Source: a virus
IMG/VR virus record: IMGVR_UViG_3300020459_000033
Coordinates: 1 to 37,367 of that record
DNA length: 37,367 bases
Reading direction: 5' to 3' (one strand)
Under the pieces are notes generated by a model, which saw only the letters and a program-made list of their open reading frames with translations, had not been told where the DNA came from and searched no databases. Of the stretch, positions 1-37,367 are shown piece after piece. Numbering within the stretch: the stretch's first letter is position 1; each line of letters begins with the position of its first letter. Made by a program: the position numbers and the translations under genes.

Positions 1-786
1 GGCACGAAATCAGTTTTCAATAAGAATAAAATCTTAATATGTGAGACCCCTTCGGATATAGAAAAGTTCTATGGTCACAAACCTGCATTAGAGAAAATCT
101 TAATGTATTGCATGGCATACCTGCCAATCACAAAAAACATTTATCAGGGTGACTTTATTGGATTCGGTGGGTCTAAGAATTACAGACCGAACACTTTAAC
201 CTATAAGTTCCCTGAGGTCGTAGATGCTAAAATCATAATGGCACCGCATACAAAGTACTTCGCAGTGAATGATCTTCGTGATGCAATCGCAATGCCTCTT
301 ACTGAGAAGTTAGAAAGCGGATCTCATGTAAAGTACGTTCAACCGACTGCCTTTATATCTGATGATTTTAATGAGGGCAAAAATGATGCCTTCCATGAGT
401 TAGCAGATTTGATTGAGTATGCGAAGAACTGTGCTACCTGCGTTGACTTCGTAGATGAGAAGACAGCGAAGAAGATTAAAATCAATTTGAATTATCTTAT
501 CCGTGAGGGTAAGGAAGTTAACCCTGCTGATTTTGACGGTGAGGGAAACTATGGTAACTCAAATTTGATTGAGTTATGGAAGGTCGTTGAGGAGATAAAG
601 TTGAGAGCATTGGATCTATGTGAGGACAATGCAGAATTTGAGACATGCGTGATGGGTGACCCCCAACCAATCAAAGGCGAAGGATACGTCATGATCTCAC
701 GGTTCGGTTATTTTAAGTTGGTTGACCGTCGTGAGTTCAGTTACAATAATTTCACTAACCGTAATAGGAGGTTTGCAACAGCATGA
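1..786 (+). CDS. Ligase-like protein (DUF6267-like), 5' end outside the window
   Basis: The frame is open from the first base, so the gene starts upstream; 261 codons are visible. The visible part resembles the marine T4-like phage family I know as DUF6267. Shared elements are GTKSVFNKN at the extreme left, QGDFIGF about residue 50, and RPNTLTYKFPE soon after. Family members carry an upstream KWDGAP element like the KxDG nucleotidyl-acceptor motif of ATP-dependent DNA/RNA ligases; here it would lie outside the window, so activity cannot be judged. The C-terminal half is charged and largely helical, ending in a basic NRNRRFATA tail. The stop overlaps the next start (ATGA). The internal ATGs at 103 and 115 are not believable starts, because the similarity begins upstream of them. 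Family call moderate; enzymatic role inferred. Confidence 0.55.
   Translation, partial: GTKSVFNKNKILICETPSDIEKFYGHKPALEKILMYCMAYLPITKNIYQGDFIGFGGSKNYRPNTLTYKFPEVVDAKIIMAPHTKYFAVNDLRDAIAMPLTEKLESGSHVKYVQPTAFISDDFNEGKNDAFHELADLIEYAKNCATCVDFVDEKTAKKIKINLNYLIREGKEVNPADFDGEGNYGNSNLIELWKVVEEIKLRALDLCEDNAEFETCVMGDPQPIKGEGYVMISRFGYFKLVDRREFSYNNFTNRNRRFATA
766..771 (+). promoter_or_regulatory. Strong Shine-Dalgarno of the HicA-like gene
   Basis: AGGAGG lies 11 bases before the ATG at 783, inside the end of the upstream gene. Most other genes here have weak or no such sequence. Confidence 0.7.
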
Positions 787-986
787 ATTATAATAAGTAT
801 AACTCAGAACTGCGTAAGATCATGAAATTTCATGGGTACACAGTTCTAAGAAAGAAGAACCACATCATCTGGATTAATCCTACAACGGGTGAGAGATATG
901 TCACCCCTGCATCATCATCTGATGGCAATGTGCTTAAAAGGATTAATCAGAAACTGAATAGACAAAAGGTGCTCATCCGTTCGTGA
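783..986 (+). CDS. HicA/YcfA-like small protein
   Basis: A 67-aa basic protein. The pattern HGYTVLRKKNHIIW followed by a TG turn and YVTPASSS matches the dsRBD-like HicA (YcfA) mRNA-interferase fold: a helix, then G-[YF]-x3-R-x-K-x-[NS]-H-x-I, with the histidine in the catalytic position. The C-terminal helix (LKRINQKLNRQK) also fits. The start is supported by a strong AGGAGG at 766-771, 11 bases upstream, and by the 4-base ATGA overlap with the previous stop, which suggests translational coupling. No HicB antitoxin partner follows; the next element is a hairpin. In a lytic phage it could be a solitary toxin-like or RNA-binding factor acting on host mRNA; that is inference. Confidence 0.55.
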   Translation: MNYNKYNSELRKIMKFHGYTVLRKKNHIIWINPTTGERYVTPASSSDGNVLKRINQKLNRQKVLIRS

Positions 987-989
987 ATC

Positions 990-1023
990 AGACAGTCCCC
1001 CCCGTTGTTGGGGGGGTTGTTTA
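990..1023 (+). terminator. C7/G7 hairpin after the HicA-like gene
   Basis: Seven C (997-1003), loop GTTGTT, seven G (1010-1016), then TTGTTTATAATT. The stem is perfect and very GC-rich in an AT-rich genome. It begins just after the stop at 984-986. The T tract is interrupted (TTGTTT), so it may be an intrinsic terminator or an RNA-stabilising hairpin. Confidence 0.65.
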
Positions 1024-1104
1024 TAATTCCAATGGATCCCCTAAGCTATAAACGACCCAATCCGACCTTTCGATATCACGATAATCAAATTTTTTTTTCT
1101 CATA

Positions 1105-1110
1105 TATAAT
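1105..1110 (+). promoter_or_regulatory. Possible -10 box upstream of the AbrB-like gene
   Basis: A perfect TATAAT hexamer 21 bases before the ATG at 1132, after an A/T-rich stretch with a run of nine T. No good -35 is seen at 16-18 bp. The position between a hairpin and a new gene makes it plausible, but such hexamers are common in AT-rich DNA. Confidence 0.3.
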
Positions 1111-1131
1111 TTCGACACAGGATTCGATAAT

Positions 1132-1305
1132 ATGAAAAAAAATTCTGGAAAAATTTTTGAGACCATACAGGTCGATTCTATAACAAATCATTATTATGTT
1201 GAGTTACCTGAATGGGTCGTCAATGATTTTGGATGGTATGAAGGATCTGATATACAACTTACATTAGATGGCAATGAAATCGTTATTACTGAAAGAGATG
1301 ACTAA
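1132..1305 (+). CDS. AbrB/MazE (SpoVT-AbrB)-like small DNA-binding protein
   Basis: A 57-aa ORF. It reads MKKNSGKIFETIQVD, then HYYVELPEWVVNDFGW, YEGSDIQLTL and NEIVITERDD. This is the swapped-hairpin AbrB pattern: a beta strand, then an LP-x-W/v-x3-[LF]-GW-x-x-GD-like core, then two short strands. AbrB/MazE proteins dimerise and bind DNA, usually as repressors or antitoxins. Similar proteins occur in marine T4-like phages. No MazF-type toxin is adjacent; the following gene starts 8 bases inside this one and looks unrelated. It could regulate phage or host transcription. Fold fairly confident, role unknown. Confidence 0.6.
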   Translation: MKKNSGKIFETIQVDSITNHYYVELPEWVVNDFGWYEGSDIQLTLDGNEIVITERDD

Positions 1306-1465
1306 TCCAACGTATCACATATACTTAAAGAACAATTGTTTGTTTAAAGATTTAACTGAATGGGAGTTTAATATTATATGGAGACGGATATACAAGTCGT
1401 ATTTTACAGAAGATTTAACATATGAAAAGTTAAGCGAACCTGAGATGGTCGATGCATCATATTGA
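1298..1465 (+). CDS. Small hypothetical protein
   Basis: A 55-aa acidic/aromatic protein beginning MTNPTYHIYLKNNCLF. The start ATG at 1298 overlaps the end of the AbrB-like gene by 8 bases. An in-frame ATG at 1268 would add 10 residues but would lie deep inside the upstream gene, so 1298 is preferred. The pattern YHIYLKNNCLFKDLTEWEFNIIW looks like a small alpha/beta protein and resembles unnamed short proteins of cyanophages, but I recognise no domain. The stop TGA at 1463-1465 lies inside the -35 box of the next promoter, so the two transcription units abut exactly. Confidence 0.6.
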   Translation: MTNPTYHIYLKNNCLFKDLTEWEFNIIWRRIYKSYFTEDLTYEKLSEPEMVDASY

Positions 1466-1490
1466 CAATCGCTATATAAAATGATATAAT
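1462..1490 (+). promoter_or_regulatory. Perfect consensus sigma-70 promoter
   Basis: TTGACA at 1462-1467, spacer of exactly 17 bp, TATAAT at 1485-1490. Start of transcription is predicted near 1497, about 16 bases before the ATG at 1513. Both hexamers and the spacer match the bacterial housekeeping consensus with no mismatch, as in strong early promoters of T4-like phages. Confidence 0.85.
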
Positions 1491-1512
1491 TGAAGTGTAA
1501 TTACAACACGTT

Positions 1513-2274
1513 ATGGCTAAAGGATTTACAGTAAAGGCAAAGGCACCTGTAGCGACTAAAAACAAAGAATCTGAGTGGGATTACGATAGGGCAAAGCAAC
1601 TAGTACAAGGAAAATCAGTAGTATTCTGTTTACCTGGTAGAGGAGTATCGTATCAATACTTAAAGTCTTTTGTTCAACTTTGTTTTGACTTAGTACAAGC
1701 AGGGGCAAGTATTCAGATCTCACAAGACTATTCATCAATGGTAAACTTTGCAAGATGCAAATGTTTAGGAGCGAATGTATTGCGAGGACCAGACCAATTA
1801 CCATGGGATGGTAAATTAAAATATGATTGGCAACTATGGATTGATAGTGATATTGTTTTCAATTCTGAGAAGTTTTGGCAATTAGTATTAATGGAGAAGG
1901 ATCTTGCAGCAGGTTGGTATGCCACCGAAGATGGTAGAACTACATCTGTAGCACATTGGTTAGAGGAAGATGATTTCAGATCAAATGGTGGAGTGATGAA
2001 TCACGAAACTGTTGAAAGTATATCCAAACGCAAAAAACCATTCACAGTAGACTATACAGGTTTCGGATGGTTATTAATTAAGAAGGGCGTTTTTGAACAT
2101 GAAGGTATGCCTTACCCATGGTTCGCTCCTAAAATGCAAGTCTTCGAGAGTGGCAGTGTTCAAGACATGTGCGGTGAAGATGTATCTTTCTGTCTCGATG
2201 CAAAAGATGCAGGTTTCGAGATCTGGTGCGATCCACGAATACGTGTAGGACATGAAAAAACAAGAGTTATATAA
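1513..2274 (+). CDS. GT-A-fold glycosyltransferase-like protein
   Basis: A 253-aa protein. After a lysine-rich N-terminus (1-30) comes a first strand with VVFCLPGRGVSYQYLKSF (about 36-53). At 108-115 sits WIDSDIVF, a DxD motif (D111-S112-D113) of the type that binds the nucleotide-sugar and metal in GT-A glycosyltransferases. Later elements are DYTGFGWLLIKKGVF (about 177-191), CGEDVSFC with E222/D223 (about 220-227), and a C-terminal GHEKT whose histidine could complete the metal site. This layout is that of a compact GT2-like enzyme. It follows a consensus early promoter and lies outside the structural operon, so modification of phage DNA or of host surface glycans is possible; the acceptor is unknown. 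No clear Shine-Dalgarno is seen. Confidence 0.7.
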   Translation: MAKGFTVKAKAPVATKNKESEWDYDRAKQLVQGKSVVFCLPGRGVSYQYLKSFVQLCFDLVQAGASIQISQDYSSMVNFARCKCLGANVLRGPDQLPWDGKLKYDWQLWIDSDIVFNSEKFWQLVLMEKDLAAGWYATEDGRTTSVAHWLEEDDFRSNGGVMNHETVESISKRKKPFTVDYTGFGWLLIKKGVFEHEGMPYPWFAPKMQVFESGSVQDMCGEDVSFCLDAKDAGFEIWCDPRIRVGHEKTRVI

Positions 2275-2419
2275 TATTATAGTAAACGATAAGGTGGTAT
2301 TCTCTAGTCTATCTCAAATGGAAATGTTTGAGAGACTAGAAGACCTCTCGATAGAATTCTATCAGACAGGTACACCGCATCCTAATCAAATTAGAACTGA
2401 AATTATTACGGAGGATTAA
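2252..2419 (+). CDS. Small hypothetical protein conserved in cyanophages
   Basis: A 55-aa acidic protein, MKKQELYNIIVNDKVVF..., ending EIITED. It starts 23 bases inside the glycosyltransferase gene in another frame. The pattern ELYNIIVNDKVVFSSLSQ, then MFERLEDLSIEFYQTGTP, then IRTEII matches short proteins I have seen in cyanophage genomes at the same kind of place. The start overlap and immediate abutment to the next ATG suggest coupled translation. No function is assigned. Confidence 0.65.
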   Translation: MKKQELYNIIVNDKVVFSSLSQMEMFERLEDLSIEFYQTGTPHPNQIRTEIITED

Positions 2420-2572
2420 ATGCCAGTAAGAACTAAGACAGGTTCATGGGGTTCGCAAGAATTTATTGAACAAACGCCGAAGAAATCTCGACAAGGAAAC
2501 GGCAAGCATTCAAAATATTCAGCAACATCCCGTAACTCGTCTCGAAAGAAGTATAGAGGACAAGGAAAATAA
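2420..2572 (+). CDS. Small very basic protein conserved in cyanophages
   Basis: A 50-aa protein rich in K, R, S, Q and G: MPVRTKTGSWGSQEFIEQTP, then lysine/arginine-rich sequence ending KKYRGQGK. The start is firmly set by GGAGG at 2410-2414, five bases upstream, and the ATG directly follows the previous stop. It lacks any hydrophobic core and is likely disordered and nucleic-acid binding (inference). It resembles a short conserved protein of T4-like cyanophages. It is the last gene before a strong terminator. Confidence 0.65.
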   Translation: MPVRTKTGSWGSQEFIEQTPKKSRQGNGKHSKYSATSRNSSRKKYRGQGK

Positions 2573-2575
2573 CTT

Positions 2576-2602
2576 AAGCGTCTCGAAAGGGACGCTTTTT
2601 TA
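2576..2602 (+). terminator. Intrinsic terminator with GAAA tetraloop
   Basis: Stem AGCGTCTC (2577-2584), loop GAAA (2585-2588), stem GGGACGCT (2589-2596) with one T-G wobble, followed by five T (2597-2601). The stop of the basic protein is four bases upstream. It closes the early-type unit ahead of the late operon. Confidence 0.9.
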
Positions 2603-2642
2603 ATGCTAAATATTTTGATCTATGATTATTCCTAATAATAGG

Positions 2643-2650
2643 TATAAATA
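2643..2650 (+). promoter_or_regulatory. T4-type late promoter (TATAAATA)
   Basis: A perfect T4 late box, 34 bases before the gp25 ATG, lying just after the terminator. The T4 late consensus is recognised by the gp55 sigma factor with the sliding clamp. Start is predicted near 2656. Confidence 0.85.
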
Positions 2651-2684
2651 TATTAAGAAAACTGTTTATTATTTCTAATTTAAA

Positions 2685-3083
2685 ATGAAAACAAGGATAT
2701 CTAGGTCATTTAAAGATATTAGTTTGTCCTTTAAGGCACATCCAATAACAAAAGATATTGGGGCTATTAAGAACGAAGATGCAATTAAAAAATCTGTAAG
2801 GAACTTAGTTCAAACTATTCCGAGAGAAAGATATTTTAATTCTATCTTAGGTAGTGATGTTGCTGGTCTTTTATTTGATTTTGTAGATTTTGGTACTGCA
2901 TCCAATATTGATCGTCAAATACAAACAACAATCACTAACTTTGAACCAAGAGTTGAAAATTTAGATATAGAAGTAATACCCAGACCAGATGATAATGCAT
3001 TTGAAGTTATCATTCATTATGACATCATCGGACAACAGTTTCCTACACAAGAGTTTTCCTTTATATTAGAAGCCACAAGATAA
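2685..3083 (+). CDS. 25: Baseplate wedge subunit gp25
   Basis: 132 aa, the same length as T4 gp25. GPW/gp25 lysozyme-like fold: N-terminal KDISLSFKAHPITKDIG, then AIKKSVRNLVQTIPRERYF (the family's conserved TxxxER/PRE segment), then GSDVAGLLFDFVD and a C-terminal strand pair with FEVIIHYDI. gp25 caps the first sheath ring onto the baseplate wedge and works with gp6 and gp53. It is the first gene behind the late promoter and is followed one base later by gp6. No Shine-Dalgarno is obvious. No gp53 gene is visible nearby. Confidence 0.93.
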   Translation: MKTRISRSFKDISLSFKAHPITKDIGAIKNEDAIKKSVRNLVQTIPRERYFNSILGSDVAGLLFDFVDFGTASNIDRQIQTTITNFEPRVENLDIEVIPRPDDNAFEVIIHYDIIGQQFPTQEFSFILEATR

Positions 3084-3084
3084 T

Positions 3085-5043
3085 ATGCCTATTACTAAAT
3101 TTACCAATCTAGATTTTGATCAAATAAAATCTTCAATAAAGAGTTATCTTCGGGCAAATTCAGACTTTACTGATTTTGATTTTGAAGGATCTAATTTATC
3201 AATGCTAATTGATACCTTAGCATATAACACTTATATTACAGCATTTAACTCAAATATGGTTGTAAATGAATCTTTTCTAGATTCAGCATCTGTAAGAGAG
3301 AATGTTGTTTCATTGGCACGAAATATTGGTTATGTACCACGGTCTAAAACCTCTGCACAGGCATCTATTTCGTTTGATATTAGAACTGATACCAAATATG
3401 ATTCAATAACGTTAAAGGCGGGTTTAATATGTGCTGGAAAAACAGATGACAGTTCTTTTGTATTCTCTATTCCTGATAATATAGAAAGAACTGCAGTGGT
3501 TGAATATGATACATCTACTGGACAAGAAATAGATAGAAAGCATCAATTTACAGGTATAACAGTATATCAGGGAATATATGTCACTAAAACATTTGAAGTT
3601 GATGGTTCATTAGACCAAAGATTTATATTGGATAATATGGGTATTGATACTTCTACTTTAGTTGTATATGTCAATAACTATGAGAATAATAGATTGGTAG
3701 ATAGTGTAGGAAGAGGTTCTTTATACAGAAAAGTTGATAATATTTTAAATATTGATAAAAATTCTGAAATATATTTAATACAAGAGGTGCAAGATGAAAA
3801 ATATGAACTTTTATTTGGTGATGGTTACTTTGGTAAGAAATTAGAGAACGGTTCTATCATTACAATCAGTTATATTCTTACTGATGGTGCCTCTGGAAAC
3901 GGTCCTGGTGGTTCTTCTGGGTCAAAAGGTGTATTTGTATTCTCTGGTAGTTTATCAAACCCTTCTGGTGCCATTGTTGCACCTAGTAGGGCACCTGAAA
4001 TTGAAACAATTAATAGGGCAAGTAATGGTGGTGAGATAGAATCTATTGATTCAATTAAGTATTATGCTCCTAGATTGTATTCTTCACAGTATAGGGCAGT
4101 TACGGGAAGAGATTATGAAGCAATAATACAGCAAATTTACCCAAATACTGAAAGTGTTTCTGTTGTTGGTGGTGAAGAGGTAGATCCACCCCAATTTGGA
4201 ACAGTTTTTATCACAATTAAACCAAAAAATGGTGAATTTGTTTCTGATTTTGATAAAACACAAATACTTTCTAACTTAAAAAACTATTCTTTAACAGGAA
4301 TTAACCAAAAAATCTTAGATCTTAAGATATTATACATTGAACTTGAATCTTATGTTTATTATAACGATTCTAAAGTCCAAAATATCAATGATTTGCAATC
4401 AAGAGTGTCAAATAACCTCAAAAAATACTCAAATTCGCTAGATCTTAATAAATTTGGTGGAAGATTTAGATATAGTAAAGTTTTAAGTGTAATTGACAAC
4501 ATTGATGACTCAATAACATCAAATATTACAAGAGTACGGATTAGAAGGAACTTAAATGCTCTTATAAATCAATTTGCACAGTATGAATTGTGTTTTGGTA
4601 ACCAATTTAACGTCAAAAAAGAAGGACTTAACATTAAAAGTACTGGATTTAGGATATCTGGTTCAAATGATGTTGTTTATTTGACAGATACTCCAAATGA
4701 AGATGAAAAAACTGGCATAATATCAATTGTTAAACCAGATCTTATAGATTCTTCAAAGACTGTTGTTGTTGAAGAAGCAGGAACGGTTGATTATGTTAAA
4801 GGTGAAATAATTTTAACCACAATCAATATAACATCAACTAATTTGGCAAATAATATTATAGAAGTTCAAGCATTTCCAGAGTCTAATGATGTTATAGGTC
4901 TTCAAGATTTATACCTTCAATTTTCCATCGGAAGTAGTTCAATAAATATGGTTAAGGACACTATTACTTCTGGACAGCAAATATCTGGAGTTGGGTTTAA
5001 AGTTACCTCAAGCTATACAAACGGAGCATTAATAAGGGCATGA
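3085..5043 (+). CDS. 6: Baseplate wedge subunit gp6
   Basis: 652 aa, against about 660 in T4 gp6. The N-terminus has LDFDQIKSSIKSYLRANSDF, then FEGSNLSMLIDTLAYNTYI and NESFLDSASVRENVVSLARN, the hallmark of gp6/gpJ-like baseplate proteins. Residues of about 90-300 are beta-rich and contain FGDGYFGKKLENGS. A further conserved segment, YYAPRLYSSQYRAVTGRDYEAI, lies about 330-352. The C-terminus ends in beta-rich sequence. In T4, gp6 dimers with gp7 form the core of each wedge and the inner ring of the baseplate. The stop overlaps the gp7 start (ATGA), so translation is probably coupled. Confidence 0.93.
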   Translation: MPITKFTNLDFDQIKSSIKSYLRANSDFTDFDFEGSNLSMLIDTLAYNTYITAFNSNMVVNESFLDSASVRENVVSLARNIGYVPRSKTSAQASISFDIRTDTKYDSITLKAGLICAGKTDDSSFVFSIPDNIERTAVVEYDTSTGQEIDRKHQFTGITVYQGIYVTKTFEVDGSLDQRFILDNMGIDTSTLVVYVNNYENNRLVDSVGRGSLYRKVDNILNIDKNSEIYLIQEVQDEKYELLFGDGYFGKKLENGSIITISYILTDGASGNGPGGSSGSKGVFVFSGSLSNPSGAIVAPSRAPEIETINRASNGGEIESIDSIKYYAPRLYSSQYRAVTGRDYEAIIQQIYPNTESVSVVGGEEVDPPQFGTVFITIKPKNGEFVSDFDKTQILSNLKNYSLTGINQKILDLKILYIELESYVYYNDSKVQNINDLQSRVSNNLKKYSNSLDLNKFGGRFRYSKVLSVIDNIDDSITSNITRVRIRRNLNALINQFAQYELCFGNQFNVKKEGLNIKSTGFRISGSNDVVYLTDTPNEDEKTGIISIVKPDLIDSSKTVVVEEAGTVDYVKGEIILTTINITSTNLANNIIEVQAFPESNDVIGLQDLYLQFSIGSSSINMVKDTITSGQQISGVGFKVTSSYTNGALIRA

Positions 5044-8000
5044 TAACGACTGGTATTGATAAAAGAATTCAAGTACAACAAATTGTTGATAATCAACTTC
5101 CTGAATTTGTATTAAGTGAAAGTCCAAAGACAGTAGACTTTTTAAAACAGTACTACATTTCTCAGGAATATCGTGGTGGTCCGATTGATATTACTGATAA
5201 TTTAGATCAATATTTAAAATTAGATAATTTAACACCTGATGTTATAGTTGGTGTAACAACACTTGCTGAAACAAATCAGGATCCTGAAAATATAAAGGTA
5301 GGTATTGCTATAACTGCTTGGGGTAAGTACTATACTGGTGAGAAAACTATTAATGTTAGTAATACAAAAGGATTTCCTAATGAATATGGACTTTTAAAGA
5401 TTGATGATGAGATTATTACATATACTGGTAAAACATCTACTAGTTTTACTGGTTGTGTTCGTGGATTTAGTGGAATAACAACATATCATGATGATAATAA
5501 TCCAAGAGAATTAGTTTTTTCAACTTCTAGTGCAGAAATTCATAATATCGGATCTTCTGTTTCTAATCTTAGTGCTTTATTTTTACAAGAATTTTATAAA
5601 AAACTTAAATATACATTAACTCCTGGATTAGAAAACAGTGATTTTATATCTGATCTTGATGTTAATAATTTTATAAAAGAAGCAAAGTCATTTTTCCAGT
5701 CAAAAGGTACTGAACAGTCTTTTAAAATCCTTTTTAAAGTATTATATGGAGTAGATCCTACAATAATTGATCTTGAAGATTATTTAATTAAACCATCAGC
5801 TGCAAAGTATATTAGACGTGAAAGAATTGTTGCTGAAAGAATATCTGGAAATCCAATAAATTTACAAGGACAAACTGTTAGTAGGTCTGCTGATCTCAAT
5901 ACTACAGCGTCTATATCCGAAGTTGAACCTGTTTTAGGTGTTCCAGGATCAGGAATTCTTTCTGATTCTGATTATTTTATTTTAGATGCATTTATCGGAT
6001 ATGCTGATGAAGAATATGTTACTGGAACCTTTAATATTCCAGGTAAAACAAAGGTAATTGGTAATGTGCCAAAAGATTCAACTATTATTACAGTAGATTC
6101 TACTGTTGGTTTTGGCACTACTGGTACAATTATATCGGGTATTAACACTAATATTCAATATACTGATAAAACTGTAAACCAATTTTTAAATTGTTCTGGT
6201 GTTGATAATCCAATTTCTTCTGAAGATGATATAAGATTTGATGATAATATTTTTGGATACGAAAATGGAGATTTAACAAAGAAAGTAGAATTGAGAATTA
6301 CTGGAATTTTATCTAAATTTATTCCAAATGAAAATAATAGACTATCAATAGAAAAAGAGAGAGTTCTTATTAAAAGTCTTGGGGAAAATATTAAAAAGGG
6401 TAGTACAAATAAGGAAATATTTGCTAATTCGTGGATTTATAATTCATCTCCATCATATGATATAAATTCTGAAAGTATAATAGATAGAGGATCTAGTACT
6501 CTAACATTAAAAGAAGATATTTCAAGTGATAATTTTGATACTACAGGACTATCTACGGGTGATTATGTTGAAGTTATTGAAAAAACATTTAATCCTTTTA
6601 AGAATAAATCAGTTGTTACACCATCAAATCCAGGTGGAGTATCACCTGCTGAAATTTTCGATATTTCAACTGGTAATATAATTAAATTGATTAATGTAGA
6701 ATATAATTTAGAACGCACAAAAAATTATGCTGTAAGAAAGGTTTTAGATAAAGTATCAAGTACTGGTGCACCTGTTAAGTATGGAAATCAATTAACAACA
6801 AATATTCAGAATGTTTACAATGAATCGGATACTAATTTATATGTTGCGTCTAATTCGTTACCAAACTATACAATTACTAAAGATATTGTAAAATCAGAGA
6901 TTCCTATTGCTGATACATCAACAATACAAAATTATAATCCTATAACTGAAAAATATTCTGTAATATCTTTCGATAAAGATGTTTTATTTGTTACTGGAGA
7001 TGAAGTATATTATAGTGTACCAGAAGGTAAGGCAACATTGGTTGGATTAGAAGAAGGTGTATATTATGTTAAAGAATATCCAGGTGATAGACAAAAAATT
7101 AATTTATACTTATCACCTTCTTTTATTGAAACAGATGAACTTTTATCTAGATCTGGAGGGACTCCTAATAATTTTGTAGAATTTAATATACCATTAACTA
7201 ATAATGACAAACATACCTTTACTTTACTAAAACATTATAATCAGGAAATAGGTAATCAACGATTATTAAAGAAATTTCCAGTAGATTTATCTTTAAATGA
7301 CGGTAAAAATACTGAAACTATTCCTGGACCTGTTGGAATGTTGATTGATGGTGTAGAAATTAATAATTATAAGTCATCAGACAGTATTTTTTATGGACCA
7401 ATAGATAAAGTTTCTGTTTTAAGTTCAGGAAGTGGTTATGATGTAATTAATTTGCCTGAAATTTCAATTGCTGCTGGTTTAGGTTCTACTGCATTAGTTA
7501 AACCTGTTGTTACTGGAGATATTCAAGAAATTTTAGTAGATCCTCAAAATTTTGATATTGAAAGTGTAAATTCAATAAAAATTAGTGGTGGTAATAGTAG
7601 TGAAACTTTTTTAAGACCTATTGTTAGAAAAAGAAATAGAGAAATAGAATTTGATGGAAGATTGGCTACTGCTAATGGTGGGGTTGATAATCAAGCAGAA
7701 ACGATAACATTTAAAGAAAATCATAATTTAAAGAATGGACAAGTATTGGTTTATAATAAAAATAGAAATGATCAATTAGGGATTACTACATGGGGTGGAA
7801 GTAATGCTGATGCTTATGACACTTTAATTGATGGAGAAACATATTGGCCAGTAGTAGTTGGATTAAGCACAATTAAATTATTTGGTAGTGAAGATGATTA
7901 TATTAGTGGTATTAATACCATAGCATTTACATCCATAGCAAAATCTGGTATTCATAAGTTTAGACTTAAAAATGCTAAAAATACATTAAAGTCTGTTGAA

Positions 8001-11000
8001 ATTATATCTTCGGGCAGTTCATTTATAAATCGTCAAGTATATATTAATCCAACTGGAATTTCTACGGTAAATTCTTCTGCTTCCTTTAATAATCATGGTT
8101 TTTCTGATGGGGAATTGATTAGTTATACAACTGCTGCTGGAATTGGTTCTACAATTCCCACATCTATTAGTGGTTTATCAACTTCAATTCAATATAAGAT
8201 TATTAAATTAGATGATAATTCTTTCAGAATTTGTGATGCTGGAATTGGTGGAACGTCAAATGTAAATTATAATAATAAGGATTATGTTAAATTTGGATCA
8301 ACAGGAACTGGATATCAAGTATTTAAGTATCCAGATATTGAAATTACATCAAAAATTACATATTCTATTTCAACATCAGATAAAGTAACTTTAACTCCTA
8401 TTATTAAAGGTAAATTAAATGATTTAATACTTTATGAAAAGGGATCTTCATATGGTTCTCAAACAGTTATAAATTATCAAAATAATCCAGATATTATTGT
8501 AAAAGTTGGAAATAGTAGAGTCGGAACAAATATTCAACCAGCATTGCAACCAATTATATCTAATGGTAAAATAATTAAGGTTAATATTCAGAATGGTGGA
8601 GGAGAATATTATTCAATTCCTGATTTAAAAGTTGTTGGTGATGGGAATACTGCAAAGATAAGACCAATAATTGATACTAATCCAAATTCAAAAACTTACT
8701 TATCTATTATTGATGTAAAAATTATTAATGGTGGGGCTGGATTTACTACAAGTAAAACATCTATTAATGTTATACCATCTGGGTCTAATGCAGTGTTTGG
8801 GTTAGATATTAGAAAATTAAGTATAAACAATATAGAAAAATATGGTAGTGAGATATTAGAAGAATCTCAAAATGGATTAAGATATTCTGTAGTTGGATAT
8901 TCTACGGATATTGGTCGTAATTTTTATAATGATCCCAATCCTAATACTAATCATTCTTCAATTATTGGATGGGCTTATGATGGTAATCCCATATATGGTC
9001 CTTATGGTTATAGTGATCCTACTAAATTAGGTCCAAATATTAAGACTTTACAACCAAGTTATAAATTAGATCCTTCTAAGGTTATTGATAGACCTGGTAT
9101 TACTACATTTGCATCTGGATTTTTTGCAGATGATTATGTATATGATCCTACTATTGGTGATCTAGATGAACATAATGGAAGATATTGTAAAACTCCAGAT
9201 TATCCTGATGGAGTATATGCTTATTTTGTAGGAATATCAGATATTGATCAGTCTCCAAAATTCCCATATTTCATTGGAAATACTTATAGATCATCTGCTG
9301 ATGTTCTTGACCCAGAATCTAATATAACACAATCCTTTGATTTTAATAATTCAAATTTAGTTAGAAATACTGCATCATATAAGATGATTTCTGAATTTAC
9401 AAATAATGATTTTATTGTAGATTCGGATAAATTAATCCCACAATTAACAACTGTTGAATCAGTAACTCGTGGATCTGTAGATTCCTTAGATATTGTTAAT
9501 TCAGGTGAAAACTATAAAATAGGGGATAATATAACATTTGATAATACAAATACTAGCGGATCTGGATTGAGTGTTGCTGTTAATTCAATATCTGGTGTAC
9601 CAATAACTAATATTGAGACAATATATGAAGAATATGCAAATGTAAAATTGGTATGGAAGAATTCTAATACAGTATCTGCATCTATTTCAACATTTCATGA
9701 TTTATCTACTGGTAATAGTATTGAAATTTCTGGTATATCTAGTGATCTTAAGTCAGTTACAGGATCTCATACTATTGGTGTTAATAGTGAATCTACACTT
9801 TTATATCAACAATGTATTGCAAATCCATCATCATTAGGTATTGTAACAGATATTGTTGTTGGTAGAACATCTGATTTAATTTCTGTTGGTAGTAGTATTG
9901 GTATTGGTTCAGAAAGATTCTTTGTGCTTAATAAGTTTGAGGATAGGAATATATTAAGATGTGTTAGAGGTATTACTGGTACTGCACATACAATTTCTTC
10001 AAAAGTCACATTAATTCCAAATTCATTTGATATACCAGTAAAAACTGATTATTTTGATTCAAGATTGAATAAGATTGTATTTTTTAATCCAAAACAGTCA
10101 GTTGGAATTGCAACCGTTGCTGGATTTTCAACTTCAATAACTGTTACAGTTGCTGGTATGAATAAAACAGTATCTGTACCTGCTCAGAGCATATATCTTC
10201 CAGATCATGGATTTAAAACGGGAGATAAATTGATCTTTAAGGAACCTTCAAATGTTGGATTTACTAATATCGGTGTATCTACTAATGGAGTTGCTGGTGG
10301 TAATGTTACCAGTATTGGTCATGATGATATTGTATATGCTATTAATAAGTCTAAGGATTATATAGGAATTGTTACTAATGTTGCTGAGATTGGATCTGGA
10401 ATTGGAACTATTGGTCAAAGTTCTGGATTATATTTTATTGGTGATGCTGATAATGATTTTAGATACTCATTTAGAACACAATATAACCAAGTAACTGCTA
10501 CCGCAGAAAAAATTATAGCAACTGTTTCACTTTCTACTGATCATCAATTACAAGAGCAAGATAGGATTAGTTTAGAAGTTAAACCAAGAGATTCTGTTGG
10601 TATTGGAACTTCTACTGCAATTAAAGTCAAATATAATAGTATTAAAAATAAATTATTAATTAATCCTATTGGATTTAATTCTACTGGAGTTAATACTACT
10701 ACAAATACATTAACTATTAATTCTCATGGATTAAAAACTGGAGATAAAGTATTATATGATAATATTGGTGTTGGTCAAACTATTGTTGGTGGTTTAAGTA
10801 CTACTGGATATTTTGTTTATAGAATAGATGATAATAATATTAAATTATCAAATACGTATATTCAATCTACAAAAGTTCCTCCTGATGTGGTATCTTTAAG
10901 TAATAAGGGTGGTATTTCCCATGAGTTATCTTTAATTAATCCTCCAATCAATATTATAAAAGATAATAATTTAGTATTTGATGTTTCAGATTCTTCATTG

Positions 11001-14000
11001 TCTGGATATGATTTTAATTTATATTATGATAATAATTATATTGATAATTTTGTATCTACTGGTCAAACAAATAGTTATATTGTATCAAAAGTTGGGACAT
11101 CTGGAACAACTGGTTCTACTGTAACATTAAATTATTCTGATAGTAATCCATTAAATTTATTCTATAATATAGAAAAAGGTGGATTTATAAGTACATCTGA
11201 TATTGATGTTATCGATAAATCAAGAATTTCTTATATTGATAGTAAGTATAAAAATAATTATTCAATTTTAGGTGTTACCAGCACTTCATTTAAGATTGTA
11301 TTAGAAGATAAGCCAGAAATTCTTGGATATGCTTCAACTACTATAGGAGTAGGAACTATAACATATAGTACTGATTCTATAAGAGCTCGTGGTCCAATTA
11401 ATGATGTTAAAATTAATTCTGGTGGAGAAGGGTACAAACAATTACCTACATTTGTAAGTATTGCTTCAACTCAGGGAAAAAATGCTATTATTTTACCAAG
11501 ATCTAAAAATGCAAATAAAATTAATAATACTAATATATTAAATGTTGGATTTGAGTATGCTTCTGATAAAACTTTATTACCACTAGCAAAAGTATCTCCT
11601 GTAACATCATTAAGAAATTTTGATACGATTAAAGCAGTAACTATAACTGATGGTGGTTCTGGATATCAATCTAATCCTAAATTAGTTGTTGTTGATGAAG
11701 ATACTAGACAAGTTATTGAATCTGGTGCTTTGGAAGCAATTATAAGTTCATCAACTCAATCAATTGAGAATGTTAATGTATTATCCGAACCAAAAGGTAT
11801 TGGTAATGCTTTAATATATGCAATTGATGGTACAAATGGTGTTTCAATTACTAATGTTTCTATTGGTTCATCTCAACCTGATAGTACAACAACGGGTATT
11901 GTAACATTTGTTTTAGGTACACCTGTACTTGGATTTAGTGAAACTCCATTTGCAGTAGGGGATGCAGTATTTGTTGAGAATATACAAAATATTGATAATG
12001 GTGGAAGTACTATTAATTCTCCAAGTAATGAATTTAGAACTTATCCAGTAACAAAAATTAATTCAACAAATCCATTTGAATTAGAAATTAATGTAAATGG
12101 TATTTCGACAAATCCTGGATTTGCAAAATCAGAACAAATTTTTGCAAGTTTAGTTAATTATAATAAGTATCCTAAATTTACTATAACTAAAGAATCTACG
12201 GGATTTATTGAAGGGGAAGATATATTAGTAGATATAAATGGTTTATTTGTTAATAAGAAACTTATTTTAGATAAAATTGGTAATGATTATATAAAGATAT
12301 TAGGTAAATATGATTTACAAATTGATGATAAAATTAAAGGTGCAACAAGTGGTACTGTTGCTACTATCAATACCTTATTTGAAAATAAGGGATATTTTAC
12401 AGTAGATTATTCTTCTAGAAGAGATATTGGATGGCTTGATAACATTGGAAAATTGGATCAAGATTATCAAGTACTTCCTGATAATGATTATTATCAAAAT
12501 CTATCTTATACTATTCAAAGTCCAATTGAATATAAAGAATTGATTGATCCTGTAAATAGATTAGTTCATACGACTGGTCTTAAGAATTTTGCAGATATTG
12601 GAATTAGTTCTAGTACTAATTCTGGATTAACCACAGCAGTAGATGCTTCAACTATAGTTCGTGATTTTCTTAGTGATAATAGGGTAGATGCTATTAATGG
12701 ATTTGATATGGTTAGGGATATTGATATTCTTAGAAATCCATTAAGATCAAAATATATTCAATTTAAAAATAAAGAGTTAGTAAATTATTTTAAATGCAAA
12801 ACTAATAGAGTTCTAGAAATAGATAATATTAATACTTTATTTACAAATGCAACAAATAATGCCAGTCAAACTGGAGATATTGTGTTAGCGAATGGTTATG
12901 ATAGATTTTTGATTCAAGTTAGAAATCCAGAAAATAATGATATTCAATGTTCAGAACTTGTTACTTCAATAGATTATAATAGTAATGATGTATATACTAT
13001 TGAAAGAGGTTCAATATCAAATACTGGTATTTCTACTCTTAAAGATGATGTTTACAGAAGTCTTACAGATGTTATAGGAGTTTATGATGATGGATATAAA
13101 CTACAATTCTTACCAACTAATACGTTTGATATAGATCTTGATATTAAAATCTTCCAAAATTCGTTTAATTCTATAAGCGGTGATATTACTACTGGAATTG
13201 GAACAACTAGTTTTGGGTTTGCAGAACTAACTGGTATTGGTGCAGAAATTGGTTCTGGTACTACTGTTACACTTACTTCAGGTAATGTAGCAAATATAGA
13301 ATCATATTTTGTATCTGCTGAGTTAAGAGATACTACTACTTTTGAGAATCAAATTGTTGATCTTTATATAACTCATGATGGAACAAATTCTTATATTGCT
13401 AATTATGATTTAGATATAAACAATGATAGTGGTATTGGTACTTTCTCTTCAAAAATAGATTCTAATGTTTTATCCTTAGAATATACAAATGATAGATCTA
13501 ATGCAATTGAAGTTAGATCTAAAATAGTAGGTTTTGGTACTACTGCTTCTGGTATTGGAACTTATAGGTTTAAGTCTACAGAACAGCCAGATGGAAGTGA
13601 AGATTCTATAAGGATACAGTCTGAATTTACAAATGTAGCATTAGGAGCAACTACAACTATTGCTCAATTTAGTAAAACAAAAGATACTACTGTTAAGAGT
13701 ATAATAAGAACTTCAATAGGAAATACTAGTTCTGTGCATCAATTATTGATGATTCATGATGGAACTAATACATTTATTGAACAGTATCCATTTATCTCTA
13801 TCGGTAATGATATTGGAATAGGTACTTTCTCTTCAAGTATAAATGGATCTAACTTTAATTTAATCTTTACACCAAATACAGAGTTTTATGGTGGTGGTAA
13901 TATAGAAGTTCAAATTTTTAGTGAAATATTTAATACTAATATTGATACTATTAACACACCTTCAATTCTTACTTACGGAAAATCTATTGATTCATTATCA

Positions 14001-17000
14001 CTATTACAATTTGATGGGACAAATAGTATTAGAGGAAATACCAATGCCTTTAAATTAAGATATAAAAATACTCCAATTTTTGGAAAGTATTTTAATCCAA
14101 ATTCTAGTGCTTTAGAATCTTCTACTGGAAGGTTTACTATGAAGAATCATTTCTTTAATAACAATGAAAAATTAGTTTATACTCCAGGATCTTCAATTGA
14201 TAGTATTGGAATTTCATCACTTATAATGACTGGTGGAAACCCATTACCAAAAGTAGTTTATTGTATAAAGAATGATACTGATAGATTCCAAGTATCAATT
14301 ACATCGGGTGGTTCACCAATAACATTCTCTGGATTAGGTGCTGGTAATTATCATAGATTTGAAATGGATAAGAAAAATGAGAAGAGTTTTATTGTTCTAG
14401 ACGATATTATTCAATCACCTTTGGCATATACTCCAATTAAACAATCTCTTACTGGTAATGTTAGTGGTCAAGTCTCTATATCAACATCAGTACTTTCTCT
14501 TTCTGGTATTTCTACAATAGCTATTAATGATATTTTAAAAATTGATGATGAATATGTAAAGATAACTAATGTGGGTATAGGAACTACTAATGTTGGTCCT
14601 ATATCACCTTCTGGATCTTTAAAACTTGTCGAAGTTGAAAGGGGATTTGTTGGAACATCTGCATCTACTCATACAGACACTACTGATGTAAGATTATTTA
14701 AAGGTGGTTATAATATTATTGGAGATACGATTTATTTTAGCGAGACACCTCGTGGAAATAATGAAATAGCAAAAAGTGAATCTAATAGAAATAGTGGTAG
14801 AGCAAACTTTAGTGGAAGAGTTTATTTAAGACAAGATTATTCTTCTAATGTAATATTTGATGATATATCATCACAATTTACGGGAATAGGAAGAACATTT
14901 GTAATAACTTCAAGTGGTATTAATACAATTGGTCTTACAACAGGAAGTACCTTAATGACTGTTAATGGTTTCTTCCAAAAACCAACTACTGAAAATAACT
15001 TAGGTAATAATTATACATTTGATGGAAATGAGGCAGTAGGAATTACTAGTATTGTATACACTGGTATTAGTTCAAATAATGGAACAATTATTGTAAGTGA
15101 TATTGATGTTAATCAAAACCAACTTCCTAGATCTGGTGAAATCATTTCAATAGCATCTACTGGTGGATTAGGTATAGCACCTTTGGTTGGAGCAGCAGTA
15201 ACAGCAGTTATTGGCACTGGTAAATCTATTGTATCTGTTGGTTTAGGATCTGAGGATTTCAATGGATCTGGATATAGTTCTGGATTAAGTACAACTGGAG
15301 ATGGTTTAATATCAATTGGAATAACAGATGCTGCATATGATCATAAATTTGAGAGTGCTGTTACAAATTCTGTAACAGTCTCTGGAAATGGTATTGGTGC
15401 TGCCAGTGCAACATTTACACCTATGGATGTTTCATACATCTCACGTACAGGGGTTCTAGTGTTGACGAAAAATGCTCATGATCTTATTACATCTGATTCA
15501 CATCAAGCAACTACTGGAACCCAATATGATGGTACTGTTGGTATTATGACAGTTAAGTTAGCATCTACACCTAGTCCTGCTCTTGCAGATGGTCAGTTAG
15601 TTAAAATTGATGATCTTGGAGTTAAGTTTAAATGTGCTTTGGATTCTAATGCTACTGATCATGATTATCCAAGAGAAGGTGATCCTATAAGTGGTAAATT
15701 TGTTCCAATTTCTAATGTAAGTGGTGGAGATACATTTGAAATAACTGTATTAGACTATGTTCCATCATCTAATACTAGTGTTCATACTTTTGTATCTGGT
15801 GTTGCTGGTGCTATTAAGAGATCTGCTAATACCTTATCAATTGCTAACAGTGGTTTAGTGTTTAGATGTTCAAAGGATGGATACGCAACTGATCATCCAT
15901 ATCCACGTGCTGGTATTGATCCTGTTGCTGGAGTATCTACTGCAATTGTAGAGGCAACATCAAATAGTATTACTGTTAATGTTGGATCTGGTGGTGGAGT
16001 TGGAACTGGAGCATCAATCAGAGCATCTGTTGGTGTTGGAGGAACTTTAACCTTTGAAGTTGTTACTGGGGGAAGTGGATATGTTAATCCTATTATCATG
16101 CCACCTTCTCCATCATATGAGAATCTTGAAATAATTGGAGTATCTAAATTATCAACTGGTTCAACTACTCAAACTGGAAGTGGAACATTAATATCTCTTG
16201 ATGTTGGATCCGTTTCAACAACTGGAATAGGATCAACTTTATATGAAGTTAAATCTTTTGAAATAACAAGAAAGGGTTATGGATTTGAAAAAGGAGATGT
16301 ATTTAGACCAATATTTGATGGTGAAATTCCAAATAAGGTTGGAATAGTTACTGATAAAGGACTTCCATCAATGTTGAATAATTTTGAAATTACTGTTGAT
16401 AGTATATACACTGACAATTTCTCATTAGTCAATTTTGGTGAATTTGATTATCTAGATTCAATTCAAACTCTTCAAAATGGAAGTAGAACTAGATTCCCAT
16501 TAAAGTTTGATGGTGAGTTAGTTACATTTAAAACAGATTCCAGAGATGTAGATTCTCAATTAATTGAAATAAGATCTTTATTATTAATATTCATTAATGG
16601 TGTTGTACAGGTTCCAGGAGAATCTTATCTATATGATGGTGGAACAAGTTTTGTATTTACAGAACCACCAGATGAATTTGATAATGTTTCTCTTTTCTTC
16701 TATAAAGGAACAAATAATGTAGATATTGAATATACTGATATTATAGAAACTATAAAAACTGGTGATGAACTTCAAATTCTTAAAGATCCTAATAATAAAA
16801 TATTAGATCAAGAAAAAAGAACAGTTCTAGGAATAACTACATCTGATGTTGTTGAATCAAATTTATATTTTGATGTTGGTATTAATGAGGATTTTGATAG
16901 ACCTGTAATTTGGACTAAACAAAAACGTGATAAGGTTATTAATGGTGAAATGGTATATAAGTCTAGACGATCAATTGAACCATTAATATTCCCACAATCT

Positions 17001-17933
17001 AAAATAATTTCTGGATTAACAACAACTTCTACTGAACTTTTTGTAGATAACTTAAATTTATTTAATTATGAACTTGACTCACCTCTAAGTGCAAATGCAT
17101 TAATTGTTGATAATTCACAAACTTTAGCGGGTGCTTCTCTTACTGCTGTTGTGTCTGCTACTGGTACTGTTAGCTCTATTTCAGTTGTTGATGGTGGTTC
17201 AGGTTATGTTGGGGCAACAATTGCTGTTTCAATTGGAATACCAACAACTGGAACGCCTATATCAAGTGTTAGTCTTAATCCTATTGCCCTTGGAACTGCA
17301 AATATTACTGCTGGAATTATTACTAGTGTTACTGTCACAAATCCTGGATTAGGATATACTAGATCAAATCCACCACAAGTTATTGCACCAATACCAACAG
17401 CACCAAAAGAAGTTATTAGTGGTATTGCTAATACTTCTGGATTTACTGGAATAGTTACTGGAATAACAACAACTGGTGGAACCTCAGGTAATCCATTAGC
17501 ATTAAAATTCTTTATCAATAGACCAGATGGTGAGGCATGTACTCCATTATCTAATGGATATCCAATTCATATTTTTGATACTTCGGTTGGATCTGGAGTA
17601 ACTTCTATTGATAGTGGAAATGATGCGGTAGTTGGAATAGGAACTACTTATTTGGATAATGTTTATTATGTTCGTTCAGTTGCAATTACTGCCAATAGAG
17701 CAGAATTTGTAGCAAATGTTGATTCTGGTTCTGATGTTATTGGAATTGGAACAACTGGAATTGGATGTGGTAAATTCTCTTGGGGTAGATTATCTGGATT
17801 TACTAGATCATCAGAACCAATATCTATTGCAGTAACTGGAAAAACAGTTAATACTGGATTCACAACTTATCCAACTATACAAAGAAGGAAAGCTGGGTTT
17901 AGAGGCACTGGTGCAATAGACACTAAATTATAG
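5040..17933 (+). CDS. 7: Giant gp7-type baseplate wedge protein (4297 aa)
   Basis: The slot directly after gp6 and before gp8 is that of T4 gp7 (1032 aa), but this protein is four times longer. The anchor to gp7 is at about residues 210-265: SFFQSKGTEQSFKILFKVLY and following, close to the C-terminal SKGxExSxKFLFKVLY region of T4 gp7. It begins QIVDNQLPEFVLSESPKTVDF, which looks like a conserved wedge-docking segment. The rest is beta-rich and mosaic. A DDEI...RG module is at about 103-150 and again near 1600 and 3150. GGSGY-type repeats lie between 793 and 4120. A YHYH domain is at about 1281-1418. HDGTN repeats are near 2760 and 2890, and ATDH-YPR repeats near 3530 and 3608. A NDYYQNLSYTIQSPIEYKEL segment is about 2475-2495. 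The C-terminus (FSWGRLSGFTRS...) looks conserved. No transmembrane segment is seen. Confidence 0.85.
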   Translation: MITTGIDKRIQVQQIVDNQLPEFVLSESPKTVDFLKQYYISQEYRGGPIDITDNLDQYLKLDNLTPDVIVGVTTLAETNQDPENIKVGIAITAWGKYYTGEKTINVSNTKGFPNEYGLLKIDDEIITYTGKTSTSFTGCVRGFSGITTYHDDNNPRELVFSTSSAEIHNIGSSVSNLSALFLQEFYKKLKYTLTPGLENSDFISDLDVNNFIKEAKSFFQSKGTEQSFKILFKVLYGVDPTIIDLEDYLIKPSAAKYIRRERIVAERISGNPINLQGQTVSRSADLNTTASISEVEPVLGVPGSGILSDSDYFILDAFIGYADEEYVTGTFNIPGKTKVIGNVPKDSTIITVDSTVGFGTTGTIISGINTNIQYTDKTVNQFLNCSGVDNPISSEDDIRFDDNIFGYENGDLTKKVELRITGILSKFIPNENNRLSIEKERVLIKSLGENIKKGSTNKEIFANSWIYNSSPSYDINSESIIDRGSSTLTLKEDISSDNFDTTGLSTGDYVEVIEKTFNPFKNKSVVTPSNPGGVSPAEIFDISTGNIIKLINVEYNLERTKNYAVRKVLDKVSSTGAPVKYGNQLTTNIQNVYNESDTNLYVASNSLPNYTITKDIVKSEIPIADTSTIQNYNPITEKYSVISFDKDVLFVTGDEVYYSVPEGKATLVGLEEGVYYVKEYPGDRQKINLYLSPSFIETDELLSRSGGTPNNFVEFNIPLTNNDKHTFTLLKHYNQEIGNQRLLKKFPVDLSLNDGKNTETIPGPVGMLIDGVEINNYKSSDSIFYGPIDKVSVLSSGSGYDVINLPEISIAAGLGSTALVKPVVTGDIQEILVDPQNFDIESVNSIKISGGNSSETFLRPIVRKRNREIEFDGRLATANGGVDNQAETITFKENHNLKNGQVLVYNKNRNDQLGITTWGGSNADAYDTLIDGETYWPVVVGLSTIKLFGSEDDYISGINTIAFTSIAKSGIHKFRLKNAKNTLKSVEIISSGSSFINRQVYINPTGISTVNSSASFNNHGFSDGELISYTTAAGIGSTIPTSISGLSTSIQYKIIKLDDNSFRICDAGIGGTSNVNYNNKDYVKFGSTGTGYQVFKYPDIEITSKITYSISTSDKVTLTPIIKGKLNDLILYEKGSSYGSQTVINYQNNPDIIVKVGNSRVGTNIQPALQPIISNGKIIKVNIQNGGGEYYSIPDLKVVGDGNTAKIRPIIDTNPNSKTYLSIIDVKIINGGAGFTTSKTSINVIPSGSNAVFGLDIRKLSINNIEKYGSEILEESQNGLRYSVVGYSTDIGRNFYNDPNPNTNHSSIIGWAYDGNPIYGPYGYSDPTKLGPNIKTLQPSYKLDPSKVIDRPGITTFASGFFADDYVYDPTIGDLDEHNGRYCKTPDYPDGVYAYFVGISDIDQSPKFPYFIGNTYRSSADVLDPESNITQSFDFNNSNLVRNTASYKMISEFTNNDFIVDSDKLIPQLTTVESVTRGSVDSLDIVNSGENYKIGDNITFDNTNTSGSGLSVAVNSISGVPITNIETIYEEYANVKLVWKNSNTVSASISTFHDLSTGNSIEISGISSDLKSVTGSHTIGVNSESTLLYQQCIANPSSLGIVTDIVVGRTSDLISVGSSIGIGSERFFVLNKFEDRNILRCVRGITGTAHTISSKVTLIPNSFDIPVKTDYFDSRLNKIVFFNPKQSVGIATVAGFSTSITVTVAGMNKTVSVPAQSIYLPDHGFKTGDKLIFKEPSNVGFTNIGVSTNGVAGGNVTSIGHDDIVYAINKSKDYIGIVTNVAEIGSGIGTIGQSSGLYFIGDADNDFRYSFRTQYNQVTATAEKIIATVSLSTDHQLQEQDRISLEVKPRDSVGIGTSTAIKVKYNSIKNKLLINPIGFNSTGVNTTTNTLTINSHGLKTGDKVLYDNIGVGQTIVGGLSTTGYFVYRIDDNNIKLSNTYIQSTKVPPDVVSLSNKGGISHELSLINPPINIIKDNNLVFDVSDSSLSGYDFNLYYDNNYIDNFVSTGQTNSYIVSKVGTSGTTGSTVTLNYSDSNPLNLFYNIEKGGFISTSDIDVIDKSRISYIDSKYKNNYSILGVTSTSFKIVLEDKPEILGYASTTIGVGTITYSTDSIRARGPINDVKINSGGEGYKQLPTFVSIASTQGKNAIILPRSKNANKINNTNILNVGFEYASDKTLLPLAKVSPVTSLRNFDTIKAVTITDGGSGYQSNPKLVVVDEDTRQVIESGALEAIISSSTQSIENVNVLSEPKGIGNALIYAIDGTNGVSITNVSIGSSQPDSTTTGIVTFVLGTPVLGFSETPFAVGDAVFVENIQNIDNGGSTINSPSNEFRTYPVTKINSTNPFELEINVNGISTNPGFAKSEQIFASLVNYNKYPKFTITKESTGFIEGEDILVDINGLFVNKKLILDKIGNDYIKILGKYDLQIDDKIKGATSGTVATINTLFENKGYFTVDYSSRRDIGWLDNIGKLDQDYQVLPDNDYYQNLSYTIQSPIEYKELIDPVNRLVHTTGLKNFADIGISSSTNSGLTTAVDASTIVRDFLSDNRVDAINGFDMVRDIDILRNPLRSKYIQFKNKELVNYFKCKTNRVLEIDNINTLFTNATNNASQTGDIVLANGYDRFLIQVRNPENNDIQCSELVTSIDYNSNDVYTIERGSISNTGISTLKDDVYRSLTDVIGVYDDGYKLQFLPTNTFDIDLDIKIFQNSFNSISGDITTGIGTTSFGFAELTGIGAEIGSGTTVTLTSGNVANIESYFVSAELRDTTTFENQIVDLYITHDGTNSYIANYDLDINNDSGIGTFSSKIDSNVLSLEYTNDRSNAIEVRSKIVGFGTTASGIGTYRFKSTEQPDGSEDSIRIQSEFTNVALGATTTIAQFSKTKDTTVKSIIRTSIGNTSSVHQLLMIHDGTNTFIEQYPFISIGNDIGIGTFSSSINGSNFNLIFTPNTEFYGGGNIEVQIFSEIFNTNIDTINTPSILTYGKSIDSLSLLQFDGTNSIRGNTNAFKLRYKNTPIFGKYFNPNSSALESSTGRFTMKNHFFNNNEKLVYTPGSSIDSIGISSLIMTGGNPLPKVVYCIKNDTDRFQVSITSGGSPITFSGLGAGNYHRFEMDKKNEKSFIVLDDIIQSPLAYTPIKQSLTGNVSGQVSISTSVLSLSGISTIAINDILKIDDEYVKITNVGIGTTNVGPISPSGSLKLVEVERGFVGTSASTHTDTTDVRLFKGGYNIIGDTIYFSETPRGNNEIAKSESNRNSGRANFSGRVYLRQDYSSNVIFDDISSQFTGIGRTFVITSSGINTIGLTTGSTLMTVNGFFQKPTTENNLGNNYTFDGNEAVGITSIVYTGISSNNGTIIVSDIDVNQNQLPRSGEIISIASTGGLGIAPLVGAAVTAVIGTGKSIVSVGLGSEDFNGSGYSSGLSTTGDGLISIGITDAAYDHKFESAVTNSVTVSGNGIGAASATFTPMDVSYISRTGVLVLTKNAHDLITSDSHQATTGTQYDGTVGIMTVKLASTPSPALADGQLVKIDDLGVKFKCALDSNATDHDYPREGDPISGKFVPISNVSGGDTFEITVLDYVPSSNTSVHTFVSGVAGAIKRSANTLSIANSGLVFRCSKDGYATDHPYPRAGIDPVAGVSTAIVEATSNSITVNVGSGGGVGTGASIRASVGVGGTLTFEVVTGGSGYVNPIIMPPSPSYENLEIIGVSKLSTGSTTQTGSGTLISLDVGSVSTTGIGSTLYEVKSFEITRKGYGFEKGDVFRPIFDGEIPNKVGIVTDKGLPSMLNNFEITVDSIYTDNFSLVNFGEFDYLDSIQTLQNGSRTRFPLKFDGELVTFKTDSRDVDSQLIEIRSLLLIFINGVVQVPGESYLYDGGTSFVFTEPPDEFDNVSLFFYKGTNNVDIEYTDIIETIKTGDELQILKDPNNKILDQEKRTVLGITTSDVVESNLYFDVGINEDFDRPVIWTKQKRDKVINGEMVYKSRRSIEPLIFPQSKIISGLTTTSTELFVDNLNLFNYELDSPLSANALIVDNSQTLAGASLTAVVSATGTVSSISVVDGGSGYVGATIAVSIGIPTTGTPISSVSLNPIALGTANITAGIITSVTVTNPGLGYTRSNPPQVIAPIPTAPKEVISGIANTSGFTGIVTGITTTGGTSGNPLALKFFINRPDGEACTPLSNGYPIHIFDTSVGSGVTSIDSGNDAVVGIGTTYLDNVYYVRSVAITANRAEFVANVDSGSDVIGIGTTGIGCGKFSWGRLSGFTRSSEPISIAVTGKTVNTGFTTYPTIQRRKAGFRGTGAIDTKL
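8880..9293 (+). other. YHYH domain embedded in gp7
   Basis: Within gp7 (about residues 1281-1418). Core: HSSIIGWAYDGNPIYGPYGY, followed after about 50 residues by NGRYCKTPDYPDGVYAYFV and then FPYFIGNTYR. These are the defining blocks of the YHYH family (PF14240 as I recall it), found in secreted and surface proteins of marine bacteria and phages. Function is not established. Confidence 0.8.
13345..13930 (+). repeat. Two diverged HDGTN repeats inside gp7
   Basis: Two copies about 125 codons apart (13374 on and 13752 on). Each has HDGTN, a tyrosine-containing strand, a D-x-GIGTFSS turn, a further strand, and a segment ending near IEV. The DNA still shares GGTACTTTCTCTTCAA exactly. This indicates an internal duplication of a beta-sandwich-like unit. 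Confidence 0.75.
15619..15975 (+). repeat. Two ATDH-YPR repeats inside gp7
   Basis: Copies about 80 codons apart: FKCALDSNATDHDYPREGDP and FRCSKDGYATDHPYPRAGID. Shared positions are F-x-C-x2-D-x2-ATDH-x-YPR and then a strand (EITV / ITVNVG). Similar motifs occur in other marine phage structural proteins; function unknown. Confidence 0.75.
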
Positions 17934-17941
17934 TATAAATA
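17934..17941 (+). promoter_or_regulatory. T4-type late promoter (TATAAATA) before gp8
   Basis: A perfect TATAAATA directly after the gp7 stop TAG (17931-17933), 20 bases before the gp8 ATG. It gives gp8 and downstream genes transcription independent of the 12.9-kb gp7 gene. Confidence 0.85.
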
Positions 17942-17961
17942 AAGAAAAAAAGCTATAGAAG

Positions 17962-19584
17962 ATGGCGGCAATTGTAACAGATCAGTTTAGAATCAATAAT
18001 GCTAGTAATTTTTTGGGAGATATTAACGATCCCTCAAATTCTTATTATGTGTTTGTGGGTTTGTCAAATCCTGGTATAGGAAATGCATATGGTAGAACTG
18101 CAGATCCAGCCACATGGAATTCTGATAATTCCAGACCAAATCCAACTGATAACTTTAATTATTTAAATCATACCAAAGATACAATGATTTTTGGTAAGAA
18201 AGTTAATATAGATAATGCTAGAAGAGTTATTAGAAAAGAAACTTGGACTAAAGGAACTCAATATGAAATGTATCGCCATGATTATAGTATAGATAATCAA
18301 TCACCAAAAACATTTTCTTCTAGATTATATGATGCAAAATATTATGTAATTAATAAAGATTTTAGCGTTTATATTTGTATTGATAACGGTTCCTCAGGAA
18401 TTAATACTACGGGAAATCTTTCTCAGAATGAACCACTCTTTACTGGATTAGAACCATCTGCTGCGTCGGGAGATACTGATGATGGGTATGTATGGAAATA
18501 CTTGTTTACTGTTGCTCCAAGTGATATTATAAAATTTGATGCAACTGAATATATACCTTTACCAAATAATTGGTCAACTTCTACTGATGCTCAAATACAA
18601 TCTGTAAGAGATAGTGGAAATGCTGATATTAATAATAATCAAATTAAAAAGGTTTATATTGATACAAAAGGCAGTTCATATTCTGGTGGATTAGGGCAAG
18701 AATTTAATATTGTTGGTGATGGTGAAGGAGCAAAGGTCATTGTTGATGTTGAAGGAACTCAAATAACTAAAACACAAGTTTCCGTTGGTGGTAAAGGATA
18801 TACTTATGGTATGGTTGATTTAACTAACATTTCAGAGAGTGCAATAAGTTCTAATACTCCTGCGAAATTAATCCCCATTATTCCACCATCAAAAGGACAT
18901 GGATATGATTTATATAAAGAATTGGGCACAGATAGAGTTTTAATTTATGCTAGATTTGATGACTCTACAAAAGATTTTCCTTTAGATGCTAAATTTGCAC
19001 AAATTGGAATAGTTAAAAATCCTACGTCAATTGGATCAACAGCTTTATTCACACAAAATCAATTTTCTTCAGTATCTTCATTATATCTCAGTAATTATCC
19101 AACAACTTCTATTGAAATTGGGTCAGAGATTACTCAGGAAATACAATCTGGTGGAGTAGAAATTGGTAAAGCAAAAGGTTATGTTGTTTCGTTTGATATT
19201 ATTTCAGATAGCCCTAAAATTGCTGTTTTAAAATATTATCAAGATAGATCATTATATTTTAATCAAACTACTGGTGATCAGACAGATACCTCTGGTATAA
19301 GTAGTCTTGGTTCTACTAGTAGTGGAAAAATCTATCAGTTCCAACCTAACGGATTACAAGTTTCCGTTGGTAGTACTACAGTTACTATTAATACTAATTT
19401 TTCTGGTATTACTACAAACCCAACTGGTAATAAAGTTATTGAACTTGGTACTCAGTTCACAGATGGCATCTCAAGTTCTGAGATAAATAATCAGTCGGGT
19501 GATATTATCTATTTGGATAATAGAGCCTTAATCACAAGAGATAAGAGACAAAAAGAAGACATTAAAGTTATCCTGGAATTCTAA
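17962..19584 (+). CDS. 8: Baseplate wedge subunit gp8
   Basis: 540 aa, longer than T4 gp8 (334 aa). The N-terminal AAIVTDQFRINNASNFLGD parallels the AIVTSKFR opening of T4 gp8. DDGYVWKYLFTVAPSDI (about 173-189) matches the conserved GDGYVWEYLF block. The C-terminus SGDIIYLDNRALITRDKRQK, then EDIKVILEF, matches the T4 end SGEMIYMENRPPI...INILFTF. The extra length lies in the middle (about 225-490) and contains GGSGY-type repeats (KGSSYSGG, GGKGYTYG) and beta-rich sequence. In T4, gp8 dimers attach to gp7 and gp6 in the wedge. An enlarged gp8 beside an enlarged gp7 suggests that the whole wedge periphery is bigger here. Confidence 0.9.
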   Translation: MAAIVTDQFRINNASNFLGDINDPSNSYYVFVGLSNPGIGNAYGRTADPATWNSDNSRPNPTDNFNYLNHTKDTMIFGKKVNIDNARRVIRKETWTKGTQYEMYRHDYSIDNQSPKTFSSRLYDAKYYVINKDFSVYICIDNGSSGINTTGNLSQNEPLFTGLEPSAASGDTDDGYVWKYLFTVAPSDIIKFDATEYIPLPNNWSTSTDAQIQSVRDSGNADINNNQIKKVYIDTKGSSYSGGLGQEFNIVGDGEGAKVIVDVEGTQITKTQVSVGGKGYTYGMVDLTNISESAISSNTPAKLIPIIPPSKGHGYDLYKELGTDRVLIYARFDDSTKDFPLDAKFAQIGIVKNPTSIGSTALFTQNQFSSVSSLYLSNYPTTSIEIGSEITQEIQSGGVEIGKAKGYVVSFDIISDSPKIAVLKYYQDRSLYFNQTTGDQTDTSGISSLGSTSSGKIYQFQPNGLQVSVGSTTVTINTNFSGITTNPTGNKVIELGTQFTDGISSSEINNQSGDIIYLDNRALITRDKRQKEDIKVILEF

Positions 19585-19589
19585 TCAAC

Positions 19590-22500
19590 ATGTCACAGAA
19601 AACAAATTTAAATATAAACCCATATTATGATGATTTTAATGAAAGTGATAATTTTCATAGGGTTTTATTCAGACCAGGAAGACCTGTTCAAGCAAGAGAG
19701 TTAACAACTCTACAATCAATATTACAAAATCAAGTTAAAGAATTTGGTAGTCATATTTTTAAAGAGGGATCAGTGGTTATCCCTGGTAATGTTGACTATC
19801 ACAATAAATATTTTTCTGTAAAATTAGATTCTGATCATCTTGGAATTCCAGTAGTATTGTATGCTAATGAATTAAAAGGAAAAAAATTAAAAGGTCAAAA
19901 TTCTGGAATTGAAATTTTAGTAACTGATTATAAAACACCTTCAGATTCTTCTGATATAACAGATTTAACATTATTCATTGAATATCTTAGTGGGGATGAT
20001 AATAATGTAGAATCTAGTTTAATTGATAGTGAACCTTTATTGGCTCAGCAAGATATAGTATATGGTAATACAACAATTGAAGTTGGAGAAAGTGTAGCTA
20101 ATTTAATATCATCAAATGCTACTTTTACTGGTAGTGCAGTATCTATTGAAGATGGAGTTTATTTTATTAGAGGTAATTTTGTACATGTTTCTGCGGATAC
20201 TATAATTCTAGATCCATATTCAAATGTTCCTTCATATAGGGTAGGTTTGAATATTTTAGAATCAATTATTACTGCAAAGGAAGATCCTTCTTTATATGAT
20301 AATGCTAGGGGATTTTCTAATTATGCTGCACCAGGAGCAGATAGATTTAAAATCACTACAACACTAGCAAAAAAATCTTTAACTGATTTTAATGATAGTA
20401 GTTTTATTGAAATAATTAAATTAAGAGATGGTGATCTTAAAAAATTACAAGATACTAGTGTTTACAGTGAAATTGAGAAGTATTTTGCAGCAAGAACTTA
20501 TGAAGAATCTGGCAATTATTCTCTTGGCAATTTTAATGTTAGAGTTTCTGAATCCTTAGATGATAATATTTCAAATGAAGGTATTTTCCAGTCAGATCAA
20601 GTTACTGATCAGGGAAATGTACCATCAGATGAATTAGGATGTGTTGAAATTGAATCTGGAAAAGCATATGTTAAAGGATATAGAGTTGATAAAAAAGGAA
20701 CAACTATTGTAGATTTTGATAAACCAAGAGATATTGAAACAATAAAGACTGCAAAAGTTCCTTTTGAAATGGGATCTTTAATTAGAGTTAATAATGTATT
20801 TGGTACTCCATTTGTTGGACTTAATAATAATTCAAATACTGTTGGACTATATGATGTAAGAAAGTCTTTACCAACATCATTTGAACCACCATCAGGGACT
20901 CAAATTGGAATTGCTAGGGTATATTCATTAGGATTAAGAAATACGCCTTACAGTGCCACTGAGGGTGGTGCTAGTGAATGGAATTTATATCTTTATGATA
21001 TACAAACATATACTAAACTAACATTAAATCTTGCATTAGCTGCCCATGATTGTCCAGTTAGTACATTTGTTCGGGGTGTAAGTAGTGGTGCTAGTGGATA
21101 TGTAAAAGAGGTTGCAGGAGCTGTTGTTACTATATCTCAGACTTCTGGAACATTTATTACTGGAGAAAAGATTTTAATTAATGAAACTGACGAACATTCT
21201 AGATCAATATCTAGTTTTGTAACTTATGGTATTGATGATATAAAATCTGTATATCAAAATAGTAGTGCTTTTGCTGGATTAGGTGTTAATTTTACTGCAG
21301 ATACTGTATTAAGAGAATCTCCATTTAATAATTTATCAATTACTGTAACACCAGGTGGTATTGCTGGTGCTGGTTATAGTACGGGATCATTAGCAATTAA
21401 GGGTAATCAATTTGATGCATCTAGCGGTGTTAAAGTAGGATCTATAATTAAATATCAAGCAAAAGATTATACTAATACTAGTACTGATAATATTTTTAAT
21501 AAAGTTACTGTCATATCTTCCGATTTAAGAACATTAACACTCGAAGGTGTTAGTAGAGTTGCTGGTGTTTGTACTGGATTTGTTGGTGTACTTACAGATT
21601 CACAAGCTGGTTTTAGTCTTATGAAACCAGAGATAGTAAATGATCAAAGTGCTGGTCTTTATACTCCTGTTGGACCTTTTAATCTTGCAGAGTTAAATCT
21701 TTCAGATTCTGAATTAGTTGTTAATGAACAAATAGTACAACAAACCACAGATGGTCAGGGTAAATTAACTGCTCAAACTGGATTATCAAGTGCATTCTTT
21801 ACTTCATTTGATACGCAAAGATATTCTGTTTTCTATAATAATGGAACTGTTGAACCTTTAACAAAAGATCAGTTTACAAGATCTGATGATGCATCTCGAG
21901 TTATTATTGAAGGATTAACTGCTAGTCAAAACAATAATGTTACGATTAATGCTACAACAGAAAAACAAGTAGTTAAAGAAAAAATTAAAGAATATACTAG
22001 AAGTAATCAACTTATTGTTAACAAGACTAATGCTGGTGTATCAACTACTACAAGTGGATTATCTACTAGTAGATATTATGGATTGAGAGTAGAAGATAGA
22101 GAAATTTCATTAAATGTTCCTGACGTATGTAATATAGTAACTATAGTAGAATCAAAAGATGAAACAGATCCAACATTAGATAAATTGACATTTATTTCTG
22201 GATTGTCATTAGATACAAATGTAGTTGTTGGTGAAAAAATTAAAGGTTCTGAAACTGGATCTGTTGCTCAGGTTGTAAGTATATTATCTTCCACTGAAAT
22301 AACAATTGGATATTTAAATACCGATAGGTTTAGTTTAGGTGAATTAATTACATTTGAAGAATCTAATATCATTACCACATTACAAGGAATATCTCTTGGA
22401 AATGGTTTAAATATTACTCAAACTTACTCTTTAGATAAGGGTCAAAGAGAACAATATTATGATTATTCTAGACTAGTTAGAAGAGGAAATCTTCCAGCAC

Positions 22501-25500
22501 CTTCTAGGAAGATATTAGTAGTTTATAATTCATATAAAGTACCATCAAGTGATGAGGGTGATGTATTTACAATAAATTCTTATAATAAAGATAGATATTC
22601 TAATGATATACCAATACTATCTAATGGTATTAGAGCAACAGATACTTTAGATTTTAGACCAAGAGTATCTGAATTTACTAGTACTGACAAATCACCATTT
22701 GCGTTTACAAGTAGAGATTTTAGTGGTAATGGTGCTACTTCAACTTTGGTAGTATCATCCGAAGCTGATTCTGAAGTTGGATATAGTTATTATTTGTCAA
22801 GAATTGATAAATTAATTCTTACTCCAGAAGAAGATCTTGATGGTAATGTAGGTAAATTATCATTAATACAAGGTGTTTCTTCATTAGACCCTAAAGAACC
22901 TGTATTAATTGATGATGCAATGCACATTGCATCAATTCATCTTCCTGCATATTTGTACCATGCATCAGATGCAAAAGTAACTCTTGTTGATAATAAGAGA
23001 TATACAATGAGAGATATTGGAAAATTGGATGATAGAGTGTCTAATTTAGAAACTATAACAAGTTTATCTTTACTTGAATTAGATACAAAATCTTTACAGG
23101 TTAGAGATGCATCTGGAAATGATAGATTTAAAACTGGATTCTTTGTAGATGATTTTAAAGATGCTAGTAGAATGGATGTAAATGATCCAGATCATAAAGT
23201 TGATGTTGATGGTTTAAAACAAGAAATGCTTGTTCCATTAGATAGGTATGCATTCCAACCAGAATTAGGTGTTGCAGAAACAGAAGATGTTACTACTTGT
23301 GATTTTTCTCAGAATTTGCCATTATTAGATGAAAATTTACAAAAAACAGGAGATTTAATAACCTTAAAATATTCTGAAATAGAATCAGATATTAAAAATG
23401 TATTTGCAAGTGATATGGAGAATGTAAATCCATTTACAGTTGTTAAATATGAATGTGATATTAAATTAGATCCACAATCTGATAATTGGACTAGAACTGA
23501 AATAATTGATGGTGGAACTAGAGCTATAATAGGAGATACTGCAGGAGTATTTGATGAAGATATAATAACTGGAACAAGATTAGATACTCACATGAGATCT
23601 AGGAATGTTAGTTTTGCTGCTGTTGGATTGAAACCTAAAACAAGATACTATCCATTCTTTGATGGTAGAAGTGGAATAGATGTTATTCCAAAGTTAATAG
23701 AAATAGAAATGATTTCTGGGTCATTTGAGATTGGAGAAACTATTAGAGGTTATGATGGGGGTGATGTTGGAACTCCAACCTTTACATTTAGATCTGCACA
23801 ACCAAATCATAAAAAAGGTGCTTATAATTCACCTAGTATAGTGTTTCTAGAGAATCCATATGATCCAACAGTTAATGTATCAGCATCATATACTGAGTCT
23901 TCCTCAGTATTAAATGTAGATCTTGCATCATTATCCAAAGAGGCACAAGGAGATTATTATGGAAGAATGACTGTTGGTATGAGATTTATTGGTGAATCTA
24001 GTGGAGCAATTGCAATACATTCAGCACAAGGTAATCCAATTAGATTAATTTCAGATTCTTATGGTGCTTTATATGGATCATTCTTTATTAGAGATCCATT
24101 AACCACTCCACCACCATCAATAAGATTTAATAACGGTACAAAAACATTTAGGATTACTTCTTCTAGTACTAACGAAAGTACAGCAGATGGTGATGTTGAT
24201 AATACATCAGCTAGTGTGACTCATGGAGAAGCAGAATATCGTACGAATGGAATTGTAACAACAGTTACTAGAACTTCGGTTACTGTTAGACTTGCAGATC
24301 CAGCACCAGAACATGATGATCCATTAGCACAATCATTTACTACTGACGAAAATGGAATGTTCTTATCTTCTGTGGATTTATATTTTGCAGAAAAAGATGA
24401 TTTCCAACCAATAAGTGTTGAGATAGTAACTGTTGAACTTGGAACTCCAACAAATCAAGTACTTCAAGGTTTTGCTCAGATTCAATTGGATCCACAAGAA
24501 TTAGATTCTACTGGAACTTCTATCATTAAAACTTCTACTGATGCTTCCATAGCAACTAATGTTAAATTCCCATCACCTGTTTATTTGGAACCAAAAACTG
24601 AATATGCACTAAGACTTAGAGCAGGATCCACTAATGCATATAAGGTTTGGATTGCTAGAATGAGTGAGACTACCATTGAGACAAAAAATCTTGATGCAGC
24701 AAGTCAGTCTATAGTTGGAACACAGTATATTGGTGGAAGTTTATTTAAATCTCAAAATGGAACAATTTGGACACCAAGCCAATTTGAAGATCTTAAATTT
24801 ACTCTATATCAATGTTCGTTTGTTAATTCGGGAACATTGACATTATATAATCCATCATTGAAATCTAATAATTTTAATACATTTAAAACAGTAGATAATG
24901 CCATAGAGTTATTCCCAAGAAAATTAAAGGTTGGAATTACAACTGCAAATTCAGTAGATCTTCTTGCTGATTTAGTACCTGGTGTAAAAATATCTTCTGC
25001 TTTAAGTGGATCTCCGACAGTTTCCATAGGTGCTACTGGATTCCTTGAGCAATCTGGTGGTCCATTGTTAGTGAACACAGCTGGAAGAGAAATTACTAGT
25101 GGTGGTTCTGGATATTCCTTTACTGGTACCCCAACTGTTGATTTGGTATCAATTACTGGTAATGGATCAGGTGCTACTGCTGTTCTAGGTATTTCTGGTG
25201 GTGTTATTAATGCAGTTTCTATTGCAAATACTGGTACTGGATATGTAATTGGTGATGTTGTTGGTGTTAAAACATCTAGTTTACCCACAGGTAAGAAGAC
25301 AGGTGAAGGTGCCAAGATTACTGTATCTAATATTTACGGTATTGATACTTTATACTTATCAGATGTTCAAGGAGAAAGTTATGGAACTGGTAATGTTTTA
25401 GTGTATACTAAGGCTAATGGTACTACTGTTACTCCTGTAGTAGGAACTGCACACACTACAATACAGAGTTCTTCTGTTCTTGGAGAATTGTATCAAGGTA

Positions 25501-26837
25501 ATGTGATGAAAGTTGAACAGTACAACCACGGAATGACTGCTGATAATAATATAGTTGTATTAGATAATATTCAACCAGATACAATTCCTGTTGCTTTAAA
25601 TACAGATCTTGGTTCTACTTCAACTACCATATCTGTGGCAAATACATCAACATTTAGTACATTTGAAGGTATTTCTACAAGCACTGGTTATGTGAAGATT
25701 GGTAGTGAAATAATATTCTATGATGGTATTGGTGCAGGAACACTTAGTGTTGGTCAAAGAGGTTTTGGTGAGTCTCCACAAGATTCTCATCTTAGTGGAT
25801 CTTCTGTTTATAAGTATGAATTTAATGGGGTTTCTTTAACAGGAATTAATACTGAACATAACATGGCAGATAATTCTGCAGCATTGAATGCACTTAAAAC
25901 AATAGATACTTATTACTTAACTGCTGCAAGAGGAGCAGGAAGAGCAAATCTCCAAAATAGATCCACTGGACAAAATCAATTGAGTTTTACTAAAACTTCT
26001 TTTGGTGGAGGAGATGAGATAGTAAGTACACAAAATTTCCAGTATGATGCATTTATTCCTTCATTTAATGTTATGACTCCTAATAGTACATCTACTATTA
26101 ATGCACAATTAAGATCAGTATCTGGAACTAGTGATGGTGGAACAGAATCATCCTTTATAGATCAAGGATATGAAAGTGTTGAATTTAATCAAATTAATAA
26201 ATTATCTTCTCCACGTCTTCTTTGTTCTAGAGTTGATGAAATATCTAGATTGTCTAATTTGCCTAGAAATAAATCAGTTACTTTATCTGTTAATTTTAAT
26301 ACTAATGATTCCAATATATCTCCAGTATTAGATCTTGATAATGGAGCATTTAGATTGTGGAGAAATAGATTAAATAATCCAGTAGCAGATTATGCTAGTG
26401 ATTCTAGGTCAAATGCATTAACTGGTGATCCACATGCAGCATGTTATATTTCACAAAAGGTGAATTTAGCACAAGAATCAAACTCTTTAAAAGTTTTAGT
26501 TGGGGCATATAGACATGCTTCTGCTGATTTTAGAGTTTTATATAGATTATTTAAGGCAGATTCATCAGAAGTTGAGGAATCTTATAAATTATTCCCTGGA
26601 TATGATAATCTTGATGATCAAGGTATTGTAAAGAATGTCATTAATCCTGATTTAAATAGTGGTAGACCTGATGTTTTTGTTCCAGCTAGTGTTGAAAATG
26701 AATTTAGAGATTATGAATTTACTGTTAATGATGAGGATAATTTTACTGGATTCCAGATTAAAATTGTTATTAGTGGAACAAACGAAGCAAAACCACCAAG
26801 ATTTAAAGATCTTAGAGCAATTGCTTTAGCAAAATGA
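19590..26837 (+). CDS. DUF4815-type virion structural protein (2415 aa)
   Basis: N-terminus NLNINPYYDDFNESDNFHRV, then RPGRPVQARELTTLQSILQN and KEFGSHIFKEGSVVIPG: the hallmark of DUF4815 phage structural proteins. Residues about 1175-1260 contain KTGFFVDDFKDASRMD and EDVTTCDFSQN, conserved-looking landmarks. Two GGSGY-type repeats are near 1834-1895. A DDEI...RG module (IGSEIIFYDG ... GQRGFG) lies about 2010-2090. The C-terminal 260 residues include LKVLVGAYRHASADFRVLYR and FTGFQIKIVISGTN, seen at the end of several marine phage baseplate proteins. By position it replaces T4 genes 9-12 (baseplate pins and short tail fibres). Its exact role is inferred as baseplate-peripheral or fibre-attachment. 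The stop overlaps the next start. Confidence 0.75.
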   Translation: MSQKTNLNINPYYDDFNESDNFHRVLFRPGRPVQARELTTLQSILQNQVKEFGSHIFKEGSVVIPGNVDYHNKYFSVKLDSDHLGIPVVLYANELKGKKLKGQNSGIEILVTDYKTPSDSSDITDLTLFIEYLSGDDNNVESSLIDSEPLLAQQDIVYGNTTIEVGESVANLISSNATFTGSAVSIEDGVYFIRGNFVHVSADTIILDPYSNVPSYRVGLNILESIITAKEDPSLYDNARGFSNYAAPGADRFKITTTLAKKSLTDFNDSSFIEIIKLRDGDLKKLQDTSVYSEIEKYFAARTYEESGNYSLGNFNVRVSESLDDNISNEGIFQSDQVTDQGNVPSDELGCVEIESGKAYVKGYRVDKKGTTIVDFDKPRDIETIKTAKVPFEMGSLIRVNNVFGTPFVGLNNNSNTVGLYDVRKSLPTSFEPPSGTQIGIARVYSLGLRNTPYSATEGGASEWNLYLYDIQTYTKLTLNLALAAHDCPVSTFVRGVSSGASGYVKEVAGAVVTISQTSGTFITGEKILINETDEHSRSISSFVTYGIDDIKSVYQNSSAFAGLGVNFTADTVLRESPFNNLSITVTPGGIAGAGYSTGSLAIKGNQFDASSGVKVGSIIKYQAKDYTNTSTDNIFNKVTVISSDLRTLTLEGVSRVAGVCTGFVGVLTDSQAGFSLMKPEIVNDQSAGLYTPVGPFNLAELNLSDSELVVNEQIVQQTTDGQGKLTAQTGLSSAFFTSFDTQRYSVFYNNGTVEPLTKDQFTRSDDASRVIIEGLTASQNNNVTINATTEKQVVKEKIKEYTRSNQLIVNKTNAGVSTTTSGLSTSRYYGLRVEDREISLNVPDVCNIVTIVESKDETDPTLDKLTFISGLSLDTNVVVGEKIKGSETGSVAQVVSILSSTEITIGYLNTDRFSLGELITFEESNIITTLQGISLGNGLNITQTYSLDKGQREQYYDYSRLVRRGNLPAPSRKILVVYNSYKVPSSDEGDVFTINSYNKDRYSNDIPILSNGIRATDTLDFRPRVSEFTSTDKSPFAFTSRDFSGNGATSTLVVSSEADSEVGYSYYLSRIDKLILTPEEDLDGNVGKLSLIQGVSSLDPKEPVLIDDAMHIASIHLPAYLYHASDAKVTLVDNKRYTMRDIGKLDDRVSNLETITSLSLLELDTKSLQVRDASGNDRFKTGFFVDDFKDASRMDVNDPDHKVDVDGLKQEMLVPLDRYAFQPELGVAETEDVTTCDFSQNLPLLDENLQKTGDLITLKYSEIESDIKNVFASDMENVNPFTVVKYECDIKLDPQSDNWTRTEIIDGGTRAIIGDTAGVFDEDIITGTRLDTHMRSRNVSFAAVGLKPKTRYYPFFDGRSGIDVIPKLIEIEMISGSFEIGETIRGYDGGDVGTPTFTFRSAQPNHKKGAYNSPSIVFLENPYDPTVNVSASYTESSSVLNVDLASLSKEAQGDYYGRMTVGMRFIGESSGAIAIHSAQGNPIRLISDSYGALYGSFFIRDPLTTPPPSIRFNNGTKTFRITSSSTNESTADGDVDNTSASVTHGEAEYRTNGIVTTVTRTSVTVRLADPAPEHDDPLAQSFTTDENGMFLSSVDLYFAEKDDFQPISVEIVTVELGTPTNQVLQGFAQIQLDPQELDSTGTSIIKTSTDASIATNVKFPSPVYLEPKTEYALRLRAGSTNAYKVWIARMSETTIETKNLDAASQSIVGTQYIGGSLFKSQNGTIWTPSQFEDLKFTLYQCSFVNSGTLTLYNPSLKSNNFNTFKTVDNAIELFPRKLKVGITTANSVDLLADLVPGVKISSALSGSPTVSIGATGFLEQSGGPLLVNTAGREITSGGSGYSFTGTPTVDLVSITGNGSGATAVLGISGGVINAVSIANTGTGYVIGDVVGVKTSSLPTGKKTGEGAKITVSNIYGIDTLYLSDVQGESYGTGNVLVYTKANGTTVTPVVGTAHTTIQSSSVLGELYQGNVMKVEQYNHGMTADNNIVVLDNIQPDTIPVALNTDLGSTSTTISVANTSTFSTFEGISTSTGYVKIGSEIIFYDGIGAGTLSVGQRGFGESPQDSHLSGSSVYKYEFNGVSLTGINTEHNMADNSAALNALKTIDTYYLTAARGAGRANLQNRSTGQNQLSFTKTSFGGGDEIVSTQNFQYDAFIPSFNVMTPNSTSTINAQLRSVSGTSDGGTESSFIDQGYESVEFNQINKLSSPRLLCSRVDEISRLSNLPRNKSVTLSVNFNTNDSNISPVLDLDNGAFRLWRNRLNNPVADYASDSRSNALTGDPHAACYISQKVNLAQESNSLKVLVGAYRHASADFRVLYRLFKADSSEVEESYKLFPGYDNLDDQGIVKNVINPDLNSGRPDVFVPASVENEFRDYEFTVNDEDNFTGFQIKIVISGTNEAKPPRFKDLRAIALAK

Positions 26838-27034
26838 TACAAGTTGAAGGTCATAAGCATCTTTATAGGGATGAAAAATCTGGTGCAATCATAAATCGTG
26901 ATACGCAAGGATATTCTCAATATGTCGCTATAAGGAGTAAAAAACAAACTGATGAAGAAGAGTTGAAAAGATTACGTTCTGATATTGACGAAATAAAATC
27001 TCTTTTATATGAAGTGTTAAATAAAAGATTATAA
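26834..27034 (+). CDS. Small coiled-coil phage protein
   Basis: 66 aa, starting at an ATGA overlap with the previous stop. The N-terminal half, IQVEGHKHLYRDEKSGAIIN, then a QGYSQYVAIRSKK segment, is of the type x-G-x2-x-L-x-RD-x-x-T/SGAIIN seen in short T4-like phage proteins. The C-terminal half (about 38-66) is a heptad-like helix (EELKRLRSDIDEIKSLLYEV). It may trimerise or bridge neighbouring baseplate or neck proteins; that is inference. Its stop TAA lies within a late promoter box. Confidence 0.7.
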   Translation: MIQVEGHKHLYRDEKSGAIINRDTQGYSQYVAIRSKKQTDEEELKRLRSDIDEIKSLLYEVLNKRL

Positions 27035-27037
27035 ATA
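27030..27037 (+). promoter_or_regulatory. T4-type late promoter (TATAAATA) overlapping a stop codon
   Basis: Perfect TATAAATA; the stop TAA of the 66-aa gene (27032-27034) is inside it. Start predicted near 27043, about 17 bases before the ATG at 27060. It drives the fibre, neck and terminase block. Confidence 0.85.
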
Positions 27038-27059
27038 TTTAAAAGTATATTGATTAATA

Positions 27060-27398
27060 ATGGCAGTATATGTATCCAATATTGTAATTGAGCAAGGATT
27101 TGATTTTGACACATCCTTTCAATTAGAGGATACTCGTTCTAATTCATTTTTGAGTTTGGCAGGTGCAGCTACAACAGCTATGCTTAGGAAGCATTCGTCA
27201 AGTGTAAACAAGGTTTCATTTGCAACTTCTGTCACAGACCCTGATGCCGGGATTATATCTATAAATTTAGTAGCTTCTACTACTGTGAATATAAAACCCG
27301 GAAGATATGTTTATGATGTAAAAATAATAACTCAAGATGGTAGTGAATATAAAGCCATAGAGGGTTCAGCACTAGTAAGAGGTGGAGTTACAAGGTAA
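27060..27398 (+). CDS. Small beta-rich virion protein
   Basis: 112 aa. Alternating strands: VSNIVIEQGFDFDTSFQLED, then ATTAMLRKHSSS, INLVAST, and KPGRYVYDVKIITQDGSEYK, ending EGSALVRGGVTR. This resembles the short Ig-like/BppU-N-like proteins that precede fibre genes in many marine phages, where the end motif is EGxxxVxxxVTR-like. It likely docks a fibre or receptor-binding protein to the baseplate; that is inferred from fold type and position just before the fibre gene. Its stop overlaps the next start by one base. Confidence 0.55.
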   Translation: MAVYVSNIVIEQGFDFDTSFQLEDTRSNSFLSLAGAATTAMLRKHSSSVNKVSFATSVTDPDAGIISINLVASTTVNIKPGRYVYDVKIITQDGSEYKAIEGSALVRGGVTR

Positions 27399-28591
27399 TG
27401 CCAAATATTAACGATAGAATTGGTTCACAGAATGTAATTAGAGTCTTATCTAATGCATCAGCACCTCCAACAAGATTAATTAATTTACTTGACGTTGATT
27501 CTTCTAGATCATCAGAAAATGGATTAGTTCTTGTATGGGATCATCCAACATCAAAGTTTATATTATCAGATTTAATTCATTCTACTGCCCTTAAGGTTTC
27601 GGGAATATCTACATTTTCAAATGTTACAAATTCTACAGGTATATCAAACGGTTCAGTAACAATTGCTGGTGGATTAGGAGTTGCTAAGGATATAAATTTT
27701 GGTGGAAGATCTGTTTTTGCAGGAATATCAACATTTAACGGAGATCTTGTTGATATTAATAGTCAAGTAGATATTTTAAAAAGTCTAGTAGTACAATCAA
27801 ATCTTAACGTAAGTGGTATTACTACTTTATCTGGTTCAGGTGGTATTACTACAACTGGTGGAGATTTATATGTTGGTGGAGATTTATATGTTAGTGATGA
27901 TGTTGTATATGATGAAATTAATGGTAGAAATCTTAATGTAACTGGTATCGGTACAATTGCCCAATTAGATATTGGTGGGAACGTTAATGTTTCTGGTATG
28001 ATGACTGTTGGGTCATCTAGTATAACATTTGACGGTGATAATGATATTATAAATGTTGGTACAGGGATAACTATTAGTTCAGGAGAAGGGTTTTCTGCTA
28101 CTGCTGGATTATCAATTGCAGGTATTGCTACAATAACTGGTGGACTTAACGCAACTTTACTTACTGCTGCTCAATCTAACATCACATCACTTGGAACTTT
28201 AACTGTACTTGATGTAAATGGTAATTTGAATCTTACTGGTGCAAGTTATAATGCCAGTTGGATTAAATCATCAGGTTTCTTTAGATTGAATGATAATGCT
28301 AAGGCTACATTTGGAACTTCGGATGATTTGCAAATATATCATGATGGCAGTTCTAGTTTTATAAAGGATGCTGGTACTGGCGATCTTAGAATTCAAGGTG
28401 CTGCTGATGTTGTAATTGAAAATACATCTGGTGCAAATAGTGCCGTATTTAATACTGATGGAAGTGTAGAGTTATATTGGAGAGGTAGTGGTGCTGGTAA
28501 GAAACTTGAAACTACTCAAACAGGTGCAGTAGTAACAGGTATTTTAACTGCTACTCAATTAAGTGGAATCATTGATGGAGGTTCGTTCTAA
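27398..28591 (+). CDS. Tail-fibre-like protein
   Basis: 397 aa. The N-terminal 60 residues (RVLSNASAPPTRLINLLDVD ... LVWDHPTSKFIL) form a likely attachment head. It is followed by repetitive short-strand sequence (VSGISTFSNVT, SVTIAGGLGVAKDI, VSGITTLSGSGG, VTGIGTIAQLDI) typical of trimeric beta-helical or beta-prism fibres. The segment LTAAQSNITSLGTL and the motif FGTSDDLQIYHDGSSSFI (about 309-326) are frequent in marine phage fibres. A GGDLYV unit is exactly duplicated near 154-165. There is no recognisable intramolecular chaperone domain at the C-terminus. It is likely a receptor-binding short fibre occupying the T4 gene 12/wac position. Confidence 0.72.
   Translation: MPNINDRIGSQNVIRVLSNASAPPTRLINLLDVDSSRSSENGLVLVWDHPTSKFILSDLIHSTALKVSGISTFSNVTNSTGISNGSVTIAGGLGVAKDINFGGRSVFAGISTFNGDLVDINSQVDILKSLVVQSNLNVSGITTLSGSGGITTTGGDLYVGGDLYVSDDVVYDEINGRNLNVTGIGTIAQLDIGGNVNVSGMMTVGSSSITFDGDNDIINVGTGITISSGEGFSATAGLSIAGIATITGGLNATLLTAAQSNITSLGTLTVLDVNGNLNLTGASYNASWIKSSGFFRLNDNAKATFGTSDDLQIYHDGSSSFIKDAGTGDLRIQGAADVVIENTSGANSAVFNTDGSVELYWRGSGAGKKLETTQTGAVVTGILTATQLSGIIDGGSF
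27857..27892 (+). repeat. Perfect 18-bp tandem repeat in the fibre gene
   Basis: GGTGGAGATTTATATGTT occurs twice head-to-tail (27857-27874 and 27875-27892), in frame, encoding GGDLYV twice. No mismatch, so the duplication is probably recent. Confidence 0.97.
28576..28581 (+). promoter_or_regulatory. Shine-Dalgarno of gp13
   Basis: TGGAGG, 9 bases before the gp13 ATG at 28591, inside the end of the fibre gene; it supports that start. Confidence 0.6.
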
Positions 28592-29451
28592 TGGCAAAAC
28601 CAACAACTAGACAAGAGTTAGTAGATTATTGTTTGAGAAAATTAGGTGCACCAGTATTAGAAATTAATGTTGATGACGATCAATTAGATGATTTAGTAGA
28701 TGATGCTATTCAATTATTTAATGAGCGTCATTTTGATGGTGTTGAGAGAATGTATCTTAAATATAAATTAACTCAAGATGATATTGATAGGGGAAAGGCA
28801 AATAATAAAGCTGGTAGTTCAAATACCGTTGGTATTGTAACTACTACTGCAACTTCTACTGATATACCTGGTTTTGGTGGTCTTATTTCTAATTGGTATG
28901 AAACTTCTAATTTTATTCAAGTTCCAGATTCTGTAATTGGTGTAGAAAGAATATTTAAATTTGATACTAGTGCTATTTCTAATGGTATGTTTAGTGTTAA
29001 ATATCAACTATTTCTAAATGATGTTGCATTTAATCTTGGATATAATGGTCTTTTAAGTTATTCAATGACAAAATCATATCTAGAAGATATTGATATGATG
29101 TTAACTACAGATAAGCAAATTAGATATAATAAAAGACAAGATAGGTTATACTTAGATATTGATTGGGGAAGTGAAACTACTGATACTTTTATAATTTTAG
29201 ATTGTTATAGGGCGTTAGATCCAAATACCTTTACTGGTGTTTATAATGATACATTCTTGAAAAAATATCTTACTGCTTTAGTTAAGAGACAATGGGGACA
29301 AAATTTAATTAAATTTCAAGGAGTAAAACTTCCTGGTGGGATTGAATTAAATGGAAGGCAAATATATGATGATGCAGAAAGAGATCTTGAAGCAATTCAA
29401 TCAAAAATGTCTCTTGAATATGAGTTACCACCTCTTGATCTTATAGGTTGA
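28591..29451 (+). CDS. 13: Neck protein gp13
   Basis: 286 aa (T4 gp13 is 309 aa). N-terminus TTRQELVDYCLRKLGAPVLE, then INVDDDQLDDLVDDAIQLFN and ERHFDGVER: the T4 gp13 signature (ELKDxxLRRLGAPxxxVELTxDQIxDxxxxALELxxExHFxG). The middle, with FIQVPDSVIGVERIF, SYSMTKSYLEDIDMML and DIDWGSE, also fits the family. gp13 and gp14 build the neck that seals the filled head and joins it to the tail. A strong Shine-Dalgarno is present, and the gene starts on the last base of the fibre stop. A low-complexity insert (about 70-100, with GSSNTVGIVTTTATST) looks like a surface loop. Confidence 0.92.
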   Translation: MAKPTTRQELVDYCLRKLGAPVLEINVDDDQLDDLVDDAIQLFNERHFDGVERMYLKYKLTQDDIDRGKANNKAGSSNTVGIVTTTATSTDIPGFGGLISNWYETSNFIQVPDSVIGVERIFKFDTSAISNGMFSVKYQLFLNDVAFNLGYNGLLSYSMTKSYLEDIDMMLTTDKQIRYNKRQDRLYLDIDWGSETTDTFIILDCYRALDPNTFTGVYNDTFLKKYLTALVKRQWGQNLIKFQGVKLPGGIELNGRQIYDDAERDLEAIQSKMSLEYELPPLDLIG

Positions 29452-29457
29452 TAAAAT

Positions 29458-30891
29458 ATGGCATTAAATTCTTATTTTTTACAAGGATCCAAAGGTGAGC
29501 AATTTTTAGTTCAAGATCTTATTAATGAACAGTTGCAAATGTTCGGTATAGAGGTTTATTATCTTCCCAGAAAAGTATTTAAGACTGATAATATTATTAA
29601 AGAAGTACAATCATCTAAGTTTGATGATTCATTTATTATTGAAGCATATTTAAATAATTATGAAGGATATAACCCAAATAGTGATGTTTTAAGTAAATTT
29701 GGTTTAAGATTAACAAATGAGGTTAGTCTTACAATATCCAAAGAAAGATATGAAGAATTTATAGCACCATTTTTGGAAGGTATGAGTGCTGGTATCAGAG
29801 AAGGTAGTATTAGCGAATATACGTTTGAAGATTTAATTACAAGACCAAAAGAAGGTGATTTAATATATTTTCCACTTGGTGAAAGATTATTTGAAATTAA
29901 AAGAGTAGAATCTGAGAAACCATTTTATCAATTAGGTAAAAATTATACCTATGAATTAAGTTGTGAACTTTATGAATATGAGAATGAACTTGTGGATACT
30001 ACTATTGAGGAAGTTGATAATACAGTGGAGGATGAAGGATATATAACACAATTAAATTTAGTTGGTACTGGAATAACTGCAACTGGTGTAGCTCAAAGAG
30101 GAACCACAGGAATGCTTGGTTTCATTGATATTGTAAATGATGGTTCTGGATATGTTTCTGCACCAACAGTCATAATATCATCTCCACCATCAGTGTCTGG
30201 TGTTCAAGCTAGGGCAGTAGCAATAACCACATCAATTGGTGGTATTAATTCTCTTAAAGAGATAGTAATAACTGATCCAGGAACTTTATATGATCCAGAT
30301 AATCCACCATTAATTATTCTTGAAGGTGGAGGAGGTGCAGGTGCTGCTGTTACGTTTGGAATAGTTAATACAGGTATTACTTCTGTAACTATAACTGAAG
30401 GTGGAAGAGGATATGCCTTTACGCCAACAGTTGAATTTGCTGGAGTTACCACAGGAACTTCTGCAAGTGCAACTGCAATTATGAGTGGAGGTAAGATTGT
30501 GGATATTAGATTTAATAATACTGGATCTGGATATACTTCTGCAACAAGTGCAGTATCAATAACTGGAATAAGCACTACTGGAATAGGCACTTTCATATAT
30601 AATGAAATAGTTACAGGTCAGACTTCGGGAGTAACTGCTAGGGTTAAGGACTTTAAGAGAAGAGTTGATATTAATCCAACTTATCCACCAATTGAGTTAA
30701 GAGTTTCATTGAATAGTGGTTCATTCTATGCTGGAGAAGCAGTTATTGGTGGAATATCATCAGCTACATATATTGTAGATTCTTACAGTACAGATAGTTT
30801 TGATGATCCTTATGATGCTAATAAGGATATTGAAACCGAAGGTAAAGGATTATTAGATTTTAGTGAAAGGAATCCATTTGGAGAATATTAA
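29458..30891 (+). CDS. 14: Neck protein gp14, enlarged by GGSGY repeats
   Basis: 477 aa, against 256 in T4 gp14. The first about 180 residues are gp14-like: NSYFLQGSKGEQFLVQDLIN, GIEVYYLPRK, PKEGDLIYFPLGERLFEIKR and ...YTYELSCELYEYENE. After residue about 195 comes an added beta-rich domain of four GGSGY-type repeats (DGSGYVSAPTV, DPGTLYDPDNPP, GGRGYAFTPTVEF, GSGYTSATSAV). A second stretch of strands ends with FSERNPFGEY. gp14 forms part of the neck with gp13; the extension probably decorates the neck outside. It starts 6 bases after gp13, and its stop overlaps gp15 by one base. Confidence 0.92.
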   Translation: MALNSYFLQGSKGEQFLVQDLINEQLQMFGIEVYYLPRKVFKTDNIIKEVQSSKFDDSFIIEAYLNNYEGYNPNSDVLSKFGLRLTNEVSLTISKERYEEFIAPFLEGMSAGIREGSISEYTFEDLITRPKEGDLIYFPLGERLFEIKRVESEKPFYQLGKNYTYELSCELYEYENELVDTTIEEVDNTVEDEGYITQLNLVGTGITATGVAQRGTTGMLGFIDIVNDGSGYVSAPTVIISSPPSVSGVQARAVAITTSIGGINSLKEIVITDPGTLYDPDNPPLIILEGGGGAGAAVTFGIVNTGITSVTITEGGRGYAFTPTVEFAGVTTGTSASATAIMSGGKIVDIRFNNTGSGYTSATSAVSITGISTTGIGTFIYNEIVTGQTSGVTARVKDFKRRVDINPTYPPIELRVSLNSGSFYAGEAVIGGISSATYIVDSYSTDSFDDPYDANKDIETEGKGLLDFSERNPFGEY

Positions 30892-31946
30892 TGTTAGGTA
30901 CTTATTATTATCACGAAATTATTCGTAAAACCATTATTGGTTTTGGTACATTGTTTAATAATATCTTTATTAAACATGAAGGTATTGATGACAGTACCTT
31001 AGATGAAACCAAAGTTGGTCTTGCTTATGGACCACAGCAGAAGTTCTTTTCAAAAATTAGAGAACAAGCTAATTTAACAAAAGCAGTTGCTATAACTCTT
31101 CCAAGAATGTCATTTGAGATGACTTCTGTTCAATATGATCCAACTAGAAAATCAGGAATAACACAAACATTTAAGGCATCTGACACATCTGACGGTAATA
31201 AATTAAAAAAAGTTTTTATGCCTGTTCCATATAATATTGGATTTGAGTTAAGTATATTTTCAAAATTGAATGATGATGCACTTCAAATTCTTGAACAGAT
31301 ATTACCATATTTTCAACCATCATTTAATATTTCAATTAATTTAGTAAGTTCTATTGGAGAAAAGAGAGATATTCCAATAGTATTAGATAATATTTCATTT
31401 AGGGATGAATATGAAGGTGATTTTAGTACAAGAGCTGCTCTAATATACACATTACAATTTACTGCAAAAGCATATCTATTTGGTCCTGTTGCTAAAACTA
31501 GTGATGGTCTTATTAAAAAGGTTCAGGTTGATTATTCTACTGATACTCTTCCATCTGCAAGAAGACAAATGCGTTATGTTGCTACACCTAAGGCATTAAA
31601 GAATTATGATGGAGATACTGCTACAACCTTAACAGAAGATCTTACAACAACCGAAACTAGAATTTCTGTAAATAATTCTACGACATTAACTGTTAATAGT
31701 AGGTTAGTAATTGATAGTGAAATTATGAAAGTTGTATCTGTTGTAGATAGTACTACTATTATTGTTAAGAGATCATTTGATAGTTCTATTGGAGCTATAC
31801 ATGCATCTGGAGCAATTATTGGGTTATTAACTACTGCTGATGATGCATTAATAGAATTGGGTGATGATTTCGGATTTAATGAATTTGATGAATTCTTTGA
31901 TGATGGTAAAACTTATAGTCCAACAAAACAATCTGATATTCTTTAA
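30891..31946 (+). CDS. 15: Tail terminator / sheath stabiliser gp15
   Basis: 351 aa (T4 gp15 is 272). N-terminus LGTYYYHEIIRKTIIGFGTLFNNIFI parallels the T4 FGYFYN...LMGDLFSNIQI start. VFMPVPYNIGFELSIFSKLN, then DDALQILEQILPYFQPSFN, is nearly the T4 IYELSIF...QIVEQILPYFQPHFN block. The hexameric gp15 ring closes the tail tube and sheath and binds the neck. After residue about 245 there is an extra C-terminal DDEI...RG-like module (IDSEIMKVVSVVDST ... VKRSFDSSIGAIHASG) and an acidic tail. The module is of the kind found in gp7 and the DUF4815 protein. Confidence 0.92.
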   Translation: MLGTYYYHEIIRKTIIGFGTLFNNIFIKHEGIDDSTLDETKVGLAYGPQQKFFSKIREQANLTKAVAITLPRMSFEMTSVQYDPTRKSGITQTFKASDTSDGNKLKKVFMPVPYNIGFELSIFSKLNDDALQILEQILPYFQPSFNISINLVSSIGEKRDIPIVLDNISFRDEYEGDFSTRAALIYTLQFTAKAYLFGPVAKTSDGLIKKVQVDYSTDTLPSARRQMRYVATPKALKNYDGDTATTLTEDLTTTETRISVNNSTTLTVNSRLVIDSEIMKVVSVVDSTTIIVKRSFDSSIGAIHASGAIIGLLTTADDALIELGDDFGFNEFDEFFDDGKTYSPTKQSDIL

Positions 31947-31951
31947 AAACG

Positions 31952-32389
31952 ATGTCTAGTTATGATCCTATCGATGAAGCACTAAACACAACTAGTGCTA
32001 TTGAAGTAAGTAATACACCAGAAAATGGATGTATTACGAGAAAAGATAGTACAAAAAATATTACAGATGATGTTGAAAAAGATTATGAATATACACGTGC
32101 TAACTTATATTCTTTGATTGAGAAGGGTCAAGAGTCCCTTAATGGTATTATGGAACTTGCGGGTGAAAGTGCAAGTCCAAGGGCATATGAAGTTGCAGGA
32201 CAGATTATAAAATCTGTTGCTGATACAACTGATAAGTTAATGGAGTTGCAAAAGAAGGTTAAAGAAGTTGATGAAGAAAAGGCAAACACTACAAACAATG
32301 TTACCAATAATGCAGTCTTTGTAGGGTCTACTAGTGACCTTTCAAAGATGATTAAACAACAATTCCTAAATAATAGTAATAAAGAGTAA
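31952..32389 (+). CDS. 16: Terminase small subunit gp16
   Basis: 145 aa (T4 gp16 is 164). DYEYTRANLYSLIEKGQESL, then NGIMELAGESASPRAYEVAG and QIIKSVADTTDKLMELQKKV, is the helical-hairpin core of gp16, followed by a C-terminal tail with KMIKQQF. The subunit forms rings, recognises DNA and regulates the ATPase of gp17 during head filling. An asparagine/threonine-rich linker (NTTNNVTNNAV) separates core and tail. It starts 5 bases after gp15. Unlike in T4, gp17 does not follow directly. Confidence 0.9.
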   Translation: MSSYDPIDEALNTTSAIEVSNTPENGCITRKDSTKNITDDVEKDYEYTRANLYSLIEKGQESLNGIMELAGESASPRAYEVAGQIIKSVADTTDKLMELQKKVKEVDEEKANTTNNVTNNAVFVGSTSDLSKMIKQQFLNNSNKE

Positions 32390-32393
32390 TAAA

Positions 32394-33944
32394 GTGGATT
32401 TAGCTCAAAGAAGACAACAGTTGCGTCAAAAGCAAGTTGAAAAGGTTAAGAAGTTTAGGCAGTCTAACCAGTCTTCTTCTGATGCAATCGAAAAGCAAAA
32501 TGACAGAGAGCAAATGAAAAGGGAAATTAAAAAAGAGCTAAGTCAAGAATCTATTAATATTGAGAACTCTGATGGTGTAACTTTTGCTAGGGTTATGGAT
32601 ATTGTTGGACCTTCTAATATGAAACCTCTTGTTTCTGGTGGACTATGGAAAGGCACTGAGCAAATTAGTGAAAAGAAATCTGATTGTGAGTGTGATGATT
32701 GTGGACAAGATCCATGTATAGAATGTGGTGAAAGTCATCATAATGTTAAAGAAGAAATGAAAGTTGAGAAAGATGATGCTGGTCCTGGTACAGAAGATCA
32801 GCAACAAAAACAAATTGATGCTAAACAAAAGAAAGCAGATCAGATAAAGAAACAAGTTTTACTTAAAAAATTACAAGCAGTAAGACAAGGTGGTGGTAGT
32901 GAGATAATGGCATCCTATGATTGGAAATCTGATAAAAGTATGAGGATTAATAAAATTGCAGAGGGTTCTTTACATAAGTGGTTTAAAGGTTCTAAATCAA
33001 AAGATGGTAAAGGTGGATGGGTTAATGTAGTCACAGGTGGAACTTGTGCGAGTGATGAACCAGGAGAAGGAACACCCAAGTGTGTATCATCTTCTAAGAG
33101 AGCAAGTATGACTAAGGCAGAAAGAGCATCTGCATCTAGAAGAAAGAAAGAAGCAGATCCTGGTCAACAATCCAAGTCTGGTGCAGCAAAACCAACTTAC
33201 GTTTCTACTGATAAGAAAAAAATGAAAGAAGAAACTACACTCGACGAAAAGTGCTGGGCTGGTTATACCCAGAAAGGAATGAAGAAGAAAGGTAAGAAAG
33301 TAGTTCCTAACTGTGTTCCTGTTGGTGAAGCAAAGGAAGAACAAGGACGTTCTGATTATGGTAAAGCATCAGTAAGAAACAAACGAAAGTTTGGTAAGGC
33401 GGGTGAACCTGCTATATTTGATGCTAGTGGTGAAAGAGGTAAGATGATTGATAAAAGAAGAGAAGAGCACAAAGCAAAACGTGGTGTAAAAGAAGAAGTA
33501 GTAACTGAGGCAGATAAGAAAGGAAAGGGTAGTGGTAAGAAAGATGCTTGCTACAATAAAGTAAAGGCAAGTGCAAAGGTCTGGCCTTCTGCATATGCAT
33601 CTGGTAGATTGGTACAGTGCCGTAAGAAAGGTGCTGCTAACTATGGTAACAGTAAGAGTGAATCATACTCTTGGAGAGATGATTTTGATTATGTAAAAGA
33701 AGGTGCTGCATGGACTAAGAAGGCAGGAAAGAATAAAGAAGGTGGATTAAATGAGAAAGGTAGAAAATCTTACGAACGTGAGAATCCTGGTTCTGATTTA
33801 AAGGCACCACAACCAGAAGGTGGTTCTAGAAAGAAATCATTCTGTGCTAGAATGGGTGGAATGAAAAAGAAACTTACCAGTTCTAAGACTGCTAATGATC
33901 CAGATTCAAGGATCAATAAAGCACTTAGAAAGTGGAAGTGCTGA
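32394..33944 (+). CDS. Basic cysteine-pair mosaic protein (DUF6321-like C-terminus) between the terminase subunits
   Basis: 516 aa; the start is GTG at 32394, four bases after gp16, with a weak AGAG upstream. Order of parts: a charged coiled coil (1-55); a Cys cluster C-x-C-x2-C-x4-C-x2-C (about 98-112); a helical K/Q stretch; LHKWFKGSKSKDGKGGW ... CASDE (about 193-232); CWAGYTQKGMKKKGKKVVPN followed by C (about 286-309); KDACYNKVKASAKVWPSAYA ... CRKKGAANYG (about 376-420). The C-terminal 78 residues (AWTKKAGKNKEGGLNEKGRK ... FCARMGGMKKKL ... ALRKWKC) match what I recall as DUF6321. Each motif recurs singly in marine T4-like phages. It is probably a nucleic-acid-binding or capsid-associated protein; function unknown. 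Confidence 0.7.
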   Translation: MDLAQRRQQLRQKQVEKVKKFRQSNQSSSDAIEKQNDREQMKREIKKELSQESINIENSDGVTFARVMDIVGPSNMKPLVSGGLWKGTEQISEKKSDCECDDCGQDPCIECGESHHNVKEEMKVEKDDAGPGTEDQQQKQIDAKQKKADQIKKQVLLKKLQAVRQGGGSEIMASYDWKSDKSMRINKIAEGSLHKWFKGSKSKDGKGGWVNVVTGGTCASDEPGEGTPKCVSSSKRASMTKAERASASRRKKEADPGQQSKSGAAKPTYVSTDKKKMKEETTLDEKCWAGYTQKGMKKKGKKVVPNCVPVGEAKEEQGRSDYGKASVRNKRKFGKAGEPAIFDASGERGKMIDKRREEHKAKRGVKEEVVTEADKKGKGSGKKDACYNKVKASAKVWPSAYASGRLVQCRKKGAANYGNSKSESYSWRDDFDYVKEGAAWTKKAGKNKEGGLNEKGRKSYERENPGSDLKAPQPEGGSRKKSFCARMGGMKKKLTSSKTANDPDSRINKALRKWKC

Positions 33945-33950
33945 TTGGTT

Positions 33951-35597
33951 ATGAGTGATAATGTATACCTTGGTAATCCTAATCTAAAAAAAGCAAATAC
34001 TGCAATACAATTTTCTCAAGATAATATTCTTGAGTTTTTGAAGTGTAAAGATGATCCCATATATTTTACTAGAAAGTATATAAAAATAGTCTCTCTTGAT
34101 GAGGGACTGGTTCCTTTTAACATGTATGATTTCCAAGAGAAATTAATTAGAAGGTTCCATGAAAATAGATTTAATATCTGTAAGATGCCTCGACAGACAG
34201 GTAAATCTACCACTTGTATATCATACTTATTACATTATGCAGTTTTCAACGATAACGTCAACATTGCTGTTCTGGCAAACAAAGCATCCACGGCTAGAGA
34301 TCTACTTGGTAGATTGCAACTTGCATATGAAAATTTACCTAACTGGATGCAGCAAGGTATAATATCTTGGAATAAAGGTTCATTAGAATTAGAGAACGGG
34401 TCAAAAATATCAGCAAACTCCACTTCATCATCTGCTGTTCGTGGTGGATCTTATAACGTTATATTCCTTGATGAGTTTGCATTCATTCCAAATCACATTG
34501 CCGATGATTTCTTTGCATCAGTTTATCCTACTATTACATCAGGACAATCCACTAAGGTTATTATAGTTTCTACCCCAAGGGGTATGAATCATTTCTATCG
34601 TATGTGGCACGATAGTGAGAAGGGAAAGAGTGATTATATACCAACTGATGTGCATTGGAGTGAAGTTCCAGGTAGAGATGATGCATGGAAAGAACAAACG
34701 ATTGCTAATACCTCAGAAGCACAATTTAAGATTGAGTTTGAATGTGAATTCTTAGGATCTGTTAATACCTTAATCAGTCCAGTAAAACTTAGAAATCTTG
34801 TATATGAAGAACCTATAACAAGAAATGCGGGTCTTGATATTTACGAAGAACCAGTAAAAGATCATAATTATATGATGACAGTTGATGTTGCCCGTGGATT
34901 GGGTAATGATTATTCTGCTTTCATAGTTTTTGATATTACAGAGTTTCCATATAAAGCAGTAGCAAAGTATAGGAATAATGAAATTAAACCTATGCTATTT
35001 CCTAATATCATACATGATGTTGCTAAGGGATATAATGAATCATTTGTATTGGTAGAAGTAAATGATATTGGAGATCAGGTTGCAAGTATTCTTCAATATG
35101 ATTTAGAGTATGATAATCTTCTTATGGCATCCATGAGAGGAAGAAATGGGCAGATTGTTGGTCAAGGATTTTCGGGTAAGAAATGTCAGTTAGGTGTAAG
35201 AACAACAGCAGCAGTTAAAAAGTTGGGTTGTTCTAATTTGAAAACTATGCTTGAAGATGATAAGATATTAGTTAGTGATTATGAGATTATATCAGAACTA
35301 ACTACCTTTGCTCAAAAGCACAATTCATTTGAAGCAGAGGAAGGTTGTAATGATGATCTTGCTATGTGCCTTGTTATATTTGCTTGGGTAGTAGCACAGG
35401 ATTATTTTAAAGAAATGACGGACAATGATGTTCGGAAGAGAATTTATGAAGAACAGAAGAATCAAATAGAACAGGATATGGCTCCATTTGGATTTGTTGC
35501 TGATGGTTTAGATGATACTACATTTGTTGACAATGAGGGTGATGTATGGCATACTGATGAGTACGGAGATAGATCATACATGTGGGATTATAGATGA
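33951..35597 (+). CDS. 17: Terminase large subunit gp17
   Basis: 548 aa from ATG 33951 (T4 gp17 is 610). An in-frame TTG at 33945 gives two more residues but the ATG is preferred. Walker A CKMPRQTGKST has its lysine at about residue 85 and matches T4 MPRQLGKT. Walker B is VIFLDEFAFIPNH. The coupling motif VSTPRGMNHFYRMW is present. The C-terminal RNase H-like nuclease has MTVDVARGLGNDYSAFIVFD and a later NDDLAMCLVIFAW with acidic residues in the metal site. gp17 docks on the portal, packages DNA by ATP hydrolysis and cuts the concatemer. The end TGA overlaps the next ATG. Confidence 0.96.
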   Translation: MSDNVYLGNPNLKKANTAIQFSQDNILEFLKCKDDPIYFTRKYIKIVSLDEGLVPFNMYDFQEKLIRRFHENRFNICKMPRQTGKSTTCISYLLHYAVFNDNVNIAVLANKASTARDLLGRLQLAYENLPNWMQQGIISWNKGSLELENGSKISANSTSSSAVRGGSYNVIFLDEFAFIPNHIADDFFASVYPTITSGQSTKVIIVSTPRGMNHFYRMWHDSEKGKSDYIPTDVHWSEVPGRDDAWKEQTIANTSEAQFKIEFECEFLGSVNTLISPVKLRNLVYEEPITRNAGLDIYEEPVKDHNYMMTVDVARGLGNDYSAFIVFDITEFPYKAVAKYRNNEIKPMLFPNIIHDVAKGYNESFVLVEVNDIGDQVASILQYDLEYDNLLMASMRGRNGQIVGQGFSGKKCQLGVRTTAAVKKLGCSNLKTMLEDDKILVSDYEIISELTTFAQKHNSFEAEEGCNDDLAMCLVIFAWVVAQDYFKEMTDNDVRKRIYEEQKNQIEQDMAPFGFVADGLDDTTFVDNEGDVWHTDEYGDRSYMWDYR

Positions 35598-36199
35598 TGA
35601 ATCTAAATGATTTTGTTTATGTTAAAGATAATGTTATAAGTAAAAAAATATGTGAAGATATTATTAATAGATATGAGAGTGATAATAGAAAACAACATGG
35701 AATGGTTGGAATAGGATCTGATAAGAAGATAGTAGACTCTAGTCTGAAAAACTCTATAGATTTATCAATCAGTGAACATGAAGAATGGAAGGATATTGAT
35801 AATATGCTATGCCATACTGTTACAGATATGATTCAAGAATATATCGACTATTCTTATACATTTTTTAATAAATTAAGTCCAAGACCAAGACCATTTCATG
35901 GTGTTGGTTTTACTGATAGTGGATATAATGTAAAAGGATATGAACCAGGTGGATATTTTCATTGGCATGATGATTTTGCTATTTCAGAAACAGGTAATGT
36001 ACGAATGATAGCGATGTTAATTTATTTAAATGATATTGGTATTGGTGGAGGTGGATACACAGAGTTTATTAGTGGTAAAAAAGTTAGACCATCCGCAGGA
36101 AGAGTACTTATGTTTCCAGCTACTTGGAATTTTATACATCGTGGAGTTCCACCTAATAAAAATAAGAAATATATTATTTCAACTTACTTGTACCAATAG
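35594..36199 (+). CDS. 2-Oxoglutarate/Fe(II)-dependent oxygenase (prolyl-4-hydroxylase-like)
   Basis: 201 aa. Double-stranded beta-helix enzyme: GYEPGGYFHWHDDF (about 115-128) gives the HxD iron ligands (H125, D127). NFIHRGVPPNKNKKYIIST (about 179-197) gives the distal histidine H182 and, ten residues on, K192 for 2-oxoglutarate. YTEFISGKKVRPSAGRVLMF is the standard strand between. The catalytic set looks complete. Cyanophages carry many such enzymes; substrates are mostly unknown, and protein or DNA hydroxylation is inferred only. Start at ATG 35594 (a second ATG is at 35597); it overlaps the gp17 stop by 4 bases. It lies in the late operon between gp17 and gp18, so a virion protein substrate is conceivable. 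Confidence 0.87.
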   Translation: MMNLNDFVYVKDNVISKKICEDIINRYESDNRKQHGMVGIGSDKKIVDSSLKNSIDLSISEHEEWKDIDNMLCHTVTDMIQEYIDYSYTFFNKLSPRPRPFHGVGFTDSGYNVKGYEPGGYFHWHDDFAISETGNVRMIAMLIYLNDIGIGGGGYTEFISGKKVRPSAGRVLMFPATWNFIHRGVPPNKNKKYIISTYLYQ

Positions 36200-36427
36200 A
36201 TGGATTTTGAAGATCAAATAGAATTAGATCATTTACTCTTAAAAGAACGGAAGTGTAGAAGTTGTGGTAAGGTTAAGGATTTGATGGAAGATTTTTATTT
36301 GACACGTAAAGATAGAACATATCCATCAGCATATTCTTATGAATGTAAAATATGTACAGTAAAAAGAATAGTTAATAGTAGAAGGAATAAAATAAAATTT
36401 GTTGATTGGTTATACCCAGATTGGTAA
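36200..36427 (+). CDS. Small Zn-finger protein (HNH-associated type)
   Basis: 75 aa. CRSCGKVKDLMEDFYLTRKD, then a tyrosine-rich turn and ECKICTVKRIVNSRRNK: two CxxC pairs spaced about 30 residues, the zinc ribbon seen at the N-terminus of phage HNH endonucleases (K-x-CxxCG-x-x-K-x3-F/Y). No HNN/HNH catalytic part follows, so it is either a degenerate remnant or a free-standing DNA-binding finger. The ATG abuts the oxygenase stop with no gap. Basic C-terminus; ends WLYPDW. Confidence 0.7.
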   Translation: MDFEDQIELDHLLLKERKCRSCGKVKDLMEDFYLTRKDRTYPSAYSYECKICTVKRIVNSRRNKIKFVDWLYPDW

Positions 36428-36465
36428 TGTTCATGTATGGTTTCCCCGATAGAAACATGGTAAAC

Positions 36466-36473
36466 CATAAATA
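36466..36473 (+). promoter_or_regulatory. Late promoter (CATAAATA) before gp18
   Basis: One mismatch to TATAAATA (first base), 43 bases upstream of the gp18 ATG, in the only intergenic gap of this block (36428-36508). Confidence 0.7.
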
Positions 36474-36508
36474 ATTTCAGCAATAATCTGAGATTCGGAG
36501 AACAAAAG

Positions 36509-37367
36509 ATGCCATTAAATTTAGCATCTCCTGGAATTGTCGTAAGAGAGGTTGATCTAACAATTGGAAGAGTGGATCCTACGAGTGGATCGACAGGAGC
36601 ACTTGTATCCCCGTTCGAGAAGGGACCAGTTGGAGATCCACAACTTATAGAGAGTGAGGAGGATCTACTTCAAACTTATGGTAAGCCATATTCAACTGAT
36701 AAGCATTACGAGAATTGGTTGGTAGCATCATCATATTTGGCATATGGTGGAACATTAAGCGTAGTTAGAGCAGATGATCAAAATCTGAAGAATGCTGCTA
36801 TCTTTAATGAAGTTGGTGCTGCAACTAGTATTAAAATAAAAGGAAGAGAACATTATCAGCAACTTGGGTATGATGAAAGCCCAATCACTAACGCACCTAT
36901 TGTTGCCAATTCACCTGGTACTTGGGCGAACGGTTTAAGAGTTGCGATTATTGATGGTAAAGCAGACCAAGCACTTAAAGGAATCCCAACTGCTGGTCTT
37001 GTAGTGGGAATGGGCGTTACTGTAGCTGTTCCTCTTAACTCAACAGTTATTACAACTAATGTTTCTACTGGAGCAACTGCTTACTTAGACGGACATTTCA
37101 GTGGAGTTCTAACCGAGATCGTATCTAGCGATGCTGTATCTGGACTTAGTACAGTTGCTGTAAAACTAGTAAAACACGTATCCGATGACGGAACTGTTAC
37201 TGACAGAGACTATGAGAAGAATGGAAATTATGCATTCCCTGAAACAGGTGTTGCTAAGTTCCACACACCTGGACAAACAGTAGGATTAGTTACTGCTAGT
37301 TATAATGGAGAATATGATTGGTTTGAATCTCAGAAACTTGATTTAAATGTAGGAGCATATGATTGGA
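36509..37367 (+). CDS. 18: Tail sheath protein gp18, 3' end outside the window
   Basis: The ATG at 36509 has GGAG about 10 bases upstream. Open to the window edge: 286 codons plus one base. N-terminus PLNLASPGIVVREVDLTIGR, then STGALVSPFEKGPVGDP and LLQTYGKPYSTDKHYENWLV, then YLAYGGTLSVVRADDQN. This matches the T4 gp18 opening (LSPGIELKE ... STGTAALAGKFQWGP ... MFGQP ... FLQYGNDLRVVRA). Later beta-rich parts and a KADQALKG segment correspond to protruding domains. gp18 forms the contractile sheath. C-rich and G-rich codons appear more often than in gp7 nearby, which fits a highly expressed gene. The C-terminal sheath core domain is beyond the window. Confidence 0.95.
   Translation, partial: MPLNLASPGIVVREVDLTIGRVDPTSGSTGALVSPFEKGPVGDPQLIESEEDLLQTYGKPYSTDKHYENWLVASSYLAYGGTLSVVRADDQNLKNAAIFNEVGAATSIKIKGREHYQQLGYDESPITNAPIVANSPGTWANGLRVAIIDGKADQALKGIPTAGLVVGMGVTVAVPLNSTVITTNVSTGATAYLDGHFSGVLTEIVSSDAVSGLSTVAVKLVKHVSDDGTVTDRDYEKNGNYAFPETGVAKFHTPGQTVGLVTASYNGEYDWFESQKLDLNVGAYDW

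Follow-up and report, generated by a model that had tools for sequence, protein, structure and literature searches.

A giant open reading frame between gp6 and gp8

In the viral record IMGVR_UViG_3300020459_000033 of IMG/VR (hereafter the window, meaning the whole stretch of 37,367 nucleotides that was analyzed), the slot between the baseplate genes gp6 and gp8 is filled by one open reading frame of 4,297 codons. This locus raises two questions: is the product really a homolog of T4 gp7 and, if so, where in the protein are the additional thousands of residues? The frame (5040..17933, plus strand) runs from an ATG to a stop codon with no internal stops, and the window contains no N letters. It accounts for 12,894 of the 37,367 bases (34.5%), in agreement with the original prediction that it takes up more than a third of the window. 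Since T4 gp7 has 1,032 residues, the description of the protein as four times the T4 size was also correct.

The PHROG_2885 profile ('baseplate wedge subunit') matched the protein end to end in a single stretch, with profile positions 2–4178 of 4179 aligned to residues 2–4283 (3,488 bits). Immediately upstream lies gp6, the predicted wedge partner of gp7 (3085..5043, plus strand; PHROG_219, 638 bits; Pfam Gp6-like_1st), the 3′ end of which overlaps the start of the giant gene by 4 bases; gp25 (2685–3083; PHROG_261) precedes it. Downstream is the baseplate wedge gene gp8 (17962..19584, plus strand; PHROG_438, 495 bits; Pfam Phage-Gp8). With both flanks identified by PHROG and Pfam profiles, the predicted placement of a single open frame in the gp6–gp8 slot holds. 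The gene order of the window is gp25, gp6, giant gp7, gp8, a VrlC-type gene and two small tail genes, followed by neck and terminase genes (gp13-type, gp14-type and gp15-type neck and tail proteins, and the small and large terminase subunits).

Several other features of the window deserve mention. A PHROG_1574 protein weakly similar to glycosyltransferases is encoded at 1513–2274, and a 2OG-Fe(II) oxygenase at 35594–36199, directly behind the terminase large subunit. A 516-residue protein with a GTG start (32394–33944) has a DUF6321 domain at its end and no assigned function; the DNA around it is strongly skewed, with an excess of A relative to T and of G relative to C. The VrlC-type protein after gp8 (19590–26837; PHROG_358, Pfam DUF4815) has 2,415 residues, and its residues 2009–2085 resemble a small β-module at gp7 residues 92–169. 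A GGxGY-type β-module recurs in gp7 (five stretches), gp8, VrlC and the gp14-type neck protein (29458–30891), which suggests that some modules are common to several tail proteins.

Could the long frame have arisen from an assembly error? One IMG/VR contig (L168) is 99.4% identical to the window DNA over 10,473 alignment columns (window 13547–24019), and two more show 91.6% identity over 16,526 columns (L169) and 90.9% over 16,580 columns (L170), both covering window positions ~7468–24024. A complete relative of 4,298 residues (L087) spans the entire giant gp7 gene. From 148 examined IMG/VR loci, only those with a complete gp7 ORF accompanied by both gp6 and gp8 were kept. This left 31 contigs, in all of which a single ORF encodes gp7, with 3,957–4,541 residues; the remaining loci failed the slot filter, in most cases presumably because the contig or the fetched stretch ended too early. 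The fusion of two genes by misassembly, an artifact that the original prediction had itself considered, was therefore rejected. It is contradicted by the 31 intact slots, by independent contigs agreeing at the DNA level, by isolate genomes and by the end-to-end PHROG_2885 match, and we regard its probability as negligible.

The giant protein is a homolog of gp7

A single-sequence phmmer search with the whole protein against PDB was uninformative, returning two chance-level matches, neither of them gp7, so profiles were needed. The profile of residues 1–309, built from 18 marine members with T4 excluded, produced just two matches at E ≤ 10 among 177,635 PDB sequences. Both were T4-type gp7 (E = 3.3e-5 and 9.7e-5). 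HHalign placed window residues 211–303 on T4 gp7 residues 727–813 with a probability of 94%. Moreover, the profile of a helical core block covering residues 171–261 (block 1) scored 26.7 bits against T4 gp7, compared with 6.2 bits for the best of 1,000 shuffles. By the PDB profile, hhalign and the shuffle control alike, the helical core motif of T4 gp7 (residues 729–758) is present in the window protein.

The Pfam family Baseplate_wedge (PF23786) matched residues 205–239 with an E-value of 4e-4 at 20.4 bits, below the curated gathering score of 27, and it matched 16 of the 18 aligned members at E ≤ 0.1. Compact gp7 proteins of pf16, Cr30, phiM7 and Melnitz-1 pass the cut-off, and that of S-CRM01 falls just short of it. 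In Melnitz-1 gp7, which has matches in three Pelagibacter phage records, residues 13–226 correspond to PF23786 positions 9–221. The original prediction had put a gp7-type anchor near residues 210–265 and had proposed that a lack of gp7 profile similarity there would speak against it. The searches did find such similarity, in the form of the sub-threshold PF23786 match and the profile match to T4 gp7 727–813. The Pfam domains Gp7_helical, Gp7_6th and fn3, all of which match T4 gp7, gave nothing in the window protein at E ≤ 1, implying that it is a gp7 homolog and not a member of the T4 subfamily of gp7; Gp7_5th did not match either.

The AlphaFold2 model of residues 1–640 had a mean pLDDT of 62 and a pTM of 0.30. 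Within it, the domain formed by residues 252–425 could be superimposed by VIA-align on T4 gp7 residues 760–844 (5iv5_BJ; Z = 7.4, 83 residues, rmsd 2.8 Å), and the KP1-type gp7 (9f4a_A0) matched the same domain with Z = 7.0. A Z-score of 7.4 was also reached by unrelated, common β-barrels, so that the fold match is only supporting, though its position agrees with the sequence alignments. Foldseek found no match for the N-terminal model at E ≤ 0.001, and T4 gp7 was absent among the best 50 matches listed. Taken together, the position in the slot, the hhalign result and a profile that retrieved only T4-type gp7 from PDB confirmed, at the level of sequence comparison, that the giant ORF encodes a gp7 homolog.

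The gp7 core is split into two blocks

When the giant was compared with short gp7 proteins occupying the corresponding slot, two separate matching blocks emerged. The protein starts with a helical core part (residues ~1–50; 5040..5189, plus strand; predicted helices 5–19 and 29–44) that aligns with the start of the compact gp7 proteins matching PF23786. Next comes block 1 (5550..5822, plus strand), which holds the anchor and produced the hhalign match and the PDB hits (E of about 3e-5 and 1e-4). Behind it, a β-domain (residues ~252–430; 5793..6329, plus strand) stands at the place of T4 gp7 domain V, to judge from its modest VIA-align match. Block 2 appears only at residues 2477–2529 (12468..12626, plus strand; YYQ..SY.I.S ... 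VNR..H..G..F).

The block-2 profile matched gp7 of pf16, Cr30, phiM7, Melnitz-1 and S-CRM01 at 34–73 bits. In T4 gp7 (residues ~865–892) it reached a weak 10.2 bits, a score exceeded by one of 1,000 shuffles, and against PDB it gave one chance match (E = 0.23) and did not find gp7. In S-CRM01, block 2 falls on PF23786 columns 227–278, just behind the block-1 columns 177–221; because the profile omits insertions, these columns show the order of the blocks and not their distance. Thus, as far as profiles can tell, block 1 is clearly shared with T4 gp7, and block 2 is clearly common to compact gp7 proteins, with a weak match in T4.

The spacing of the blocks differs greatly between proteins. T4 gp7 has 107 residues between the blocks and 140 after block 2, the value of 107 hanging on the weak block-2 match backed by order and position. 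The corresponding numbers are 241 and 104 in pf16, 388 and 218 in Melnitz-1, 552 and 40 in Cr30, 802 and 21 in phiM7, and 1,087 and 80 in S-CRM01. They rise to 2,138 and 433 in the first ORF of B23, 2,185 and 531 in S-SSM7 gp7a, 2,215 and 1,768 in the window protein, 2,227 and 2,665 in P-SSM2, 2,788 and 3,037 in S-SZBM1, 2,808 and 3,717 in P-SSM4, and 2,809 and 4,967 in P-RSM6. We also aligned 33 giants, consisting of 28 IMG/VR proteins, the window protein and four isolates; three near-duplicates as judged by length (L113, L126 and L135) were dropped, and B23 and S-SKS1, whose gp7 is spread over two and four ORFs, respectively, were kept outside the alignment. Both blocks are present in all 33, with 2,125–2,249 residues between them and 1,455–2,665 residues after block 2.

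The original prediction of a roughly 4,000-residue β-rich mosaic behind the anchor therefore needs revision: it overlooked block 2, the position of which means that some 2,200 residues form an insertion within the core and some 1,770 come after it. As shown by the alignment, the β-rich insertion that parts the blocks is nearly constant in length, and the extension varies in both length and content. In the window protein, the insertion as delimited by inter-block distances spans residues ~431–2476 (6330..12467, plus strand) and includes a YHYH domain (PF14240; residues 1297–1398; 8928..9233, plus strand; E = 1.4e-23), the DGxPx[YF]GP motif of which is found in 29 of the 33 aligned giants. A YHYH-type motif also occurs in S-SZBM1_207 (L207, 1634–3232), a separate 532-residue protein encoded downstream of the giant gp7 that matches window gp7 residues 1305–1421 at 42.7% identity.

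The C-terminal extension carries a variable cassette

The extension comprises residues 2530–4297 (12627..17930, plus strand). Part of it is matched by separate genes in the Synechococcus phages S-SSM7 and B23, in which a second gene (gp7b in S-SSM7) encodes the post-core material. These second genes match window residues 3187–4284 (S-SSM7) and 3004–4282 (B23), in pieces, indicating that the parts can exist apart. The small genes behind compact gp7 (Melnitz-1 161–163; S-CRM01 g6 and g7) showed no similarity to the extension at E ≤ 1e-3.

Close relatives differ in length mainly at residues ~3411–3650 (15270..15989, plus strand), where gaps in the 33-row alignment reach 53–68% over residues 3451–3650 and are mostly below 10% elsewhere. 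This variable cassette contains, in the window protein, two modules with an H-x-Y-P-R motif (at 3541 and 3619), the full pattern being F-x-C-x-x-D-x5-H-x-Y-P-R-x-x-D-P. Among 136 distinct module copies selected by H-x-Y-[P/T]-R, C at position −9 and D at position −6 were each conserved in 98%. The number of H-x-Y-P-R copies is 0–4 across 29 close relatives including the window, 12 of which have none; it is 5 in P-SSM2, 8 in P-SSM4 and 12 in P-RSM6, and S-SZBM1 has none. Copy number correlates with gene length (Spearman 0.78, n = 29, with kinship ignored). Among relatives of the same layout, the cassette is as similar as its flanks, and therefore modules appear to be gained and lost rather than to change fast. 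We accordingly dropped the idea of a fast-evolving receptor-binding patch, as only presence and copy number vary.

The cassette had no match in Pfam. AlphaFold2 modeled residues ~3440–3649 as β-domains with pLDDT mostly 80–94, and Foldseek detected the same fold in further predicted structures of cyanophage proteins, among them the S-SCSM1 long tail fiber protein (E = 1.9e-7, rmsd 1.5 Å, 111 columns) and the S-SSM7 baseplate wedge initiator. A Foldseek search of PDB with the cassette model gave no match at E ≤ 0.001. Using VIA-align, barrels of a ubiquitin-activating enzyme and of a phage endosialidase were tied at Z of 6–7.6, an uninformative result that leads us to make no claim of carbohydrate binding. 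By tblastn, the cassette was found in records annotated as tail fiber or short tail fiber proteins. In ACG-2014e (L205, 2212–12450), a 'short tail fiber' protein of ~4,075 residues (record positions 19130–31357) has a cassette match.

Giant gp7 proteins are common in marine cyanobacterial phages

Giant gp7 is already known and is common in marine cyanobacterial phages. The size that the original prediction regarded as exceptional is in fact ordinary for the group, in which P-SSM2 has a protein of 5,195 residues, S-SZBM1 of 6,619, P-SSM4 of 7,312 and P-RSM6 of 8,573. The P-SSM4 baseplate wedge initiator was named the largest bacterial-virus protein (PMC8553790). P-RSM6 gp7 (L208, 1–25722), which occupies the same slot beside gp6, is longer. 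Mass spectrometry of S-SZBM1 virions detected the 6,619-residue baseplate wedge initiator with 71 peptides (PMC9146016), and we found that this protein carries both core blocks. In S-CREM2, ORF122, which carries the annotation baseplate wedge protein, was represented by 91 unique virion peptides (PMC10665884).

Relatives of the giant gp7 were detected in 466 out of 50,697 phage records, and a collection of viral contigs contained at least 594 stretches with one, showing that the gene belongs to abundant marine viruses. The proteins of P-SSM2 and P-HM2 are annotated as gp7, and several giants are labeled either gp7 or 'baseplate wedge initiator'; other such genes are called 'virion structural protein' or 'hypothetical protein', or are unannotated. 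In S-SKS1 (L005, 16001–28387) four ORFs take up the gp7 slot, of which the first two carry no annotation, reflecting either a sequencing error or fission. An analysis of 26 T4-like genomes places gp7 in the non-cyanophage core, as one of its divergent components (PMC3037559). Our search for literature on a 'giant protein' in cyanophage baseplates found none, and among papers published since 2018, screened by title and the opening of the abstract, no cryo-EM structure of a T4-like cyanophage baseplate was evident.

What is new here is the placement of the extra length, that is, the two-block layout with a near-constant insertion and a variable extension. The two-block placement settles the identity of such variously labeled genes and locates their thousands of additional residues. 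The block boundaries can be used in cryo-EM modeling and in testing whether the wedge protein itself carries host-contact modules.

A model for giant gp7 and its alternatives

Our analysis makes it likely that the wedge protein gp7 encoded at 5040–17933 belongs to a marine T4-like phage of the Kyanoviridae type and is composed of a core, an insertion and an extension, with the periphery directed outward as originally proposed. By homology, the core would pair with two copies of gp6 in each of the six wedges, like (gp6)2–gp7 of T4. The insertion and the extension would project outward to make a peripheral baseplate platform, its modules fused into one chain rather than recruited as separate proteins. 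The extra length probably makes up an outer portion of the tail tip that faces the cell. Both the cassette and the YHYH modules would face outward; the H-x-Y-P-R modules, also seen in long tail fiber proteins, may lie on the surface and aid attachment or hold attachment proteins. Still more tentatively, gp7 of marine T4-like phages could be a single-chain peripheral baseplate, its core opened and prolonged at places resembling the spike-attachment sites of simple phages, with fiber-type modules gained and lost in the prolonged part. If so, gp7 length would form a graded series from ~500 to 8,600 residues. Receptor-facing domains would then be fused to the wedge that triggers the sheath, and cell contact could pass to the core within one polypeptide.

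How do other explanations fare? Conceivably, gp7 is absent, VrlC takes its place, and the ORF between gp6 and gp8 encodes a large adhesin or tail-fiber-type protein. PMC7029224 does state for pelagimyophages and cyanomyophages that T4 gp7 is absent and VrlC substitutes for it, a VrlC-type protein with DUF4815 is encoded downstream in the window, and the ORF bears YHYH and other surface-type modules. However, the N-terminal profile matches only T4-type gp7 in PDB, compact gp7 proteins of the same slot possess both blocks, and VrlC coexists with a gp7 homolog in the window and also in phiM7, which has both a 1,006-residue gp7 and an annotated VrlC. We consider this replacement very improbable; our results contradict the stated absence of gp7 for cyanophages and for the window. 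Post-translational cleavage of a polyprotein, yielding a gp7 core plus individual peripheral proteins, seems improbable as well. It would fit with S-SSM7 and B23 encoding the C-terminal part separately, but the S-SZBM1 product is listed as one protein of 724 kDa, although the peptides alone are compatible with cutting (PMC9146016).

A different possibility, which we think rather unlikely but take seriously, is that the additions serve as spacers or scaffolding, making the baseplate wider or stiffer, and take no direct part in recognizing the host. The near-constant insertion (2,125–2,249 residues in 33 of 33 giants) is what an architectural part would look like, the cassette evolves no faster than its flanks, and 12 of 29 giants do without any H-x-Y-P-R copy. 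On the other hand, cassette copies range from 0 to 12 between phages, more variation than one would expect of a purely architectural part, and the cassette fold is present in tail fiber proteins.

Comparison with known gp7 proteins

Among the closest known counterparts is P-SSM2 gp7 (YP_214343; 5,195 residues; PHROG_2885), likewise located between gp6 and gp8 and having both core blocks. Its identity to the window protein is 38.7% over window residues 2–3593 and 38.5% over 3450–4293. It is ~900 residues longer, with repeated cassette matches and five H-x-Y-P-R motifs versus two in the window protein. T4 gp7 (5IV5, 5HX2) shares with the window protein block 1, the place between gp6 and gp8 and, possibly, a weak block 2 and domain V. 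Only T4 gp7 has ~640 residues ahead of the core (fn3-like and other domains) and domain VI behind it, neither of which was detected in the window protein. Conversely, the ~2,200-residue insertion, the YHYH domain and the cassette are found only in the latter. As most of T4 gp7 (residues 1 to ~640) has no detected counterpart, the two proteins appear to share a small common core to which different additions have been made.

Compact gp7 proteins (pf16 gp212, 523 residues; Cr30, 767; Melnitz-1, 896; phiM7, 1,006; S-CRM01, 1,454) resemble the window protein in having both core blocks in the identical order and in their relation to PF23786. They differ in having 241–1,087 residues between the blocks compared with 2,215, and 21–218 after block 2 compared with 1,768. 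A smaller protein still, XM1 gp17 (242 residues), has been called an ortholog of T4 gp7 and forms a core bundle with two copies of gp16; in this simple phage, the tail spikes are held by an unresolved internal loop of gp17 together with its C-terminal segment (PMC10457771). Judging from this description, XM1 gp17 and the window gp7 have their additions in corresponding order, one within the core and one after it. Giant gp7 may therefore have grown at places comparable to the spike-holding loop and C-terminal segment of XM1 gp17.

Follow-up and report, generated by a model that had tools for sequence, protein, structure and literature searches.

The modular basic protein encoded between gp16 and gp17 of the window, by which we mean the whole analyzed stretch of 37,367 bases from a virus record, is probably (at a rough probability of 0.6) a head-internal virion precursor that is cut by the prohead protease and whose basic peptides stay with the DNA. 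Three elements of this reading, namely, presence in virions, module shuffling, and sites at the module joints, are supported in relatives of the protein.

The modular gene, its family, and its genome position

The window carries T4-like structural genes of the marine cyanophage type in the order gp14, gp15, gp16, modular gene, gp17, 2OG-Fe(II) oxygenase gene, endonuclease-VII-like gene, and start of gp18. The modular gene (32394..33944, plus strand, as for gp16, gp17, and all modules and predicted sites given below) has a GTG start and encodes a protein of 516 residues (57 kDa, pI 9.66, net charge +42) of the family T4-GC119/phrog_3477/phrog_727. The identities of both neighbors are secure. 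The terminase small subunit gene gp16 (31952..32389; PF11053, 1.5e-7; phrog_445, 2e-53) has its stop codon at 32387-32389, leaving 4 nt to the GTG, and the end of the modular gene abuts the open reading frame of the terminase large subunit gene gp17 (33945..35597; Terminase_6N, 1.2e-19; Terminase_6C, 2.7e-13; phrog_2), which opens with TTG at 33945, the ATG at 33951 being the more likely start. The coordinates thus confirm the description in the earlier note of a 516-residue gene separating gp16 and gp17, with a GTG four bases past gp16. The modular gene is taken to be real because its dN/dS of 0.11-0.14 against four relatives indicates purifying selection and because the GTG start and the N terminus are kept in L002, L012, L017, and L082. 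Between gp17 and gp18, the window encodes the oxygenase (35594-36199) and the small endonuclease-VII-like protein (36200-36427); the latter gene is retained in L003 and L082, whereas nothing closely related to the oxygenase was observed at this position. Elsewhere, in the baseplate region, a single open reading frame of 4297 residues (5040-17933) is unusually long.

The protein consists of an N-terminal basic helix region followed by module H, a five-Cys cluster, and modules A, B, I, C, and D. Specifically, the N-terminal region comprises residues 1-55 (32394..32558), with an AlphaFold2 helix at residues 3-52 and pLDDT values of 76-78 across the first 20 residues, and module H was assigned by profile match to residues 56-77 (32559..32624). 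The five-Cys cluster, CECDDCGQDPCIEC, spans residues 98-111 (32685..32726), with Cys at positions 98, 100, 103, 108, and 111; it is lineage-specific, being limited to the window and its nearest relative L002, and is missing from L082, L012, and L017. Profile matches placed module A at residues 193-273 (32970..33212; two Cys), module B at residues 287-308 (33252..33317; two Cys, modeled by AlphaFold2 as a low-confidence beta-hairpin), the basic, Cys-free module I at residues 316-364 (33339..33485), and the helical module C at residues 376-419 (33519..33650; two Cys). Module D at residues 439-516 (33708..33941; two Cys) corresponds to DUF6321, with a PF19846 match at residues 445-514 (E=8.5e-21; 74.8 bits against a curated cut-off of 28.5). 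The earlier note had described a five-Cys cluster strung together with at least four Cys-pair basic motifs, the protein ending in a DUF6321-like domain; this composition is borne out, the two-Cys basic modules being four in number (A, B, C, and D). A cluster resembling that of the window, CGCGKDPCI, also occurs ahead of the DUF6321 module in a protein with a targeting sequence (L049:916-1500).

Apart from the C-terminal DUF6321 domain, Pfam recognized nothing in the modular protein; a weak match to IBR (E=0.38) lay under the cut-off and was rejected. Every PHROG match was to a family of unknown function, and NCBIfam and PDB sequence searches gave no match. Foldseek returned no fold match, and no claim about the fold is made because the AlphaFold models were too weak, with a pLDDT of 44 for the whole protein and 56.5 for modules C-D.

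Relatives were found by tblastn in 514 phage records, nearly all of them Synechococcus, Prochlorococcus, and Pelagibacter phages; only 11 loci were located in bacterial assemblies, chiefly MAG or single-cell contigs. One DUF6321 match in a host assembly, on the Prochlorococcus AG-418-C09 single-cell contig (L315, 5001-5258), possibly represents a co-captured phage genome. The modular protein conforms to the T4-GC119 pattern, in which modules A-C are combined with D at the end and the gene mostly lies within gp15-gp17, and the gene is a family member rather than an insertion peculiar to one phage. Profiles for modules A, B, C, D, I, E, F, G, H, and N were seeded from the window and its relatives, and modules were counted in 115 non-redundant multi-module proteins, a few of which are clipped at contig ends. 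These proteins display 61 different module orders, with module D in the last position in nearly all relatives. Two Cys residues are present in 449 of 456 module instances (A, 107/107; B, 120/120; C, 110/111; D, 112/118).

The earlier note had read the position of the gene as an insertion between the terminase subunits and had proposed a role in DNA packaging. The placement recurs in 73 multi-module relatives in which both gp16 and gp17 are visible, and together with the tight spacing to gp16 it would suit an accessory of the packaging motor linking gp16, gp17, and DNA. However, the position is weak evidence for such a role because the gp16-gp17 interval is a published insertion hot-spot (Sullivan et al. 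2010, PMC3037559, citing Millard et al. 2009). In many phages, unrelated genes occupy the same interval. Moreover, the gene precedes gp16 in P-SSM2 and L006, where it lies between gp15 and gp16 (it is similarly beside gp16 in L011 and L014), and the P-SSM7 DUF6321 gene, a member of T4-GC119, is remote from the terminase genes, near the cytidylyltransferase gene and nrdA. A terminase-like domain is absent from the family protein according to Pfam, PHROGs, and NCBIfam, and packaging accessories are not expected to be retained in the virion. A packaging role is therefore considered very improbable.

Predicted protease sites at the module joints

The T4 prohead protease gp21 cuts after L/I-x-E (PMC9026906). 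In the clade of the window, the N-terminal stretch of the major capsid protein gp23 ends in L-x-E, with A, T, S, Q, or G as the next residue, as read from 39 contigs. In the mosaics, a motif close to the T4 rule and in agreement with this gp23 site, [LIVM]-x-E, ends at most 8 residues upstream of 427 out of 551 module starts (A, B, C, D, E, and G), compared to 138 ± 9 when the upstream stretches were shuffled, a control that ignores relatedness. Related motifs remained at the shuffled level ([LIVM]xD, 66 versus 60; [KR]xE, 110 versus 115; [ST]xE, 89 versus 85), the reversed motif was only 1.3-fold increased (189 versus 141), and [LIVM]xxE was 1.8-fold increased. Inside modules, [LIVM]-x-E is depleted (186 versus 260 expected), whereas it is enriched in linkers (924 versus 535 expected), and the stricter [LI]xE is likewise enriched before modules A, B, C, D, and G. 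When junctions were grouped by type, half or more of the junctions had the site for 7/7 types ahead of module A, 8/8 for B, 4/6 for C, 6/7 for D, 5/5 for E, and 5/5 for G. This retention of the site after different partner modules argues against a single inherited accident, with the limitation that the shuffles ignore relatedness. Modules F and H have a weak site or none (11/61 and 18/54). Note that Val is the most frequent residue at P3 ahead of modules A, D, and G, whereas T4 gp21 is documented for L/I.

In the window protein, candidate sites with the following predicted P1 residues were located (the slash marks the predicted cut): Glu93 before the Cys cluster (ISE/K; 32670..32672), Glu190 before module A (IAE/G; 32961..32963), Glu285 before module B (LDE/K; 33246..33248), Glu312 before module I (VGE/A; 33327..33329), Glu372 before module C (VTE/A; 33507..33509), and Glu436 before module D (VKE/G; 33699..33701). 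Further matches lie in linkers (VKE, 120; MKE, 279; VKE, 367) and within module D (LNE, 454). Judged from these sequence motifs, the mosaic is probably processed by the prohead protease.

Alternatively, the protein could be an uncleaved structural component of head, neck, or tail whose acidic joints serve as flexible linkers or recombination points. The relatives are indeed virion proteins, no cleavage product is known, and the 61 module orders speak for frequent swapping, for which Glu-rich linkers could provide short homology at the joints. However, the enrichment is specific to the ordered hydrophobic-x-Glu motif, being hardly or not seen for shuffled and related motifs and reversed to a depletion within modules. 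In addition, the DUF6321 proteins checked from the T7-like phages P-SCSP1g and KBS-P-1A and from HTVC033P, none of which is expected to have a T4-type protease, carry no hydrophobic-x-Glu before the domain; T7-like phages are not known to possess a T4-type prohead protease. We regard the uncleaved alternative as rather unlikely.

Presence of relatives in virions and head targeting sequences

Evidence for virion association comes from relatives, among which the window's own phage does not figure. ORF137 of S-CREM2, which is encoded between terS and terL and has modules D and G in common with the window family while being devoid of modules A, B, and C, was detected in purified virions by mass spectrometry with 4 unique peptides and 4.1% coverage (PMC10665884). 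S-SCSM1 ORF29 carries the record label "virion protein"; mass spectrometry of this virion revealed 45 virion proteins (PMC9602691), and as 48 such labels were counted in the record, the label tracks the mass spectrometry closely, not exactly. The family members of S-P4 and S-B43 are annotated as "structural protein", and the P-SSP7 paper, in which proteome data were looked for, contains none. Taken as a whole, the family is very likely virion-associated.

A head-internal location is suggested by targeting sequences. T4 IPII and IPIII both open with MKTYQEFIAE, and P-SSM7_194, which has MKTYSQFIEE at its start, carries a DUF6321 module matching that of the window in 81/81 residues. Similar starts are found in L049 (MKTYTQFIEE), L044 (MKTYSQFIVE), and L051 (MKTFDQFIEE), such MKT[YF]xQFIxE sequences being identical to the IPII/IPIII propeptide in 6-7 of 10 positions. 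Proteins bearing a capsid-targeting sequence (CTS) are present in virions, among them S-CREM2 ORF136 and S-SCSM1 ORF91 (NMNAT). The window protein, which starts with MDLAQRRQQ, lacks an N-terminal T4-like CTS, as do the large mosaics. CTS-like motifs inside the mosaics showed no enrichment (4 observed versus 4.1 expected) and were dropped as evidence for head targeting. The part of the earlier note that concerned virion and head contents is sustained by the relatives in virions, by DUF6321 behind a T4-like CTS, and by DUF6321 among T7-like head genes (see below); neither absence from virions nor a location elsewhere in most relatives, which the earlier note had named as counterevidence, was found. 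We consider it likely that the family protein is head-internal.

T4-like targeting sequences were also observed on other proteins. They open cyanophage cytidylyltransferase/NMNAT proteins (e.g., MKSFLQFLKE, MKKFSAFLTE, and MKSFLKFLSE; L085:38819-40048, L227:2504-3664, L008:6694-7968, L041:6667-7908, and L044:2551-3711), which would account for the detection of cytidylyltransferase/NMNAT in cyanophage virions by mass spectrometry (PMC9602691, PMC3037559). Module-G-like proteins (phrog_1742) feature MKSFxxFLSE-type starts (L054:2815-3123, L056:11163-11477, L226:5251-5568, and L084:44215-44535), and proteins of 144 residues combine a targeting-like start with a stretch resembling the start of mature gp23 (EQPTNSVGSDGY; L098:259-693, L114:1112-1546, and L165:1737-2171).

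In a variant of the precursor reading, the released two-Cys mini-proteins might be effectors that are ejected to act on the host or its defenses, with an array varying with the host. The internal proteins of T4 form a diverse, CTS-tagged set that is in part anti-restriction (PMC3012670), CTS-tagged enzymes are packaged by the present phages too, and the module repertoire is permuted and variable. However, most relatives retain modules A, C, and D, whose strong conservation is unlike the behavior of fast-changing effectors, and no effector domain was recognized; an effector array thus appears unlikely.

For the protease-cut, head-internal precursor, the following course is proposed. A chain of small basic, mostly two-Cys modules would be synthesized late and would enter the prohead core along with the scaffold, a step that for the window protein would have to proceed without an N-terminal CTS. 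The T4-type prohead protease would then cut after the Glu of [LIVM]-x-E just upstream of most modules, freeing peptides of about 25-90 residues with a net charge of about +6 to +14 each. These peptides would stay with the DNA in the filled head and, like T4 internal proteins, may leave together with it on ejection. Lysines of T4 internal proteins touch DNA phosphates (PMC3012670); by analogy and from their charge, the released peptides may well be DNA-bound, at odds somewhat short of even. Tentatively, the protein might be a cyanophage polyprotein from which the prohead protease releases interchangeable two-Cys mini-proteins within the head, to be loaded onto the genome and carried into the cell with it, with module shuffling tuning the cargo.

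Comparison with known systems

The closest described group is the cluster T4-GC119 (Sullivan et al. 2010), with which modules A, B, C, and D are held in common and most members of which are located in the same genome region; it includes SSM1_115, PSSM2_123, PSSM7_194, and the S-P4 "structural protein, T4 GC0119". The family, which occurs in about 500 records of marine cyanophages, has been described only as "hypothetical" or "structural" protein since 2010. In the literature searched, which was largely without subscription papers, neither a description of module shuffling or protease-like joints in T4-GC119 nor a paper on DUF6321 by name was found. If the protein is a prohead-protease polyprotein, this would provide a function-level hypothesis for a common unknown virion protein of the oceans.

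DUF6321 proteins of T7-like cyano- and pelagiphages share the C-terminal domain, whereas they are single-domain proteins without a module array; the gene adjoins scaffold or major capsid genes in 4/4 of the T7-like phages examined (P-SCSP1g, KBS-P-1A, S-CBP4, and Ran EXVC014P). In HTVC033P and Ma-LMM01, the DUF6321 gene has surroundings other than head genes. The phrog_1742 proteins are of the module-G type found inside other mosaics, and in several relatives their gene immediately follows that of the mosaic, yet they differ in being single modules carrying their own targeting sequence. The T4 core proteins gp22, gp67, and gp68, likened here without sequence comparison, undergo several gp21 cuts with partial retention of the fragments, whereas the modules of the mosaics are basic and Cys-paired.

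T4 IPI, IPII, and IPIII resemble the family in being basic and virion-associated and in having a hydrophobic-x-Glu cut site, which is a predicted one in the family. The window protein is basic and Lys-rich like these internal proteins (net charge +42, pI 9.66), whereas an N-terminal CTS ending in L/I-x-E is found in relatives having its DUF6321 module and not in the window protein itself. Furthermore, the T4 internal proteins are single-domain proteins with one N-terminal cut, whereas the mosaics comprise many modules with a candidate site before most of them. If the proposed processing is true, a T4-like targeting sequence together with hydrophobic-x-Glu joints would constitute a rule for predicting head cargo, which also covers the virion cytidylyltransferase/NMNAT, and the T4 internal-protein idea would be widened from single proteins to shuffled arrays.
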